NCBI RefSeq assembly: GCF_001610875.1
Contig: NZ_CP011272.1
Span: forward strand, 598,397-662,396
Length of the DNA: 64,000 nucleotides
Source of the DNA: Pirellula sp. SH-Sr6A
GTDB taxonomy: Bacteria; Planctomycetota; Planctomycetia; Pirellulales; Pirellulaceae
Reading direction: 5' to 3'
The translations under genes and the position numbers were made by a program. Below are positions 1 to 64,000 of this stretch, one piece after another. The first letter of the stretch is position 1. Each line of letters opens with the position of its first letter. A model generated the notes under the pieces. That model saw only the letters and a list, made by a program, of their open reading frames with translations. It did not search any database and was not told the DNA's origin.

Positions 1-413
1 TGTCGAACGTCTAAGATCTCCATCGCTTCGTCAGGTAACTGATCGACTAATTCATAAAGAATCGCGAACAAGTTTCCTTGAACAATCCGCCCGAAGCGGG
101 GGTCGCGGGGTTGGCTCGGTGGCGATTCCGATTCGAGGAAATAGTCGATACCGAATTCCTCGTTGGATGCATCCGATTCGATTCCCAACAGTTGACCGAT
201 CGCCAATGTCGCTTCCGACCACCGCGATGCAGCCACATGCTCGCGAGCATCCTCCAAGAGAGTGAGTACCTCTCGGGAGGGGGGCATCCAAGTCGAATCA
301 ACTTGCTGGGATCTGGGGCGCGCAAATTGGGCGAAGCTGACGTTGCAAACCAGAACCCCGCCAATCCAAGTCGTCAGACCGAAAAGAAATGCGAGCCGCA
401 ATCGAGCATCCAT
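1..413 (-). CDS. secreted protein, 5' part only (runs off left edge)
   Basis: The frame is open from an ATG at 413 to the window edge, giving the first 137 residues and no stop. The protein begins with a short basic stretch and a hydrophobic core (residues about 5-28, ending around V-S-F-A-Q), a likely Sec signal peptide. The following part is Ser/Glu-rich and helical (L-E-D-A-R-E-H-V-A-A-S-R-W-S-E-A). It resembles the TPR-like N-terminal region that often precedes PQQ-type propeller domains in large planctomycete secreted proteins, but the diagnostic part lies outside the window, so the function is open. It is divergent from pyrB, with about 250 bp between the two starts. Confidence 0.6.
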   Translation of the reverse strand, partial: MDARLRLAFLFGLTTWIGGVLVCNVSFAQFARPRSQQVDSTWMPPSREVLTLLEDAREHVAASRWSEATLAIGQLLGIESDASNEEFGIDYFLESESPPSQPRDPRFGRIVQGNLFAILYELVDQLPDEAMEILDVR

Positions 414-596
414 GGCTGTTGATTACCTTTGCCTAAGGCAAGTAGTTCAGAGCGATTTGACAGGGGGCAGATCGAGCCAATCAGGCACAAAACACTGCAA
501 ATCTTGCGATTGCATCCTATCCGAGGCGATGCGGGGATGCAACCATCCGACCAGATGACGAAAGGCGTGTTCAAGCGGTTGCATCCAGCATACAAT

Positions 597-641
597 CGGG
601 GCGGAAGATGGGTTGGTATCGGTTACCTTCCGCCTAGCCCC
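597..641 (+). promoter_or_regulatory. possible hairpin in the pyrB leader
   Basis: The segments GGCGGAAG (600-607) and CTTCCGCC (627-634) are perfectly complementary, with outer G-rich and C-rich flanks that could extend the stem. The loop contains a second small palindrome (GGTA...TACC). It ends about 25 bases before the pyrB ATG. Leader structures often control pyrimidine genes, but no T-tract or PyrR-type box is evident here, so a regulatory role is only a suggestion. Confidence 0.3.
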
Positions 642-665
642 AGCGTCACGATTGGAACTCTCTCC

Positions 666-1676
666 ATGTCGAGCGAATCCGCATTGACTCTCCCTCCCCC
701 TCGATCGCTTGCTCTGCCGAAAATTCCTCCCCACTGGTCTCACAAGCACTTGCTGGGGCTGGAACATCTGACGGCCGATGAAATCACGCTCATTCTCGAT
801 TTCGCCGAGGCCTTGCACGGAGCGACCCATCAAGGGCGGACGAAGCTCGATCTATTAAAAGGTCGAACCGTTGCGAACTTGTTCTTCGAAAACAGTACTC
901 GCACCCGAAACAGCTTTTCTCTCGCCGCTAAACGCTTGGGGGCCGATACGGTCGAGTTTTCCTCGAGCGGCTCGAGCGTCGCCAAAGGAGAGACATTCAT
1001 CGACACGGCCAAGACGATCGAAGCCATGCTGGTCGACGCCGTCGTCGTACGGCATAGTTCTCCGGGAACTCCCCACATGCTCGCGAACCATTTGAAGTGC
1101 AGCATCGTGAATGCCGGGGACGGCCCCCACGAACACCCCACCCAAGGCCTCTTGGATTTGCTCACAATCCGGCAGCACCGCGGGTCGCTCGCCGGTCTCA
1201 CCGTAGCGCTCGTTGGCGATATTGCGCATTCTCGCACGGCGCGGTCCAATATTTGGGGTCTGCTGAAACTCGGAGCCAAGGTGATTGTTTGCGGACCTGC
1301 AACATTGGTATCGAAGAACTGGGAAAAGCTAGGAGTGGAGGTCGCCTACGACTTGGACAAGATATTGCCCCGATGCGACGTTCTCAACCTGCTGCGCATA
1401 CAGTTTGAGCGCCAAGCCATACGTCCATTCCCTTCGGTACATGAATACATGTTGCTGTACGCGATGAACAAGGAACGCATTCAGCGCAGCAAGGAGGATA
1501 TCCTCATCATGGCGCCAGGGCCCATCAATCGAGGGGTTGAATTGACCCCCGAAGTCGCCGATGGTCCGCATTCGGTGATCCTGGAACAAGTCACCAACGG
1601 TATCGCCGTTCGCATGGCTACTCTTTGGCTTCTCCTCGGAGGCCTTAACACGGCCGTGAAGCATGATGCGGCCTAA
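666..1676 (+). CDS. pyrB: aspartate carbamoyltransferase catalytic chain
   Basis: Condenses carbamoyl phosphate with L-aspartate in the second step of UMP synthesis, in the cytoplasm. The 336-residue product carries the carbamoyl-phosphate loop S77-T-R-T-R, the H-P-T-Q-G-L-L-D motif, and the C-terminal G-P-I-N-R-G and [11 protein letters not shown] motifs. The frame is open further upstream, but the extra N-terminal residues are not family-like; the ATG at 666 gives a protein of the size seen in class A enzymes, with a short N-terminal extension. No regulatory pyrI follows. The next gene, 50 bp downstream, is a dihydroorotase homologue lacking catalytic residues. This matches the known class of ATCases that assemble with an inactive dihydroorotase. 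Product identity is secure; the complex is inferred. Confidence 0.95.
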
Positions 1677-1726
1677 TTTCCGCGCCGCTTTCAAAACCAT
1701 TCCCTCCACCTTCGAGCAACAACCCC

Positions 1727-3013
1727 ATGGATTCTTCTTGGCTCATTGAGAACGCACGCTTGATCGACCCCAGCAATGGGATGGATCGGGTGGGAAGGCT
1801 TTTGATCCTGGATGGTCGTTTCGCTGGCGTCGACACTTTGGATGGTGATGTTCCTACCCATGTCGAGCGACTCGATGCTCGAGATTGCATCGTCGCTCCA
1901 GGCTTAGTCGATTTAGGGACAGAGTTCGGAGAGCCGGGCCGCGAGGAAGATGAGACGATCCAGTCCGGGACTCTCGCGGCGCTCGCTGGCGGTTACACGT
2001 CAGTTGCCCTTTCCTCCAATACCCTACCACCGATCGACACCGCAGCGAGCGTCGAGTTCATTCATCAAAAGGCGAGCCGAGCCGATCACTGTCGCGTATA
2101 TGCCCTCGGCTGTGTAAGCAAGGAGCGAAAAGGCGAATCGCTTGCGGAGATCGGCTCCCTGGTCGATGCTGGAGCTGTCGCACTTTACGATGGTCCAAAC
2201 CCTATTGAGAACACCGGGTTGCTGCGACGCGCTCTCGAGTACTGCTTGATGTTCGATCGCGTCGTATTCGATCACCCTGAAATCGCCTCGATCTCTCGTG
2301 GCGGCGTGATGCATGAAGGATTAGAGCAACTCAAGCTAGGACTCGCACCTATGCCTGCCGAAGCGGAGGACTTAGCCACCTCGCGCGATTTGCGACTGAT
2401 CGAAGCAACCGGTGGTCGGCTCCACCTTACTAGCATCAGTACTTCTGGAAGCGTGGAGTTGTGTCGACGGGCCAAGTCGCGAGGTATTCAATTCACGGCG
2501 GGAAGCTACGTTGCCAACCTTCACTTCACCGATGAAGCGCTCCGTTCCTTCGATGCCAATTGCAAAGTCAATCCTCCTTTCCGATCCCGCGATCACGTCG
2601 AAGCTTGTTTGGAAGGGCTAGCGGACGGCACCATCGACATTATCAGCAGCGGCCACAAACCTTGCTCGCTCGAAAAGAAGATGCTTGAAATCAACGATGC
2701 GCCGTTCGGAATGATTGCCTTGGAAACGGCTCTCGCGGAAGTGGTGACGTTCTTGATTCGCCCTGGCATCCTGAGTTGGCCCCAAGCGCTCGCGAAGATG
2801 AGCTGGAATCCCTCCAAGCTGCTCGGTCTACCGGGCGGGACTTTGGAAATCGGCAAACCAGCCGATGCGGTCATCATCCAGCCAGATCGCCTTTGGCGAG
2901 TCAATGCATCCAATTTGAAAAGCCGATCCTACAACACCCCCCTCGATGGCGCTGACCTTTATGGCGCAGTGACCCACACCTTCGTAGGCGGCCGACTGCG
3001 TTATCACGCCTGA
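1727..3013 (+). CDS. dihydroorotase-like protein, catalytic metal site lost
   Basis: A 428-residue protein of the class I dihydroorotase/amidohydrolase fold. Family hallmarks remain: A-P-G-L-V-D near 58-62, E-P-G at 69-71, G-G-R-L-H-L near 229, V-N-P-P-F-R near 280, and a C-terminal amidohydrolase tail (L-E-I-G-K-P-A-D-A-V-I-I). The residues that bind zinc and substrate are changed. The H-x-H-x-R motif reads G64-x-E66-x-G68, the second His of the later H-x-x-H pair is S236, the P-H-H-L segment reads Y-V-A-N-L near 261, and the Asp of T-D-H-x-P is G309. It is therefore probably not a working dihydroorotase. Position behind pyrB suggests a structural partner of ATCase, as known for pseudo-dihydroorotases. 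An active pyrC is expected elsewhere in the genome. Confidence 0.85.
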   Translation: MDSSWLIENARLIDPSNGMDRVGRLLILDGRFAGVDTLDGDVPTHVERLDARDCIVAPGLVDLGTEFGEPGREEDETIQSGTLAALAGGYTSVALSSNTLPPIDTAASVEFIHQKASRADHCRVYALGCVSKERKGESLAEIGSLVDAGAVALYDGPNPIENTGLLRRALEYCLMFDRVVFDHPEIASISRGGVMHEGLEQLKLGLAPMPAEAEDLATSRDLRLIEATGGRLHLTSISTSGSVELCRRAKSRGIQFTAGSYVANLHFTDEALRSFDANCKVNPPFRSRDHVEACLEGLADGTIDIISSGHKPCSLEKKMLEINDAPFGMIALETALAEVVTFLIRPGILSWPQALAKMSWNPSKLLGLPGGTLEIGKPADAVIIQPDRLWRVNASNLKSRSYNTPLDGADLYGAVTHTFVGGRLRYHA

Positions 3014-3113
3014 GGTTGCTGAAGATCCTTCCGACCAAATCTGTCGATGACATTTGGTTACAATGGGTAGGCGAGTCTCTACGATCCTTGCCTACACACC
3101 AGCCAACTCCACC

Positions 3114-4829
3114 ATGATTCGACACCTTCTCTCCGGTGCATCGGTTTGCAACTATCTTTGTTTAACCATTGGATTTATTCTCTCGTCGGCTGTCGCAGTC
3201 TTGGCCGAGGATGCGCCCGGCAAGCGTCCCAATTTCGTCGTGATTCTCGCAGACGATATGGGATATAGCGATCTGGGGTGCTACGGCGGTGAGATTCGAA
3301 CCCCCCATCTCGATTCTCTGGCTCGGGACGGAATTCGGTTTACGCAATTCTACAACACCGCCCGTTGCTGTCCGACCCGCGCAAGTTTGTTGACAGGCCT
3401 TTACCCACACCAGGCAGGCATTGGGCATATGATGGACGACCGTGGATTGCCTGGCTACCAAGGGAACTTGAATGACCAATGCCGAACCATCGCGGAGATG
3501 CTTCAACCCGCTGGCTATGCAAATTATGCGGTAGGGAAATGGCATGTGACCAGACACGCGGGGGCGGAGGGGCCCAAGAACAATTGGCCCATCCATCGAG
3601 GCTTTGATCGCTTTTACGGAACGATTCACGGTGCAGGAAGCTTCTTCGATCCGTCCTCACTGGTTCGCGATAACACGATGATTTCCCCCTTCGCCGATGA
3701 AGAGTACCAGCCTGAGACATATTACTACACCGACGCCATTTCGGACCATGCCATTCGTTACATTCGAGAACATACGGAGGAGAAGCAGGACAAGCCGTTT
3801 TTCTTGTATGTCGCCTACACGGCAGCTCATTGGCCGATGCACGCGCTCCCAGAGGACATTCAAAAGTATCGGGGCGTGTATGACGAAGGGTATGATGCAA
3901 TCCGTAAGAAGCGACTGCAGAAAGGAAGCCAGATCGGTGTCATGAATGCCGAACAAGGGCTTGCACCGACCGCGAAGGATTGGGCTTCGGTTCAGCATCG
4001 CGACTGGGAGATCGCTTGCATGGAGGTCTATGCAGCGATGGTCGATCGGATGGATCAAGGCATCGGTCGCATTCGAGCGGAGTTGGAGGCCCAAGGACTC
4101 TTGGACGACACTGTGATTTTTTATTTGCAAGATAATGGAGGGTGTGCCGAAGGGATGGGGCGAGTCGGCAATCCGAAACATCCCAACATTGCCCGTCCCG
4201 CTTCGCCCACACTCTCTCCGATGAAGCCGACCGACTTCGCAGCTGCGGGAAGCGTCCCTGACCAAACACGCGACGGATATCCGGTTCGAATGGGTCCCAA
4301 GGCAATGCCAGGACCTGCTGATACGTACGTTGCTTATGGCGAAGGTTGGGCGAACGTTAGCAATACGCCCTTCCGCGAATACAAGCACTGGGTACATGAA
4401 GGGGGGATCAGCACGCCGTTGATTGCGTTTTGGCCAAAGGGTATAAAGAAAGCAGGCTCTCTTGCCAACGATCCAGGCCATCTCATCGATATCGCTGCGA
4501 CACTTGTCGATCTATCGGGCGCGAAGTACCCGTCAGAATCAACTCCACTTGAGGGCCTTTCGCTGCGACCAGTATTCGACGGCAATCGATTAGAGAGAGA
4601 AGCGATTTACTGGGAACACGAGGGAAATCGAGCCGTTCGTTCGGGGAAGTGGAAGCTAGTAGCCAAGCATGGAAAGCCTTGGGAACTTTACGACATCGAC
4701 GCGGATCGAATAGAAGCCCATGATCTTGCAGCGGAGCAACCGGCCAAAGTTGCCGAATTACGTGCCCTTTACGAGACCTACGCGAAGCGAGCCAATGTCG
4801 CCCCTTGGCCATTGAAATCAGCGAAATAG
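3114..4829 (+). CDS. arylsulfatase-type sulfatase, exported
   Basis: Hydrolyses sulfate esters, probably of polysaccharides, outside the cytoplasm. The 571-residue protein starts with a signal peptide (hydrophobic about 10-31, cleavage near V-L-A-E). The alkaline-phosphatase-superfamily metal site follows (V-I-L-A-D-D-M-G, residues 43-50), and the sulfatase signature C85-C-P-T-R89-A-S-L-L-T-G fits CxPxR, with C85 the residue to be converted to formylglycine. Further family motifs are G-K-W-H and Y-L-Q-D-N-G-G. The ATG at 3114 is chosen because the signal peptide begins there; upstream in-frame codons add a non-hydrophobic leader. Sulfatases of this class are numerous in planctomycetes. Substrate cannot be told from sequence. 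It ends just before the 115-bp repeats. Confidence 0.93.
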   Translation: MIRHLLSGASVCNYLCLTIGFILSSAVAVLAEDAPGKRPNFVVILADDMGYSDLGCYGGEIRTPHLDSLARDGIRFTQFYNTARCCPTRASLLTGLYPHQAGIGHMMDDRGLPGYQGNLNDQCRTIAEMLQPAGYANYAVGKWHVTRHAGAEGPKNNWPIHRGFDRFYGTIHGAGSFFDPSSLVRDNTMISPFADEEYQPETYYYTDAISDHAIRYIREHTEEKQDKPFFLYVAYTAAHWPMHALPEDIQKYRGVYDEGYDAIRKKRLQKGSQIGVMNAEQGLAPTAKDWASVQHRDWEIACMEVYAAMVDRMDQGIGRIRAELEAQGLLDDTVIFYLQDNGGCAEGMGRVGNPKHPNIARPASPTLSPMKPTDFAAAGSVPDQTRDGYPVRMGPKAMPGPADTYVAYGEGWANVSNTPFREYKHWVHEGGISTPLIAFWPKGIKKAGSLANDPGHLIDIAATLVDLSGAKYPSESTPLEGLSLRPVFDGNRLEREAIYWEHEGNRAVRSGKWKLVAKHGKPWELYDIDADRIEAHDLAAEQPAKVAELRALYETYAKRANVAPWPLKSAK

Positions 4830-4845
4830 TCGAGTGGGAGGGGAA

Positions 4846-5420
4846 GAAGGGGCGCGCCACGGCGCGAAGCTCGCAAAGTCGGCATGGATCCACGTTTCAA
4901 CTCCTACTTGCCTTCTCCCCTTTGCGCCTTGGCGCCGTTGCGAGAAACAACGTGCTGGAAGAAGGGGCGCGCTACGGCGCAAAGCTCGCAAAGTCATCAA
5001 GGGTCCACGTTTCAACTCCTACTTGCCTTCTCCCCGTTGCGCCTTGGCGCCGTCGCGAGAAACAACGTGCTGGAAGAAGGGGCGCGCTACGGCGCAAAGC
5101 TCGCAAAGTCATCAAGGGTCCACGTTTCAACTCCTACTTGCCTTCTCCCCGTTGCGCCTTGGCGCCGTCGCGAGAAACAACGTGTTGAAAGAAGGGGCGC
5201 GCCACGGCGCAGAGCTCGCAAAGTCGGCATGGATCCACGTTTCAACTCCCACTTATCTTCTCCCCTTTGCGCCTTGGCGCCGTTGCGAGAAACAACGTGC
5301 TGGAAGAAGGGGCGCGCCACGGCGCGAAGCTCGCAAAGTCGGCAAGAATCCAGGTTTCAACTCCCACTTATCTTCTACCCTTTGCGCCTTGGCGCCGTTG
5401 CGAGAAACAGGACGGATTCA
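4846..5420 (+). repeat. five tandem 115-bp repeats
   Basis: Five head-to-tail units start at 4846, 4961, 5076, 5191 and 5306, each beginning GAAGGGGCGCGC and exactly 115 bp long. Units 2 and 3 are nearly identical; units 1, 4 and 5 share other variants; the last unit degenerates after CGAGAAACA. Within each unit, CTTTGCGCCTTGGCGCC and the reverse complement of the unit's first 35 bases are imperfectly complementary, so each unit can fold as a hairpin. Because 115 is not a multiple of three, the reading frame changes from unit to unit; a long open frame crosses the array but makes no consistent peptide repeat. I therefore read it as non-coding. It lies between a sulfatase stop and a phosphatase gene in the same direction. 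Confidence 0.9.
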
Positions 5421-5625
5421 GAAAGCCAAGCCATTCCGAGAAACACCTCCACATGCGGTTTCCCGCAAGCACAGGAGGAAGCATGGTGTTATAATCGGTA
5501 AAAACGGTTGGTATTGGAACGGATCGAAAGGCCTTTGGCTGGAAATGTTCAAGAATCGGTCGTCTGTTCGGTTCGGACCGTTACATTTGAGGCCAACGAC
5601 CCCATCACGAAGGTTCTCGGAAACG

Positions 5626-6432
5626 ATGATTGCACGCGATTCCCATTTTCTATTCGAGCAAGAGAGCGGCGAGGTGACAACGCTGGCCCGCTCGTGTTGG
5701 ATTGCGTCCGCGTTCTCCGAGCGGTCTCCCAACAAGATCACCCCCAATGAAGATGCCGTAGCGATAATTCCTTTCGACGAGGAGACCGCAGTGTTCGCCA
5801 TTGCCGATGGGTGCGGTGGAATGCGAGGCGGGGAGGTGGCAGCCTCCCTTGCGCTGCGTTGTCTGGCCGATTCCGTAGCTTTATGTCGCGACAATCCCCA
5901 ACAGCTTCGCACCGCGATCCTGGACGGAATTGAGTTAGCCAATCACACCGTGCAGGATCTTAAAATCGGAGCTGCTTGCACCATTGCCGTCGCAGAGTTT
6001 CATCAAGGTTGGATCCGAACTTATCACGTTGGCGACTCGACCATTTTGCTTGCCACCAACCGCGGGCGTGTACGCTACCAGTCGATCTGCCACTCGCCGG
6101 TAGGTTTTGCCGTTGAAGCCGGGTTCTTGGAACCGAACCAAGCGATGCACCATGAAGACCGTCACCTTGTTTCGAACGTTGTCGGAGACCCGCGAATGCG
6201 GATCGAGATGGGGCCTCGGATTGAGATGGGAGTCAAAGACACATTGGTCATTGCAAGCGATGGCTTGTTCGACAATCTAAAGGTTGATGAAGTCGTCGAG
6301 AGGATGCGAAAAGGAAGATTGGCCGGATCGCTCCATTCCTTAATCTCCGACGCGCGAATTCGAATGCGGACCGATTCCGACGAACCGTCCAAGCCGGACG
6401 ACTTGAGCGTCGTCTGCGTCCGCCGAGTCTAG
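5626..6432 (+). CDS. PP2C-family protein serine/threonine phosphatase
   Basis: Removes phosphate from Ser/Thr of proteins, counteracting Hanks-type kinases; cytoplasmic, no signal or membrane segment. The PP2C motifs occur in order: N-E-D-A near the start, A-D-G-C-G-G-M-R-G-G-E for metal binding, C-T-I-A-V-A then H-V-G-D-S, A-S-D-G-L-F-D-N, and D-D-L-S-V-V-C-V at the end. Length is 268 residues from the ATG at 5626; an ATG at 5545 is an alternative. The frame remains open upstream through the 115-bp repeats, but that part is repeat-derived and not family-like. The stop is followed by about 190 bp containing the Hsp20 promoter, so the two genes need not be co-transcribed. Confidence 0.88.
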   Translation: MIARDSHFLFEQESGEVTTLARSCWIASAFSERSPNKITPNEDAVAIIPFDEETAVFAIADGCGGMRGGEVAASLALRCLADSVALCRDNPQQLRTAILDGIELANHTVQDLKIGAACTIAVAEFHQGWIRTYHVGDSTILLATNRGRVRYQSICHSPVGFAVEAGFLEPNQAMHHEDRHLVSNVVGDPRMRIEMGPRIEMGVKDTLVIASDGLFDNLKVDEVVERMRKGRLAGSLHSLISDARIRMRTDSDEPSKPDDLSVVCVRRV

Positions 6433-6509
6433 TCGCTCCTGGTCCTTCATCCTTCTTTCTTCGGTGAAGCCGTTTGCTCTGACCATTCAATCGGGCGCAC
6501 TCGTTTCAA

Positions 6510-6526
6510 TTGGCACGCTCGTTGCA
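6510..6526 (+). promoter_or_regulatory. sigma-54 promoter (-24/-12) before the Hsp20 gene
   Basis: TTGGCACGCTCGTTGCA matches the sigma-54 consensus TTGGCACG-N4-TTGCA at every fixed position, with the invariant GG (6512-6513) and GC (6524-6525) ten bases apart. A start near 6537 would leave a leader of about 90 bases before the Hsp20 ATG at 6627. No CIRCE element is seen. The activator is unknown; two NtrC-type activators are encoded elsewhere in the window. Confidence 0.75.
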
Positions 6527-6626
6527 TGAGCAGGGGTCTCGTCGGTCTTGACTGCCACTCCCTGACATGCGGGGGCGTCAAGAGTTCCGGTATGTAGTCC
6601 ATCCGTCTAACGAGGAGAAGCAAGTC

Positions 6627-7100
6627 ATGTCGAATTTTTTCAATGGTGGTTTGGCTCGTTCGATTTCGCCCGAGACACTGGCGGTTGTTGGCAGGGACTT
6701 CGACGGATTGTTTGACCAGTTTTTCGGAGCCCAACGTGGACGGGATAGTGAAAGTAGCCGTCCCGAGGGCTTCGTACGAACTCTGCGTGTTCCAACCCAC
6801 GTTTGGGAAAAAGAGGATCGATTGCATATTGCGGTGGATCTCCCTGGCGTGGGGAAAGACGCCATTTCGTTGACCTTTGAAAACGGAACATTGGTCTTGG
6901 AAGCCGAGCGAAAGGCTCCGGAGCTTGGTGAACACAAATCTTGGCACAACAGTCTGCATTATGGCCTATACAAACAAAAAATTGCTGTGGGCGAATCCTA
7001 CGCACCTGAAACGATCGAAGCGAGCTTCACCGATGGTGTGCTGCACGTCCAGATCGCCAAGCGACCGGAAGTGCAACCGCGCAAGGTGGAAATCAAATAG
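6627..7100 (+). CDS. Hsp20-family small heat-shock protein
   Basis: An ATP-independent holdase chaperone of the alpha-crystallin family, cytoplasmic, 157 residues. The N-terminal arm is about 50 residues (F-D-G-L-F-D-Q-F-F, typical of bacterial Hsp20). The alpha-crystallin domain covers about 50-155 (V-P-T-H-V-W-E, H-I-A-V-D-L-P-G-V, L-V-L-E-A-E-R, then A-S-F-T-D-G-V-L-H-V-Q-I-A-K), ending in a short tail K-V-E-I-K. The ATG at 6627 is chosen over an in-frame start at 6567 because GAGGAG lies at the right distance and the family N-terminus begins there. A sigma-54 promoter precedes it and a strong terminator follows, so it is probably a single-gene unit induced by a specific activator. Confidence 0.93.
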   Translation: MSNFFNGGLARSISPETLAVVGRDFDGLFDQFFGAQRGRDSESSRPEGFVRTLRVPTHVWEKEDRLHIAVDLPGVGKDAISLTFENGTLVLEAERKAPELGEHKSWHNSLHYGLYKQKIAVGESYAPETIEASFTDGVLHVQIAKRPEVQPRKVEIK

Positions 7101-7150
7101 CATGCGTCCTCTCGCAATCGGGAGCGAGGCTTTTCGACCTTGAGGCTTTC

Positions 7151-7189
7151 AAGCCCGTGGCAATTCCATTTGCCGCGGGCTTTTTTTGT
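7151..7189 (+). terminator. rho-independent terminator after the Hsp20 gene
   Basis: AGCCCGTGGCAA and TTGCCGCGGGCT form a 12-bp stem with one G-T type mismatch and a 6-base loop, followed by a run of seven T. It lies 50 bases after the Hsp20 stop and before alanine dehydrogenase. Confidence 0.85.
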
Positions 7190-7315
7190 TCTTCCTTCCT
7201 TCCGGCCGATAGTCATCCCCACGTAAGTCCCCTAAACTGGTGGCCTTGATCGACTTGTCCTCTCACTCACGAAGTCGTTTCGACGACATTCTCTAATCGC
7301 AGGATTTTTCGTTCC

Positions 7316-8419
7316 ATGATCGTAGGCGTTCCTAAGGAAGTGAAGCAGGATGAGTACCGCGTTGCGATGCTCCCCGTCGGTGTTGAAGAGCTCGTGTCGC
7401 GTGGCCACAAGGTGGTCGTTCAAGCCGGGGCTGGTCTCGGTTCTGGATTGGCCGATCACGCCTATTTGCAGGCAGGGGCCGAGTTGGTCGCATCTGGGAG
7501 CGACGTCTATCAGCAAGCCGATTTGATTGTGAAGGTCAAGGAGCCGATGCAGTCGGAGTGGGATTACATTAGGAAGGGGCAGGCCCTTTTCACCTACTTT
7601 CACTTCGCCGCGGACAAGAAGCTCACCGAGGCTATGGTTCAATCCATGTCGGTTTGCTTCGCTTACGAGACCCTTCGCGATTCGCAGGGGCGACTGTCAC
7701 TTTTGACGCCGATGAGCGAGGTGGCGGGACGGATGAGTATTCAAGAGGGGGCAAAGTACTTGGAGCGTCCGCAGATGGGACGCGGAATATTGCTAGGGGG
7801 CGTTCCGGGCGTCGCTCCGGCCCATATCACCATTCTGGGAGGTGGGATTGTGGGAGCCAATGCGGCCCGCATCGCGGCGGGCTTTCAAGCCGACGTAGCC
7901 ATTCTCGATGTCAACTTGGACCGACTTCGTTACTTGGATGACGTCATGCCTCCCAATGTGAATGCCCTTTTCAGTGATCGTCACACGATTCGCGAAGAAC
8001 TGAAGCTGGCCGATCTCGTTATTGGTTCCGTACTCATACCAGGCGCTAAGGCCCCTCACTTGGTACGTAAAGAGGACCTTCGGCTGATGAAGCCAGGGAG
8101 CGTTATCATTGATGTAGCCATCGATCAGGGCGGGTGTGTGGAGACCAGTCGGCCGACGACGCACCAGAATCCGACTTATATGGTCGACGATGTTCTCCAC
8201 TACTGCGTGACCAACATGCCGGGAGCGGTGGGCCGAACCAGCACCTTTGCCCTTTGCAACGTTACATTGCCCTGGGTCTGCACCTTGGCGGACAAAGGCA
8301 TCCTTTGGGCGATCGAAAATTCCAAGCCTCTTCGGGACGCCCTAAATGTTTGCCACGGCAAGGTGACGAACGAGGCGGTAGCTAATACGTTCGATTTCGA
8401 GTACGTGTCTAAACCGTAA
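7316..8419 (+). CDS. ald: alanine dehydrogenase
   Basis: Catalyses reversible NAD-dependent oxidative deamination of L-alanine to pyruvate and ammonia in the cytoplasm. The 367-residue protein has normal family length. It begins M-I-V-G-V-P-K-E, carries the substrate lysine in V-K-V-K-E-P, the catalytic histidine in F-T-Y-F-H-F-A, the Rossmann motif G-G-G-I-V-G-A-N-A-A, and the conserved M-P-G-A-V-G-R-T-S-T-F-A-L. The ATG at 7316 is the first of the frame. It stands behind the Hsp20 terminator, so it has its own promoter, which I could not locate with confidence. The roughly 250 bp that follow hold only a palindrome. Confidence 0.96.
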   Translation: MIVGVPKEVKQDEYRVAMLPVGVEELVSRGHKVVVQAGAGLGSGLADHAYLQAGAELVASGSDVYQQADLIVKVKEPMQSEWDYIRKGQALFTYFHFAADKKLTEAMVQSMSVCFAYETLRDSQGRLSLLTPMSEVAGRMSIQEGAKYLERPQMGRGILLGGVPGVAPAHITILGGGIVGANAARIAAGFQADVAILDVNLDRLRYLDDVMPPNVNALFSDRHTIREELKLADLVIGSVLIPGAKAPHLVRKEDLRLMKPGSVIIDVAIDQGGCVETSRPTTHQNPTYMVDDVLHYCVTNMPGAVGRTSTFALCNVTLPWVCTLADKGILWAIENSKPLRDALNVCHGKVTNEAVANTFDFEYVSKP

Positions 8420-8578
8420 GGTCAGGAAATCTGAACCCAATATCGGCGTTATCCGCAAAACCGGATCAAGTCTTACGTGTTTACTGATCCGTGTGTCATG
8501 CAACTTCCACAGCTTTGTCGAGCGTGCGGGCGTTGTTTTCGATACACAGATAGCAATCCTGAAATCCGTTACCAAAGT

Positions 8579-8596
8579 TGCAATGCAAGCATTGCA
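8579..8596. repeat. perfect 18-bp palindromic element
   Basis: TGCAATGC-AA-GCATTGCA has two perfectly complementary 8-base arms and lies about 70 bases before the BON-protein ATG. There is no T-tract, so it looks more like a protein-binding site than a terminator. It contains TGCA half-sites like those near the RND locus, but the spacing differs. Confidence 0.5.
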
Positions 8597-8665
8597 CAGA
8601 GCGCGTTGGCTCAGAGATAATAGCGGAAAGACGGTTTTACGACGTTTTCACGGGGGAGTCGCAAG

Positions 8666-9535
8666 ATGAAGCGAACCATGCGTTGGACATTTCTCGCGTT
8701 GAGTTTTTCCGTAGCCTTTTGCAGCGCGAAGGCTTCGCACGCTCAATTCCAGACGGGTGGTTTCGGCGGCGGCCAGACAGGGGGATTCGGTGGTGGAGCC
8801 GTAGGTGGAACATCTGCGGGTGGAGCGTCGTCTCAATCCCGTCTCCCGGGCTCTTTTGGAGGGCTAGGCGTGACTGGCACTCCGGTCCTTGAGTACAGCC
8901 GAATCAATGCCGCTGCACAGTTTGGAATTCCGTCTCAATCGGGAGCTCCCAGCGGGGGCGCGGGCGGAATTGGCGGTGCTGGTGGAATCGGCGGAGCGAC
9001 GACTGGGTTCGGTGGTGCAGCTGGTGGTTCTCCCTTTGGAGCGAACGCCTTCGGTGGCGGGGCGTCCGGACTGGGAGGTCTCGGAGGAGGGATGGGTGGC
9101 CTAGGCGGCGGGCTTGGAGGATTGGGAGGCGGATTCGGTGGAGGCCTCGGCGGACTTGGAGGTATTGGAGGCTTGGGCGGACTCGGAGGCAGTCGAAACC
9201 GCAACCAGCTCGGAGGCGGACGAAATGCCAACGGAAAAGGTCAGATTCGAGCGGTAGTTCGTCCCGACATCGAATTCAATCAGAGCGCACGCAACGAGTC
9301 CTTCAATACGATCCCAGAGCGGATGGCTCGCTTGCCATTGCCGGAACGGCTGCGGAATATCTCCGCAACCGTCGAATCGGGCGTCGTAGTACTGCGAGGC
9401 ACCGCGCTTACCGAGTCGGATAAGAGGATGGTGGAGAAGTTGGTGATGCTGGAGCCTGGGGTGACGCAGGTCCAAAATGAGGTGTCAGTCCAGTCCAAGC
9501 CGGCTGAGACAATTGAGGCAACGCCCAACCGTTAG
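8666..9535 (+). CDS. secreted Gly-rich protein with C-terminal BON domain
   Basis: A 289-residue exported protein. A signal peptide (about 1-26, ending S-H-A-Q) leads into a low-complexity region of Gly-Gly-Phe/Leu/Ile repeats (about 30-185) containing a short conserved island near T-G-T-P-V-L-E-Y-S-R-I-N. The last 80 residues form a BON fold (L-P-E-R-L-R-N-I-S-A-T-V-E-S-G-V-V-V-L-R-G-T-A), a domain that binds lipids or peptidoglycan in envelope proteins. A good ribosome site (GGGGGAG) precedes the ATG. Role unknown; an envelope or outer-surface structural protein is likely. Its 3' end overlaps the convergent lipoprotein gene by 128 bp. Confidence 0.82.
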   Translation: MKRTMRWTFLALSFSVAFCSAKASHAQFQTGGFGGGQTGGFGGGAVGGTSAGGASSQSRLPGSFGGLGVTGTPVLEYSRINAAAQFGIPSQSGAPSGGAGGIGGAGGIGGATTGFGGAAGGSPFGANAFGGGASGLGGLGGGMGGLGGGLGGLGGGFGGGLGGLGGIGGLGGLGGSRNRNQLGGGRNANGKGQIRAVVRPDIEFNQSARNESFNTIPERMARLPLPERLRNISATVESGVVVLRGTALTESDKRMVEKLVMLEPGVTQVQNEVSVQSKPAETIEATPNR

Positions 9536-10568
9536 CGGGTCCCCCGGGAACTGCGGTTCCAGGTGGATTGACCACATTGGAGTTGTTCCCAGTCGAGGGA
9601 ATTGGCATCTGAGTGGGAGGAGTGAAGAACGAAGAAACTTGCATCGTCGTTTGCGCTGCAGGTTGAGTTGCTTTGGCTATTTCAGCAATCGCTTGATCGG
9701 CCGCTGCCATTCGGGAAGAAATCAATTCTTGATTTGAAGCTAGCGACGTTTCAGCCCCTTGTTCGAATCCCATCCCCGATTGTTGCAACTGTTCGTAAAC
9801 CGCGACCAGGTCAGGCGTGTTCAATTGTCGTTGAGCCGAACGGTGTGGCAGATTGATCGTTGTAACACCATGCCCTAGAGGCGTCCCACCAAACGATTGT
9901 TGCGATGGGGACGATTGCTGCGAGGCAGCGGGGACTGCTTGAGTGGTGGCCGTTGGAGCGCCTACAGGCAGTTGAGCGTTCACCTGCATAATGGTCTTAA
10001 CATCTGGCTGCACCCGAGTCTTTCCAGGCAGATTGACGGTGGCTGCTGCACCTCGCACCATCTTCCCGTCTTTCGCCACGAAGGTGGGTATGAGCATGAT
10101 CTTCTTTTCCTCCCCAGGAGCGGCATCCCATGGAATCCAAACGCTGTACGATGCTCCCAGCTGTCCTTCGGAGAAATGGGAAGTCAATTGCTCGGCTGTA
10201 AACTTGTACCGTTTGGTAGCCGAACTTAACTCTGGACGTTCTTGTACCCCAAAGCTATCGTCAAATCCGTAGACCATCAACTCGCCGTCCACCGGGATCG
10301 CTTGTGTCTTTTCGTTGTAGAAATAGAAGCGACCGCCAAAACCGCGGGTGGGAGCCTTTCCAGGAATTGTCAGAATATCGTAGGTCCAAACGACGTTCAT
10401 CGCTTGGGGGATCTGATATTCCTTCTTCTTGAACGAAAACCAACTCTTGTCGTCGTCCTTCTTTTTTGTCGATTTCGAGTCGTTCGTTAGCGACGCGCAA
10501 CCGGTAAAGGAAGCAGCGATTCCAAGAGCGATCCACGCGGTTGGAGTGAGCGTACTTTTCGAAAGCAT
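9408..10568 (-). CDS. lipoprotein of unknown function next to a secretin
   Basis: A protein of 386 residues starting M-L-S-K-S at 10568, where AGCAGGG sits at suitable spacing; an ATG two codons earlier would be too close to it. A hydrophobic segment ends in S-F-T-G-C, a lipobox. Residues about 45-190 form a compact, hydrophobic-patterned region (N-V-V-W-T-Y-D-I-L-T-I-P-G-K-A). The rest is Gln/Pro/Ser-rich and probably disordered. It lies about 130 bp after the secretin gene in the same direction, so a role in secretin assembly or outer-membrane anchoring is possible. I do not recognise the family. The last 42 codons are antisense to the BON domain of the neighbouring gene. Confidence 0.75.
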   Translation of the reverse strand: MLSKSTLTPTAWIALGIAASFTGCASLTNDSKSTKKKDDDKSWFSFKKKEYQIPQAMNVVWTYDILTIPGKAPTRGFGGRFYFYNEKTQAIPVDGELMVYGFDDSFGVQERPELSSATKRYKFTAEQLTSHFSEGQLGASYSVWIPWDAAPGEEKKIMLIPTFVAKDGKMVRGAAATVNLPGKTRVQPDVKTIMQVNAQLPVGAPTATTQAVPAASQQSSPSQQSFGGTPLGHGVTTINLPHRSAQRQLNTPDLVAVYEQLQQSGMGFEQGAETSLASNQELISSRMAAADQAIAEIAKATQPAAQTTMQVSSFFTPPTQMPIPSTGNNSNVVNPPGTAVPGGPANGWALPQLSQPAWTGLTPHFGPASPQAPASPTSPPSSYPTR

Positions 10569-10700
10569 TTGCATCCCTGCTATGTTTTCTAGTGGCTGGA
10601 GCTGATGAAAATGGGGAGGGTGTTCGTCCAACGGAACGCGAATGCGATGACCCGCGTCCCTGCGTCGTTCTAACGGCCTCTGTTATGGAACATTGGTCTT

Positions 10701-13700
10701 TTACCGGGATGTGGGGGATGCGATCCTCGCATCGGGTCCCATGGGTTGATAGCTGGCCGGAGCGATGGCCCCTGGCTGCATCCCGCCGGCTTGGGGCAAC
10801 TGATAGGAGGTGTTCTGAAGGGGTGCAGCGGGAGTTACCGCCCCATTCCCGTTCGAGGCGGGAACGTCCTTGAGGATCGATCTTCCGGTTTGAGGATCGA
10901 GCATCACCGGTGGCTGTTCTTCCATAATCACTCCTTCGGCTTCACCCATCATGACATTGGGGTTCATGGTTGGATCGAATTCGACGGCGGGCGTCAAGTC
11001 AGGAAAGATCACCGGAGAGGCAGCGGGCCCCCAAAGTCCATTTCCTGGCGAAAGACCAACATCGCCATGGATGTTGAGAATGTCAGCCATGCACCAACTC
11101 ATCCGCGACGATTCTACTTGCTTGATCATGTCGATCTTGGCAGAGTCGTTGGAATTGATCACGCGGGGAGTCATCACAATGAGCAGTTCCGAGCGAGACT
11201 CCGCCTCCGATTCGAAGCGGAATAGGGCGCCCGCGACGGGAATGCTCGCCAACCAAGGAATCCGACGGGATCGGCTTGATCGCAATTTGGAAATCAGACC
11301 GCCGAGGACCACTGTCTGACCGTCGTAAGCAGTGACGCGTGTTTGTGCAAGAGTCTGGTTGATGATCGGTGAGAGGATCGCTTCACCGTTGGGACCAAAT
11401 CCGATCGGAACACCATCGTCAATATTCCCCAGACTCGATCGATTGACAGCCACGATCATGTTGATCAAACCGTCTTGATTCGTTCGAGGCTGGATCTGCA
11501 TGATCAAACCGACAGGCGTATCGGTGATCTGGTTTTGCTGTTGTCCGAATTGGTTTGCTGTCGTTCCTACAATTCGCGGAACCGATTGTCCCACTTGCAC
11601 AACCGAGATGTTGTTATCAATGGTAAGTAGATTGGGGCGGGACAGAACCTGCACTCGGTTCGCATCCTGCAACGCTCGGAACAAAATGCTGACAGACTCA
11701 CTCCCTGCCGCCAAGACGAGGCCGCCGTACCCCAATTGGGAGTTCGTGCGTCCAAGTGAGAAGTTTGTCAGACCTTGCCCCGCTACATTTTGGGGACGAC
11801 CTCGGGTCACCGTATTGTTTAAAGGTGTACCGGTGTTGAACCCGGGGGTTCCCAGCGTTCCACCCGATGCACTTCCACGATCGAATATGAGCGAGTCTTG
11901 GATACCGAATTCGTTCCCCATTTCAAAGTTATCATCGAGCGTTACTTCGGCGACCAGCATTTCGACTGCGATCATCGGTTGCTGTCGGTCCAATCGCGTG
12001 ACAACATCGCGAATTTGCTGTAGGTAGCGCGGAGTCGCGCTGATGATCAAACTGTTGGTCGCAGGCTCGGAAACGATGAACACTTCACGGTCCACTCGCT
12101 CAAACAAACTGATCGCTTGCCCGGAGATTAACTGTTGCGTGATCACCTGCCGTTGCGTGTTCAAGAGCTGATTCAACGCCGTCACAACGTCATTGGCGGA
12201 ACTATTTCGCAACCAAATCACTTCGTTCGATCGCTGTTGACCGCTTTGATCGTCGAGTCGGTACAACAACGCTTCGATGACTTCCAAGTCCGAGGCGGAA
12301 CCGGAAGCGATGATCGAGTTGGTTCTCGCGTCCGTCGTGACGCGAAGTGGAATCAATGAGCTGTCGCCACCGCTGGTCAGTGCGGCCAAGTTTTGCAAAC
12401 CGACGGTTGCTGCGTTCGTTGTCGCGGTGCCTGCCGTTGCAGGGAGCCCGAAAACTTGTTGCAGGGTCAACGCGAGACTGGTCGCATCACCGTTCATCAC
12501 GGGAAAAACTTTGATCCTCGCATCGGCACTCGGTAGTTGATCCAATTGTTCGATCAAAGCAGCGACGAGAGGCATGCTCTTCGCCGGTGCCCGAACGACC
12601 AACGCGTTAATGCTGGGACTGGTGGTGATCACCACACCGGCCAGAATGCCCGATTCGATATCGGGACCTTTCCCTTCACGAGGCGAGATCGAGATCTTTC
12701 CGCTCGGAGTCGATGCCCTAGAGGAGGTAGCGCCCCCTTGATTGCCGCCCCCCTGACCTCCACCTTGTCCGCCAGTTCCACCGGTCGCTTGACCACTGAT
12801 GGCGGTCGAGAGAATAGGTTGCAGTTCTGATGCGACAGCGTTCTTGATTGGGAAAACGCGGATTTGACTTTCTGCCGGCGACGTTTCGACGTCGATCTCA
12901 CCGATCAACTTGCTCACTTCGGTTTGATCACGAGGAGATGCCTGCACAATCAGTGCGTTGGTGCGGTAGTCGGCGACTACTTTGATGCGAGGTGCTAGAC
13001 CTGTCGTTGCGGCAGCTCCACCGCCCCCCGTAGCTCCGGTCCCCGTTTCGCTAAAGAAGTTTCGAATGAGCAACTCGGCATCCACAGATGAGGTGTGCAG
13101 CAGTTTGTAGACCTTCAACTGACTATTGGGATCAAGCGGTTGGTCCAGCTTAGTGATCAAATCGATCAAGCCAGTCATCGCATCTTTTCGACCGATCAGA
13201 AGCAGCGAATTCGGCTGTCCCAGCGGGGTGATGCTAACTTGACCTTGTCGAGGTGCAAACACGGTCGTATTGATGTCGTTGATGATCACCGACAAGGCTT
13301 GGCTGTTCACGTGCTGCAGCGGAACCAACTCAATGTCTGGCTGAGTTTCTTTGCTCTGATTCTTGATCTTCTCGATCACTTCCAAGACGCGTTCAACGTC
13401 TTTCTTGCTCCCTTTGACGATCACCAATCCCATCTCGTTCACGAACGAGATATCGACATCACCGATCAAGCCCGTTCCTGAGCTAAGCGCATCGGGCGAA
13501 CCGATCACCGTCGCTTGATCGTTCTGGCCTCGCCCTGGCAGTTGGGCAACGCCAGTTTCATCTTCTTGGGGAGGCTGTCCATCTTGCTGGTAGCTTGCAA
13601 AGCGAACGAGTTGGACAGCGCGTTCAATCCTCTCAGGCGTCGCAGGATTGATGGGGATGATTTGAGTGGGCCGATTGGGATCGGCCTGTCCCAAATCGAT

Positions 13701-14345
13701 GGCAGCGATGACCTGGTTCCAAGCCATGACGTTGGCGGGCGTTCCAGCGAGCTTCACCGTATTGGTATTTCGCTCGATCTGCATCAGTTCCTGGGGCCCA
13801 TTGGCGGTCAGCAAACGAAGGCTGGCGACCCCGTTTCCAACTTCAACGACGTTTAACTTATTTCCTGCCAATCGATTGATGGCATCTTCCAACTGCTTCG
13901 CATTGATCTTCTGAAGTCGGAAATTCGACTGCTGAATCGTAGGAGGCAGTTTGGCACCGCCGGAAGCGGTCGGAGATTGGGACTTGATCGAAGCGATTGT
14001 TTGCGCGATCTGCTGCTGCACACCCTCAGGGGCCAACACCATCAACCGGCCCGAACCGGGTTCGGTGCTGATTCGAATTCGCTTCTCGGCGGCATATTGC
14101 AACTGAAGCTGAGCCGCGAGGGACCCGGACGTTTCGGGCGGTACATCATAGATCTGGAGCTTGCCGTCGCTGTTCGCAGATGCCACAACTCCGTTGGCAC
14201 CTGGTAGATTGGAGGCCGCGCCCGCGCCGGTTTGGGCAATCCGATTGCTGGGATTCGTTTGGGCGGTCGAGCGAGTTACAACCGTAGCGGACGCCAGAAT
14301 CGCGACGGAGTAGCTAGCAAATCTCAGGAGGAATCTCTTTTTCAC
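10701..14345 (-). CDS. large type II/III-type secretin with five N-modules
   Basis: Outer-membrane gated channel subunit of the secretin superfamily (GspD/PilQ type), 1214 residues against about 650 for GspD. The GTG at 14345 is chosen: AAGGA lies 8 bases before it and a signal peptide (K-K-R-F-L-L-R... to S-T-A-Q) follows at once; a frame extension upstream adds an Arg/Lys-rich, non-export leader. At least five secretin N-type modules recur, each ending with a pattern like T-N-S-L-I-I-S-A-T-P. Gly/Gln-rich linkers separate some of them. The C-terminal secretin domain has V-P-R-I-V-G, T-V-V-L-G-G-L-I and I-P-V-A-G-A-L-F-R-F. About 130 residues beyond it are Pro/Met-rich. The lipoprotein gene follows. 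No other secretion-system gene is in the window. Confidence 0.9.
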   Translation of the reverse strand: MKKRFLLRFASYSVAILASATVVTRSTAQTNPSNRIAQTGAGAASNLPGANGVVASANSDGKLQIYDVPPETSGSLAAQLQLQYAAEKRIRISTEPGSGRLMVLAPEGVQQQIAQTIASIKSQSPTASGGAKLPPTIQQSNFRLQKINAKQLEDAINRLAGNKLNVVEVGNGVASLRLLTANGPQELMQIERNTNTVKLAGTPANVMAWNQVIAAIDLGQADPNRPTQIIPINPATPERIERAVQLVRFASYQQDGQPPQEDETGVAQLPGRGQNDQATVIGSPDALSSGTGLIGDVDISFVNEMGLVIVKGSKKDVERVLEVIEKIKNQSKETQPDIELVPLQHVNSQALSVIINDINTTVFAPRQGQVSITPLGQPNSLLLIGRKDAMTGLIDLITKLDQPLDPNSQLKVYKLLHTSSVDAELLIRNFFSETGTGATGGGGAAATTGLAPRIKVVADYRTNALIVQASPRDQTEVSKLIGEIDVETSPAESQIRVFPIKNAVASELQPILSTAISGQATGGTGGQGGGQGGGNQGGATSSRASTPSGKISISPREGKGPDIESGILAGVVITTSPSINALVVRAPAKSMPLVAALIEQLDQLPSADARIKVFPVMNGDATSLALTLQQVFGLPATAGTATTNAATVGLQNLAALTSGGDSSLIPLRVTTDARTNSIIASGSASDLEVIEALLYRLDDQSGQQRSNEVIWLRNSSANDVVTALNQLLNTQRQVITQQLISGQAISLFERVDREVFIVSEPATNSLIISATPRYLQQIRDVVTRLDRQQPMIAVEMLVAEVTLDDNFEMGNEFGIQDSLIFDRGSASGGTLGTPGFNTGTPLNNTVTRGRPQNVAGQGLTNFSLGRTNSQLGYGGLVLAAGSESVSILFRALQDANRVQVLSRPNLLTIDNNISVVQVGQSVPRIVGTTANQFGQQQNQITDTPVGLIMQIQPRTNQDGLINMIVAVNRSSLGNIDDGVPIGFGPNGEAILSPIINQTLAQTRVTAYDGQTVVLGGLISKLRSSRSRRIPWLASIPVAGALFRFESEAESRSELLIVMTPRVINSNDSAKIDMIKQVESSRMSWCMADILNIHGDVGLSPGNGLWGPAASPVIFPDLTPAVEFDPTMNPNVMMGEAEGVIMEEQPPVMLDPQTGRSILKDVPASNGNGAVTPAAPLQNTSYQLPQAGGMQPGAIAPASYQPMGPDARIASPTSR

Positions 14346-14530
14346 GTGCCGTTTCCTTCGTTTGAATGGACTGCAAGCCCTTTGCGCAGCTCGCTTCAAT
14401 CCGATTGATCGGAATTTTGGGCAAACCCACTTCAAACAAAACAAACTTCCTTGCCGTTAAAATTTAACCATTCCGAACTCACGCTCTTCCCTCCCTTCTT
14501 CATCTCCCGCAATCCCCCACCCATTCCACC

Positions 14531-16870
14531 ATGCATCGCACTCTGTCCATACTCGCCCTCTCCGTTATCGCGTTTCACTCTGGATTCGCTTCGGCGGCCC
14601 CGCCGAATCCGCTCCCCAATACATCCGCCCTTTCCATGGACGGAGATATCGCCGATCAGATGATCACAGGGATTCACACCTTCCTCGATCGGCAGCTCGC
14701 GGAACAGCGAGCGAATCGATTGCGGTCATGGCCCAAACCGAGTTCGCCAACTTCTACTCCACTTGAGTTGCAGTCGGAGTATCTCGCCGCGACCAAGCCG
14801 CTGCGTGAGTCGCTCGCCTATCGGATTGGAATTCGGGAACCGCGTTCCGCCGAGCCCCAGTTAAGAGTTGAAGGTCCGTGGCCTGTGCCACCGAACGATC
14901 GCACTGACTCTGGTTTTCGTTTCTCGTCTGTTTGTTGGAACGTCTTCGAAGATGTCATTGTCCATGGGATTTGCATCACCCCCCCTTCCCCAAAAGCCCC
15001 CTCCTCGCAGGCGATCGTGATCGCCATCCCCGATGCGGAGCAATCCCCGGAACAGCTTTGTGGGCACGGGCCTGATTCGAGTGCGTACGCACTCGATTTG
15101 GCGCGAGCAGGCGTTCACGTTTTTGTGCCCGAAGTTATCCAACGAATCGCTGAGCCTCGGCAAAAGCGATCTGTCTTAACGGATCAAGAGTTTCTCTATC
15201 GATCCTCCTTCGTACTGGGGCGTCATCCGCTCGGTTACCAAGTCCAGACCATACAGTCCCTTATCGATGGTGTTCGACAAAAGTTCCCGGAAGCCCGTAT
15301 CGGCTTGACCGGCTGGGGAGAAGGCGGTTGGATTGCGCTGCATGCGGCGGCATTGGATGATCGAGTCCAATCGGTAGTCGTTTCAGGCCACTTTCAGTCG
15401 CGAGAAGGAATCTGGCAGGAGCCGATTCATCGCAACGTGCAGGGGCTATTGCGCCAGCATGGGGACGCAGAGCTAGCTGCTCTCGTTGCTCCTCGTCACC
15501 TCCTCGTCGACGCAATCCCTGGCCCGACTGTCGTGGTTTCAGGTCAAGGTGCGGCACCTGGTTCATTGAAAGGGCCAGTCACCGAGAAGGTCAAAGAAGA
15601 ATGGATACGTGCAGAAGCTTTGGTTGACGCTTGGGGATTAAAGGACTCGCTTGAGAGAATCGAACCCTCGCATCCACCGAGGCCAACATCGAATCGAGTT
15701 GGTCAGCCATCCCAAGATGCTCTCAATCGATTCCTGGAACTTCTCAACATGCAACCCCACGCTCTCGTTGAAGCGCCCCCTCTCCAGCAGCCTTTTCATA
15801 CCGCGGAAGAGAGACGAAAGCGAACTCTCGCGACATGGGATCGCCATCAACAACGTGTCCTAGAACTTGTCCACTTAGAGCGAGCCGAGTACTGGAAGAA
15901 TCTTCGGACCAAGTCTCTTGCAGAGTTCGAATCCACTGTCAGACCCTATCGCGAGGACTTTCGGAACGAGGTCATCGGAGCATGGGAGATTTCCAAACTA
16001 ACTCCCCGCCCTCGAAGCCGATACGTGAAGAGCATCGATGGTATTGCCGAGTATGAAGTGGTTCTCGACCTCTTCGAAAACGTTTTTGCTTACGGCAAGT
16101 TGCTCATTCCCACCGAACCGCTGGAGGCATGGACCGCTGCCGACTCGGGAACCATCACGAAGACAAAGCGTCCATGCGTCGTGTTTCAGCACGGGCTGGA
16201 GGGTCGTCCCGATGACACGATCACAGGGGATCATCCCGCCTATCACGATGTATCGATGCAGCTCGCACGCCAGGGTTACATTGTTTTTGCACCCCAAAAC
16301 CTATATCTATTTGAAGACCGGTTCCGCGAGTTGCAGCGCAAGAGCAATCCGTTGGGGAAGACGCTTTTTTCGACGATGGTTTCTCAACACGAGGTAATCG
16401 TGGACTGGTTAAAAACGATTCCGATTCTCGATTCCGAACGAATCGCGTTTTATGGACTTTCGTATGGCGGCAAGAGTGCGATGCGTATCCCCGCGCTTAT
16501 CCCTGGTTATTGCCTTTCGATTTGCTCTGCGGATTTCAACGATTGGGTATGGAAAAACACTTCGACGAACAGCCCCTACAGCTACGTGTGGACCAAAGAG
16601 TACGAGATCTTCGAATTTGATCTTGGACCCAAGTTCAATTACGCCGAGATGGCAACGCTCATCGCACCGCGCCCGTTTATGGTGGAGCGAGGGCATTTTG
16701 ATGGCGTCGCACCCGATGATCGCGTCGGTGCCGAGTTTGCGAAGGTCAATCACATTTACTCAGCCTTGCTGAAGCACCCGGACCGAGCTCGAATCGAATG
16801 GTTCCCAGGTCCCCATACGATCCACGGAAAAGGAACATTCGAGTTCCTTCGGCAACACTTGAAGCCTTGA
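14531..16870 (+). CDS. exported tandem alpha/beta-hydrolase protein, N-terminal unit inactive
   Basis: A 779-residue protein with a signal peptide (1-22, ...F-A-S-A-A). It contains two alpha/beta-hydrolase-like regions. In the first (about 130-330) the nucleophile elbow reads G261-W-G-E-G-G, so the expected Ser is Gly. In the second (about 500-779) the elbow is intact, G642-L-S-Y-G-G with S644. A family-like acid segment follows, and the final histidine lies near G-P-H-T-I-H-G-K-G. The second region resembles acetyl-xylan esterase/dienelactone-hydrolase proteins common in planctomycetes, so an ester-cleaving role on polysaccharides or xenobiotics is likely; substrate unknown. It is divergent from the secretin gene, with 185 bp between the starts. 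Confidence 0.85.
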   Translation: MHRTLSILALSVIAFHSGFASAAPPNPLPNTSALSMDGDIADQMITGIHTFLDRQLAEQRANRLRSWPKPSSPTSTPLELQSEYLAATKPLRESLAYRIGIREPRSAEPQLRVEGPWPVPPNDRTDSGFRFSSVCWNVFEDVIVHGICITPPSPKAPSSQAIVIAIPDAEQSPEQLCGHGPDSSAYALDLARAGVHVFVPEVIQRIAEPRQKRSVLTDQEFLYRSSFVLGRHPLGYQVQTIQSLIDGVRQKFPEARIGLTGWGEGGWIALHAAALDDRVQSVVVSGHFQSREGIWQEPIHRNVQGLLRQHGDAELAALVAPRHLLVDAIPGPTVVVSGQGAAPGSLKGPVTEKVKEEWIRAEALVDAWGLKDSLERIEPSHPPRPTSNRVGQPSQDALNRFLELLNMQPHALVEAPPLQQPFHTAEERRKRTLATWDRHQQRVLELVHLERAEYWKNLRTKSLAEFESTVRPYREDFRNEVIGAWEISKLTPRPRSRYVKSIDGIAEYEVVLDLFENVFAYGKLLIPTEPLEAWTAADSGTITKTKRPCVVFQHGLEGRPDDTITGDHPAYHDVSMQLARQGYIVFAPQNLYLFEDRFRELQRKSNPLGKTLFSTMVSQHEVIVDWLKTIPILDSERIAFYGLSYGGKSAMRIPALIPGYCLSICSADFNDWVWKNTSTNSPYSYVWTKEYEIFEFDLGPKFNYAEMATLIAPRPFMVERGHFDGVAPDDRVGAEFAKVNHIYSALLKHPDRARIEWFPGPHTIHGKGTFEFLRQHLKP

Positions 16871-16905
16871 ACGCGATTTGCTTTGGAACCTTTATCAGGG
16901 CGAGA

Positions 16906-17832
16906 CTATTCCATCGGCTTGAGGGATGGATCCAATTGAATCGCCGTTTCCATGTCTCTTTCCGCTTGATCGTTATCCCCCACCGCTTGATAGGCATAGC
17001 TGCGATTTTGGAATGCCCACGCGTACTCGGGTTCTCGTTGAATGAGCTGTGAGTAAGCCTCAATCGCATCTAGATACCGACCCGCAACATGAGCTTTGTA
17101 AGCTCGGTTACTGAGCCATGTAACAGACCATGGACACCAAACGCAGAACATTAGCGACGCTGCCAAGAGAGTTCCTGCCGTTATGACCGCCAAAACGCGA
17201 TAAGGTCGGAGCGTGCATGCCGCAGCGATGCTCGCACCGAAAAAGATGCCAGAGAAATGGGAAGCATTGCCAACCTCCCAAATATCTGCCAGGCTCAAAG
17301 AAAGGCAAACAAAAAGCCATCCGACAAACAACCATATGGTATTGGCGGGAAGTACTTCCTCGAACAGCGTGTACTTCCCTCGCGCCACCCACATAAACCC
17401 GAAAAACGCGTAGACGACCCCCGAAGCACCAATACCGGTCGAATCCGACAGCGCCAATTCGAATGACGAGCTCACGAAAGCGGATATCGCGAAAAACAAA
17501 AGAAAAAGCAGCGATCCAATCGATCGTTCCAGCCGACTGCCGAGGACCCAAAGCCAGTAAACGTTGAGAGCCAGATGCCAGATCTCAATGTGCACAAAGG
17601 CGGACGTTATCAGTGCCCAATACTGACCGTCCCAAATCGCGTGCGCGGGCAGGTAGCCAAATTGGGAAAGACGGTCCCACGTGTTCGCGTCTTCCGCAGC
17701 CCCAAGTCCAAGAAAGACCCCAACACAAATCAAGCAACTGACGCCGGTCACCCAAGACGACAGAATAGAATCGGAGCTCGAACTCGGTTCCGATTCAGTC
17801 AGCGCGTCCTGGTTAAGCATTGCATCGCTCAT
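16906..17832 (-). CDS. rhomboid-family intramembrane serine protease with C-terminal TPR
   Basis: Cleaves membrane proteins within the bilayer. The 308-residue protein starts at the ATG at 17832, with GGAG eight bases before it. The rhomboid core has H-x-x-x-N in H-I-E-I-W-H-L-A-L-N, the nucleophile motif G-A-S-G, and the second catalytic His in N-A-S-H-F-S-G, with about six or seven membrane segments. After the last segment a soluble tail of about 60 residues contains a TPR (G-R-Y-L-D-A-I-E-A-Y-S-Q-L-I, then a second helix pair ending D-P-S-L-K-P). The tail could recruit a protein partner. It lies downstream of the ligase gene in the same direction. Confidence 0.9.
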   Translation of the reverse strand: MSDAMLNQDALTESEPSSSSDSILSSWVTGVSCLICVGVFLGLGAAEDANTWDRLSQFGYLPAHAIWDGQYWALITSAFVHIEIWHLALNVYWLWVLGSRLERSIGSLLFLLFFAISAFVSSSFELALSDSTGIGASGVVYAFFGFMWVARGKYTLFEEVLPANTIWLFVGWLFVCLSLSLADIWEVGNASHFSGIFFGASIAAACTLRPYRVLAVITAGTLLAASLMFCVWCPWSVTWLSNRAYKAHVAGRYLDAIEAYSQLIQREPEYAWAFQNRSYAYQAVGDNDQAERDMETAIQLDPSLKPME

Positions 17833-17981
17833 GAGGGGTCTCCTCCGTGCGCGAACATCGGTGTAACGCCTGGTAACGAACAATGCAATGCTTCGGGCAT
17901 GATGGTGGGCTCACATGGAGGATATCTGTTTCGACGAGGTTACGATCCTAGACTGACTTGCCAAATCCCTCTCGACCTCAT

Positions 17982-19613
17982 TTAACTATCCGCTTTGTCG
18001 CGGGCGAGTTGTTGGAGACCTCGGAGATCGAGTTTGCCTGTCCCCAAAATGGGAATCGCGTCGACGCGGATAAAACTATCAGGGGAAGGGATGAACAGAT
18101 TCGGAAGTCCCATACTGGACAGTTCTTTGCAAATCTCGGCGGGTGTCTTGGAGATCTCGGTATGTAGAACAACCAAGCGTTCCCCCTTCTTTTCATCGGG
18201 GACCCCAGCAACGCCGACATTCAAAACTCCTTCGTTGTCTCCAACGATTTGGAGAATCGCTTCCTCGACTTGAATATGTGGAACCATTTCTCCGCCGATC
18301 TTCGAAAAGCGGCTTTGGCGACCGGTGATGAACACAAATCCATCTTCGTCGATGTATCCCACGTCACCCGTGGTGTACCAACCGTCGTGGAGAACCTTTT
18401 CCGTCAGTTCCGGTTGATGAAGATAGCCGCTCATGATGTTCGGCCCCTTGATCTGGATCATTCCTGTTTCCATGGTTTGCAGGGGGTGTCCATCATCGAG
18501 CGAGACAACGCGAGCAGATACTCCAGGGATCGGGCGTCCCACCGAGCCCTCGCGGAGTCCACCATCGCGGTCGTTGGTCTGCGCTCGTCCGCGAGGCAGA
18601 TTGACGCAAGCCACGGGGCTCGTTTCGGTTGCACCGTAGCCTTCGGTAGGCCGAATCCCAAACACCTTCTCGAACGCTCCGAACAAATCGGCCGGCATCT
18701 TCTCAGCCCCCACGACGACAACTTCCAACGACTTGAACTGCTCCGGTTCGACGCGTCGAATGTAACTGCGTAAGAAGGTCGGCGTTCCGAGCAATACAGT
18801 CGAGCGATTGGATTGGACGAGTTTTCCAATCTGCCTAGGTTCCAATGGGTTGAAGTGGTAAGAAGCGGACGACGGGAGCGTCAACGCCCCCCAGAGGGTT
18901 ACGGTGAAACCGAACGAATGAAAGAAGGGGAGAATGCCTAGAAAATCATCGCTTTCCAGTACGCGAATGTACTTGTCGAAGCCTTGGACATTCGAAGCAA
19001 CATTCAGCAAAGTCAAGGGAACGCCTTTCGGGTTTCCCGTCGAACCTGAAGTAAAAATGACGGTTAGCAAATCATCCGGTTTGCATTCATCGAGCTTGAG
19101 TTTGCGATACAGCATGAACGAGGGTAACGCGCGTGCATAGAGGAGTGCCGAAAGCTTGTCCCCCATGTTCGCTTTCTCTCGAATGTCTTCGAGGTAAATC
19201 AGTTTCGCGTTTGGTTTGATCCCGAATTTCTCAATGACTTTGGTACTGGTGAGAACCGTTTTAATCCCAGCTTGCTCGATGCAGTTATTGATCGTCGCTT
19301 CGGAAACGGTGTAGTTCAAATTGACGGCTACTCGGCGTCCCAATCCCAGGGCAAGGTTCACGACCGCTCCTGGGACAGTCGGAGGAAAAAGAACTCCGAC
19401 AAACTTCTCGTCGCGCGCCAGCGCCTCCCGTTCCAATACCCGTTTGAGGACCAATGTCCGTAGGAGCAAATCATTTCCAGACAAGGAGATCCCCGTGGAA
19501 TCGGAAATCTTCTTCTTGGCTCCTTTCTCGCGACAGCGACGAATGAACAGTTTGAAAAGATTCCAGTCCCAAGGTTGATCGTGTGGTGTGACCGAGATTG
19601 CCGGCTTGGACAT
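17982..19613 (-). CDS. AMP-forming acyl-CoA/acyl-ACP synthetase
   Basis: Activates a fatty or related carboxylic acid as acyl-adenylate and transfers it to CoA or ACP. The 543-residue protein has the adenylation signature T-S-G-S-T-G-N-P-K-G, a Y-G-A-T-E-T motif, the hinge region T-G-D-V-G-Y-I, R-Q-S-R-F-S-K-I-G-G-E-M, and a C-terminal Lys in G-T-G-K-L-D. The pattern is closest to the acyl-ACP synthetase half of Aas-like enzymes, which recycle phospholipid acyl chains, but the acyltransferase half is absent. The ATG at 19613 is chosen over an upstream TTG. The rhomboid gene follows about 150 bp later. Confidence 0.9.
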   Translation of the reverse strand: MSKPAISVTPHDQPWDWNLFKLFIRRCREKGAKKKISDSTGISLSGNDLLLRTLVLKRVLEREALARDEKFVGVLFPPTVPGAVVNLALGLGRRVAVNLNYTVSEATINNCIEQAGIKTVLTSTKVIEKFGIKPNAKLIYLEDIREKANMGDKLSALLYARALPSFMLYRKLKLDECKPDDLLTVIFTSGSTGNPKGVPLTLLNVASNVQGFDKYIRVLESDDFLGILPFFHSFGFTVTLWGALTLPSSASYHFNPLEPRQIGKLVQSNRSTVLLGTPTFLRSYIRRVEPEQFKSLEVVVVGAEKMPADLFGAFEKVFGIRPTEGYGATETSPVACVNLPRGRAQTNDRDGGLREGSVGRPIPGVSARVVSLDDGHPLQTMETGMIQIKGPNIMSGYLHQPELTEKVLHDGWYTTGDVGYIDEDGFVFITGRQSRFSKIGGEMVPHIQVEEAILQIVGDNEGVLNVGVAGVPDEKKGERLVVLHTEISKTPAEICKELSSMGLPNLFIPSPDSFIRVDAIPILGTGKLDLRGLQQLARDKADS

Positions 19614-19714
19614 AAAAAGACTCTTCAACAGGTGAGGATGCTGGGGCGCGGAGCAATATATCGCATTTCCGGGATCGAAATGCCAGATGGTAACCCTTGT
19701 CCCGGTAACAGATT

Positions 19715-22700
19715 CTATTCCGAGCTGCGTAAATACTTGATCAAATTCGCGATTTGCTGGGCATCGAGGGATTTTTCGAAACCATCCGGCATGAGTGACA
19801 GGTTCGATTCCTTTTCCTCCGCGATTCGGCTTCGCTCAATCGCTCGAATACGACCGTCGGTTCCAATGATCTCAATAGATTGGTCCGTCTCGCGGACTTT
19901 CAATCCTGATAGGATCTCGTCGTCCTCCGTTCGGTAGCTGACTCGTTTGTATTTGGTATCCACCGAACGGCTTGGATCGATAATCGACGTGACCCATGCG
20001 TCATTGGTCCAATGGTTCAAGCCCGTTAGAGGGGGACCAATCGCTGGGATCTTCTCCCCTCCTAATTCTCGTTCTGCGTGACAGGCAGCGCAGTGCTGCA
20101 GAAAGAGAGCTTTGCCTGACTCGCGATCGGTTTCCTTTGGCCAGTTCCCGATGAGGGAGGCGATGATCTCTTGTCGATTGGTCCGGTCATCGGGGCCAAA
20201 CAAGGTGAGAACACGTTTCTTGATCTCAGGATCCGGTTGTTCTCGAAGACTCTCAATTTGACTTGGAAGAATTTGGTCGATCGAAATCTCTCGAGCGATC
20301 GCTCGATCCAGCCACCAGAGCGCTGATTTCGGCCGCGACAGGAAAGTCGCCGCGACACGCTGGTTCCAATCGCTTTGGGGGCTCGATTGTTGAATCATCG
20401 AACTCCAATAGCCTTTCCCTTGCTCCAGTAGCCGACTCAATATTTCATCGGAGAACGATTGGTCTGATTGCGTCGAAGCTAACTCGAGAAGCGATTCCCG
20501 TTCTTTGGTTTCAGCCTCTGATAGGGAGTTCCAATAGAAATCGAGAGCGGCCAACCGAGTATCCCGATTTGCTGTGGCCGAATGCAAGGCACTTTTGGCA
20601 TCCACTTTCAATCGAGCATACAGATCCAGTTCTTCTTGTTTGGCATTCTTTTGATTCGAACGGTTCCGCTGTGCAATGAGATAGTGCCAGGCGGGACGAT
20701 CTCCGCGATAGTTGCGTATGGTATCCACAAGCTCCGACTGCATGCGGGTTGAGATACGGGGCATCAACCTATCCACGATCTTCGTGAGCAAGACGTCGGA
20801 TCGATTGAGCAAGGCTTGCGTGAGAGTATCGACCCGAGCATCGGGCACGAAGATCGCCAATGTATCCCAACCAGCGACCTTCGTATGCAACGCCAGCAAT
20901 TCTGCTAACTGGGCCGGTTGGACCGCTGGGCTATGGAGCGAAGCGAGGAACAAGTGTTTGGTGTGAGCGGGCGAACTCACCACATCTTCCCGTCTGCATA
21001 GGAGTCCCAAGGACGCATCGATTCCCGGCCTGGAGAGTTTTTCTCTCGCGACCGTTCGCAACGCATAGTCGACAAGGCCCGCCTCAGGAGCAGATAAAAC
21101 GGTTGCCCAATCGTCATCATTCAAAGCGCCGAGATAGTGCAGCATGTTGAAAATTCGAAGTCGCGCCTTGGCGTTGGCCGCCGACCGCAGCTCCATTTTC
21201 AATTGGTCCTTTAACTCAGGACGTTCTTCGGCATACCACAGCATCTGTTGCTGGGCCATTTCCGCCACGGTCTGATTGTCGTTCCCGAGAAGGCCGATCC
21301 ATTCGGATGTCGATCGCTTCATTCCATGGAAATTCTGGAGCGGAGCGGGCTTGAAATCTTCGCGGTAGACTCGATACAGACGCCCACGGTCTTGACCGGC
21401 ACGCACATCGAGTCGAGCAAGCCATTCCTCGGGAATCCAAGTGGGATGTTCGATGACACGGCGGTACATGTCGACGACCCACACCGTTCCATCCGGCGCG
21501 TTGACAACGCGAACGGGCCGGAACCAGGGATCATCGCTGCGTACCCATTCGGATTGTGCATCTTCGGGGAAACGAGTCGCTTTGAAACTCACGCCGTCCG
21601 GTTTCATTTGAAATCGTGCCACGAGATTATGGACGCTTTCACAAACGATTGCGGCTCCTTGCATGCCGTCCCCCGAACCAGGGCTCGAGTTGAATATGGT
21701 GCTGCATGCCGATGTGAATCGATTCGCCGTGTAGGGGTCATTGAAACGATCGAGAGGCAGACTAAGCGGAAAGACTTGGGGGGTGCTAGGAGGATTGGTG
21801 ACGTATTGATAAAGGGATCTGGGGAGGGGTGTGTTCCCTTCTTTCCAAAATCGGTCGATGGTGAAGTGGTAGATGGGATGACTGTTGTTATTGCCAAACC
21901 AATTGCCCCAAGCGTCTTGGCTGCGAATGAACTGTGTCTCTCCCGATTCTTGCGTCAAGGTCCGTCGATCGGGATCCAGTGCCAGATCCACTCCTTCCAC
22001 GGAAACGGTTTCTGTCGATCCGTCCAATTTGTGGAGGAGAACTTCCCGTGCTCCATCCCCGGCTCCAAAGTAAAGTCGATGGTCCAAACCATAGGTAAAC
22101 CCGTATACACGGTGTTGCGGATTAGTTTCCGGAAAGCCGGATAGAATGACATCACGTTCGTCTGCTTTCCCATCGCCATCCCGATCGCGTGCGAAGAAGA
22201 CTTCCGGTGCGCACGCAACGATCACCCCATCTCTCCAGGCTTGCACGCCCGCTGGGAAGTCCAGATTATCCAAGAAGACATGGCTTTCATCGAGCGTTCC
22301 ATCCCCGTCATTGTCGCGCAGCCACTTCACGCGTCCGCGTCTCTCGCCCCCGCTGGGATAATCCCCCATTTCCACGATCCAAACGCGACCATCGGGTCCG
22401 AAGCTCACGTTGATCGGATCTTCAACCAGCGGTTCGGCGGCTAGCTGATCCACTCGCCATCCTGTTGGAACCTGAATATTTCTGAGGCCTTCTTCTGCGG
22501 AAAGCGGTTGCTCCATCGACCGCTTTTGACGCTGCAGATCGAGCACTGCTCGGACCCATTTATCTTCTGTTCCCGATACCCAGCGACCCGGTTGGTTGTA
22601 ATACAACATGGAACTGTCCACTTCGTAGCCCCCTTCGGAACGCACTCGCTCCGAAGCAACGTAAGCGAAGACGTCGTCGGTGTAGGCGGCTACCCAAACA

Positions 22701-23938
22701 TTCGCAAATTGATTCAATTCCCGTTCAAAGCGAATTTGAAAATCCACCACGACTTCGCCGCCGAGGAAGATCCAAGCCAATTCGTTGCCAAAGGTCCAGA
22801 GATGGGCTGGCGCTGGATACGATTCCGGGATGCGATCCTTCTTTTTCAGAATGTCCTGCATCGACTTCGCAAAATTTCTTTCTTGATAGGTTTTGCTCTC
22901 CAGCATCTCCTGAAGCTTGTTGCGACTGGGCCGTTCAAACTCAAGCCCTGTGTAGGCAAAGGTGACCGTCGTCGGTGCAGGGACTTGTTTTAATTCGCTT
23001 TGAAGACCACGCAGAACGGAGTCCGCCAGTTCCTTGCCGTGGGCTTTTGCGTTTTCATAGCTGCCTCGTGGATTGGGATTTGCATCGGCACCTGTACCGA
23101 TAATGGGGAGGGCGATGGCCCCTTTCCAATCCGTTTCGATTGCAGTGGCTGCGAGCCCTGCCCAATCCGCGCTGACTTGGTTCAAATCCGGTGAAATCGT
23201 GGTGCAATGGCATGCATATTGAAATGCAACGGCGAGCGGGCTTCCATCCTCTCTCGTAACCTTGAGAATTCGCACCGTTTGGTCCACTGGCCCGTCGTTG
23301 GATTCGGTGGATCCTACGACCGAGGCAGACTTCACGTTGCGGCGATTCTTCGCAAAACCTGCGTGATCGTCTCCATGCTGCACGATCGCGGCAGCTCGAC
23401 GCTCCCAAGCCCCTTTCATGGCGGCTTTGGTTTTCTCTACGACCATCGCCGTGTAACGTTTGGTCGCCTCGACTTCATCGGGAGTTTGCGGGACGGTGTA
23501 AAGGTTCGTAATCGCGCCATCCAAGTGAGGGGCGGAGTGCGAATGGGTTGTGCAGATCGCGATTTCGGCTCTGGCTATTTTGAATTCTCGTTCGGCGTAC
23601 GCCGTGATTTGATCGGTCATTGCTGGAGCGATTCCGATCGCGTCCAAGGAAACCAACATAAGCGGCTTGCTACCGGAGTGTTCGAGATAGAGAGCTCGGA
23701 CGTGTAAGGGATCCGCCACAGCGGACGTCGACTGAGTGCGGACTGCGTAACCGCTCAAGCGGACCGGTTCGGTTGGAGTGATCTCTTCCTTGGCAGCACC
23801 GGCAAGCCACTTCTCCGCTGCGGTCACAGCGGGAATCGGGAATGAAATCGCTAGCAGCAAGATCGACAGAGCAAACGGCAGGGATTTCGAAAGGGCGGGG
23901 TGGGAGCGACAGACCTGTCGCAGGTGGGAATCAGGCAT
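19715..23938 (-). CDS. fusion: neutral-ceramidase-like + propeller dehydrogenase + HEAT + cytochrome c
   Basis: A very large exported protein (1407 residues). After a signal peptide, about 430 residues match the neutral/alkaline ceramidase N-terminal family (G-A-A-K-E-E-I-T-P, T-T-H-S-H-S-A-P-H, C-H-C-T-T). Next comes a PVC-type membrane-bound dehydrogenase region with a six-bladed propeller pattern (V-S-F-G-P-D-G-R-V-W, R-D-N-D-G-D-G, D-R-D-G-D-G-K-A-D with calcium-like Asp). Helical HEAT-like repeats follow, then a class I cytochrome c end with C-A-A-C-H and the Met-ligand region L-M-P-D-G-F. The ATG at 23938 is preferred over 23953 because AAGGAAG precedes it. The ceramidase part could hydrolyse an amide-linked lipid or act on other substrates. 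It follows the RarD-like gene by 33 bp. Confidence 0.87.
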   Translation of the reverse strand: MPDSHLRQVCRSHPALSKSLPFALSILLLAISFPIPAVTAAEKWLAGAAKEEITPTEPVRLSGYAVRTQSTSAVADPLHVRALYLEHSGSKPLMLVSLDAIGIAPAMTDQITAYAEREFKIARAEIAICTTHSHSAPHLDGAITNLYTVPQTPDEVEATKRYTAMVVEKTKAAMKGAWERRAAAIVQHGDDHAGFAKNRRNVKSASVVGSTESNDGPVDQTVRILKVTREDGSPLAVAFQYACHCTTISPDLNQVSADWAGLAATAIETDWKGAIALPIIGTGADANPNPRGSYENAKAHGKELADSVLRGLQSELKQVPAPTTVTFAYTGLEFERPSRNKLQEMLESKTYQERNFAKSMQDILKKKDRIPESYPAPAHLWTFGNELAWIFLGGEVVVDFQIRFERELNQFANVWVAAYTDDVFAYVASERVRSEGGYEVDSSMLYYNQPGRWVSGTEDKWVRAVLDLQRQKRSMEQPLSAEEGLRNIQVPTGWRVDQLAAEPLVEDPINVSFGPDGRVWIVEMGDYPSGGERRGRVKWLRDNDGDGTLDESHVFLDNLDFPAGVQAWRDGVIVACAPEVFFARDRDGDGKADERDVILSGFPETNPQHRVYGFTYGLDHRLYFGAGDGAREVLLHKLDGSTETVSVEGVDLALDPDRRTLTQESGETQFIRSQDAWGNWFGNNNSHPIYHFTIDRFWKEGNTPLPRSLYQYVTNPPSTPQVFPLSLPLDRFNDPYTANRFTSACSTIFNSSPGSGDGMQGAAIVCESVHNLVARFQMKPDGVSFKATRFPEDAQSEWVRSDDPWFRPVRVVNAPDGTVWVVDMYRRVIEHPTWIPEEWLARLDVRAGQDRGRLYRVYREDFKPAPLQNFHGMKRSTSEWIGLLGNDNQTVAEMAQQQMLWYAEERPELKDQLKMELRSAANAKARLRIFNMLHYLGALNDDDWATVLSAPEAGLVDYALRTVAREKLSRPGIDASLGLLCRREDVVSSPAHTKHLFLASLHSPAVQPAQLAELLALHTKVAGWDTLAIFVPDARVDTLTQALLNRSDVLLTKIVDRLMPRISTRMQSELVDTIRNYRGDRPAWHYLIAQRNRSNQKNAKQEELDLYARLKVDAKSALHSATANRDTRLAALDFYWNSLSEAETKERESLLELASTQSDQSFSDEILSRLLEQGKGYWSSMIQQSSPQSDWNQRVAATFLSRPKSALWWLDRAIAREISIDQILPSQIESLREQPDPEIKKRVLTLFGPDDRTNRQEIIASLIGNWPKETDRESGKALFLQHCAACHAERELGGEKIPAIGPPLTGLNHWTNDAWVTSIIDPSRSVDTKYKRVSYRTEDDEILSGLKVRETDQSIEIIGTDGRIRAIERSRIAEEKESNLSLMPDGFEKSLDAQQIANLIKYLRSSE

Positions 23939-23971
23939 CGTATCTTCCTTCATGAAAGGGACCGAGGCATT

Positions 23972-24868
23972 CTAACCCATCGCTGCGTTCGCCGCTTTCC
24001 GTTTCTCTAAAAGGATCGTTCCCCAGGTGAATAGCAGTAGAGCCAACCAAACCAATACGAACCCAACCCATTTCCCCAAGCTCAGGTCCTCGCCGAAGAG
24101 GATCTTGGCAATCAAAAACTGCAAGGTCGGCCCCACGTACTGTAGCATCCCCATCGCGACCAACGGAACCGATTTGGCGGCCGACGCAAACAGCACCAAT
24201 GGTAAAGTCGTGACGGGTCCCCCCAGCACCAAAAGTGCCCAATCCCAGTTCGAACGCTCCGCAGCCGTGCCTTGAGACAACTGAAAGTACCCGATCAACC
24301 CAATCGCAACGGGAGCCAGAATCGCAGTCTCCATTCCCAGCCCGGAGATAGCGGGAAGAGTGGTCTTCTTTTTTACCGCAGCGTAACTAGCGAACGAGGT
24401 GGACAAGAGGAAGGCGACCCATGGGAAACGTCCTCCATCGATGGTCATGATGGCTACTCCTGCAAACGCGAGAAGAATCGCGCTCCATTGCAGTCCCGTG
24501 ATCCGCTCGCGGAAGAGGAGTACGGCCAACATGACCGTGAGCAACGGATTGATGAAATATCCTAAACTACTGTCGATGACAAAATCGTTGCTCACGGCCC
24601 AGATGAACACGAGCCAGTTGATGCTGATGAGTACGGCGGCGAGACTGCAAAGGAGCATGCGTCGTGCGTCGAGGAGCACTTCGCGGATGCTTGACCATTG
24701 CCGAAGCACGGTGACGAACAGAACGAGGGTCAGCAGGGACCAAACGATCCGATGGCAGATGACCTCCACCGGATTCACATGCCGGAGTGCCTTCCAGTAA
24801 AGAGGAAAGATTCCCCAAAGCGCATACGCGCAAACGGCCTGCCAATACCCCGCTTTGATACCAAACAT
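23972..24868 (-). CDS. RarD/EamA-family permease
   Basis: An inner-membrane transporter of the drug/metabolite superfamily, 298 residues with about ten hydrophobic segments in two EamA halves. RarD-like features include A-L-W-G-I-F-P-L-Y-W-K and V-N-P-V-E-V-I-C-H-R-I-V-W near the start, G-Y-F-I-N-P-L in the middle, and P-L-V-L-F-A-S-A-A-K near the end. The ATG at 24868 is 10 bases after the stop of the barrel gene; a longer frame would overlap that gene. Substrate unknown. Being inside a cytochrome/barrel operon suggests a role tied to envelope traffic, but this is context only. Confidence 0.88.
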   Translation of the reverse strand: MFGIKAGYWQAVCAYALWGIFPLYWKALRHVNPVEVICHRIVWSLLTLVLFVTVLRQWSSIREVLLDARRMLLCSLAAVLISINWLVFIWAVSNDFVIDSSLGYFINPLLTVMLAVLLFRERITGLQWSAILLAFAGVAIMTIDGGRFPWVAFLLSTSFASYAAVKKKTTLPAISGLGMETAILAPVAIGLIGYFQLSQGTAAERSNWDWALLVLGGPVTTLPLVLFASAAKSVPLVAMGMLQYVGPTLQFLIAKILFGEDLSLGKWVGFVLVWLALLLFTWGTILLEKRKAANAAMG

Positions 24869-24878
24869 TCCGACTCGC

Positions 24879-26669
24879 TCAAAACTTCCAACGAAACTCA
24901 GCCCGCGTGCCATAAATATTAGGTGCGTCGTCAAACCACCCGTTCATGAAATCGACACGCCAGAGACTTCGATTGTTGATCGCTTGTTGGTAACGAGTCC
25001 CCAGCCCGTATTGCGGGCCGGCAAACGAACTGATCGCGGGATCGCCATATCGGTCTGCCGCAGCAAACTCGACAATCCATTGACGATAAAAATCGGCTGA
25101 CAGCAAATTGAATCCAACCGCGCCCCCGTAAGCGTTCGCACCATCAGACGCTAGCGTAGGATAGCCGGTCAACGCATCGGTTTCGAAATTGATCCCTACA
25201 TTTCGAAGAATTCCCCCTGCATTGGCCGCCCTGGCAACACTTTGCGGCCGACCATTGCCAACAAAGAAATTCCAATAGGGGACGAAGTGGCTGGGCTGGG
25301 AGGAAACCAAACTGTTTTCAAATATCAGCAGTCCACCATCCGCCGTACGATCCGCGACCGGTCCGGATTGCCCTGCGTTCCCAATCAGACGCACGGTATT
25401 CGAGATACGACCAAAATAACGGCGCGTGTAGGCGATTGCCGCATTGTGGTACGAACGGCCTAATTCGTCTTGATCGTCCAAATAGGCATAGTCCATCTCG
25501 ATATAGCCATCGTAGGCCTCCACAAACCATGCCGTACCGAATACGGCAGCGGCGCTGTTGTCGTTCTGAAAGGCAGGACTGGTGACTTGATTGAACCCAG
25601 CAAAGAATGTGGCGTCGAAGTTCGACCAATTCAGCGCCCGGGAGTGTCGCCAAGGAAGTGCGACGGCGACCCCTGCGATAGCATCTTCCATCCAGATCCC
25701 ATTTTGAAACAGGAGCGGGACAAGCCCTACAGTAAATGGCAAATCAAAAGGCGCATCGTCGCCTATGATTCCACCTGTGATCGCTCCCAAATCCCCTTCA
25801 AAGAACGCCGTGTCGGGCTGGAAGTCAAGTTCCTCCTCGAACTCGATATCTCCATTGCTGAAATCCAAACGGGTAAACCGACCATTATGATCAAGCGGCC
25901 CCGTGAACATATGAAATCGCTCGGTCCCCGTGAACCGAAGATCCATGTCCAAGTTCAATCGGTGGGCCCAGTTTTGAACGTCTTGCCCCCCTACCCGGTG
26001 CGCCCCAACGCCCGTCCGGTAGTCGCCGTAGACCAAGAAGGACGGAGTCAGCAGATTGACATCGCTGAAGACTTCCTTCCCAGGGTCATACATGCCGCCC
26101 GTATAAAATGGCCTCCACCACTCCACCCAAGGCCTCTGGGTTTCCACGAGCGACTTTCCGTAATACGTCTCAATTTCGCGTCCAGGATCCAACGGCTGCG
26201 GGACATGCCGATTGGGAGTGAAGTCCCAAGCCTGATAAGGAACAGCGTTCGCACGCTGCGACATCGTCGCCACCCGTTGTTCAGGCAATGTGAACAGCAT
26301 GGGCTCGTCGAGTCTCGGAATGCTTGCCGGCACCGGTTTCGCGTCGCCCTCTTCGAGCAGTTCCCCTTCCTGCAAATTGCTTGGGGCTCCGACCAATGAT
26401 GTGTCGGAACCATTCAACAAAGAGGGAAACGAGGCACTCGGCAACGAATTCGAATCCTTTGATTTCCACGGCAGCGTCTGACCAGAAGGTGGCTTGATCG
26501 GAAGATCCGTTTGTATCGATCCATAAGGATCCGCGGCAGAGTTCTGCGCCGTGGCCGGTGTTGACGCAATAGCCCAGGCTAGACCTGCGACAATCCAAGA
26601 CCGCATTGCACCGCAGGAAATACTTCGGTGCATCTCTGCGATTTTATGTTGAATCGATAGTGGTGGCAC
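24879..26669 (-). CDS. outer-membrane beta-barrel protein
   Basis: A 596-residue exported protein. I use the GTG at 26669 because GAGGA lies 7 bases upstream; an ATG at 26633 or 26606 gives a shorter leader. A signal peptide ends near T-P-A-T-A-Q. About 130 residues of Pro/Ser-rich sequence precede the barrel. From about residue 150 to the end the pattern is of alternating polar and aromatic residues with Gly/Asn/Asp turns, ending in R-A-E-F-R-W-K-F, which fits an outer-membrane strand with a C-terminal Phe. It is 18 bp behind the pentaheme cytochrome gene and 10 bp before the RarD-like gene. A porin role, perhaps paired with the cytochrome, is inferred. Confidence 0.8.
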   Translation of the reverse strand: MPPLSIQHKIAEMHRSISCGAMRSWIVAGLAWAIASTPATAQNSAADPYGSIQTDLPIKPPSGQTLPWKSKDSNSLPSASFPSLLNGSDTSLVGAPSNLQEGELLEEGDAKPVPASIPRLDEPMLFTLPEQRVATMSQRANAVPYQAWDFTPNRHVPQPLDPGREIETYYGKSLVETQRPWVEWWRPFYTGGMYDPGKEVFSDVNLLTPSFLVYGDYRTGVGAHRVGGQDVQNWAHRLNLDMDLRFTGTERFHMFTGPLDHNGRFTRLDFSNGDIEFEEELDFQPDTAFFEGDLGAITGGIIGDDAPFDLPFTVGLVPLLFQNGIWMEDAIAGVAVALPWRHSRALNWSNFDATFFAGFNQVTSPAFQNDNSAAAVFGTAWFVEAYDGYIEMDYAYLDDQDELGRSYHNAAIAYTRRYFGRISNTVRLIGNAGQSGPVADRTADGGLLIFENSLVSSQPSHFVPYWNFFVGNGRPQSVARAANAGGILRNVGINFETDALTGYPTLASDGANAYGGAVGFNLLSADFYRQWIVEFAAADRYGDPAISSFAGPQYGLGTRYQQAINNRSLWRVDFMNGWFDDAPNIYGTRAEFRWKF

Positions 26670-26687
26670 GTTGGGATCCTCGTTCCT

Positions 26688-28898
26688 TTACCGGATGGTG
26701 AATTCCGTGGAATAAGGATGTACGTCCAAGATGGCCTCGTTGAGCGACGTGAGCATATCGGGCGTTCCATCGCAAAAGAGCAAGAAGTAGGGAGGTTCCA
26801 CACGGCTTCGCAGGCGAACGCTCAAACGATAGGTACCTTTTTGCGTGAGCAGGTCCGCTGGCACCGAGTATTTGGCGGTTCGCGAGTCAAGCGGTGGAAT
26901 GCTATGCGCTTCCATCCGAATAAACGGTGGGTGATTGAGAACCGTGTATGGAACCGTGCCGGGCCGAAAGAATGGCAACGGATCGATGTCCACATTGACC
27001 GGCAAATACATCTCGCGTTCGGTCCCTTTGATATTGGTGATCAGGAACTTGGTTTGGAAGTTCTTGAGCTGGGGATCGCGTGGAATACGTCCCGCCCGAA
27101 CATCCAGAGAATGGAGATCGCGGAGATCGCCGTTGCTATCGAGGTCACCTGATTCCCAGATCCTGTTTCCTTGAGGACCGATCAAGACCACATTGAGCCA
27201 AAGTTGAGGTTGTGCACCGAGGGAGCCGCTCGGCATGTTGTGGCCTTCGCTTGTATTGCACACTACGTAATGGAAGTCGAGACTTTTACCTGCCATGGGT
27301 GACCCGCTGAAGAAGGGTCCATTGATTTGCGATCCATTCTCCAGGATCTCCACTGCCGTCTGTCGCTTGTAGTCGAGAAGCTTTTGGTTCTCGTCGATGA
27401 CTTTGCGAGCATCAATGCGTTCCTGCGCCAATTTCCAAGCATCGGGGAAAGCGTAGGATGAAGGATTGCGCGCGACCCACTCCTCAAAGTCCTTGGTCCC
27501 CCAGCCTTGGCGATGATCAAATTGCAACCATTGATCTGGTTTCCAACGAAACGATTTCTCGTTGTGCGGGAACAGGCCTGGATGGGCTAAGGGATAGGCG
27601 GGGCCATAGAAAACGTGGTTCGCATGCTTACGCTGCGGATGAATTGTTTTCTTGTCGACTTCTGCAGCCGGGCCGTAGGTATACCCCATCGCTTTACCAG
27701 GGACTGCACCCATGTGGCAGTCCTGGCAAGAAACACCTTTTTTGCACGCGGGTCCTTGTCGGTACTGCTGGTAAACAATTTCCAGACCGATACCGGGTTG
27801 CACGACGACTTGGTGGCAGCCAGCGCAGAACGAGCTATCGGAGAGTTGTTCAAACTGAATCGCCCCATTGTGAATGGGTTGGAGCGATCGCTTGTCCTCG
27901 AGGGTCGTTTTGACTTTGAAATGGTCCTTGTCTGCGATGACTGCTTGCACTCCGTCTCCACCGAGATTTCCGACAACGGGGTCGACCTCGCTCCCGGTTT
28001 CAATTCGTCGTTCACCGTTGACTCGTCCGTAGCGTTCGACGACGCGGTGGCATGCGATGCAGGTGATTCCTTCACGAAAGACGGCAGGGCCATCGAAGAT
28101 TGCCGCATCGCGTGGGAAATCGGTTTGGGTTGCGACGGGCGCGTGACAGCGAAGGCAAAACGTACCTGAAGTCCCGCGGGTCAGTTCTGCAACTTTCTGT
28201 TCAAACCGCGTGAACATGGGCGAAACCGCCGCATAGGCGTGTCCGCTCACACGCCACTCGTCGTAGATCTTCTGGTGGCATTTGGCGCACTGGATGGCAG
28301 AGGGGTAACGTTCTTTGGCGAAGATTTCCCAGTGAGGATCCACTCCGTCCGGTGTGTTCGGTGCGCTGCCGGCGGACTGAGCCCGTTCCATCTCTTGTTT
28401 GGCATCGGGACCAAGACCTGATAGCGGGTCCGCGTCGGCCTGTGGAGTCGGAGTCACGAGCAAATCGTCGTCTTGCCCCGTTGAATACGAAATGCTTCGG
28501 GCCCCGATCGAGTGGGCCCCGATCGAGTGGGGTGCGATCGAGTGGGGTGCGACCATCGTCCCCGAGGGGTGAATGGGCGTTTGGCCGACCGCCGTCGCTT
28601 GGCCAAACGTTGGCGGAGCAAACGTTGGCGGAGCAAAAGTAGGTGGTGCAAAAGTAGGTGGAGCAAACGGCGAGGACTGCGGTGCCGGAGTTTGAACGAT
28701 CATAGCGGGCCCCGAGGCTTTTGCAGGATCTTTTCGCTGTTCCAGCCATTTCCTCAGGACCTGTTCGTCGGCGGTCCAAGCGTTCCTGTCTGGCGAAGTA
28801 CAAATCCCAGGCACTTGTGCCCAGCTGCACGATGCGAGCTGCCAAGCCAGCAACAAGGCGAATGGAACAGTTCGAAGGGGCAGGGGCATTGCGGTCAT
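26688..28898 (-). CDS. exported pentaheme cytochrome c (c554-like) with FAPPT repeats
   Basis: Periplasmic or outer-membrane electron-transfer protein, 736 residues. A signal peptide (about 1-27) is followed by a disordered region with four exact F-A-P-P-T repeats (78-97) and several H-S-I-G/A repeats (119-136). Five CxxCH motifs follow: C204-A-K-C-H, C248-L-R-C-H, C280-I-A-C-H, C358-A-G-C-H and C391-Q-D-C-H. The first sits in a c554-like context (C-H-Q-K-I-Y-D-E-W). The last 300 residues carry no heme motif and look beta-rich. It is the first gene of a run with the barrel and RarD-like genes. Respiratory or nitrogen/sulfur-compound chemistry is possible; substrate cannot be told. Confidence 0.88.
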   Translation of the reverse strand: MTAMPLPLRTVPFALLLAWQLASCSWAQVPGICTSPDRNAWTADEQVLRKWLEQRKDPAKASGPAMIVQTPAPQSSPFAPPTFAPPTFAPPTFAPPTFGQATAVGQTPIHPSGTMVAPHSIAPHSIGAHSIGARSISYSTGQDDDLLVTPTPQADADPLSGLGPDAKQEMERAQSAGSAPNTPDGVDPHWEIFAKERYPSAIQCAKCHQKIYDEWRVSGHAYAAVSPMFTRFEQKVAELTRGTSGTFCLRCHAPVATQTDFPRDAAIFDGPAVFREGITCIACHRVVERYGRVNGERRIETGSEVDPVVGNLGGDGVQAVIADKDHFKVKTTLEDKRSLQPIHNGAIQFEQLSDSSFCAGCHQVVVQPGIGLEIVYQQYRQGPACKKGVSCQDCHMGAVPGKAMGYTYGPAAEVDKKTIHPQRKHANHVFYGPAYPLAHPGLFPHNEKSFRWKPDQWLQFDHRQGWGTKDFEEWVARNPSSYAFPDAWKLAQERIDARKVIDENQKLLDYKRQTAVEILENGSQINGPFFSGSPMAGKSLDFHYVVCNTSEGHNMPSGSLGAQPQLWLNVVLIGPQGNRIWESGDLDSNGDLRDLHSLDVRAGRIPRDPQLKNFQTKFLITNIKGTEREMYLPVNVDIDPLPFFRPGTVPYTVLNHPPFIRMEAHSIPPLDSRTAKYSVPADLLTQKGTYRLSVRLRSRVEPPYFLLFCDGTPDMLTSLNEAILDVHPYSTEFTIR

Positions 28899-29178
28899 CG
28901 GCTATCCGGGAGGTCGAAGGGGCACACGATCCGTTCAATTCGATCGACCGCCAAACCCGTTATCCACAGAATTCCTACTACATGAAGCACGACAGGAAAA
29001 AGCGACAGGGGTCCCTCAACTACCCCAAGTTCTATATCCGGCAAAGCTTTCCAATCAAAGCAGGAAAATTCACCTGTTTTTGTCCCGAAGCTACGTCCTC
29101 GCGTGCTGGGAAACCCAAGGTTAGGAGGACGGTTGCAGGTTTCACTGCTTGAATCGAGTTGCCTTATGGAGCTTTACC

Positions 29179-29685
29179 ATGATCGATCATTCGCCTGCTT
29201 ATCGATGCAAGATTGCGGACACGCAATCGGGTGCATGGCTCAAGCTAGGTTCGAGGAAGAAGCCTGTTCAGGTGGTGGAGCAGAGCCGCGACATGTTTAC
29301 GGTTCGCGTATCACGATCCCTCGCACAAAAAGTAAGAGTAGGCGGCGAGTTTCGATTTTTCTATCAAGACATGTTGTGGTCGGTATTGTGCAAGCACAAA
29401 TGGATCAGCCAGAACGAACTTGTTGACTTGGAATTTGAACCGCTTCGAGAATTGACGGCGCCCAAGATTCAAAAGGATGGATGGTTCGGCCGATCGACGC
29501 CGCTCGCCTCGACGACCCCCTTGGACGGGACGCTTGCCGTCGTCTTTTTGGGGACGATTCTGCTTTCGATCTTGATCATGCCCGCTTGGGGAGGTCAGTG
29601 GGGTACCTCCAAATTGATTTGCGATGCCGTCACCTCGGTCTGGAAGGCACTCGCGAGTCTTGTTACCGGGCAGGCCCCCTACTGA
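29179..29685 (+). CDS. hypothetical protein with C-terminal membrane anchor
   Basis: A 168-residue protein I do not recognise. It starts at the ATG at 29179, where TGGAG lies about ten bases before; an earlier start at 29149 is possible. Residues 1-100 are soluble, with basic and aromatic residues (W-L-K-L-G-S-R-K-K-P-V-Q-V-V-E, F-R-F-F-Y-Q-D-M-L-W-S-V). One membrane segment lies at about 118-140 (L-A-V-V-F-L-G-T-I-L-L-S-I-L-I-M-P). A short tail follows. It is convergent with the chorismate mutase gene, 61 bp apart, and a small hairpin (GCTCC...GGAGC, 29688-29702) lies just after its stop. The 280 bp before it hold nothing I can assign. Confidence 0.65.
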   Translation: MIDHSPAYRCKIADTQSGAWLKLGSRKKPVQVVEQSRDMFTVRVSRSLAQKVRVGGEFRFFYQDMLWSVLCKHKWISQNELVDLEFEPLRELTAPKIQKDGWFGRSTPLASTTPLDGTLAVVFLGTILLSILIMPAWGGQWGTSKLICDAVTSVWKALASLVTGQAPY

Positions 29686-29746
29686 GGGCTCCTGTACGGA
29701 GCTGGACGATTGGAAAATGGGCTCTTGGAAAGTCCGACCCTATCGA

Positions 29747-30196
29747 CTAAGGTTTGCCAGACTTCCCGGTGGAGAGTTGGCTGGCGATCCACTCCTCCAG
29801 TTCGTTCCAATCGACGGGTGGTAGTTTGTTGAGATCCGGGCGAAGTGCGATCGCGTCATGAATATAAACGTGGTGGATTTCCTTTTGGGACTTCGACGTG
29901 TTCCAATGCAATAGAATTCGGACGCATGCCCCGAGCGAACCGGGAACGTCGACTTCGTACCCGCATAGAAGGGGGATATCGATCCAGCCCATTTGCCTCG
30001 CCGCGAGGGCGGGAAACTCTGCATTGAGGTCTCGAGTGACGGTAAAAATTGCGCTCGCTACGTCTTCTTGGGCAATTTCGTTTCGGCGAATCATGAGTGC
30101 CAGCAACTGACGCGTTCCTTTGAGAATCGCTTCTTTGGAGTTGCTCTCGACAGTCGTTGCCCCGCGTACGCCGCGACAAAGCTTGCCCCCGTCCAT
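29747..30196 (-). CDS. aroH: chorismate mutase, AroH type
   Basis: Converts chorismate to prephenate for phenylalanine and tyrosine synthesis in the cytoplasm. The 149-residue protein follows the monofunctional AroH fold: [15 protein letters not shown] near the start, then [33 protein letters not shown], and C-V-R-I-L-L-H-W-N. The ATG at 30196 fits the family N-terminus, with AAGGA 7 bases before it. It is divergent from the NtrC-type regulator at 30286, with only about 90 bp between the two start codons. Confidence 0.92.
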
Positions 30197-30285
30197 CCGT
30201 TTGTCCTTTTCAAATCCCTGCAATTGACGAAAATTCAATCTCGTCAAAGTACAACCTTTCAGTCGCCCTGCAAAGTCAACTTGCC

Positions 30286-31761
30286 ATGCAAATCGACGAA
30301 ACTACGCAATCCGGTCCGAACGAATCCGGAACGCTCGCCGAACTCGATCCCAAGTCCTTCTCGATCCTGGTGGTCGACAATGATCCTGCGCTCGCCCAAG
30401 CCATGTTCGAGAGCTTGGAAAAGACAGGCTATCGATGCACCGTCGCGACGAGCGGCCCCGAGGGGAAGCGGCATCTCGAACAAAACACCTTCGATGTCAT
30501 CATCACCGATTTGATGATGAACGACTTTGACGGCATGCAGGTGCTGGCCATGGCCCGACAACTGCTTCCCGAGAGCCAAGTCATCATGGTTACGGGGCAC
30601 GCGACCGTTTCCAAAGCGGTGGAGGCGATGCAACTGGGTGCTTTCAATTTCCTGGAAAAACCAATCACCCCGAATCGACTTCGAGCGATCGTGGCGAAAG
30701 CGATCGAAGCGGTACAGCTCAAACAAACGAACGTGGAGCTCCGGCGGCGCCTGGATGAGAAATTCGGCTTCGAAGGGATCGTCTACGCCGGCCCGCAAAT
30801 GCAGCAACTCATCGATCGATTGAAGCGAATTGCCCCCACTGACGCCACGGTGCTGATCACCGGGGAAAGCGGTACGGGGAAAGAATTGATCGCCCGCGCG
30901 ATCCATCAAAATAGTCCTCGTAAAGGGAAGCGCATGGTCGCATTGAATGTGCGCGCCGTCTCCGAAAACTTGGTCGAGAGCGAAATGTTCGGTCACGTTC
31001 GTGGATCGTTTACCGACGCGGTGACCGATCGCGAAGGAGCCTTTCAATACGCCGACGGCGGTACGTTGTTTCTCGATGAAGTAGGTGATATGCCGATGAG
31101 CACGCAGATCAAACTGCTGCGTGTGCTCGAAGAGCATCAAATCACGCGCGTCGGAGATAACAAACCGATCAAGGTCAACGTGCGATTGATTTCTGCAACC
31201 AACCGGCCCCTCGAGGCGATGATCGAAGAGGGGCAATTCCGCAATGATCTTTTCTATCGTCTAAAAGTAGTCACAGTGCATCTGCCTCCACTGCGAGATC
31301 GGCGTGACGACATCATCCCACTCATGGATCACTTCCGAAAGACATTCGTTCGTCGGCACAATCACGCGCCATGCAACTTCACGCCCGCAGTGACGAAAAA
31401 ATTCTTTGCGTATGCCTGGCCGGGAAACATTCGTCAGCTACGCAACTTTGTCGAAACCATGGTTGTCCTCGATACCGACGGAAAACTCGACATCGACGAC
31501 TTGCCTCCCGAGTTGATGGACGACAGTGATTCTTCGCTCAATACGCTAGGCGCGACGAACACGATCGAAATGCCTAACATGCCGCTGGCGATTGGTAATT
31601 CGGAGTTGGTGGGGAAGACGATGGATGAAATCGAACAATGGGCCATCGAAGAAACGCTGAAAATCACTGCAGGTAACCGAGAAGAGGCAGCCAAAATCCT
31701 CGGTATCGGCGCTCGCACCCTTTACCGCAAGCTCGACAAGTATCGAGAAGAAAGCCAATAA
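30286..31761 (+). CDS. NtrC-type response regulator with altered GAFTGA loop
   Basis: A 491-residue three-domain regulator. The receiver domain (about 25-140) has D31-N-D33 and the phosphate acceptor D75. The AAA+ domain (about 165-405) has Walker A G-E-S-G-T-G-K-E (193-200) and Walker B G-T-L-F-L-D-E. A Fis-type helix-turn-helix lies at the end ([16 protein letters not shown]). The loop that normally contacts sigma-54, GAFTGA, reads G-S-F-T-D-A (240-245), so sigma-54 activation is uncertain. The ATG at 30286 is chosen because the receiver domain starts soon after; a longer frame overlaps the divergent aroH start. No kinase is adjacent. The stop overlaps the next gene's ATG (TAATG). Confidence 0.9.
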
Positions 31762-33434
31762 TGCCGCAAGCTTTTCGGTGCATCTTTTTGTTAATTCTGT
31801 GGTTGCCATGTATCACAGCGCACGCTTGGACGGATTCAGACCCAGCGATCCTCGAATCTATGAAGCGAGAGTTTGATGGGAAGATCGATCGGATTGCAGT
31901 AGCTTCGGACTCGATCTCGGTCCGGGGGAGTATTGCAATCGAGCCGGATGCGACTGCTTACGGGCTCGCAGCACTTCCACTGCACGCATCGCGGATCGAT
32001 CTCCCGCTCGATGCGAATGTTGAGCCGATCCGCTTCGATGCTCAAGGCGCTTTCGAATGGAAAGTCAAGCGTTTGGAGGGGGATCCTGCCCATCGACGGG
32101 ATCGACTATTTCGTCGTTGGCATGTTGTAAAGCAAAAGGGAGAACAATGGTCGATCGCTTCGCGAGGCCGATATGCGGACGAGATCGATTGCCGCGCTCC
32201 GGATTTGCCTGCGGCAAGACCGACTACGCAAAAGGGGCTCGGTGGGTGGACTCCGAATCGCGGCCCGGGACTGGAGAATGAGTTAAAAGAATTGGGGATC
32301 GGATCTGTTACCGTTAATGTGGCTGGACTCCATAACGCACTGCGACTGGAACCGGCGTCCGATACGGTGCCCTATATTTGGGATGGTAAAACCTATCACC
32401 TCCGAGAGTCGGTTCTGCACGATTACGACCGGACTTTTCAACTAGCGCAGCAGAACAACGTGATGGTCTCCGCTATCCTCTTGATCAATAACATTCGCGA
32501 TCCGAATCAAGCGGAAGGAAGTCTGCTCGCGCATCCCGATGCGACCGCCGATGGAACCTATGCGATGCCGAATGTCGCAACGCCGGAAGGAGAAAACTAC
32601 GTCGCCGCGCTCTACAATTTAATCGCGGAGCGATGGTCGCGTACCGATGGCAAATTTGGACGTGTCCACCACTGGATCATGCACAATGAAGTCGATTTCG
32701 GATGGGTATGGACCAACGCTGGTAAGAAGTCCGATCTTGCGTACATGGATCTTTACCAACGTTCCATGCGACTGATGCACCTTGCCACGCGCCAATACGA
32801 TCCGCACGGGGACGCATTCATCTCTCTCACCCATCACTGGTCGATTCCGGGTGAGCCCTATGCGTATGGTTCTCGACGCATGCTGGAACTTCTCGATCTC
32901 TTTGAGGAGGCGGAGGGAGAATTTAAATGGGGGCTCGCATTCCATCCCTACCCGCAGGACTTGTTTGAGCCGAAGACTTGGCAAGACAGCCAAGCCACTT
33001 GGGATTGGAACACGGCCAAGATTACGCCGAAAAATCTAGAAGTCCTCGATGCCTTCATGCGTCGCGACACGATGCGATTTGAGGGTGCAGTACGGAAGAT
33101 CCATTTGAGCGAAAACGGATTCAATTCCCGGAGCTATTCCGACTCGGACCTAGCGAATCAAGCGGCTGGGATGGCATTGGCTTGGCACAAGATCCAGCGA
33201 TTGCCTGCCATTCAAGTCTGGCATTATCACAACTGGGTGGACCATCCCGACGAAGGGGGACTCAAAATCGGATTGAGAAAGCTACCGAATGATCCCGAGG
33301 GACCCTTGGGCAAAAAACCGATTTGGCATTTGTATCGATCGTTGGGCACCGACACGCAAGAAAACGTGTCGATGCCCTATCTCAAAGTGATTGGGCTCTC
33401 GTCGTGGGACGAAGCCGTTCACCCATTCCCGTAG
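31761..33434 (+). CDS. exported DUF5722-type glycosidase-like protein
   Basis: A 557-residue exported protein (signal peptide about 1-22, ending A-H-A). The N-terminal 140 residues are beta-rich. The rest looks like a TIM-barrel hydrolase of the DUF5722 type, with possible acid/base and nucleophile glutamates in I-M-H-N-E-V-D and H-L-S-E-N-G-F-N. W-H-Y-H-N-W-V-D lies near the end. By analogy with GH clan A it may act on polysaccharide, but no substrate can be assigned. The ATG shares bases with the stop of the upstream regulator, which indicates translational coupling and a functional link. Confidence 0.8.
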   Translation: MPQAFRCIFLLILWLPCITAHAWTDSDPAILESMKREFDGKIDRIAVASDSISVRGSIAIEPDATAYGLAALPLHASRIDLPLDANVEPIRFDAQGAFEWKVKRLEGDPAHRRDRLFRRWHVVKQKGEQWSIASRGRYADEIDCRAPDLPAARPTTQKGLGGWTPNRGPGLENELKELGIGSVTVNVAGLHNALRLEPASDTVPYIWDGKTYHLRESVLHDYDRTFQLAQQNNVMVSAILLINNIRDPNQAEGSLLAHPDATADGTYAMPNVATPEGENYVAALYNLIAERWSRTDGKFGRVHHWIMHNEVDFGWVWTNAGKKSDLAYMDLYQRSMRLMHLATRQYDPHGDAFISLTHHWSIPGEPYAYGSRRMLELLDLFEEAEGEFKWGLAFHPYPQDLFEPKTWQDSQATWDWNTAKITPKNLEVLDAFMRRDTMRFEGAVRKIHLSENGFNSRSYSDSDLANQAAGMALAWHKIQRLPAIQVWHYHNWVDHPDEGGLKIGLRKLPNDPEGPLGKKPIWHLYRSLGTDTQENVSMPYLKVIGLSSWDEAVHPFP

Positions 33435-33450
33435 CGCTTACGCGAAATAA

Positions 33451-34260
33451 CTATTCGATTTCGGTTTCCTTGTTGCCATTTCGCAAGAACGGCTTGCGAG
33501 TTTGTTTACCTTCGACCGGTTCCAGGTTTCGGACCCAGATATTGCGAAAGCGAACGGGATTGCCGTGATCTTGTAGGGTGATAGGTCCTTTGTCTTTATG
33601 CTTTTTGTAGGCGGGCGGACGATTGAAGGGAGTATCGCCTTTCAATTCGAAGTGATTGAGGATCAAGACGCCGTTGTGCATGGCGGTGATGTAAGCGGGA
33701 GATTGAAGCGAACCATCCTCTTTGAACCGAGGTGCGGTCCAGAAGATGTCGTAGGTGTTCCATTCGCCCGGTTTGCGCATGGCGTTGGCCATCGGTGGCG
33801 TTTGCTTGTAGATCGCACCCGCTTGGCCATCGGAGTAGGTTTTATTCTGGTACGAATCGAGGACCTGCAACTCGTAAATTCCCATCAGGAATACCCCGGA
33901 GTTGCCCCGCCCTTGTCCGTCCCCTTTGGGAGGTGTTGGGGCAGACCATTCGATGTGCACTTGGCAATCTCCAAACTCTTCGACACTGGTCACGGCTCCT
34001 TTGCCTGCGACCATCGATCCCGCATCCACTTTCCAACCCGATGCGTTTTTCCAGTGCGAAAGATCCTTTCCGTCGAATAGAACGACGGCATCGGAAGGTG
34101 GTAAATCGTTCGTCGCTCCAGGCGTGACGAGAGACGGTTCCTTCCATTCAATCCCGTTGATGTATTCCTGTGCAGTCACCATTTGGCAAGGAGCGAAGAG
34201 GGCGGCGAGCGCTCCAAATTGTTTTGAAACGGAACGAAGTTTGTCTGAGCAACGTTGCAT
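33451..34260 (-). CDS. DUF1080 / 3-keto-disaccharide hydrolase-type secreted protein
   Basis: A 269-residue exported protein of the DUF1080 family, a concanavalin-like fold common in planctomycetes; some members act on 3-keto-glycosides. Family features are A-V-V-L-F-D-G-K-D-L-S-H-W-K, N-S-G-V-F-L-M-G-I-Y-E-L-Q-V-L-D-S, and P-I-T-L-Q-D-H-G-N-P-V-R-F-R-N-I-W-V. The ATG at 34260 has GAGG five bases before it and is followed by a signal peptide. It is convergent with the DUF5722 gene, 16 bp apart. Confidence 0.9.
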   Translation of the reverse strand: MQRCSDKLRSVSKQFGALAALFAPCQMVTAQEYINGIEWKEPSLVTPGATNDLPPSDAVVLFDGKDLSHWKNASGWKVDAGSMVAGKGAVTSVEEFGDCQVHIEWSAPTPPKGDGQGRGNSGVFLMGIYELQVLDSYQNKTYSDGQAGAIYKQTPPMANAMRKPGEWNTYDIFWTAPRFKEDGSLQSPAYITAMHNGVLILNHFELKGDTPFNRPPAYKKHKDKGPITLQDHGNPVRFRNIWVRNLEPVEGKQTRKPFLRNGNKETEIE

Positions 34261-34612
34261 AGTGGCCTCACGGAGAGAAATTGGGGGATCTGGAAAGGCT
34301 AGAGGGCAACACAAAAGGAAATCATTCCACTCGTGCCGACCTGCGTGAACGAACGCGCACCATCGTAAGTCGGATGAATTCGGAATGCAAAGGGAACGTT
34401 GGGGATGCAGAACGCTTGGAAACAGGATTACGGTCTCGTTTCCCTTCCGTTGGAACCCGCTTTTCTCTCCATTTTGACCAACACCGTTCAGATTGGTCTA
34501 GGATTCGCGACATGGCATTCTGTACTATCGCGCGGCAATAGCGCAGCCTGCCTGGAACGTTCCCCTTTTCGGACTCGCTATACCCAAAGAATGTTGGCAA
34601 GGACATGGAGCG
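34261..34612. other. intergenic region, nothing assigned
   Basis: About 350 bp between divergent starts (34260 minus, 34613 plus). I see no RNA gene, clear sigma-54 consensus or inverted repeat worth naming. It must hold promoters for both flanking genes. Confidence 0.6.
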
Positions 34613-35539
34613 ATGAGTATCAACAAAACTCGTAAGAAGAATTCCCGGTTCTATTGGGCCGAGCTGGGGTTCTTAGCGCTCGGACTTGTTGGACTCAATC
34701 CTTCATTATTAACCGACCTCCTAATCGGCTCCACGGTTCCCGTTCCTCAGAACATCCCTTCGCAGCCACTGTATGGTTATCCTCCGCCAACTTCGGCTCC
34801 TTACGGCGCGTATCCGGGTAATCCATACACGGACAATGGTTGGCACGGAGCGACCCCCAACTACCAACCCACTGCCTACTTCCCTCAGTCCTCTTACGCG
34901 AATCCGCAAACTGCAGGGGGGTTGATTTCTCAACCCGATATCCAACTCTTGGCATCTCGGGTCGGAGAGTATCTTTCCGGCTCAGCATCGCAATGGTGGG
35001 GTAGCCAACAGACTCCATCTGCAACTCCCGACCTCCGCCCCTCGACGGCCGGGCTGGCAAATCCATACGCAGCGAGCTACCCGAATTACCAGTACCAATC
35101 TTCAACGCAGTTCGGTGCATCGAATGGCTATGCAGGGGGCTGGCAATTGAACCAACCGTCCGCGGGCCTCCCTTCGACAGGGACACCTTCCACCGTTCCG
35201 CCGCCAAATTACTCACAGCCCTACGCCGCACCCCTACCCTCAACCTCGGGGGCCACGTATTCGGCGCAACTTCCTAGCGGAGCGTCCTACTTGAACGCAC
35301 CTGCAAGCCCCGCCGCGGGTGCTCCGTCCCCGAACCTCGTTCGAGGATATTCCTCCAACTACCAAACATTAGCGAACCCTGGGTCGTTCGTGCCCGCAGG
35401 AAGCACATCGAATGTTCTCCAGCAGCGGCAGACACAGCCCACCTATCCCGCGCCCCCCACACAGGGACCAGGTGGATGGACCAACCCCGCCACGCAAACC
35501 ATCCCCCCCTCGACTGGCGGCTACTACGGCCGCCGTTGA
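34613..35539 (+). CDS. Pro/Ser/Gly/Tyr-rich protein with N-terminal membrane segment
   Basis: A 308-residue low-complexity protein. A basic N-terminus (K-T-R-K-K-N-S-R) is followed by one hydrophobic segment (about 14-40), then about 270 residues rich in Pro, Ser, Gly, Tyr, Gln and Ala (Y-G-Y-P-P-P-T-S, P-Y-G-A-Y-P-G-N-P-Y) and a final G-G-Y-Y-G-R-R. One less biased stretch lies near I-Q-L-L-A-S-R-V-G-E-Y-L. It looks like a membrane-anchored, disordered surface or envelope protein. AAGGA lies close to the ATG. Family not recognised. Confidence 0.72.
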   Translation: MSINKTRKKNSRFYWAELGFLALGLVGLNPSLLTDLLIGSTVPVPQNIPSQPLYGYPPPTSAPYGAYPGNPYTDNGWHGATPNYQPTAYFPQSSYANPQTAGGLISQPDIQLLASRVGEYLSGSASQWWGSQQTPSATPDLRPSTAGLANPYAASYPNYQYQSSTQFGASNGYAGGWQLNQPSAGLPSTGTPSTVPPPNYSQPYAAPLPSTSGATYSAQLPSGASYLNAPASPAAGAPSPNLVRGYSSNYQTLANPGSFVPAGSTSNVLQQRQTQPTYPAPPTQGPGGWTNPATQTIPPSTGGYYGRR

Positions 35540-35569
35540 TCCCAATCCAATTCGAGAACTTCGCCTCTC

Positions 35570-35794
35570 TCAAGCGCTCTTTCGCGAGCAGCTTCTTCCG
35601 GCGAGAACGACGGCGATCAAGAAGCAAATCTCCACCACAGGCAAGACAATGAGCAACCCAATCCAACCGGGAACTGGGATGCGCATCGAGGAAGTGGCTT
35701 GCAAAACGGCGAGCCCGAACAGGAAACACAGATCGCAAATCCACATCGCCAGCGCCAACGCGAGCCCCGTTTTCCAAACTGCCATGCTTTCCAT
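35570..35794 (-). CDS. small membrane protein, two segments
   Basis: A 74-residue protein from the ATG at 35794 (a TTG at 35824 would add ten residues). Two hydrophobic segments lie at about 8-32 and 43-66, separated by a short polar loop (S-S-M-R-I-P-V-P-G-W) and followed by a basic end (R-S-C-S-R-K-S-A). This is the topology of a small inner-membrane protein. It is convergent with the Pro-rich gene and 63 bp after the glycosidase gene's end would lie on the same strand upstream. No family recognised; it could be a chance frame. Confidence 0.45.
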   Translation of the reverse strand: MESMAVWKTGLALALAMWICDLCFLFGLAVLQATSSMRIPVPGWIGLLIVLPVVEICFLIAVVLAGRSCSRKSA

Positions 35795-35856
35795 CGTTTC
35801 AACAAACCCCCGTCGGTCACTCAAGCTTCGTTTCTAAAGCCCCCCCCGATCTCCAC

Positions 35857-36969
35857 TCATTCGGACTGCATGGATGGCCCAAGCTCGCGAAAGAGCTCTA
35901 CCCAGGCTAGCCAGATAGCGTTCTGAATGGTTGCTTTTCCGGATTGCTTTAGCTCCATTAATGCCGCCGGAGATTCGTCTGGCCAATGCCCTATCCAACC
36001 TGCAGCAACCCCTCGACTTTTCAGCAGAAACTCTCGCAAGTCCTCAGGACTGCAACTCAGTGGAAATGTCTCACCGATCACAATCGGCTTGTCCCACGCA
36101 AATTTCTTGAGCAGCGCCAGTTCCTCAGCAACCTTGCCGGTTTTGGGATAGAGGTGGGGCGAAACAAAGTCGAGTTCCTCGGCAGACGATTGGTAAGCAG
36201 TTGGAAACGGGAGCAACCCCATTGTGATCATGTGAGACGAATCCTGCGCGCGAATCGACTGAACCATACGTGCGATCCACGCGCGAAAGATCTCGTCCCC
36301 CGTTCGCTTGCCGGCGTTCAAACTCAATCGCTGACAAAATTCCACGTCCCCCATGCGCCCCGAATACCAGCCATCTTCAGGCTTGCCCGCTGCCGCCGGT
36401 TCGTTCACCAAATCGTAGGCGAAGACAGCAGGACTATCTTTACAAGTTCGAGCGATCGTTTCCCAGAAGAACGCTTGAGCCCGCCAGCGATCGTCGTCAG
36501 TAAGTTTGTCGTACCACTCCGGACGGTCCGCGATCGTGTAGTTAGCAAGCCCGGTTATCTTGAGGTAGATGCCTGTCTTTTCCGCGATGGCCAGCAACTG
36601 CTGAATTCCGGCGATCCCCTTTTCGCTGGCAACATCGGGCTTGTCGAGAATGCGTGGCAATTCGGGATGGATGCGCGCGACTGTTGTGCCTGACTGCTTC
36701 ATCTCCTCGAACTCGCGCTGGACGCGAGCCGGGTCCTCCTCCAGCCGCTTGAGAATATCCACGGAAGCGTAATTGTGCCCCCAAGGAACAAACCTCTCGC
36801 CAGAAGGGTGCAACACAAAACCCTTTTTGTCTTTCGAAACTTGAATGACTTCCATCTTCGTCGCTCGATCGATCGACGGACTCGTAGGCCCGTCGTCCGC
36901 GCCTGCGAATCGCAAGCCGAGAACAGAAACCAGCAAGACGTTCGCGATCGCATAGAATTTGCACTGCAT
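35857..36969 (-). CDS. exported GH5/clan-A glycoside hydrolase
   Basis: A 370-residue protein with a signal peptide (about 1-24) and a TIM-barrel glycosidase pattern. Substrate-binding N-terminal motif F-V-P-W-G-H-N-Y, acid/base Glu in Y-D-L-V-N-E-P, aromatic H-L-Y-P near strand 6-7, and nucleophile Glu in P-I-V-I-G-E-T-F fit GH5-like cellulase/mannanase proteins. AAGGA precedes the ATG at 36969 by 8 bases. The target polysaccharide is unknown. It may work with the sulfatase and DUF5722 proteins of this window on complex glycans, which is inference. Confidence 0.85.
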   Translation of the reverse strand: MQCKFYAIANVLLVSVLGLRFAGADDGPTSPSIDRATKMEVIQVSKDKKGFVLHPSGERFVPWGHNYASVDILKRLEEDPARVQREFEEMKQSGTTVARIHPELPRILDKPDVASEKGIAGIQQLLAIAEKTGIYLKITGLANYTIADRPEWYDKLTDDDRWRAQAFFWETIARTCKDSPAVFAYDLVNEPAAAGKPEDGWYSGRMGDVEFCQRLSLNAGKRTGDEIFRAWIARMVQSIRAQDSSHMITMGLLPFPTAYQSSAEELDFVSPHLYPKTGKVAEELALLKKFAWDKPIVIGETFPLSCSPEDLREFLLKSRGVAAGWIGHWPDESPAALMELKQSGKATIQNAIWLAWVELFRELGPSMQSE

Positions 36970-37132
36970 ATTTTAAGTCCTTGGATTGCGCACGGCGTTC
37001 ATCCCCTGAAAGATCTCACTCGCAGTGAAGTATACCAGGAATGGGCACATCGACTCCTCGGCTGGAAGCGGGAGCCAAGATGAAACGGTTACTGGCGCGT
37101 TCGAACAGCAGACCCAGGACACACCGTGGGCC

Positions 37133-37909
37133 TTATCGCCCCAAGAAGAAGTCGATGGGGGAAGCGAGAAAGCTCGGAGAGTCTTCGTCGACCGGTTCCC
37201 CCTGGAGATAGGCTCGCATTTTGGCCGCATCGCCACCGAAGCTTTTTCCGGTCTGCTCTTTGAGAGCGAGATACGCAGCGTATTGAGCCCCGGGTTGCTT
37301 CGAGTCCAATTGTTTGGCGAGGAAGCTTTTCACATCCTCGGTTTTATGATTTCCCAACGACTCCGCCGCCATGTTTCGCACCACATCGCTCTTATCCGAT
37401 GCAGCCATGGACAAGAGAGCTTGGGTGGCAATCGGATCACTGCTATTTCGAAGCGCCTTGGCGACCTCGAGCCGAACCTTGCTTTCTTTGTCCTTCGATA
37501 GTTCCGTCACGACCATCATAGCGTCTGGCCGTTCCAGCACTTCAGACAACACCAGAACGATGTGCCGACGAATATCGGGGCTGGTTTCCGCTTTGGCTGT
37601 ATTGGCTAGGAGCTCGATATATCGGCGCTGCTCTTCGACCGGGTATTTTGCTATCGCCGTACGAAGCAGCTGGAACTCTTCCACCCGTTGATGGTAGACC
37701 GGCCGCCGAGCGCGATCCTTTCTCCATTGATCCTGAATGACCGGGTTCAGCTTCTTAAGTTCGTAAAACGGGCCGTCGGTACATCCGATGATCGCGAGCA
37801 ATAAGCCGCTCGCGATGGCGGAGGAAACCCGTTTTCGTTGGGAAGCTAAGAATTCCACGTACGCAAGCCCCGTGGGGAGATGGGAAACAAACCGTTTGAT
37901 CGCGGACAT
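37133..37909 (-). CDS. HEAT-repeat lipoprotein
   Basis: A 258-residue protein. The ATG at 37909 has GAGG six bases upstream. A hydrophobic stretch at about 32-43 ends in A-I-I-G-C, a lipobox placed rather far from the start, so an unusual N-terminal extension or a later start is possible. Residues about 90-230 are helical repeats of HEAT type (R-R-H-I-V-L-V-L-S-E-V-L, K-V-R-L-E-V-A-K-A-L-R-N, D-V-V-R-N-M-A-A-E-S-L-G-N), which usually bind proteins. Role unknown. Confidence 0.78.
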   Translation of the reverse strand: MSAIKRFVSHLPTGLAYVEFLASQRKRVSSAIASGLLLAIIGCTDGPFYELKKLNPVIQDQWRKDRARRPVYHQRVEEFQLLRTAIAKYPVEEQRRYIELLANTAKAETSPDIRRHIVLVLSEVLERPDAMMVVTELSKDKESKVRLEVAKALRNSSDPIATQALLSMAASDKSDVVRNMAAESLGNHKTEDVKSFLAKQLDSKQPGAQYAAYLALKEQTGKSFGGDAAKMRAYLQGEPVDEDSPSFLASPIDFFLGR

Positions 37910-38183
37910 TAGCAAACCTCAATCGCTCGAATCCAGGGCAATTGCTCAGGAGCGATCCAAACAGGCAACTTTTATGAGACCTGTTGCGAAAGCCGCAGGG
38001 TTGGAGGACAATTTTGCGTTAACGCGTCATTAGTGGTTTGGGATTTTCCCCTTCTCCAGATACCCTAATCGATGCAGATTGAGGGGTTGGCCGTTGGTCT
38101 ATCCGATTTCCGCCGGCCTTTTCCTCCGCCACCTCGCAGTCCCTTCCCGAACCCCGAGCCCTCCCAATAGAGTCCTGTGTACG

Positions 38184-41100
38184 ATGCGAATACGAATCCC
38201 CGCTTTTGTCCTGTCGGTTGTCGCAACCCTTTGCATTCACACCGCGGGCCTTCGTTCAGCAGGCTATGCTCAAGACGGTAAGAAGCATGTGGTCTTCATC
38301 GCCGGCCGTCAGAGCCATGACTACGGGTCGCATGAGCATTTTGCAGGTTCCAAGATTCTCGCGGAGGTGGTCGAGAACTCGGATTCCAATGTCCGCTGTA
38401 CCGTCATGCGAAACGGTTGGCCTGAAGACGACAGGTTGCTCGATCAAGCCGACGCCATTGTGATCTACTCCGATGGCGGGGGCGGACATCCCTCTTTGCC
38501 GCACCTGCCGCGGCTTCAAAAGCAGATGGAACGGGGAGCGGGGTTCGTCTGTATTCATTATGCAGTCGAGGTTCCCAAGGATCGCGGCGGGCCCGAGTTT
38601 CTCAAGTGGCTGGGTGGGTATTTTGAAACGAACTGGTCTGTGAATCCCCATTGGGATGCGAAGTTCGACACGTTACCCAAGCATCCGATCACCACAGGAG
38701 TGAAGCCTTTCGAAACCCGAGATGAATGGTACTTCCACATGCGATTCCCCGAGGGCATGAAGGGAGTCACACCGATCCTTTCCGCCGTTGCTCCCGAGCA
38801 CACCATGTCGAGGCCCGATGGTCCTCACAGCGGAAATCCAGACGTCCGCAAAGAGGTCGCGATGAAAGTGCCGCAGCATGTCGCGTGGGCTACAGAGCGT
38901 CCCGATGGCGGTCGTTCGTTCGGGTTCACCGGCGGACATTTCCACTGGAATTGGGGCCGCACCGAACAGACCAAACTGGTTGCCAACGCCATTCTCTGGA
39001 CGGCAAAAGCAAAGATCCCTGATGAGGGGGCGGTGGTTGCACCGAAGTCGGTGGAGCAACTCAAAGAGAATCAGGACGAGACGGTTCCGGGAGGCTTCGA
39101 TCCGAAAAAGATCGCGGAATCATTTCGATTGACGTCCGCACCGGTTGCTGGATCCGACAAGGCTTCGGTCGCAAAGCTTCTCTTCTCAACGGATACCTTG
39201 ACCAGCAAAACACCTGGACATCGCGTCGATGCAGCGGTCGACATTCGAGGCGTCAAAAAGCTTTATTTGATCGTGTCATCGGGACGCGATGGAATGGCAT
39301 GCGACTGGTCGAACTGGGTGGAACCGAAGTTGGCCGGTCCTTCTGGCGAAAAGTCATTGCTCGACCTGAATTGGTTTACGGGGTCGGCAGAATGGGGAGA
39401 GCCGCGCAAGAATGCGAACGCGGAAGGAGGGGCAATGCAGGTCGGGGGCCGAATCGTTTCCGGCATCGGAACGCACGCGTTCAGCGTGATCGGATTCGAT
39501 CTTCCTGCTGGTTACGAGACCTTCAAAGCGGGTTGCGCGCTCGACGACGGGGGCGTTTCGCAGCAGAACGGGCAGACAACTTCGGTGCGGTTTCATGTTG
39601 CAGCGGAAGGGGTTCCCGATGGAATCAATGATTGGGGCAGGAACGGATCGGTGCAGGCTGTGGATCGAACGCCCGACAAAGCCGTCGCGGGGTTACAAGT
39701 AGCCGATGGGCTCCAAGCATCCTTGGCTGCATCGGAGCCCATGCTAAAGAGCCTCACGAATATTGACATCGACCATCGCGGACGAATTTGGGTTTGCGAA
39801 GTGGTGAATTATCGCCGCCACCAAAACGATCGACCGGAAGGAGATCGAATTCTTATTTTGGAAGACACCGATCACGACGGTGTCGTGGATACGACCAAGG
39901 TCTTTTATCAGGGACGCGATATCGACTCCGCCCTCGGATTGTGTGTCCTCGGTAATCGAATCCTCGTGAGTGCGGCACCTTACGTACTGGAGTTCATCGA
40001 TGAAAACGGAGATGACGTGCCCGATCGAAAGTCTCAGATCTTGACCAAAACGGGGCAACCCCAGCACGATCACTCGGTGCACTCCTTTGTTTTTGGGCCC
40101 GACGGGAAGCTCTATTTCAATTTTGGGAACACCGGTCAACAACTTTGCGATTCCGCGGGAAACCCGATCTTGGATCGATGGGGAAGGAAGATTAACGACT
40201 CCGGTACCCCCTATCGCCAAGGGATGGTATTCCGATGCAATGAAGATTTGAGCGACATGGAAGTTCTCGGGCATAACTTTCGAAATAACTACGAAGTTGC
40301 CGTCGACTCGTTCGGTTCGCTGTGGCAATCGGATAACGACGACGATGGAAACCGTGCGACGCGGATCAATTTCGTGATGGAGTTTGGCAATTACGGCTAT
40401 GTGGACGAGGCCACGGGTGCCGGCTGGCAGGCAGAGCGAACCAACTGGGAGTCAGAGATCCCACAACGGCATTGGCACCTCAACGATCCCGGCGTGGTTC
40501 CGACCATGTTGATCACCGGGGCGGGATCGCCAACCGGGATAACCGTATACGAGGGCTCGCTGCTTCCTGAACGCTATCGCAATCAGGTCATTCACACCGA
40601 TGCGGGGCCGAATGTGGTGAGAGCTTATGTCGCTCAAAAAGAAGGGGCGGGTTACTCGGCTACGATTGAGGACATCATTGTCGGCGAGTTCGATCGATGG
40701 TTTCGGCCTGCGGACGTATCGGTCGCGCCCGACGGATCACTCTTCGTATCCGATTGGTATGACCCAGGAGTAGGCGGACACAATATGGAGGACATGGAGC
40801 GAGGAAGATTGTTCCGTGTAGCTCCTCCGAAGACACCTTACCGAGTTCCTACCTATGACTTTCGCACGGCCGAGGGAGCCATCGAGGCGTTGAAGAGTCC
40901 CAACAATTCGGCTAGGTATATGGCCTTCAAAGCCTTGACCGGCATGGCACAGCAAGCCGTCCCATCGTTGCAATCGATGGCAAAGGATCCCAACCCTCGC
41001 TATCGCGCTCGTGCACTTTGGATTCTGGCTCGCATCCAGTCTCCCAAGCAGATTGTCGATCAAGCGGCGAGTGACACCGATCCGAATGTGAGGATCACCG

Positions 41101-42608
41101 GTATTCGTATCGCTAGACAGCATCGCTTGCCAACGAACGAATTCGTTCCAACTTTGTTGGACGATTCCGATACAGCGGTTCTTCGCGAACTATGTGTTGC
41201 ATTGCGCGAAGACAAATCGAAAGAGGGACCCAGCTACTGGTCAAAATTGGCGGCTCGATTCGATGGCAAGGACCGATGGTATTTAGAGGCCTTGGGGATC
41301 GCTGCGATGGATCGATGGGACGAGTGCATCGATGCTTGGTTGGCCACCAAACCGGATATGGCCTCCGCATCGTCTCGTGGTATCGTGTGGCGGGCGCGCG
41401 GTAGCAAAGGAGCAGGACTGCAAATTGCAGCCCTGCAATCACCGAGCCTTCCCGATTCACAAATCTCGCCGATGCTCCGCACTCTGGACTTCCAAGAGAA
41501 AAGCGCTCGCGAAAAGGGCATCGAATCTCTTTTGAACGCGATGAAAGCTTCGCCGGCGAGCGAACGAACCGATTCACTGGTTGTCGAGGGTCTTTTGCGA
41601 ACCGATCGCGTTGCGAACGATCTGGATCCTCTCCTTCTCGCGAGTGTCGCACGGTATGTCGAACGGATGGGGGATGATCCTGCTCAATTGCGGGTTTTGC
41701 GGAAGGTACGAGTCCCGCGTTTAGACGCGTTGATTCTGGAACGAGCGGCCGCTTGGGGGGCCACTTCCCAGGGATTGCAAGCGCTCGAAATTTACGCGAC
41801 GGATGCCAAGAATCGCCAGTCCCTATTGAATCGGCTTGCTTCCGACAAGCCGACCGAACTGGATTTGTCGATTGCCCGAATCGTTTCCTTGGGAACAAAG
41901 CGTGAATGGCTGGAACTGCAACGATCGCTCTTGGAGTCCGATACCGCGACCAAAGGAGTGAAGGCGGAGGCGGCCATCGCATTGGCTCGTAACAAGAGCA
42001 CGCAACCCTTTATCTTAGAGCTGGCGAAAAAGCAGGCCATTCCGTCGGAAGCACTGGGATTGGTTGCGAGCACCCTGAGAAGCTCGAGCGAAGCGTCGAT
42101 ACGAGAGGAAGCTCAAAAGCTATTTCCCAAGGCCGAAGGGTCCCAGAAAGAATTACCTTCGATCGACCAATTGGTGAAGCGAAGAGGAAATGCGGATCGA
42201 GGAAAAGGGATCTACTTTGGTGCAGCGACCTGTTCACAATGCCATATCGTTGGAAACGATGGGAAGAATGTCGGCCCGAACTTGAGTGAGATTGGGAGCA
42301 AACTTTCGAAGGACGCGATGTACTTGTCCATTTTGGCCCCCAGCGCGGGGATAAGTCACGCGTACGAAGCCTACGCCCTCCGGACGGACGAGGATGAAGT
42401 GATCACGGGGTTGCTCGTATCGGAAACCGCGCAATCGATCACCCTGAAGGACGCAAAGGGGATCGAGCACACGGTCGCGCGGCCTAATGTTGATGAATTC
42501 AAGAAGCAAGACAAGTCGCTCATGCCCGAAAACCTTCATGAACTGGTTTCGGATCAAGGACTCGTGGATCTCGTCGAGTACCTCACGACGCTGCAAAAGG
42601 CAAAGTGA
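38184..42608 (+). CDS. fusion: ThuA-like + propeller dehydrogenase + HEAT + cytochrome c
   Basis: A 1474-residue exported protein. After the signal peptide comes a ThuA-type glutamine-amidotransferase-like domain (about 35-270; V-V-F-I-A-G-R-Q-S-H-D-Y-G, F-V-C-I-H-Y-A-V-E, G-G-H-F-H-W-N-W). An N-P-C-B-M-like beta region follows, then a propeller dehydrogenase (N-I-D-I-D-H-R-G-R-I-W-V, E-D-T-D-H-D-G-V, D-E-N-G-D-D-V-P-D-R), HEAT-like helices, and a cytochrome c end with C-S-Q-C-H and the Met-ligand region S-L-M-P-E-N. The ATG at 38184 begins the signal peptide; an earlier in-frame start is not export-like. ThuA-linked dehydrogenases are thought to act on sugars; the substrate here is unknown. 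Confidence 0.88.
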   Translation: MRIRIPAFVLSVVATLCIHTAGLRSAGYAQDGKKHVVFIAGRQSHDYGSHEHFAGSKILAEVVENSDSNVRCTVMRNGWPEDDRLLDQADAIVIYSDGGGGHPSLPHLPRLQKQMERGAGFVCIHYAVEVPKDRGGPEFLKWLGGYFETNWSVNPHWDAKFDTLPKHPITTGVKPFETRDEWYFHMRFPEGMKGVTPILSAVAPEHTMSRPDGPHSGNPDVRKEVAMKVPQHVAWATERPDGGRSFGFTGGHFHWNWGRTEQTKLVANAILWTAKAKIPDEGAVVAPKSVEQLKENQDETVPGGFDPKKIAESFRLTSAPVAGSDKASVAKLLFSTDTLTSKTPGHRVDAAVDIRGVKKLYLIVSSGRDGMACDWSNWVEPKLAGPSGEKSLLDLNWFTGSAEWGEPRKNANAEGGAMQVGGRIVSGIGTHAFSVIGFDLPAGYETFKAGCALDDGGVSQQNGQTTSVRFHVAAEGVPDGINDWGRNGSVQAVDRTPDKAVAGLQVADGLQASLAASEPMLKSLTNIDIDHRGRIWVCEVVNYRRHQNDRPEGDRILILEDTDHDGVVDTTKVFYQGRDIDSALGLCVLGNRILVSAAPYVLEFIDENGDDVPDRKSQILTKTGQPQHDHSVHSFVFGPDGKLYFNFGNTGQQLCDSAGNPILDRWGRKINDSGTPYRQGMVFRCNEDLSDMEVLGHNFRNNYEVAVDSFGSLWQSDNDDDGNRATRINFVMEFGNYGYVDEATGAGWQAERTNWESEIPQRHWHLNDPGVVPTMLITGAGSPTGITVYEGSLLPERYRNQVIHTDAGPNVVRAYVAQKEGAGYSATIEDIIVGEFDRWFRPADVSVAPDGSLFVSDWYDPGVGGHNMEDMERGRLFRVAPPKTPYRVPTYDFRTAEGAIEALKSPNNSARYMAFKALTGMAQQAVPSLQSMAKDPNPRYRARALWILARIQSPKQIVDQAASDTDPNVRITGIRIARQHRLPTNEFVPTLLDDSDTAVLRELCVALREDKSKEGPSYWSKLAARFDGKDRWYLEALGIAAMDRWDECIDAWLATKPDMASASSRGIVWRARGSKGAGLQIAALQSPSLPDSQISPMLRTLDFQEKSAREKGIESLLNAMKASPASERTDSLVVEGLLRTDRVANDLDPLLLASVARYVERMGDDPAQLRVLRKVRVPRLDALILERAAAWGATSQGLQALEIYATDAKNRQSLLNRLASDKPTELDLSIARIVSLGTKREWLELQRSLLESDTATKGVKAEAAIALARNKSTQPFILELAKKQAIPSEALGLVASTLRSSSEASIREEAQKLFPKAEGSQKELPSIDQLVKRRGNADRGKGIYFGAATCSQCHIVGNDGKNVGPNLSEIGSKLSKDAMYLSILAPSAGISHAYEAYALRTDEDEVITGLLVSETAQSITLKDAKGIEHTVARPNVDEFKKQDKSLMPENLHELVSDQGLVDLVEYLTTLQKAK

Positions 42609-42646
42609 GCCTGAGTATGGCGAAAGATCGCCGTGCGCTAGGTTAG

Positions 42647-42686
42647 GGCTCGTAAGCTAGCGAACTGGCTCGTAAGCCAGCGCACG
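42647..42686. repeat. two 20-bp tandem units with a hairpin
   Basis: GGCTCGTAAGCTAGCGAACT is followed directly by GGCTCGTAAGCCAGCGCACG. At the junction CTGGCT-CGTA-AGCCAG (42665-42680) forms a perfect 6-bp stem. It lies between two convergent genes, so it may act as a two-way terminator, although no T-tract is present. Confidence 0.6.
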
Positions 42687-42720
42687 AGCGATGAAAACGA
42701 ACGAAGCACCGTGTGGGGTG

Positions 42721-44286
42721 TTATTCCTGGATGCAGTAAAGGTGTCCAGCGCTGCGAAGCAGCAAACGTTTGCCGATGAAAACCGGGGACGCGTCGATTT
42801 CTTCGCCGAGTTCGTTGGTCGCCAAGATCTCAGGTTCCGCGCCTGCTTTCATCACCACCGTCGTACCGTTTCGTCCGGTCACATAGAGTTTGTCCGCCGC
42901 GGCACCGATCGAGGAATAGATCGTATCGAGGCCATTGATCCGGCTACGGGCGAACACAGGCATTCCAGTCGAGGCGTCCAACGAGGTCAAGATGTTTTTG
43001 TTTTCCGAGAGAAAGTAGACTTGGCCCTTATAGAGCGTGGCCGACGGGACGTAGGGAGTGTTCTGGTGGTAGGTCCACTTCACGAAGTCCTTGCTTTGGG
43101 AAACATCACCCTTTGCGTCCAGCGAAATTGCGTAGCATGCAGCGCCCCGGAAGCCGGTGGTCGCAATGACCTTTCCTTCGTGGATAAACGGGGTGGGGAT
43201 CGGATTTTCTGTTTGTCCGCCGCATTCCCAGATCAAGCTTCCATCTCGGAGGTTGTAGCTTCGGACCGTTCTCCCGTTCATGATGACTTGCTCGACGCCG
43301 CGGTGTTCCACCACGATGGGGGTGCACCAGTTTGTTCGTTCCGCACGCGCCGTTTTCCATTTCAAGTCGCCGGACTTTGGATCGAGTGCAGCGATGAACG
43401 AGTCTGCTTCGTGGTCCCAGGGAACGATAAGGTAGTCTTTATAGAGAGCTGCGGATGCCCCTTCACCGAATTCATTGCGAGTGACTTGTTCACCCAGATC
43501 GGCGTTCCAGATCACTTTTCCTTGCAGATCGAGGCAAAAAATCCCTCGCGAACCGAAGAATATGTACAAGTGCTTTCCGTCGGTCACAGGTGATGCGGAT
43601 GCGAAGTTGTTGGTGCCGTGCCCACCTTCATGAGGCAGTTCTTCGGTCACGGTTGTTTGCCAAAGCTTCTTTCCGGATTCGAGGTCGTAGGAAGAGACCA
43701 AGAATTGATAAACATTGTTCGGACGAGGTTTGGATAGCCGTCCTCCTCCTGGAAGGGCGGAGCCGCGGTTGTTGGGTCGAGATTCGGTATTTGCCGTCTC
43801 AGGATCGTAAACCCCGGCGGTTGCAACTCGAGGGCGGGGAGGTCCGGGGCGATCAGCACCCCCGGGTGGATTCGATGGTTGGGCGGGTTTGCCGTCGTTG
43901 GCACGGGGTGGAAGCTGTTTGGGTGGTTCAACCGTTTGGAATTCCAGATCGCGTTCCACAAAAGGGCGTGATGTTTGAATCACTTCTGTTTTGTCGGTTC
44001 TGATCGCAGTGAGAATGAAGATTTGATTCCCCCAAACGATAGGGGTCGAGCTCCCCATGCCATCGAGGGGGGTTTTCCAAGCGATGTTCTTGTCACGCCC
44101 CCAGGACGTAGGAGGTGTGGCATCGAGGGATGCACCATTTCCGAGCGGTCCGCGCCAATTGGGCCAATCTCGCTCTTCCCCGATCGAGCTTGGCGAGAAA
44201 GGGGTCATGACCAGGTAGGCGAGGCTCGAAAGGAGGGCGACTCGGACTTTTGACCGAAGTTTTGTGTTCATGAATGTTTCCTGCAT
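42721..44286 (-). CDS. exported PQQ-type beta-propeller protein
   Basis: A 521-residue protein of the PQQ-like/BamB-type propeller class common in planctomycetes. It begins with a signal segment (V-R-V-A-L-L-S-S-L-A-Y-L), then W-P-N-W-R-G-P at the start of the first blade. Repeated blade motifs such as D-L-E-S-G-K-K-L-W, D-P-K-S-G-D-L-K-W and D-A-S-T-G-M-P-V-F follow. A Pro-rich insert lies at about 120-190. The ATG at 44286 has GAGGA at good spacing; the ATG at 44271 also has a usable site. Likely a structural or scaffolding periplasmic protein rather than a PQQ enzyme. It is divergent from mnmG. Confidence 0.88.
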   Translation of the reverse strand: MQETFMNTKLRSKVRVALLSSLAYLVMTPFSPSSIGEERDWPNWRGPLGNGASLDATPPTSWGRDKNIAWKTPLDGMGSSTPIVWGNQIFILTAIRTDKTEVIQTSRPFVERDLEFQTVEPPKQLPPRANDGKPAQPSNPPGGADRPGPPRPRVATAGVYDPETANTESRPNNRGSALPGGGRLSKPRPNNVYQFLVSSYDLESGKKLWQTTVTEELPHEGGHGTNNFASASPVTDGKHLYIFFGSRGIFCLDLQGKVIWNADLGEQVTRNEFGEGASAALYKDYLIVPWDHEADSFIAALDPKSGDLKWKTARAERTNWCTPIVVEHRGVEQVIMNGRTVRSYNLRDGSLIWECGGQTENPIPTPFIHEGKVIATTGFRGAACYAISLDAKGDVSQSKDFVKWTYHQNTPYVPSATLYKGQVYFLSENKNILTSLDASTGMPVFARSRINGLDTIYSSIGAAADKLYVTGRNGTTVVMKAGAEPEILATNELGEEIDASPVFIGKRLLLRSAGHLYCIQE

Positions 44287-44384
44287 GAGCTGTTCCTCGT
44301 CAAATCAGGGAAGTGGAGGTACGATACGGATTCAGAAGTCTATGAAAACCCAGGAATGTTGAAAAAGTTCTACCGAGAGTTGGG

Positions 44385-46265
44385 ATGAATCGTTACGAAT
44401 ACGATGTAATCGTTGTGGGTGCAGGGCATGCCGGAACCGAGGCAGCTGCGGCGGCTGCACGCCTCGGAGCACGCGTGGTTCTGCTGACGGGGAATTTGGA
44501 CACCGTCGGGCAAATGAGTTGCAACCCTGCCATCGGCGGTGTGGCTAAAGGACAGATTGTACGGGAGATCGATGCCCTCGGGGGATTGATGGGATCCGCC
44601 ATCGATAAGACCGGCATCCAGTTCCGATTGCTGAACAGTCGCAAGGGTCCGGCGATGCACTCCCCGCGCGCGCAGGCTGACAAGAAAGCCTACCAGTTCG
44701 AAATCAAACGGGTGATTGAGGAGACGTCCGGTCTGGATTTGCGACAGGAACTGGTCGAAGAGCTTCTGACAGAAGATTCAGCCTCGGGTACAAACGGCAA
44801 CCGACGTATCTTGGGTGTCCGAGTTCGAGGAGACGCTTTCTATTATGCTCGGTCGGTCGTTCTCACCACCGGGACATTTTTACAAGCCATAATGCACACA
44901 GGAGAAGCGAAGACTCCCGGAGGCCGAGCCGGTGAAGGAACGACGTCGGGTATCAGTCATACCCTCGCATCGCTTGGTTTCCGGATCGAGCGATTCAAAA
45001 CGGGAACGCCCGCTCGATTGAACAGCCGCACCATCGACTACTCCAAGACGGAGATTCAACCAGGCGATGAATCCCCCCAACCCTTTTCGTATCTGACAGA
45101 AAGCCTCCCTGAACCCCAGGTCCCATGCTGGATTACTTACACCAACCATGAAGTGCATGAGCTCATCCGAGCTAATCTCCATCGAGCGCCGATGTATTCG
45201 GGGCAGATCCAGTCAACGGGCCCGCGCTACTGTCCCTCCATCGAAGACAAAGTAGTGCGATTCGCCGATCGAGACCGCCACCAATTATTCCTAGAGCCCG
45301 AAGGCAGGAATACGTGCGAAGTCTACGTGAACGGCATCTCAACGTCGCTACCCCGAGATGTTCAAGACAAAATGTTGCGCATGATTCCAGGCTTGGAGAA
45401 AGCTCAGATCATGCGATATGGATACGCGGTGGAGTACGACTTTTGCCCACCGGATCAGCTCAATCCTTGGCTAGAAACCAAGGCGGTCGAAGGTCTTTTC
45501 TTCGCGGGTCAGCTCAACGGAACGACGGGATACGAAGAAGCGGCCGCACAAGGGTTGATCGCTGGGGCCAGCGCGGCTCTTCGCACGCAGGGAAAGGACG
45601 GATTCACCATCACTCGAGATGCCGCCTATATGGGTGTATTGGTAGATGATTTGGTGACCTGCGGTGTCGATGAGCCTTATCGCATGTTCACGAGCCGCGC
45701 GGAATATCGGATGATGCTTCGGCAAGACAACGCAGATCGAAGACTGACGGAGTTGGGGTACCAGATCGGTTTGGTCGACGAAATGCGCTACACCGTTTAT
45801 CAGAAAAAGCTCGCGGACATTCAGCGTGCGAATGAAGCTGTGCGCAGCCTCCGGATCGGAGACGTTCCTGGCGATAAGTACTTGCGACGTCCCGAGGTGA
45901 CTTGGTCCGACATGGTCGAGCAGTTTCCAGAAACCCTGGGGGACTTCTCGAAAGAAATTGCCGAGCAAGTCGAGAATGACATCAAGTACTCCGGATACAT
46001 CGCTCGCCAGCAAGTGCAGGTCGAACGTCAAAACCGGATGGCGGATAAAGCGATCCCCGTGGACTTCAACTACGAAGCAATAATCAGCTTGAGAGCGGAA
46101 GCGAGACAAAAGCTATGTCGGATTCGCCCGATCAACCTCGACCAGGCGAGTCGGATCAGCGGAATCACCCCCGCGGATATCAGTTTGGTGTTGGCTTACA
46201 TTGAAAACCCCAAACTCCGCGGGCGTGCGAATAGCAACGCGGAATCTTTTCCGACGGACGCTTGA
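44385..46265 (+). CDS. mnmG: tRNA uridine-5-carboxymethylaminomethyl modification enzyme MnmG
   Basis: With MnmE, modifies the wobble uridine (cmnm5U34) of certain tRNAs; FAD-dependent and cytoplasmic. The 626-residue length is normal. The FAD Rossmann motif V-V-G-A-G-H-A-G-T-E-A lies at 10-20, then S-C-N-P-A-I-G-G-V-A-K-G, L-N-S-R-K-G-P-A-M, G-T-P-A-R-L, G-Q-L-N-G-T-T-G-Y-E-E-A-A-A-Q-G, and a C-terminal helical domain (I-S-G-I-T-P-A-D-I). It starts at the first ATG of the frame. The next gene begins 10 bp after its stop. MnmE is not in the window. Confidence 0.97.
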   Translation: MNRYEYDVIVVGAGHAGTEAAAAAARLGARVVLLTGNLDTVGQMSCNPAIGGVAKGQIVREIDALGGLMGSAIDKTGIQFRLLNSRKGPAMHSPRAQADKKAYQFEIKRVIEETSGLDLRQELVEELLTEDSASGTNGNRRILGVRVRGDAFYYARSVVLTTGTFLQAIMHTGEAKTPGGRAGEGTTSGISHTLASLGFRIERFKTGTPARLNSRTIDYSKTEIQPGDESPQPFSYLTESLPEPQVPCWITYTNHEVHELIRANLHRAPMYSGQIQSTGPRYCPSIEDKVVRFADRDRHQLFLEPEGRNTCEVYVNGISTSLPRDVQDKMLRMIPGLEKAQIMRYGYAVEYDFCPPDQLNPWLETKAVEGLFFAGQLNGTTGYEEAAAQGLIAGASAALRTQGKDGFTITRDAAYMGVLVDDLVTCGVDEPYRMFTSRAEYRMMLRQDNADRRLTELGYQIGLVDEMRYTVYQKKLADIQRANEAVRSLRIGDVPGDKYLRRPEVTWSDMVEQFPETLGDFSKEIAEQVENDIKYSGYIARQQVQVERQNRMADKAIPVDFNYEAIISLRAEARQKLCRIRPINLDQASRISGITPADISLVLAYIENPKLRGRANSNAESFPTDA

Positions 46266-46275
46266 GTATTGCATC

Positions 46276-47565
46276 ATGAATCCGAAGGAATCGACTGGGG
46301 ACTCATCGCACGGCAAACATGCAATCGTCATCGGCGCTGGGATTGCCGGTTTGACCGCGGCGAGGAAATTGCATCGTGCAGGTTGGCGCGTGAGTATCCT
46401 CGAAGCTCGCGATAGGATTGGCGGCCGAATCCAAACCGATGCGATAGACGGATTCCTTCTAGACCATGGCTTCCAAGTCTACTTGACCGCTTACGAAACA
46501 GCCGGACAGGAGTTGGACCTGTCGAGTTTAAGATTGCGATGTTTACCCGCTGGAGCATGGATTCAGCTGGGAGGCAAGCGGTATCGTGTCGGCGATCCAC
46601 TTCGTTGCTCGATGGGGGCGATCGTACGGGATTGCATCTCCACCGCGTTGGCGCCGATCGGTGGACTGCGGGACAAACTGCAGATGCTCCGGTACAGAAG
46701 CTTGATGCAAAACCAGTCGAATCTCGACATCAGCCATGACGCGAGGGTCCCAGCGAGGGATCGGTTGCGCCAATTGGGCTTCTCCGATCGAATCATCCAT
46801 AGCTTTTTCAAACCTTTCTTCGGCGGGATATTCTTGGAGCCCGAATTGGCGGTTTCGTCCGATAGGATGGACTTCGTATTCAGGACATTTTCATTGGGAT
46901 TTGCTGCATTACCGCAACAGGGAATGGGTGCCATTCCTGAGTCGATCGCGCAAGACCTCCCCTCCGGTTCCCTGCACACGAACACGACGGTGCAGCATGT
47001 TGAAAAGGGACGCGTCACACTTTGCGATGGTACGAAGCTAGAGGGGGATGCTGTTCTCGTTGCAGTAGAGCAACCCGCTGCCGATCGACTGCTCGGGCTA
47101 CAATCCTCGTGCCACTTCCCTCCCCGTTCGACATGCACCCTTTACTATGCGGTCGAGAGACCTCCGTTGCACGATTCCATGTTGCTGCTCAACGGCGACG
47201 GCGTTGGTCCTGTGAATCATTTGTCCTTTGTAAGTTTCGCGCAGCCATCCTATGCACCGAAAGGCCTGTCGCTGGTCAGTGTGAACACGATCGGCAACGC
47301 GGAAGAATTCGACATGCCGCTGGAAACATCGGTACGAGAACAACTCACCGATTGGTTTGGATCGTCGGTGGCGACGTGGCGGCATCTCCGAACCTACCGT
47401 ATCCCCTACGCGCTGCCGAATCAGACCCGCGAAGCGATAGATGAGACTCCGGATCCGCTCGTCTCGGATGGGATTTATCGATGTGGAGATTACTGCGTAA
47501 GCGGTAGCATCGAAGGTGCTGTGCAAAGCGGTCTGCGAGCGGCAACCAAGATACTTGCCCTCTAA
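46276..47565 (+). CDS. FAD-dependent amine-oxidase-like oxidoreductase
   Basis: A 429-residue flavoprotein. It has a dinucleotide-binding motif V-I-G-A-G-I-A-G-L-T-A-A, then L-E-A-R-D-R-I-G-G-R, typical of the amine oxidase/phytoene desaturase/protoporphyrinogen oxidase group, and a C-terminal FAD motif G-D-Y-C-V-S-G-S-I-E-G-A-V-Q-S-G. The substrate is not clear. The ATG at 46276 is chosen because upstream in-frame codons lie inside mnmG and add nothing recognisable. It sits tightly between mnmG (10 bp) and hrpB (9 bp), so the three genes are probably co-transcribed. Confidence 0.85.
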   Translation: MNPKESTGDSSHGKHAIVIGAGIAGLTAARKLHRAGWRVSILEARDRIGGRIQTDAIDGFLLDHGFQVYLTAYETAGQELDLSSLRLRCLPAGAWIQLGGKRYRVGDPLRCSMGAIVRDCISTALAPIGGLRDKLQMLRYRSLMQNQSNLDISHDARVPARDRLRQLGFSDRIIHSFFKPFFGGIFLEPELAVSSDRMDFVFRTFSLGFAALPQQGMGAIPESIAQDLPSGSLHTNTTVQHVEKGRVTLCDGTKLEGDAVLVAVEQPAADRLLGLQSSCHFPPRSTCTLYYAVERPPLHDSMLLLNGDGVGPVNHLSFVSFAQPSYAPKGLSLVSVNTIGNAEEFDMPLETSVREQLTDWFGSSVATWRHLRTYRIPYALPNQTREAIDETPDPLVSDGIYRCGDYCVSGSIEGAVQSGLRAATKILAL

Positions 47566-47574
47566 CTATTTGCT

Positions 47575-50118
47575 ATGCAACCACTACCGATCGATTCCTA
47601 TCTGCATGAGATCCTCGACGCCGTGCGCGGCCATCCAATCGTCGTGGTCGAAGCTCCTCCGGGTTCGGGGAAAACGACGCGAGTTGCGCCATCGCTTCTC
47701 GAGATGATTTCTCAATCGGGAACTAGTGGGCGGATCTATCTGCTGCAACCGCGTCGATTGGCAGCCCGTTCGGTTGCCGAACGAATCGCGCAAGAGAGTG
47801 CGTCTACGATCGGTGAGAGGATTGGGTATCAAGTTCGATTCGATCACCAAATCAGCCGCAATACCCAACTGATTGTGGCAACCGAAGGGATACTCCTGAG
47901 GCGTCTTCAATCCGATCCTGCGTTGGAAGACGTCTCCATAGTTCTGCTCGATGAGTTTCACGAACGTTCACTCGATGCCGATCTACTACTAGGAATGCTT
48001 CGTCGCGTCCAAGATACAGTGCGGGAGGATCTGCGGATCGTCATCATGTCTGCTACCTTGGACATCGATCTCATCCGAGAATCGCTGGGCGAGATTCCGA
48101 TCATTCGAATTGAGAGCAGGACCTTTCCGGTTCGGAATCTTTACAAGCCGATGAACCCAAGGGACCGTATGGTCGATCATCTAGTTCGGGTTGTCAGCGA
48201 CTCCGTCCAGCAGTACGAAGGTGATATCCTCGCTTTCCTGCCGGGAGCTGGCGAAATACATCGCGCCGCCGAGGAACTGAACAGGACCTCTGTGGCGCGC
48301 GATTGTGATGTGCTGCCCCTCTACGGTGCGATGACGCTGGAAGAGCAGTCTCGCGTCGTGCAAACCGGGCCTCGCCGCAAAGTGGTGCTCGCGACCAACA
48401 TTGCTGAAACATCGCTCACCATCGAAGGGGTTCGGGTCGTAGTCGACAGCGGGCAAGCCCGAGTGATGCGATTCACTCCGGATGTAGGCTTGGACCGTCT
48501 TTGTTTGGAGAGCATCAGTCAAGCGTCGGCGACGCAACGAGCCGGTCGCGCAGGTCGCGTCGCTCCGGGGACGTGTATCCGTCTGTGGTCGGAAGCGGCC
48601 GACCGCGCTAAAGCTGCGCATTTGGAACCAGAGATTCGCCGGTTAGACCTCTGTTCGGCCGCGTTGCAATTGTACGCATGGGGTGAGGGGGAGTCGGAGG
48701 ACTTTCCGTGGCTCGAAAAGCCCAGGGAGGATGCTTGGGCTGCGGCCAAAAAGCTATTGGAATGTCTTGGAGCGATATCTCATGGCAAAATCACGCCCAT
48801 CGGAATCCAGATGTCCCAACTGCCGATCCATCCACGATTGGCGAGGATGGTGCTCGATGCGGCTGAGCGAGGTTGTTTGTCACGCAGCGCGTTGCTCGCT
48901 GCGATGCTCGCGGAACGCGATCCTTTCGATCGCCGCGAGCAGCGGGACCGGTCGCCTTCGATTCACACCAAACATACGTCCAAGTGGTTCAGCGACTGTA
49001 TGGAGCGATTGCTGATTCTAGAAAGTGCTCTCCATCGGCAGCCATTTGAATCACCTTTTGGCGAGCTCAACTTTAGCGCACTGAGAACGATCGCCAGCGC
49101 AGCCGAACAGATCTCGACGCAAACAAGATCTCTCCTGGAAAGAGATCGAGCGCATGACTGCGATCAAAACACTGCACCCGAGGCGATTCTGCAGTCACTC
49201 TTGGCGGGCTTCCCCGATCGTTTGGCTCGCCGCAGGCAAGCGGGTAAAAGCAACGGATTGATGGTAGGGGGAAAGGGTGTATCACTGCATCCGCAGAGCG
49301 GGGTCTTAGAACCCGAGTTTTTCCTGTGCATTGAAATGGATGGTGGGAAGGGAAGCGACGCGATCGTTCGACAGGCGAGCGGCGTCGAGGTCGACTGGAT
49401 TCTGGACAAACTGGTGACATCCGAAGAGTGCTTCTTTCACCCAAGCCAGAAACAGGTCGTTGCACGCAAGCAGACGCGTTGGTTGGATTTGGTCCTGCAA
49501 GAAACGCCGACTGCCATTTCTGATAACGCGAAAGCCAAAGCGATCTTGATGCAAGGGGTACGTCAGTATTGGGATCAGGCCTACCCGAAGGATGACGAGA
49601 GTCTTTGCGGATTCATTGAACGCGTACGATGTCTGCGGGAGTGGATGCCTGAGTTGGAATTACCTGAGATCGGGTTGCCTCTACTCGAGGAGGTAGCGGA
49701 AGAGCTTTGCGATGGTAGAAGATCGCTGTCGGAAATCCGGAATGCGCCTTGGCTGGACTGGCTGCGTGCCAAACTCACACCCGAGCAATTGCAGGCGATC
49801 GAGAGAGAGGCGCCAGCGCGAATCCAAGTTCCCAGTGGGAGCCAAATCAAGATCGAGTACGAACAGGGCAAGCCGCCGGTGTTGGCAGTGAAAATTCAGG
49901 AGGTCTTTTCCTGGCGAGCAACACCCCGCATCGCGAGAGGAAGAGTGCCGCTATTGCTACATCTACTCTCCCCTGCGATGCGTCCCCAACAGATCACCGA
50001 TGACCTCGCTTCGTTTTGGGCAAATGGTTACCCCGAAGTCAAGAAGGAGCTTAAACGTCGATACCCGAAACACTCGTGGCCTGATGATCCGGCTAACGCA
50101 GAGCCTGGCAGGAAATAG
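47575..50118 (+). CDS. hrpB: ATP-dependent helicase HrpB
   Basis: A DEAH-box family helicase, 847 residues, cytoplasmic. Motif I is G-S-G-K-T-T (near 30), motif II is D-E-F-H (the HrpB variant of DEAH), motif III is S-A-T-L, and motif VI is Q-R-A-G-R-A-G-R. The long C-terminal region with S-Q-L-P-I-H-P-R-L-A-R-M and the P-S-G-S...I-E-Y pattern matches the HrpB-type end. RNA substrate and role are poorly known in bacteria. It closes the mnmG-oxidoreductase-hrpB run and is convergent with the TolC-like gene, about 44 bp apart. Confidence 0.95.
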   Translation: MQPLPIDSYLHEILDAVRGHPIVVVEAPPGSGKTTRVAPSLLEMISQSGTSGRIYLLQPRRLAARSVAERIAQESASTIGERIGYQVRFDHQISRNTQLIVATEGILLRRLQSDPALEDVSIVLLDEFHERSLDADLLLGMLRRVQDTVREDLRIVIMSATLDIDLIRESLGEIPIIRIESRTFPVRNLYKPMNPRDRMVDHLVRVVSDSVQQYEGDILAFLPGAGEIHRAAEELNRTSVARDCDVLPLYGAMTLEEQSRVVQTGPRRKVVLATNIAETSLTIEGVRVVVDSGQARVMRFTPDVGLDRLCLESISQASATQRAGRAGRVAPGTCIRLWSEAADRAKAAHLEPEIRRLDLCSAALQLYAWGEGESEDFPWLEKPREDAWAAAKKLLECLGAISHGKITPIGIQMSQLPIHPRLARMVLDAAERGCLSRSALLAAMLAERDPFDRREQRDRSPSIHTKHTSKWFSDCMERLLILESALHRQPFESPFGELNFSALRTIASAAEQISTQTRSLLERDRAHDCDQNTAPEAILQSLLAGFPDRLARRRQAGKSNGLMVGGKGVSLHPQSGVLEPEFFLCIEMDGGKGSDAIVRQASGVEVDWILDKLVTSEECFFHPSQKQVVARKQTRWLDLVLQETPTAISDNAKAKAILMQGVRQYWDQAYPKDDESLCGFIERVRCLREWMPELELPEIGLPLLEEVAEELCDGRRSLSEIRNAPWLDWLRAKLTPEQLQAIEREAPARIQVPSGSQIKIEYEQGKPPVLAVKIQEVFSWRATPRIARGRVPLLLHLLSPAMRPQQITDDLASFWANGYPEVKKELKRRYPKHSWPDDPANAEPGRK

Positions 50119-50121
50119 TCT

Positions 50122-50141
50122 TCAGACAGGCCCTGGTCTGA
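50122..50141 (+). terminator. hairpin between convergent hrpB and efflux genes
   Basis: TCAGACAGG and CCTGGTCTGA can pair (one bulged base) with a two-base loop, three bases after the hrpB stop. A weak T-rich stretch follows on the plus strand. It could terminate hrpB transcription. Confidence 0.5.
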
Positions 50142-50162
50142 TCCCCACTTTTGGCATTTTGG

Positions 50163-51848
50163 CTAACGGTTTGCTGGGATATCAAACGTTGCGGACTGGG
50201 CTTCTTGGACCATCGCAATGGGAGCTGGCTCCGATCGACCGAAGGCTTGTTTGCCAGGTGCCGAGTGGATCTGGATTGGAACCGATTCCGTGGTTTGCGT
50301 TGTGTCGGTATCGATCATTGGATCCTCCAACGATTCCAGTTCGTCGACGACGAAGTCTCCGGGACGACCACCACCCCCGAGCGCCTGATAGGCTTTGATA
50401 ACCGCTCCGAGTTGCTTCTGCTTTGTATTGATCAATACCAATCGCGTTTCCATCATGTCCCGCTGAGCCAGCAGGACTTCGATGTATTCCCCCCGTGCAT
50501 TCTGGAAGAGTTTGGTTGCATTGTCGACCGACGATTCCAACGACTGCAGTTGCTGGGTCTTGACCTCGAGGCTTCGCGTATAGTTCTCGACCAAGGAGAG
50601 TTGATTAATGACTTCGATGTGGGCATTGAGAACGGTCTGTTGGTACTCGTAGACCGCTTGCAACTGGCGAGCGTTCGCATTGAGATAGTCTGCTTTGATC
50701 GCGGAGCGGTTGATGAGAGGGGCGACAAGTCCACCGGCTGCGTTGTAGATCAGCGATTCGGGACTTGAGAAGAGATACTTGGTGTTGAACGCTTCGTAAC
50801 CCACACCCGCCGATAGGATGAGTGAGGGGAAGAATTGAGCGCGGGCAACGCGGACATCGAGCCCCGAGGCAGCGACTTCCCTTTCTGCCTGACGGATATC
50901 CGATCGGTTGAGCAGTTGCTGAGATGGAAATCCGACTCCGATCGCAGGCAGGTAGAGGGAAAGGAATTCAACACTGGGGCGATCGATCTTTTGCGGGAAC
51001 CGACCAGCCAAGTAATTGATTCTATTCTCCGTCTCCGTGATCTCCTGTTGGATGATCAGCTTCTCGCTTTGATTCTTTTGCACTTCCGCCTGAAAGCGTT
51101 GGACGGCAAGCTCTGTACCTCGCGCCGCATCCTTCAGGGCTTTGGCGGTATCCAAGCTTTGTTGTTGGATGGCGATCGTTCGATCGAGTGTTTCGAGTCG
51201 ATTGTCGAGAGCGAGCAATTCGTAGTAGTTTTCGGCAACTTCCGCCACGACGCGAGTGACCACATAGTTTCGCCCGGCTTGCGTTCCCAGGAATCGCAGG
51301 GCCTGAGCATCGCGGGCATTGCGCAGCCTGCGCCAGATGTCGATCTCCCAAGTAACATCGGCGGCAATCAAGAAATTGGGGAGAGGCTCGGGAAAACCTT
51401 TCCCAGGGGCTGCTTGGAGCTGGTCCTCCACAGCACCGTCGCGTGTGAAGCGGCTTGATTTCTCGATGCCAGCGGAGGTTCCGATCGAAGCAAAGGGGAA
51501 CAGCAGGCCTCGCCTGGCTCGATATTCATTGTTGGCGATGCGGATGTCCTGAGCGAGAATCTTAAGCTCTTGGTTGCCCGCGAGCGAATCGGCGATCAAT
51601 TGATGCAGGGTGGGGTCATTGAAAAATTCCCGCCAACCCAAGCATGCGGAGTTTTGATCGCTCACCATTCCTTGAGCTGGATCGTTATTGCGGTCGAAGG
51701 TCTGTGGCAGGGGACGCATCGATTCGGGCCGGCAGATTTCGGGAATCTTGCACCCGGGAATCAATGTCGTTCCCGCAATCAATGCAGCGAAGGCGTTTCG
51801 CTTAATTCGTCCGTTCCAAGATTTCGAATAACGGCTCATCATGTTCAT
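50163..51848 (-). CDS. TolC/NodT-family outer-membrane efflux lipoprotein
   Basis: Outer-membrane channel of a tripartite RND pump, 561 residues. A signal segment ends in L-I-P-G-C, a lipobox, as in NodT-type factors. Two long helical repeats follow (I-R-I-A-N-N-E-Y-R-A-R-R-G-L-L-F-P, A-E-V-A-E-N-Y-Y-E-L-L-A-L, then R-S-D-I-R-Q-A-E-R-E-V-A-A-S-G, V-A-R-A-Q-F-F-P-S-L). The last 70 residues are Gln/Thr/Pro-rich, beyond the usual end. The start ATG lies inside the RND gene (47-bp overlap), which implies translational coupling. It is the last gene of the adaptor-pump-channel operon. Confidence 0.92.
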   Translation of the reverse strand: MNMMSRYSKSWNGRIKRNAFAALIAGTTLIPGCKIPEICRPESMRPLPQTFDRNNDPAQGMVSDQNSACLGWREFFNDPTLHQLIADSLAGNQELKILAQDIRIANNEYRARRGLLFPFASIGTSAGIEKSSRFTRDGAVEDQLQAAPGKGFPEPLPNFLIAADVTWEIDIWRRLRNARDAQALRFLGTQAGRNYVVTRVVAEVAENYYELLALDNRLETLDRTIAIQQQSLDTAKALKDAARGTELAVQRFQAEVQKNQSEKLIIQQEITETENRINYLAGRFPQKIDRPSVEFLSLYLPAIGVGFPSQQLLNRSDIRQAEREVAASGLDVRVARAQFFPSLILSAGVGYEAFNTKYLFSSPESLIYNAAGGLVAPLINRSAIKADYLNANARQLQAVYEYQQTVLNAHIEVINQLSLVENYTRSLEVKTQQLQSLESSVDNATKLFQNARGEYIEVLLAQRDMMETRLVLINTKQKQLGAVIKAYQALGGGGRPGDFVVDELESLEDPMIDTDTTQTTESVPIQIHSAPGKQAFGRSEPAPIAMVQEAQSATFDIPANR

Positions 51849-54800
51849 CCTTGATTAACTTCCGCCCCTCCGCCATCTTAGCGAAGAGGTAATAAAGTCC
51901 CGGAATCACAAGGACTCCGATGACCGTACCTAAAAGCATTCCCCCCACCGCGGTGGTACCGATGGTTCGGTTTCCAATTGCACCCGGGCCGGTCGCCCTC
52001 ACCAGAGGTACCAACCCTGCGATGAATGCGAACGACGTCATCAAGATAGGGCGAAAGCGAAGTTTCCCCCCTTCGATGGCGGCGTCCTTGATAGGAACTC
52101 CTTCTCGGTTTCGCTGGATCGCAAACTCGATAATCAAGATTGCATTCTTACCTAGCAAACCTACCAACATCACCAATCCAATTTGGCAATAGACATCATT
52201 CGCCAGTCCCATCGCTTGCAAAAACAAGAACGAGCCGAAGATCCCAACAGGTAGGGAAACAATGACCGCCAATGGGAGGATAAAGCTCTCGTATTGCCCC
52301 ACCAAAACCATGTACACGAAGACCACAACGATGATAAATATGTACACCGCTGTGTTTCCGCTCTTGGCTTCATCGTAGGACAAGCCTTGCCAGTCGATTG
52401 CGTAACCGCGAGGAAGGGTTTCCGCCGCGACTTCTCGAATGGCAGCAATAGCTTGCCCGCTACTGTAGCCGGCCGCCGGAGAACCTTGAATCGGTGCCGA
52501 CGGATAAAGGTTGTATCGACTGATTTCATTGAGGCCTTGCTTCTTTTTCAGTCGCATAAAGGCCGAGTAGGGAACCATTTCCCCTTGGTCGTTCTTCACA
52601 AACATGTTTGCGAAGTCTTCGGGGTAGCGTCGAAACTCTGGCGCCGCTTGCACATACACCTTGTAGAATTGGCCGAAGCGAACGAATCCTTGCTCCCACG
52701 TGCTGCCGATCACGATCGACAGGTTATTCATTGCCTCCCCGATCGATACCCCTTTTTGCATCGCGATATCATTGTCGATGATGATCTCGTACTGGGGATA
52801 GTTTCCTGCGAAGAAGGTAAAGAGACCTTTTAATTCCTTTCTCTTCGCGAGGGCCGCCATGAATTTGTCGGTGACCCCCCCGAGAGCTTCATAGTCTCCC
52901 GAATTCGTCTTATCGAGCAGATTCAAGGCAAATCCCCCCGCTGCACCAAACCCTGGAACGGCCGGTGGTTCGAAGAACTCCAATTTGATATTAGAAATCT
53001 CTCGTCCTTTTTCCTCCAAAGCCTCAATGATCTGTTTCGAAGTTCTCTTTCGGTCCGCCCACGACTTCAAGTTGATAATACACGTACCCGCGTTCGATCC
53101 ACGACCTTCCGTGAGCACTTCATAGCCTGCAAGCGAGGAGACCGACGAGATTTCATCCAACTCTTCGCAGATTGCTTGTAGTTCCCTCGCTTTGGAATTG
53201 GTGTACTCCAAGGTCGAGCCGGGAGGCGTTTGGATCACCCCATAAATGATGCCTTGATCCTCCAGCGGGATGAACCCGGATGGAAGAACATGATTCACCA
53301 TATAAATACCTATGGAAAAGGCGGTGATCACCAGCATGGTCAAGGTCCGAAACGTGACGATTCTCCGGAGAATCGCAGCATAGGCATTGGTGATGCCTTC
53401 GATGATCTGATTGATTCCCGCGATGAAGATGGCCATCGGACCGAGAGCAATTTTCTCAGCGGGGCGTCCGCGTGACATAACAGATCGAATCGTCAACATC
53501 ATCCAGATTGTGGTCGCGATCCCAATCAATTGGATTCGGATAGGTGTGAGCATAAACATGTCATGCGTCGCATGGATGATCGACTCCAGACTAAGGAATC
53601 GGACCATGCCGTAACCACATGCCGCACTCAAGAGCAGGATCCAGATCCAGCGGGCGACGAATCCAGCTGTTCCACCTATACCGCCCAGGAGCTTATCCAT
53701 GTAGACGAAGAATCGAGGGATAAGTCCCTTGGGGGCATCCCCATGTCCATGCGGCTTGAGAATGATTGCGCACAACACAGGCGTCAGCGTCAACGCTACG
53801 ACCCCCGAGAGCACGATCGACATCGCCATGGTCAAACCGAACTGCCGATAGAAGACTCCGACCGGGCCTGTCATGAAGGTGACTGGAATAAAAACGGCGG
53901 TCATGACCAACGTGATCGCAATAATGGCGCCGCTGATTTCATGAACAACCTCTTTAGTGGCAGCGTAGGGAGAAAGATGCTTCTCATGCATCTTTGCGTG
54001 GACCGCCTCGACGACCACGATCGCATCATCCACCACGACCCCGATCGCTAGCACCAAGGCGAAGAGCGTGATGAGATTAATGGACATCCCGAACATCAGC
54101 AGAAAGAAGAAGGTACCGATCAAGGAGACGGGAACCGCAAGGGTAGGAATCAGCGTGCTTCGGAAGTCACCTAAGAAGAGGAACACTACCAGCGACACGA
54201 GAATAAAGGCTTCGACCAAGGTGTGAAGAACTTTTTCGATCGATGCCTCAAGGAATTTTGAAACGTCATAGCTGACTTCAAAGTCCATACCAGGTGGGAA
54301 CGAATCCTTTTTGATTTGCTCGAGCCGCTCCTTTACCTTTTCAATAACGACAGTTGCGTTAGAGCCTGGTGTCTGTTTCAGCACAATCGCCGCCGAAGGA
54401 TGCCCATCGATATCCGAGTACAAATCGTAGAATGATGACCCCAGCGAAACGGTGGCGACATCTTTGATCCGAACGATCTCTCCATTTGGATTGGCACGCA
54501 AGATGATGTTCTCGTATTGCTCCGGCTTGTTGTACCGGCCAACCCATGTCAGAACGTATTCAACAGTTTGCGAAGTTCGACCCGTGGCTTGTCCAAGCCG
54601 GCCGGGTGAGCCGATCATACTCTGCTCTGCGATGGCCTTCATGACGTCATCCGACGACAGGCTATAGGCCCGCATACGATCTAAGTTCAATTCCACGCGC
54701 ATGGCGTAGGCACGGTTACCTAAGATGCTCGCACGGCCCACCCCTTGAATCCGTTTGATCTCGGGCAGAATGTTGACGGTCGCGTAGTTATAGAGAAAGT

Positions 54801-55254
54801 TTTGATCGACACCGGGCTCGGTACTGTAAACGTTGACATACATGAGCATACTCGACATGTTTTGCATGACGATGATGCCTTCGCGGTCGACGATGGGTGG
54901 CAAATTGTTACGAACCGCTTGAATCCGATTGTTCACATTCAAGACGGCGACGTTGGGATCGGTGCCCGGTTCAAAGATGACCTGAATCGTCCCCTCCCCT
55001 GCACTCGTCGCGTCACCGATCATGTAACGCATGTCCTGGACACCATTGATGGCTTGTTCCAGGATCACCATCACCGAGTCAACCAGCACGTTGGCGCTGG
55101 CACCAGGATAGGAAACGGATACGACGACGCTAGGTGGTGCTACCGATGGGAATTGTGAAATCGGTAGCGATTGGATGGAAAGTCCGCCCATAAACAGGAT
55201 GAGCAGAGAAATAACAATAGCCAACGCAGGGCGGTGGAGAAATCGTACAAACAT
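51802..55254 (-). CDS. RND efflux pump, HAE1 (AcrB-like) type
   Basis: Inner-membrane proton-driven efflux transporter, 1150 residues against about 1050 for AcrB. It starts M-F-V-R-F-L-H-R-P and has the HAE1 signature around G-V-V-V-D-D-A-I-V-V-V-E, with the paired Asp used in proton relay, so it is the hydrophobic/amphiphile type rather than the heavy-metal type. Two duplicated halves of six membrane segments and large periplasmic loops are evident. An extra stretch of about 100 residues between segments 6 and 7 contains two more hydrophobic segments (W-I-W-I-L-L-L-S-A-A-C-G, then I-G-I-A-T-T-I-W-M-M-L). Gaps to its neighbours are 12 bp and an overlap, so it is operonic. Confidence 0.94.
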   Translation of the reverse strand: MFVRFLHRPALAIVISLLILFMGGLSIQSLPISQFPSVAPPSVVVSVSYPGASANVLVDSVMVILEQAINGVQDMRYMIGDATSAGEGTIQVIFEPGTDPNVAVLNVNNRIQAVRNNLPPIVDREGIIVMQNMSSMLMYVNVYSTEPGVDQNFLYNYATVNILPEIKRIQGVGRASILGNRAYAMRVELNLDRMRAYSLSSDDVMKAIAEQSMIGSPGRLGQATGRTSQTVEYVLTWVGRYNKPEQYENIILRANPNGEIVRIKDVATVSLGSSFYDLYSDIDGHPSAAIVLKQTPGSNATVVIEKVKERLEQIKKDSFPPGMDFEVSYDVSKFLEASIEKVLHTLVEAFILVSLVVFLFLGDFRSTLIPTLAVPVSLIGTFFFLLMFGMSINLITLFALVLAIGVVVDDAIVVVEAVHAKMHEKHLSPYAATKEVVHEISGAIIAITLVMTAVFIPVTFMTGPVGVFYRQFGLTMAMSIVLSGVVALTLTPVLCAIILKPHGHGDAPKGLIPRFFVYMDKLLGGIGGTAGFVARWIWILLLSAACGYGMVRFLSLESIIHATHDMFMLTPIRIQLIGIATTIWMMLTIRSVMSRGRPAEKIALGPMAIFIAGINQIIEGITNAYAAILRRIVTFRTLTMLVITAFSIGIYMVNHVLPSGFIPLEDQGIIYGVIQTPPGSTLEYTNSKARELQAICEELDEISSVSSLAGYEVLTEGRGSNAGTCIINLKSWADRKRTSKQIIEALEEKGREISNIKLEFFEPPAVPGFGAAGGFALNLLDKTNSGDYEALGGVTDKFMAALAKRKELKGLFTFFAGNYPQYEIIIDNDIAMQKGVSIGEAMNNLSIVIGSTWEQGFVRFGQFYKVYVQAAPEFRRYPEDFANMFVKNDQGEMVPYSAFMRLKKKQGLNEISRYNLYPSAPIQGSPAAGYSSGQAIAAIREVAAETLPRGYAIDWQGLSYDEAKSGNTAVYIFIIVVVFVYMVLVGQYESFILPLAVIVSLPVGIFGSFLFLQAMGLANDVYCQIGLVMLVGLLGKNAILIIEFAIQRNREGVPIKDAAIEGGKLRFRPILMTSFAFIAGLVPLVRATGPGAIGNRTIGTTAVGGMLLGTVIGVLVIPGLYYLFAKMAEGRKLIKDEHDEPLFEILERTN

Positions 55255-55266
55255 GTTCGCTCTCTC

Positions 55267-56586
55267 CTATTCTGCTCTGTTCTTGAGGTTACGAAGCACT
55301 TCGCTGGGGTCGCGGAGCTCGTATTCCACCTTGTCCCCGACCTTCACATCTCGAACCCCTTCGAGAACGATCTTCGTCCCGCTGTCGATCCCACTCTCGA
55401 TGACGAAGATATCTTCCAATTCGGTTTTGATCGTAATTTGCTTTTGCTGGACGACGTTGTTTTCGTCGATCACATAGACATAGCGATTCGCGAGAATTTC
55501 AAAGGTCGCACGCTGAGGGATCACCGTCGCATTGAGCAATTGGCGATGGATAAGAACATTCCCCGTTTGGCCGTGACGCAAAAGTCCTTCTGGATTGGGA
55601 AAGTCCGCCCGAAACGCGATGTTCCCGGTCTCGTTATTGAAGTCCGCCTCGATAGCTCCAATTTTTCCTGGCTGATTGAATTTGGAGTGATTTGCCAACA
55701 CGAGCTCGACGGACATTTCAGGATCGTGCTGAGCAACTTGCGCGCGGTATTCCAAATAGCGTGCTTCAGGGACGTTGAAGTAGACCCACATGGTGCTGTT
55801 GTCGGAAAGGGTAGTAAGAACGTCCCCTTCGGATACCAAACTACCTTGCTGGTTTCTCAAGCGATCGACGATCCCTGGAAACGACGCACGGATGATCGTG
55901 AAGTTCAACTCGGCTTGTGCCAGCTTCACTTGAGCTTGAGCCTTCGCAAGCTTGGCCTCCGCCAACGCGACTTCTTGAGCCGATACCACCTTCTGCTCGA
56001 AAAGCCGTTTGGCGTTGTCGAATTCGATCTGCACCAGCTTGGCTTCCGCAATATCTGTTTCCAACTTCGCCTGGAACACAGGAGGGAGGATCCGAAAGAG
56101 CACATCTCCCTGTTGAACCTGTTGCCCCTCTCGGATGAAGATCTCCTCGAGATAGCCACGCTCCAACGCTCGAACTTCGATATGTCGGCACGAGTGGATC
56201 TGGCAGACATAGGATTGCGTGCTAACAACATCGCGCGATACTGAAGTGGTCGCTACGATTTTGTGGGTGTGATGACCATGCGCGGCCTCCCCGTGTTCCG
56301 CTGCCCCGTGCCCGGCTGCCCCGTGGGAAGAAGGGCCGTGTTCCGATGCCCCCCCAGTCGCCGAAGCATGCCCCTTCGAAGGGTGTTCATGATCGTCGTC
56401 GTCGTCATCGTCGTCATCATCGTCATCATCGTCATCGTCGTCATCATCGTCATCGTCGTCTCGATGTTCACCTTGTTTCGCGTGGCGACCGGAATCGCCA
56501 GCGAGCTGGTTTTTAACCGCGTCGCAGCCGGGGAGTGCAATGAAGACAAGGAACAGAAGCAGGAGACGTTTCAAGGATCGTCGCAT
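55267..56586 (-). CDS. RND adaptor lipoprotein with poly-Asp and His-rich segment
   Basis: Periplasmic membrane-fusion protein linking pump and channel, 439 residues. The lipobox A-L-P-G-C has C21. Residues 43-65 are 23 consecutive Asp. Then comes a His-rich stretch to about 108 (H-E-H, G-H-H-T-H-K and several G-A-A-G-H/E-H-G units). The HlyD core follows: lipoyl half (V-R-A-L-E-R-G-Y-L-E-E-I-F-I-R-E-G-Q-Q-V-Q-Q-G-D-V-L), a helical hairpin (about 165-235), the second lipoyl half (A-S-F-P-G-I-V-D-R-L), and the beta-barrel and membrane-proximal parts. The acidic/His segment is not part of the family fold and could bind metal ions. First gene of the pump operon; a sigma-54-like promoter lies about 100 bp before it. 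Confidence 0.93.
   Translation of the reverse strand: MRRSLKRLLLLFLVFIALPGCDAVKNQLAGDSGRHAKQGEHRDDDDDDDDDDDDDDDDDDDDDDDHEHPSKGHASATGGASEHGPSSHGAAGHGAAEHGEAAHGHHTHKIVATTSVSRDVVSTQSYVCQIHSCRHIEVRALERGYLEEIFIREGQQVQQGDVLFRILPPVFQAKLETDIAEAKLVQIEFDNAKRLFEQKVVSAQEVALAEAKLAKAQAQVKLAQAELNFTIIRASFPGIVDRLRNQQGSLVSEGDVLTTLSDNSTMWVYFNVPEARYLEYRAQVAQHDPEMSVELVLANHSKFNQPGKIGAIEADFNNETGNIAFRADFPNPEGLLRHGQTGNVLIHRQLLNATVIPQRATFEILANRYVYVIDENNVVQQKQITIKTELEDIFVIESGIDSGTKIVLEGVRDVKVGDKVEYELRDPSEVLRNLKNRAE
56392..56460 (-). repeat. GAY trinucleotide tract encoding 23 Asp
   Basis: A run of 23 GAC/GAT codons inside the adaptor gene. GAC and GAT are mixed, so it is not a perfect microsatellite, but the tract could still change length by slippage or unequal recombination while keeping frame. 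Confidence 0.9.
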
Positions 56587-56681
56587 GGTAACGGAGCGAT
56601 TGGTTTTCTAGGTGCAGCGGGACCAGCGAGTCGATGGAATACTGGAGACACCCCGGTCTGCAGGTGATGCAAACTCTGGTA

Positions 56682-56698
56682 TGCAACCTTCGGACCAA
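56682..56698 (-). promoter_or_regulatory. sigma-54-like promoter before the RND operon
   Basis: On the minus strand TTGGTCCGAAGGTTGCA matches TTGGCACG-N4-TTGCA except for two bases of the -24 box. The invariant GG and GC are ten bases apart. A start near 56671 would leave a leader of about 85 bases before the adaptor ATG at 56586. Confidence 0.55.
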
Positions 56699-56894
56699 TA
56701 GCAGGCTCCCAGGGCTCGCAGCTCGATTTGCATCGCGACGCCAGATGGATCCATCGCGATGAATTGCTGTTATTCCCTGCAATTCTTGCCATTTCGGGAT
56801 GCCATTCGTTTCGGTCTCCCAAGCATCGCAGTCGATGAATTCATCCTCTTTTTTGACAAATCCCGTGAACATCGAAAAAAACCTTCAAGGCTCA

Positions 56895-56920
56895 TGCAAA
56901 GAATTGCACTTCCCGTGCAA
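56895..56920. promoter_or_regulatory. TGCA half-site cluster upstream of the RND promoter
   Basis: TGCA occurs at 56895, 56905 and 56916. The first two form TGCAAAGAATTGCA, an inverted repeat. The second and third lie within TTGCAC-TTCCC-GTGCAA, a second perfect inverted repeat. The steps of 10 and 11 bp put the half-sites on one face of the helix. The site is about 200 bp before the sigma-54-like promoter, a usual distance for an activator-binding site. Confidence 0.45.
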
Positions 56921-56941
56921 ACAATGGCAGGGCAAGCGATC

Positions 56942-58291
56942 TTAGTGACCTTGGTCCACGGGAAGTTGGATGGTGAAAGTCGTGCCGGTCGTTTCGGTTT
57001 GAAAATCGATTCGACCGTCGTGCTGTCGAACGATCTTTTCACAGATGGCGAGCCCCATTCCGATACCGTCCTTGCGCGTGGTGAAATAGGGATTGAAGAT
57101 CTGGTTTCGGATCTCAGGGGGGATTCCGTTTCCAGTGTCGCTAATTTGGATTTCCAACATTTCCAAGTCGCAGGCTAGATGGAATCGGAGGGTCCCCCCA
57201 TCGGGCATCGCCGCCACGGCGTTCAAGGCTAGATTCAGCAAAACCTGTTCCAGCTTTGCACCATCTGCGATGATCTGTGTCGTGGAATTCTCATCGCATT
57301 GAAATTCGATCGTGACCTTCTTGTTCTCCGCATCGGGGCGCAGAAGACGGATTAGCTTTTCAATCAGATTAGCGACATCGACAGGCGCGTGACGAATTTC
57401 GTCGATGGATGCGTAGTTTCGGAATCCGTCGAGCACCTCGCTAATTCGCTTCACCTCCGTATTCAAAATTTCGAGGGTCTCGTTGATATCCGCCGTTCGA
57501 AATTCTTGAGGCAGAGACTCGCAAAGGAGTTGAATATGAAGTGAAAGGGCGTTGAGGGGATTCTTGATTTCGTGCTGGAGACCGGCTGCCAAGGAACCGA
57601 GACCGACATAGCGTTCCATTCGCCTCAATCGCTCTTCCATAAATGCCTTTTCCGTGACATCGCGCACGTGGATCACCATCCCAACTTCCTCCTTTTGTCG
57701 GTTGCGAAGGATTGTACAGCCGGCCCGGTACGTTTTTCGATGGCCTTGGCGAAGGATCTGATAGTCTCGGTCTCGAATGGGTTGATGATGTTCAAGAAGC
57801 TCACGGCAGATGGATGCTAGCAAGGCGTGTTCCGAACCGAGTCCTTCAATCGTCTGGATGAGCCCCGTGTAGCTGCTTCCCAGCAATTCCTCACCGCGAA
57901 TATTCAAGCTAGTGATGCGTCCCTCCATGTCCGTGGTCATGACTCCCGCATCCATACTGGCCAAGATATCCGTTGACAAAACCTTTACGTCTTGAAGATT
58001 GCGTTCGCTGCTGAAATAACCGCGGAGGACCAAGGAAAAGGCGATTCCGGCCGCGATGACATTCAAGACCAAGAGAAAGGAAAGGCTTCGTTGTAATCCA
58101 AGTTCACTGGATAATTCCCCTGCCACCTCGAGATCGCTTCCTTGCAAATGACTGACGAGTCGAGCCACAATCGCTTGCTCATGTCGAACATTGAGGAGCA
58201 CCCAAGCGGTGACGATCAGCGCAAACAAGCTTAAAAGCCCGAGCACAAACGCAAACGCTTTAACGCTCCGGCTGCTGTTGGTCTCAAACAT
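56942..58291 (-). CDS. membrane histidine kinase with PAS domain
   Basis: Sensor kinase of a two-component system, 449 residues. Two membrane segments (about 12-34 and 70-90) flank a short periplasmic loop of about 35 residues, too small for a large sensor domain. A PAS domain lies at about 105-215. The dimerisation/phosphoacceptor helix has H240-E-I-K-N-P-L, and the ATPase domain has N-L-A-L-N-A-V-A-A, D-T-G-N-G-I-P and a G-I-G-M-G-L-A-I G2 box. This NtrB-like layout usually pairs with an NtrC-type regulator, encoded upstream on the same strand at 59048-60451. The efflux operon follows 355 bp later. The signal is unknown. Confidence 0.93.
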   Translation of the reverse strand: MFETNSSRSVKAFAFVLGLLSLFALIVTAWVLLNVRHEQAIVARLVSHLQGSDLEVAGELSSELGLQRSLSFLLVLNVIAAGIAFSLVLRGYFSSERNLQDVKVLSTDILASMDAGVMTTDMEGRITSLNIRGEELLGSSYTGLIQTIEGLGSEHALLASICRELLEHHQPIRDRDYQILRQGHRKTYRAGCTILRNRQKEEVGMVIHVRDVTEKAFMEERLRRMERYVGLGSLAAGLQHEIKNPLNALSLHIQLLCESLPQEFRTADINETLEILNTEVKRISEVLDGFRNYASIDEIRHAPVDVANLIEKLIRLLRPDAENKKVTIEFQCDENSTTQIIADGAKLEQVLLNLALNAVAAMPDGGTLRFHLACDLEMLEIQISDTGNGIPPEIRNQIFNPYFTTRKDGIGMGLAICEKIVRQHDGRIDFQTETTGTTFTIQLPVDQGH

Positions 58292-58438
58292 AAGCAGTCA
58301 AAAGGCTGGTCGGGGAATGAGGGAATAGTTGCGAAGCGGATCCCACGGGGCGATCCGTGGGCCCGACGAATCATACCTGTACGGACAGCAAGCTGCTCGG
58401 GCCCATACAAATTTCAAGGGGAGCTATAGGAAAACGAT

Positions 58439-58464
58439 TGCAGAACCTGCAGTCGTTCGTTGCA
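58439..58464. promoter_or_regulatory. TGCA half-site cluster between kinase and small gene
   Basis: TGCA occurs at 58439, 58448 and 58461 (TGCAGAACCTGCA and a third copy). It lies about 120-145 bp before the sigma-54-like promoter of the small gene and about 150 bp before the kinase start. Spacing (9 and 13) is less regular than at the other clusters. Nothing else is seen in the 433 bp between the kinase start and the small gene. Confidence 0.3.
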
Positions 58465-58581
58465 GACACGGCGTCGCCAGAGGACGACAGGTACCTTTCT
58501 TGCGCTGGTGGCATGTCCCGCGCGATTGCAATTTCCAGCGAAGGAGCGAGTTCCTGACGTTCTTCCTGTTTCTACTCCATG

Positions 58582-58597
58582 TGGCACGCCACCTGCT
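58582..58597 (+). promoter_or_regulatory. sigma-54-like promoter before the small secreted gene
   Basis: TGGCACGCCACCTGCT keeps the -24 box TGGCACG exactly and has CTGCT in place of TTGCA, with GG (58583-58584) and GC (58595-58596) ten bases apart. A start near 58608 would leave about 115 bases before the ATG at 58725. Confidence 0.5.
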
Positions 58598-58724
58598 TCT
58601 CAGTACAAATCCCACGGAGATCGGAATAGGCGATTCGATTTGAGTTCGACTTGCCCGTCGGTCTTCAGAATGGATGGTCGGCGGGACGGTCGGTACGATT
58701 TATTCGATGAACAGGGAGAGCAAT

Positions 58725-58934
58725 ATGTTTAAGTTTCGCGCTTCGATCCTAATTTCCTTTTTAACCGCAATGCTAGGTTCGGAATGGACGCAACCAAGCG
58801 TTACTTTGCGAAGCCAAAGTGCACGGCAGGATACCACGGCAGGTCCATTGCAGTGCAGCGAAGAAGAATGTGAAAACCTGAGAATCAAGCTCGACGCGCA
58901 GCGTCAGATGGGACACGAGCTTCGAGAAGGCTAG
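58725..58934 (+). CDS. small secreted protein in the two-component locus
   Basis: A 69-residue protein. The ATG at 58725 has GGGAGAG just before it. A signal peptide (M-F-K-F-R-A-S-I-L-I-S-F-L-T-A-M-L-G) is followed by a short mature part with two Cys (C-S-E-E-E-C) and a charged helix (L-R-I-K-L-D-A-Q-R-Q). It ends at an amber codon (58932-58934), after which the same frame continues for 38 codons through a set of 15-bp repeats. It lies between the regulator and kinase genes on the opposite strand and has its own sigma-54-like promoter. Family not recognised. It may report on, or be induced by, the signal sensed by the kinase. Confidence 0.55.
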   Translation: MFKFRASILISFLTAMLGSEWTQPSVTLRSQSARQDTTAGPLQCSEEECENLRIKLDAQRQMGHELREG

Positions 58935-59051
58935 TGCGGAACCGAAACCCTGGTTGTGCATGGTAGTATTGAAGACGGCAACGCTGAGAATGGTAGCGCT
59001 GAGAACGGCAGCGCTATCAACAGTAGCGACAGGCATGGTAGCATCTTTTAG
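58935..59051 (+). other. in-frame extension after amber stop, 15-bp repeats
   Basis: Directly after the TAG of the small gene the frame continues for 38 codons to a TAG at 59049-59051. From 58956 six 15-bp units encode a five-residue repeat (V-H-G-S-I, E-D-G-N-A, E-N-G-S-A, E-N-G-S-A, I-N-S-S-D, R-H-G-S-I). Several differences between units are at third codon positions (gaa/gag, ggc/ggt, aat/aac), as expected if the peptide was or is translated. Either the stop is a recent nonsense change or reading through it is used. The end overlaps the regulator's stop region by four bases. Confidence 0.4.
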
Positions 59052-60451
59052 TGCATACCATGTCGGCTCATCTTGTAATGCAACGTGCGAACGCTGACAC
59101 CTAGCAGCTTCGCGGTATGCTCGCGGTGCATTTGGCATGCTTCCAAAGCGGCTTGGATCGTGACCTTTTCGCATTCATCCAATGCTTCCGCGAGCGACGT
59201 GGGTTGCGTGGGATTAGGACGAGAGGCTTTGCGCAAGTCGGAGGGCAAGTCCGGTACATCGATCACGTTGCCGGCACCGACGATGACCATCCGTTCGATC
59301 ACGTTGCGAAGTTGGCGCACGTTCCCTGGCCACGGGGACGACGTGAGGATCTGCATGGCCTCGGAGGAGATCGTCTTGAGATCCTTCCTGTGACGGCTGC
59401 AGAAATGCTCGAGAAAATGTTGCACGAGCAGTGGGATGTCTTCTCGTCGCTGTCGCAACGGAGGGACTTCGATCGGAATGATATTCAATCGATAAAAGAG
59501 ATCCTCGCGAAACGTTCCGTCATCGATGAGGTCTTGTACGGAGCGATTGGTAGCAGAGATGATGCGCGCGTCGGACTGCAACCGGTTCTCACCGCCAATG
59601 CGATTGAACTCCCCTGTCTCCAGCACGCGGAGCAAATCGACTTGACTCTTCGGTGACATCTCGGTGACTTCGTCGAGAAACAAAGTCCCCCCGATCGCTT
59701 GCTCGAAACAGCCCGGTTTTTGACGGATGGCCCCGCTGAAGGCCCCTTTTTCATGGCCGAACAACTCACTCTCCAGAAGTGTTTCAGGGAGTGCTCCGAG
59801 ATTCACAGCGATGAAAGGACCGTTGCTTCGATCGCTGAGATCATGGAGCGCACGCGCGATAAGCTCCTTGCCTGTTCCACTTTCACCATGGATCATGACC
59901 GTCGCTTCGGTTGCCGCAACCTGACGAATCTGTCGAAAAACCTCCTCCATGGCCGCCCCACCCGCGACGATTCGAGATATTTCGCCCGACTCCGCCAATT
60001 GGTGGCGCAGCAGCGCGTTCTCGGTAAGGAGTTCAAAGTGCAATCGCGCTTTGCGGACTTGCTGACGAACCAAATTCAAATCGACGGGCTTCAGAATGAA
60101 GTCGAAAGCCCCCGATCGCATGGCGTCCACTGCGGTTTCGACCGTTCCGTGGGCAGTGATCACAATGACAGCCGTCTGCGGTCGCAAATGAATGATTTTT
60201 CGGAGCAGCTCGAGCCCTGTCATCTCACAGTTCAGCCGGACGTCGACGATCACGAGAGCATGTTCGTGCGTTTGGAATTTCTCCAGTGCCTCGATCGCGC
60301 TCCCTGCTGTGTCCACCACGTCGGCTTCCGTCGCTAACCCCTTGGCGAACCCTGAACGGATGTTCGGTTCATCATCCACAATCAATACGCCGAATCGTCC
60401 CGCTCGTTCCATCCTCGTCCCAACCTTTTCCAGGCTTGTTTCGCTCTGCAT
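59048..60451 (-). CDS. NtrC-type sigma-54-dependent response regulator
   Basis: A 467-residue activator. The receiver domain has D26-D27 and phosphoacceptor D70 (V-I-V-D-V-R-L). The AAA+ domain has Walker A G-E-S-G-T-G-K-E (189-196), the sigma-54-contacting loop G-A-F-S-G-A (236-241, near the GAFTGA consensus) and G-T-L-F-L-D-E. A Fis-type helix-turn-helix closes the protein (T-A-K-L-L-G-V-S-V-R-T-L-H-Y-K-M). The ATG at 60451 is used; 60412 is a possible alternative, nearer to the receiver domain. The intact loop, the nearby kinase and the sigma-54-like promoters point to control of the efflux operon and small gene. Autoregulation is possible from a weaker promoter at 60503-60518. Confidence 0.93.
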   Translation of the reverse strand: MQSETSLEKVGTRMERAGRFGVLIVDDEPNIRSGFAKGLATEADVVDTAGSAIEALEKFQTHEHALVIVDVRLNCEMTGLELLRKIIHLRPQTAVIVITAHGTVETAVDAMRSGAFDFILKPVDLNLVRQQVRKARLHFELLTENALLRHQLAESGEISRIVAGGAAMEEVFRQIRQVAATEATVMIHGESGTGKELIARALHDLSDRSNGPFIAVNLGALPETLLESELFGHEKGAFSGAIRQKPGCFEQAIGGTLFLDEVTEMSPKSQVDLLRVLETGEFNRIGGENRLQSDARIISATNRSVQDLIDDGTFREDLFYRLNIIPIEVPPLRQRREDIPLLVQHFLEHFCSRHRKDLKTISSEAMQILTSSPWPGNVRQLRNVIERMVIVGAGNVIDVPDLPSDLRKASRPNPTQPTSLAEALDECEKVTIQAALEACQMHREHTAKLLGVSVRTLHYKMSRHGMH

Positions 60452-60502
60452 TTCCTCACCCGCCGCTGTTCGCGAGGTTCATCGACAAAACGAAACTCTA
60501 TC

Positions 60503-60518
60503 GCATAACTCGTACCAA
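60503..60518 (-). promoter_or_regulatory. weak sigma-54-like promoter before the regulator gene
   Basis: On the minus strand TTGGTACGAGTTATGCG has GG and GC ten bases apart, a good -24 box (one mismatch to TTGGCACG) and a poor -12 box. A start near 60491 would leave about 40 bases before the regulator ATG. Confidence 0.35.
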
Positions 60519-60646
60519 TCGAATCGGGTGCGCGCCGGCCACTGTTTCTTTGCACGCACTAGGAGAAAACGCAGGAGATTCCTGAGTCTGCGCCCCGTCC
60601 AAGTGATTCCGATTTTTTCAGTTGCCCCATTCTAACCGGGCGGCAC

Positions 60647-60687
60647 TGCAAGGAATTGCACGTGCATGCTGATTTCTGCATCCTGCA
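60647..60687. promoter_or_regulatory. TGCA half-site cluster upstream of the regulator gene
   Basis: TGCA occurs at 60647, 60657, 60663, 60677 and 60684. The first pair forms TGCAAGGAATTGCA, which differs by one base from TGCAAAGAATTGCA before the efflux operon. It is about 130-180 bp before the weak sigma-54-like promoter and 45 bp before the end of the PAP2-type gene's neighbour boundary at 60704. Confidence 0.45.
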
Positions 60688-60703
60688 GCGGGGAAATAAG
60701 GGG

Positions 60704-61729
60704 TCAGAAACGGATTTCAGCTTGGACCCCTGAACCTTCCCTCGTGATGAGCGGCGAGAACTTCCATCGAGCATTGGGGTTATCGGTTGCGTCGATGGCA
60801 CTCGCCGCCAGGTAGGCTACCCACCACCCTAAAGCGACTTGCGATGGATAATGCGCGTTGTCGTTCACTCGCGAAAGCGGTTCGATGGCCGAACCTGCAT
60901 AGAAGAGTGTTTTGTAAGCTGGATTATCGGTCAATTTCGCCGCGGTGATAAATGGGAGTGAACCCATGAACGAGTGACCACTGACGCCGTTGTTGTCGTG
61001 AAAGGGATGCCACTCCGAGTTTTCCACACTTTCGGTTGGCCTCGATCCACCTGTAATCTGTTGCAACGCAACCAAGGGAGCCGCCCCAACCGCAAATCCT
61101 CGTAACGATCGTTCTCCCCAGCGACCTCCCCATGCTGCCATCGCGTTGTTGGGAAACACCTCACCGAGCCCCCATGCCGATGCAAAGACAGGAAGCGTCA
61201 CCATACCATTCCCAAGCTCCTTGCTTGCATGGAGTGACTCAAACCACTCGTCGGACGTCGCCCCGCGAACGCTGCTTTGAAAATGCCGCTGGATTCCTTC
61301 GTCCATCGATGTATTCGCCATCGCCCCACCCACTACAAATCCGCTCCCCAGCAGTGTTAGAGACTCGGGCGAATAAAAATTCTTTTGATCGCTCCAAAGC
61401 CGCACCCAAAGGGACTCTGAAGGAGTCGGGCTCGAAGTCCCCTCCACTTCCCGCTCCAGCCAACCCTCCTCAAAGTCCTCTCTCCACTCCCACGGGTGCA
61501 CCAGAGATACAGAGGAGATCAAAGCGACTCTTTGGACAGGCAAACGCTCGCCGCGATGTGTCTGAAACTCGGCACTCACGCGATTCAATTCATTTCCGCG
61601 CGCGACTCCCTGTGTTTCTCGGCCGCTGGGTTGAAACGGGAGTGGAGCTCTACATCCCGTCAAAAACAATAGTGAAATCAAGACACTCGCAACAGATCGG
61701 AGAGGGGACAGACAACAGGAGGGGTTCAT
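60704..61729 (-). CDS. PAP2-superfamily lipoprotein
   Basis: A 341-residue lipoprotein (lipobox in F-L-T-G-C, near residue 25) of the type 2 phosphatidic-acid-phosphatase superfamily, which dephosphorylates lipid or undecaprenyl phosphates. Motif 1 is partly kept (T-G-G-S-R-P-T-E), motif 2 is V-S-G-H-S-F, and motif 3 is S-R-V-N-D-N-A-H-Y-P-S-Q, with Gln where the last Asp is expected. A weakened or altered active site is therefore possible. The ATG at 61729 starts the lipoprotein signal; AGGAGG lies just before it. It is upstream of the regulator gene on the same strand. An envelope-lipid role fits its neighbour, a membrane methyltransferase. Confidence 0.82.
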   Translation of the reverse strand: MNPSCCLSPLRSVASVLISLLFLTGCRAPLPFQPSGRETQGVARGNELNRVSAEFQTHRGERLPVQRVALISSVSLVHPWEWREDFEEGWLEREVEGTSSPTPSESLWVRLWSDQKNFYSPESLTLLGSGFVVGGAMANTSMDEGIQRHFQSSVRGATSDEWFESLHASKELGNGMVTLPVFASAWGLGEVFPNNAMAAWGGRWGERSLRGFAVGAAPLVALQQITGGSRPTESVENSEWHPFHDNNGVSGHSFMGSLPFITAAKLTDNPAYKTLFYAGSAIEPLSRVNDNAHYPSQVALGWWVAYLAASAIDATDNPNARWKFSPLITREGSGVQAEIRF

Positions 61730-61855
61730 GAAGTGCGAGTGACCGTCTGGCCCAATTGCCAATCTTTCTAACCAGCAGTAAAGACGCGACGATAGTCGTG
61801 AGACGGTCCACGATGCAAGGGGAAGGTTATCGGAAATCGAACTTCTCCGGACCTC

Positions 61856-61878
61856 TGCATTTTCTTGCACACCATGCA
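61856..61878. promoter_or_regulatory. TGCA half-site cluster between divergent envelope genes
   Basis: TGCA occurs at 61856, 61866 and 61875. The first pair is TGCATTTTCTTGCA, near the reverse complement of the efflux-operon site. The second pair is TTGCA-CACCA-TGCAA. Steps are 10 and 9 bp. It lies between the divergent PAP2-type and methyltransferase genes. I found no adjacent sigma-54 consensus on either strand. Confidence 0.4.
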
Positions 61879-62015
61879 ATTATTCGCTTACAGATTGGTC
61901 GTATGTTAATTCTTTTTCGTCCCCCTCGCATGCGATTGACCAAGCAGCATCTTCATCGCTATGTTGCATCGTCGATCTAGGATCCACAGAGTGTTTGAAA
62001 GGTTGGGAATTCAGG

Positions 62016-62750
62016 ATGAATGAGCTTCTTAAGGAACAAGGCAACTTTCTCTTTCGCTGGCGGAGTTATCTTCCTGTCATCATGATGATTCCGCTGACGA
62101 TCGCCGTCATGAATATGGCTTGGCCGTTGGGAAGTCACGCTTACCATGAAGTCGCCGAAGCCGTTTGTATGCTCGTATCGCTATCAGGTTTGGCGGTGCG
62201 AATCATCACGATAGGACATACTCCTCGAGGGACTTCGGGCCGCAACACCACACAGCAATCGGCTTGGCAACTCAATACCACCGGAATCTATTCGGTGGTG
62301 AGGCATCCACTCTATCTTGGCAACTTCCTGATTGGCCTGGGGCCCATGATGCTGCCGCTTATTTGGTGGTTACCCATTCTCTATATCCTCGCGTTCACGG
62401 TTTATTACGAGCGGATAATGATTGCGGAGGAGGCATTTTTAACGGAGCAATTCGGAGCGCGATACCGGGACTGGGCGTCGCGAACCCCCGCATTCCTTCC
62501 TCGCCTCTGGGGCTGGCAACGTCCTGCGTTGCCCTTTTCGCTTCGAAACGTGTTGAAACGCGAATACACCGCATTGGGGCAGATTTGTATCGGTTTCGTT
62601 ATTGTCGAAATCGCTGAGCATCTCGTGATTGAGCATCGATTTGTTATGGAGCCCATCTGGATTGCGATCGCGGCAGTCGGGGTATCGCAATATGTAGCGC
62701 TGCGCCTTTTGAAGCGTCATACAACTTGGCTCGACGTCGCAGGACGATAG
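62016..62750 (+). CDS. ICMT/LmtA-like integral membrane methyltransferase
   Basis: A 244-residue membrane protein with about five or six hydrophobic segments and the isoprenylcysteine-carboxyl-methyltransferase family end: G-R-N-T-T-Q-Q, then N-T-T-G-I-Y-S-V-V-R-H-P-L-Y-L-G-N-F (SAM-binding), Y-Y-E-R-I-M-I-A-E-E-A-F-L and F-G-A-R-Y-R-D-W. The pattern resembles LmtA, which methylates lipid A 1-phosphate in Leptospira, so an envelope lipid is a reasonable target. AGGA lies very close to the chosen ATG, and the start at 61995 is an alternative. It is divergent from the PAP2-type gene and convergent with ribD, 26 bp apart. Confidence 0.82.
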   Translation: MNELLKEQGNFLFRWRSYLPVIMMIPLTIAVMNMAWPLGSHAYHEVAEAVCMLVSLSGLAVRIITIGHTPRGTSGRNTTQQSAWQLNTTGIYSVVRHPLYLGNFLIGLGPMMLPLIWWLPILYILAFTVYYERIMIAEEAFLTEQFGARYRDWASRTPAFLPRLWGWQRPALPFSLRNVLKREYTALGQICIGFVIVEIAEHLVIEHRFVMEPIWIAIAAVGVSQYVALRLLKRHTTWLDVAGR

Positions 62751-62776
62751 AGTCTCAGACGCAACGGGAATGATTG

Positions 62777-63931
62777 TCAGGAATTCGCGAGGCGATAGGT
62801 GAGCAGGATATCATCGCCAAAAGGGGTGGAGGAGGACAAAACCCAATGCTGGGCATCGCACAACTTCTCAATACCGCTGCCGCCCACAGGTCGAATGGAA
62901 TTTCCGCCTAAAACAATCGGCGCGACAAAGCACTCGATTTCGTCGACACAATTTCGGTCCATCGCATGCCCCATCAGTGCGGGACCGCACTCGAGCATTG
63001 CATGGGTGCAACGATGGGTCCCCAGGTGATCCAGGGCAAACTCCAAGGTGCTCCGAGTCTCCCCTTCTTCTAGCACGAGGACGTCCACTCCCGTTGATCG
63101 CAGAGTTTCGATTTTTCGAGAAGAGGAACGCTGGAGGGTGACAACGATGGTTGGATGTTCATTCGCAGATGCCACCAACTGGCATTCGAGTGGTATGCGA
63201 AGATTTCGATCGAGGACAACGCGAATCGGGTTTCGAACCGGACCGTTGTATTGCTTAGGTCGCGCCGTCAGCATTGGGTTATCGGCCAGCACGGTTCCAA
63301 TGCCCGTTATCATGGCGTCCATTTTCGCGCGCGTTTGGTGTACGCGCTCGCGCGACCGATCGCTCGATATCCATTTCGAGTCGCCGGACTTCGTCGCGAT
63401 CGCACCATCGAGGCTCATGGCCCATTTGGCGGTCACCCAGGGCCTTTTAAAATGCAGCAGCTTGAGATAGGGTGCATTGAGTTGTTCGGCTTCGGAGCGA
63501 TGGACTCCCACATCCACTTCTATGCCGGCTTCACGAAGCAAGGCGATACCGCGCCCGGATACGGCGGGGAAGGGATCGGGCATGGCGACGACCACTCGCT
63601 TAGGACGTCGTTCCAGCACAAAGGGGGCGCAGGGGGGCGTCTTTCCAAAGTGGCTGCATGGTTCCAAGGTGACATAAACGGTTGCCTCTCGGAGATCTGC
63701 AGGACCTAGCCCCGCTAAGGCTTCGACTTCAGCATGATGGCCACCATACCTCTGATGAAATCCCTGCGCAATGGCATGCCCATTCGCGACGGCGATGCAG
63801 CCAACCATCGGGTTTGGCTCGACGAACCCTCGCCCCTTCTTCGCTAACTCGATAGCGAGCCCCATCCAATAGCGATCCGCCTCGTCGCCTGACGCAACCC
63901 GATGGGATCCGACTGTCACCGATGCATCCAT
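62777..63931 (-). CDS. ribD: bifunctional riboflavin deaminase/reductase RibD
   Basis: Carries out the second and third steps of riboflavin synthesis: deamination of the GTP-derived pyrimidine, then NADPH reduction of its ribose. The 384-residue protein has the full two-domain length. The N-terminal deaminase has P-N-P-M-V-G, zinc ligands in H-A-E and E-P-C-S-H-F-G-K-T-P-P-C. The reductase has V-T-A-K-W-A-M-S-L-D-G-A-I-A, S-S-D-R-S-R-E-R-V-H, and G-P-A-L-M-G near the end. The ATG at 63931 is the natural start. Other rib genes are not in the window. Confidence 0.96.
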   Translation of the reverse strand: MDASVTVGSHRVASGDEADRYWMGLAIELAKKGRGFVEPNPMVGCIAVANGHAIAQGFHQRYGGHHAEVEALAGLGPADLREATVYVTLEPCSHFGKTPPCAPFVLERRPKRVVVAMPDPFPAVSGRGIALLREAGIEVDVGVHRSEAEQLNAPYLKLLHFKRPWVTAKWAMSLDGAIATKSGDSKWISSDRSRERVHQTRAKMDAMITGIGTVLADNPMLTARPKQYNGPVRNPIRVVLDRNLRIPLECQLVASANEHPTIVVTLQRSSSRKIETLRSTGVDVLVLEEGETRSTLEFALDHLGTHRCTHAMLECGPALMGHAMDRNCVDEIECFVAPIVLGGNSIRPVGGSGIEKLCDAQHWVLSSSTPFGDDILLTYRLANS

Positions 63932-64000
63932 GGATTGCGTCCCAGCGCGAAAAGCAAAAACGTTGGCCGGCGCATGATGGCATTCAATCGCCCGCCGGCT
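63916..64000 (-). other. possible 3' end of an upstream gene
   Basis: On the minus strand a frame is open from the window edge to a TGA at 63918-63916, overlapping the ribD start by 16 bases (…R-R-P-T-F-L-L-F-A-L-G-R-N-P-W-M-H-R). It could be the end of a coupled upstream gene or chance; too little is visible. Confidence 0.15.

What the first reader, a model, noticed from the sequence alone, without database searches (positions are those of the whole stretch)
56586..61729. Candidate sigma-54-controlled envelope-stress module
An NtrB-like kinase, an NtrC-type regulator with an intact loop, an efflux operon, a small secreted protein, a PAP2-type lipoprotein and a membrane methyltransferase are clustered. 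Sigma-54-like promoters stand before the pump (56682), the small gene (58582) and weakly before the regulator (60503). The layout suggests one regulon for a membrane-damaging or metal signal. I know of no described system with this set.
Basis: inference. Interest (0 to 1): 0.7.

Follow-up and report, generated by a model that had tools for sequence, protein, structure and literature searches.

The report
Carbon-uptake switch wired to efflux pump
A two-gene sensor switch in a planctomycete bacterium, whose relatives often sit beside genes of families that take up carbon dioxide and bicarbonate, has a 35-letter DNA site placed before an efflux pump and is predicted to turn that pump on, probably when dissolved inorganic carbon runs short.

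Summary
The genes and the three sigma-54-like sites exist. As bare consensus matches the sites are not above chance (65 found, 58.9 expected), but all three recur at matching positions in near relatives. The kinase-regulator pair belongs to an ortholog group spread through Planctomycetia (84 nonredundant loci). Of these, 37 have DabA, SulP or carbonic anhydrase nearby (46 with porin or CLC added) and 14 have this RND pump. I found a shared operator, TGCA-N6-TGCA-N7-TGCA-N6-TGCA. With up to one mismatch it is in 51 of 63 genomes that have the pair and 7 of 50 that lack it. In the window's own 6.53-Mb genome it occurs once, between kinase and pump. Elsewhere it stands before dabA, SulP, carbonic anhydrase and porin genes, and before some orthologous pumps far from the regulator. 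The metal or envelope signal is not supported; inorganic-carbon (or pH) shortage fits better, but nothing was measured. This species' own dab genes carry no operator, so the switch looks rewired to the pump. I found no description of it in the open papers searched.

The parts
59048..60451 (-). NtrC-type response regulator (REC, sigma-54 AAA+, Fis HTH; loop GAFSGA)
   Evidence: Pfam PF00072, PF00158, PF02954; orthologs
56942..58291 (-). sensor kinase (N-terminal hydrophobic segments by eye, PAS, HisKA, HATPase)
   Evidence: a kinase of this family (over 150 bits) lies within 1.5 kb of the regulator in 66 of 84 loci
55267..56586 (-). RND adaptor (MFP) with Asp- and His-rich N-terminal stretch
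   Evidence: TIGR01730 202 bits, cut-off 94.9
51802..55254 (-). RND permease, HAE1 type, 1150 aa
   Evidence: TIGR00915 1009 bits, cut-off 940
50163..51848 (-). outer-membrane efflux factor (NodT type)
   Evidence: TIGR01845 223 bits, cut-off 210
58725..58934 (+). small protein of 69 aa with hydrophobic N-terminus (probably secreted), antiparallel between regulator and kinase
   Evidence: family of 14 aligned sequences, no Pfam
56895..56929 (.). predicted operator TGCA-N6-TGCA-N7-TGCA-N6-(G)GCA, one mismatch; the only copy with up to one mismatch in the genome
   Evidence: one-mismatch copy at the same place in L083, variant spacing in L082
56682..56697 (-). sigma-54-like promoter of the pump operon (TGGTCCGAAGGTTGCA)
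   Evidence: 11.4 bits; conserved block in three species
58582..58597 (+). sigma-54-like promoter of the small gene (TGGCACGCCACCTGCT)
   Evidence: 16.3 bits, second best in the window; sites at matching distance in L082, L083, L085 and before an unlinked homolog in L187
60502..60517 (-). weak sigma-54-like promoter of the regulator (TGGTACGAGTTATGCG)
   Evidence: 9.5 bits; similar site at a like distance in L082 and L083
60647..60660 (.). TGCA-N6-TGCA half-operator upstream of the regulator
   Evidence: N6 site also in L082
58439..58464 (.). degenerate TGCA cluster upstream of the small gene
   Evidence: same spacing (9 and 13) in L082
61856..61878 (.). TGCA triple between PAP2 and methyltransferase; role doubtful
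   Evidence: not kept in L082
60704..61729 (-). PAP2-family lipoprotein; doubtful member of the regulon
   Evidence: PF01569 33 bits, cut-off 27
61995..62750 (+). LmtA-like membrane methyltransferase; doubtful member of the regulon
   Evidence: TIGR04571 237 bits, below cut-off 325; a 42% homolog lies between dabB2 and SulP in L111

Best explanation
The kinase and regulator are the local copy of a two-component system found across Planctomycetia that is predicted to bind an operator of four TGCA half-sites and, with sigma-54, to switch on this efflux pump, a small probably secreted protein and the regulator itself, likely in answer to a shortage of dissolved inorganic carbon or the high pH that goes with it. 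Shown by sequence: the orthology, the recurrent neighbours (DabA-DabB, SulP, carbonic anhydrase, porin, this pump), the 35-bp operator, its strong bias to genomes with the pair, and sigma-54-like sites about 120-200 bp downstream of the TGCA sites in the window. Inferred: that this regulator binds that operator, that binding activates, and that the kinase reads carbon or pH. Proposed sequence of events: the kinase is activated, phosphorylates the regulator, the regulator assembles on the TGCA array, reaches the sigma-54 polymerase by DNA looping through its loop (GAFSGA here), and the promoters fire; the site before the regulator would give positive feedback. In many relatives the predicted output is carbon import; in this lineage the operator is kept before the pump and missing before the genome's own dab genes.
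For: Neighbours (over 100 bits): 37 of 84 nonredundant loci have DabA, SulP or carbonic anhydrase, 46 of 84 with porin O/P or CLC added, 60 of 84 with the pump adaptor added; of 38 loci of other sigma-54 activators from the same scan, none has the carbon genes and 1 has a distant RND (families named). Promoters before dabA: 21 of 29 score 13 or more on the coding strand, 0 of 29 on the other, 3.1% of 1500 random stretches. Operator core TGCA-N6-TGCA: before 28 of 32 dabA and 12 of 12 porin genes, 0 of 30 before the operon-internal dabB1, 4.8% of 2520 random stretches. Four-part operator with up to 1 mismatch: 51 of 63 genomes with the pair (102 sites; reversed control 4) against 7 of 50 without (7 sites; control 9). 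In this genome one site, between kinase and pump. Away from the regulator locus: 8 of 12 exact sites read lie by DabA, SulP, carbonic anhydrase or porin genes, and 7 of 21 one-mismatch sites by DabA, SulP, porin or the orthologous pump (three pumps). Operator (up to 2 mismatches) or N6 site before the pump: 11 of 14 linked, 12 of 23 unlinked in genomes with the pair, 0 of 7 in genomes without; N6 in 5.6% of random 560-base stretches of these loci. Pump linkage needs at least 3 changes on the regulator tree. Blocks kept in the kinase-pump spacer of three species include the operator and the sigma-54 site.
Against: No expression or binding data. The operator was derived from the regulator loci, so part of the 51 of 63 is by construction; the off-locus sites are the independent test. 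Own dab genes have no N6 operator upstream, so the carbon link in this species rests on orthologs. The kinase's sensing part shows no domain that names a signal. 24 of 84 loci have none of the listed neighbours in the DNA held, 12 of 58 even with 8 kb on both sides. 12 of 63 genomes with the pair lack the operator at one mismatch. 3 of 14 linked pumps and 11 of 23 unlinked ones in genomes with the pair show no operator, and several of the 12 positive ones are close relatives of each other. Two of the three pumps found through off-locus operators have no good sigma-54 site between operator and gene. The pump family also occurs in 7 of 50 genomes without the pair.
Confidence: 0.62

Rival explanations
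1. The regulator and operator are real, but the signal is pH, ion or membrane-energy stress; carbon transporters, CLC channel, NuoL-like proteins, aquaporin and the proton-driven pump are all outputs of that.
For: CLC genes neighbour 5 of 84 loci, and NuoL-like, CitMHS, amino-acid permease and aquaporin genes stand by exact operator sites; DabA and RND pumps both use ion gradients (recalled; for DAB2 also passages of PMC13144422).
Against: The most frequent outputs (DabA, SulP, carbonic anhydrase) share carbon dioxide and bicarbonate as likely substrate.
Confidence: 0.25
2. One reading: envelope-stress or metal-responsive module with pump, PAP2 lipoprotein, methyltransferase and small protein.
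For: Pump, PAP2 and an LmtA-like lipid methyltransferase are together here and in L082; the adaptor has a His/Asp-rich stretch; one paper says planctomycete regulators of this class correspond to ZraR, a zinc regulator (PMC12316311, passages).
Against: Not ZraR by NCBIfam (375 bits, cut-off 760) and not a heavy-metal RND; PAP2 and methyltransferase are rare at orthologous loci (3 of 84 each).
Confidence: 0.1
3. The operator belongs to another DNA-binding protein that merely travels with this pair.
For: Binding was never measured; TGCA half-sites are also typical of other Fis-type activators such as NtrC (recalled).
Against: Presence of the operator follows presence of the pair (51 of 63 against 7 of 50), and it stands in 51 of 84 regulator loci.
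Confidence: 0.08

Closest known systems
AtoSC / ZraSR / NtrBC two-component systems
   Same: Domain order of kinase and sigma-54 activator; operators upstream of -24/-12 promoters (recalled for the known systems).
   Different: Scores fall below the NCBIfam cut-offs of AtoC (463 of 714), NtrC (427 of 559), ZraR (375 of 760) and AtoS (258 of 646); neighbours are carbon uptake or an RND pump; operator spacing differs from NtrC's (recalled).
DAB inorganic-carbon transporters (DabA-DabB, MpsAB)
   Same: DabA (PF10070) and Proton_antipo_M partners are the most frequent neighbours of the orthologs.
   Different: Not adjacent in the window; regulation by a sigma-54 activator was not found described.
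HAE1 RND multidrug pumps (AcrB type)
   Same: TIGR00915 cut-off passed; adaptor and outer-membrane factor in one operon.
   Different: 1150 aa, against 1029 and 1050 positions of the two best-fitting models; predicted control by this regulator; substrate unknown.
Sigma-54 regulon predictions in planctomycetes (Studholme and Dixon 2004, seen only as a reference entry; PMC12316311, passages)
   Same: Predict activators and promoters in Planctomycetota.
   Different: In the main text of PMC12316311 the terms bicarbonate, carbonic, inorganic carbon and RND do not occur; the 2004 paper was not read.

Membership tests
sigma-54 enhancer-binding response regulator | REC, sigma-54 AAA+ and Fis HTH domains | tested here: met
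   PF00072, PF00158, PF02954 over cut-off
sigma-54 enhancer-binding response regulator | GAFTGA loop | tested here: inconclusive
   GAFSGA in the window; G[AS]F[TS]GA in 83 of 84 orthologs
sigma-54 enhancer-binding response regulator | rpoN in the genome | tested here: met
   one PF00309 match over cut-off
sigma-54 enhancer-binding response regulator | binds the operator and activates the promoter | not testable with these tools
   needs footprint and reporter
NtrC nitrogen regulator | NCBIfam equivalog cut-off | tested here: not met
   427 bits, cut-off 558.6
ZraR zinc regulator | NCBIfam equivalog cut-off | tested here: not met
   375 bits, cut-off 760
AtoC | NCBIfam equivalog cut-off | tested here: not met
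   463 bits, cut-off 714
carbon-linked planctomycete switch (defined here) | ortholog of the regulator with matching kinase nearby | tested here: met
   kinase within 1.5 kb in 66 of 84 loci
carbon-linked planctomycete switch (defined here) | four-part TGCA operator in its locus | tested here: met
   56895-56929, one mismatch
carbon-linked planctomycete switch (defined here) | carbon-uptake genes next to it or under its operator in the same genome | tested here: not met
   own dab genes lack the N6 site upstream; no other own carbon gene was tested
HAE1 RND permease | TIGR00915 cut-off | tested here: met
   1009 bits, cut-off 940
heavy-metal RND (CusA/CzcA) | TIGR00914 cut-off | tested here: not met
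   308 bits, cut-off 701
LmtA lipid A methyltransferase | TIGR04571 cut-off | tested here: not met
   237 bits, cut-off 325
PAP2 phosphatase | Pfam PF01569 cut-off | tested here: met
   33 bits, cut-off 27
PAP2 phosphatase | catalytic motifs | not tested
   looked at by eye only, against motifs recalled from memory

The most novel reading that the evidence does not exclude
Planctomycetes own a dedicated carbon-dioxide/bicarbonate switch: a sigma-54 two-component system with its own 35-bp operator that jointly commands DAB and SulP import, carbonic anhydrase, an anion porin, an aquaporin, a small secreted protein and an RND pump, making tripartite efflux part of inorganic-carbon homeostasis; in the window's lineage the switch has been reduced to the pump and the secreted protein.
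Probability: 0.4. Interest if true: 0.82.

Novelty: new variant of a known kind. Interest (0 to 1): 0.68.

Why it matters
DAB carbon transporters are reported in at least 14 bacterial phyla and also in heterotrophs (PMC13144422, passages), yet the searches here found no sigma-54 control of them. This work gives a pair of genes, an exact operator, and predicted target genes in many genomes, so the question how planctomycetes sense inorganic carbon becomes testable. The recurrent RND pump in the same predicted regulon is unexpected and asks what such a pump has to do with carbon or pH.

Tried and rejected
Bare sigma-54 consensus scan: not above chance, so conservation was used instead. PAP2 and methyltransferase as firm members: rejected for lack of a promoter and of conservation. 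Own dab genes as targets: no N6 site upstream. The first pump-upstream count with alignment starts gave 3 of 14 because the adaptor N-terminus does not align; replaced by reading-frame starts. Plasmid search with the regulator gave only relatives under 60% identity. A first neighbour scan used a wrong frame for PAP2; it was redone in frame. The small-gene promoter is misplaced by the aligner and was located by score instead.

Selections and drops: one search kept the best 80 of 298 relatives, of which 42 were used as orthologs and 38 as controls. Of 105 regulator loci, 21 were dropped as 97% duplicates. One search counted 102 operator sites but did not list all; of the off-locus ones, 32 stretches from genomes with the pair were fetched, with 3 from genomes without it (L303-L305: none of the gene families beside the site) and one own stretch (L289, no four-part site, not read further). 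The exact site in L277 was dropped from the off-locus count, because the same 35 bases stand in the regulator contig of that genome, so the two contigs probably meet there. L271 and L273 lie about 10-14 kb from their regulator and are counted as outside the locus. The exact site in L278 is 0.8 kb from dabA with a one-mismatch site in between. Spacing controls at one mismatch: 6-6-6 still found 15 of 84 loci, other spacings 0-6, other half-sites 0; at two mismatches 7-6-7 found 25, probably through shifted arrays. One eighth pump from genomes without the pair gave no adaptor hit. Structure prediction was not used. The sigma-54 matrix, the PAP2 motifs and the NtrC site are recalled.
Full report
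What is there. The window lies in a 6.53-Mb single-contig genome; the nearest regulator ortholog found, 89% identical, is from a MAG named Pirellula sp.. On the minus strand stand, in order, a response regulator (59048-60451), a sensor kinase (56942-58291) and an RND pump operon: adaptor (55267-56586), permease (51802-55254), outer-membrane factor (50163-51848). A 69-aa gene (58725-58934) runs the other way between regulator and kinase. Upstream lie a PAP2-family lipoprotein (60704-61729) and a membrane methyltransferase (61995-62750).

With up to two mismatches the sigma-54 consensus occurs 65 times in the window, 58.9 expected, so single matches prove nothing. Comparison does. In the kinase-pump spacer of three species the conserved blocks include a TGCA array and the -24/-12 site at 56682. 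The site before the small gene scores 16.3, second in the window; sites of 16.3, 16.3 and 12.2 stand 121, 104 and 130 bp before the ATG of its homologs in L082, L083 and L085, and an unlinked homolog in L187 has TGGCACAGCTCCTGCT 130 bp before its ATG. The weak site before the regulator (9.5) has counterparts of 10.2 and 13.0 in L082 and L083.

The ortholog group. The regulator shows an identity gap: most orthologs at 60-89%, other activators at about 42-47%; five of the 84 loci used lie at 46-56%. Matches at E 1e-125 or better were found in 20 of 392 genomes drawn from the phylum and 47 of 396 from the order, the own genome counted in both. After removing 97% duplicates, 84 of 105 loci remained. 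A matching kinase lies within 1.5 kb in 66. DabA is in 32, SulP in 28, the pump adaptor in 14, porin O/P in 13, beta-carbonic anhydrase in 8, CLC in 5 (over 100 bits; families by Pfam). DabA, SulP or carbonic anhydrase is in 37; 24 have none of the listed genes; of 58 loci with 8 kb or more on both sides, 46 have one. Of 38 loci of other sigma-54 activators from the same scan, from many phyla, none has any of the carbon genes and one has a distant RND. On the regulator tree the pump label needs 4 changes, at least 3 forced by starred branches (quick tree, SH-aLRT only).

The operator. De novo dyad counting upstream of dabA gave TGCAA-N4-TTGCA in 19 of 32 against 1.7% of 1680 random stretches. 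TGCA-N6-TGCA stands before 28 of 32 dabA and 12 of 12 porin genes, before 0 of 30 dabB1 and 0 of 12 outer-membrane-factor genes, which are operon-internal, and in 4.8% of 2520 random stretches from the same loci. The full form is TGCA-N6-TGCA-N7-TGCA-N6-TGCA. With up to one mismatch it is in 51 of 63 genomes with the pair (102 sites; the reversed control pattern 4) and 7 of 50 without (7 sites; control 9). Of 84 regulator loci it occurs in 51; controls with other half-sites 0, other spacings 0-15. Because the motif was derived from these loci, the sites elsewhere in the genomes are the independent test. Sigma-54 sites before dabA: 21 of 29 on the coding strand, 0 of 29 on the other.

The window's own site. 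The genome has exactly one four-part site with up to one mismatch, at window 56895-56929, about 200 bp upstream of the pump promoter; six more need two mismatches (their surroundings were not read). The bare N6 site occurs 5 times in the window (1.0 expected, 0 of 100 shuffles reach 5): 56895, 60647 (before the regulator), 61856 (between PAP2 and methyltransferase) and two elsewhere. The site at 60647 has an N6 counterpart in L082; that at 61856 has none.

Targets elsewhere. Of 12 exact sites read outside the regulator loci of genomes with the pair, 8 lie by DabA, SulP, carbonic anhydrase or porin genes; the other four lie by NuoL-like and complex-I-like genes, a CitMHS transporter, an amino-acid permease and an aquaporin. 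Of 21 one-mismatch sites read, 7 lie by DabA, SulP, porin or the orthologous pump (three pumps, permease 75-78% identical); 10 of the other 14 lie inside reading frames of 200 aa or more, as chance would put them. Reading upstream of the pump wherever it lies, an operator with up to 2 mismatches or an N6 site is present in 11 of 14 linked, 12 of 23 unlinked in genomes with the pair, 0 of 7 in genomes without it, against 5.6% of random 560-base stretches for N6; some of the 12 are close relatives. The pump family itself is in 35 of 63 genomes with the pair and 7 of 50 without.

Reading. The pair is best seen as a carbon-linked switch whose predicted regulon in several lineages includes this RND pump. 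In this genome the dab genes (two DabA places) have no N6 site upstream, so here the pump, the small protein and the regulator are the likely outputs. The signal is inferred from the company the orthologs keep; pH or membrane energy would fit much of it too. A report on S. aureus says that bicarbonate depletion alters the cell wall (PMC11394868, abstract), which would let carbon shortage look like envelope stress; this is analogy only.

Small protein. Thirteen proteins in the 5.8-billion set match the profile (one of them the window's own), none with Pfam domains; the four that bear an organism name are from planctomycetes. The alignment shows a hydrophobic N-terminus and a C-terminal RI..(D/E)AR...G..L pattern. 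I infer secretion; function unknown, perhaps feedback on the kinase.

Literature. Nine searches showed no paper in the listings on sigma-54 control of DAB transporters or on this pair. Passages of PMC12316311 were read: it reports ZraR-like regulators among predicted sigma-54 targets in Planctomycetota, and bicarbonate, carbonic and RND do not occur in its main text. Passages of PMC2754498, PMC3162934 and PMC13144422 were read. Subscription papers are mostly not covered, among them Studholme and Dixon 2004.

Noticed in passing
6511-6526 (+): A sigma-54 site with every consensus base (TGGCACGCTCGTTGCA, 19.1 bits, best in the window) stands about 40 bp before a reading frame at 6567-7100 that looks like a small heat-shock protein (by eye).
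   Followed up: no
30157-31761 (+): A second NtrC-type regulator whose loop reads GSFTDA instead of GAFTGA, so it may not activate sigma-54 (read).
   Followed up: no
56392-56460 (adaptor N-terminus): Run of 23 aspartates followed by a His-rich stretch in the RND adaptor; the adaptor of L286 has the His-rich part without the aspartates (read from the DNA).
   Followed up: partly
L112:7609-9690: SulP transporter with a C-terminal P-II domain next to an orthologous regulator and a carbonic anhydrase.
   Followed up: no
L280:5926-8332: Exact operator before an aquaporin (MIP) and a sulfatase.
   Followed up: partly
L278:6552-7400: A 282-aa open frame with a stretch 65% like the regulator but with only the HTH recognised, beside two operators and dabA; perhaps a truncated second copy.
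   Followed up: no
4834-6432: Open frame whose first part holds near-identical repeats (RRGAPRR.ARKV...), probably repeated DNA rather than protein (by eye).
   Followed up: no
L111:1434-2195: A 42% homolog of the window's methyltransferase sits between SulP and dabB2 in a dab operon.
   Followed up: partly
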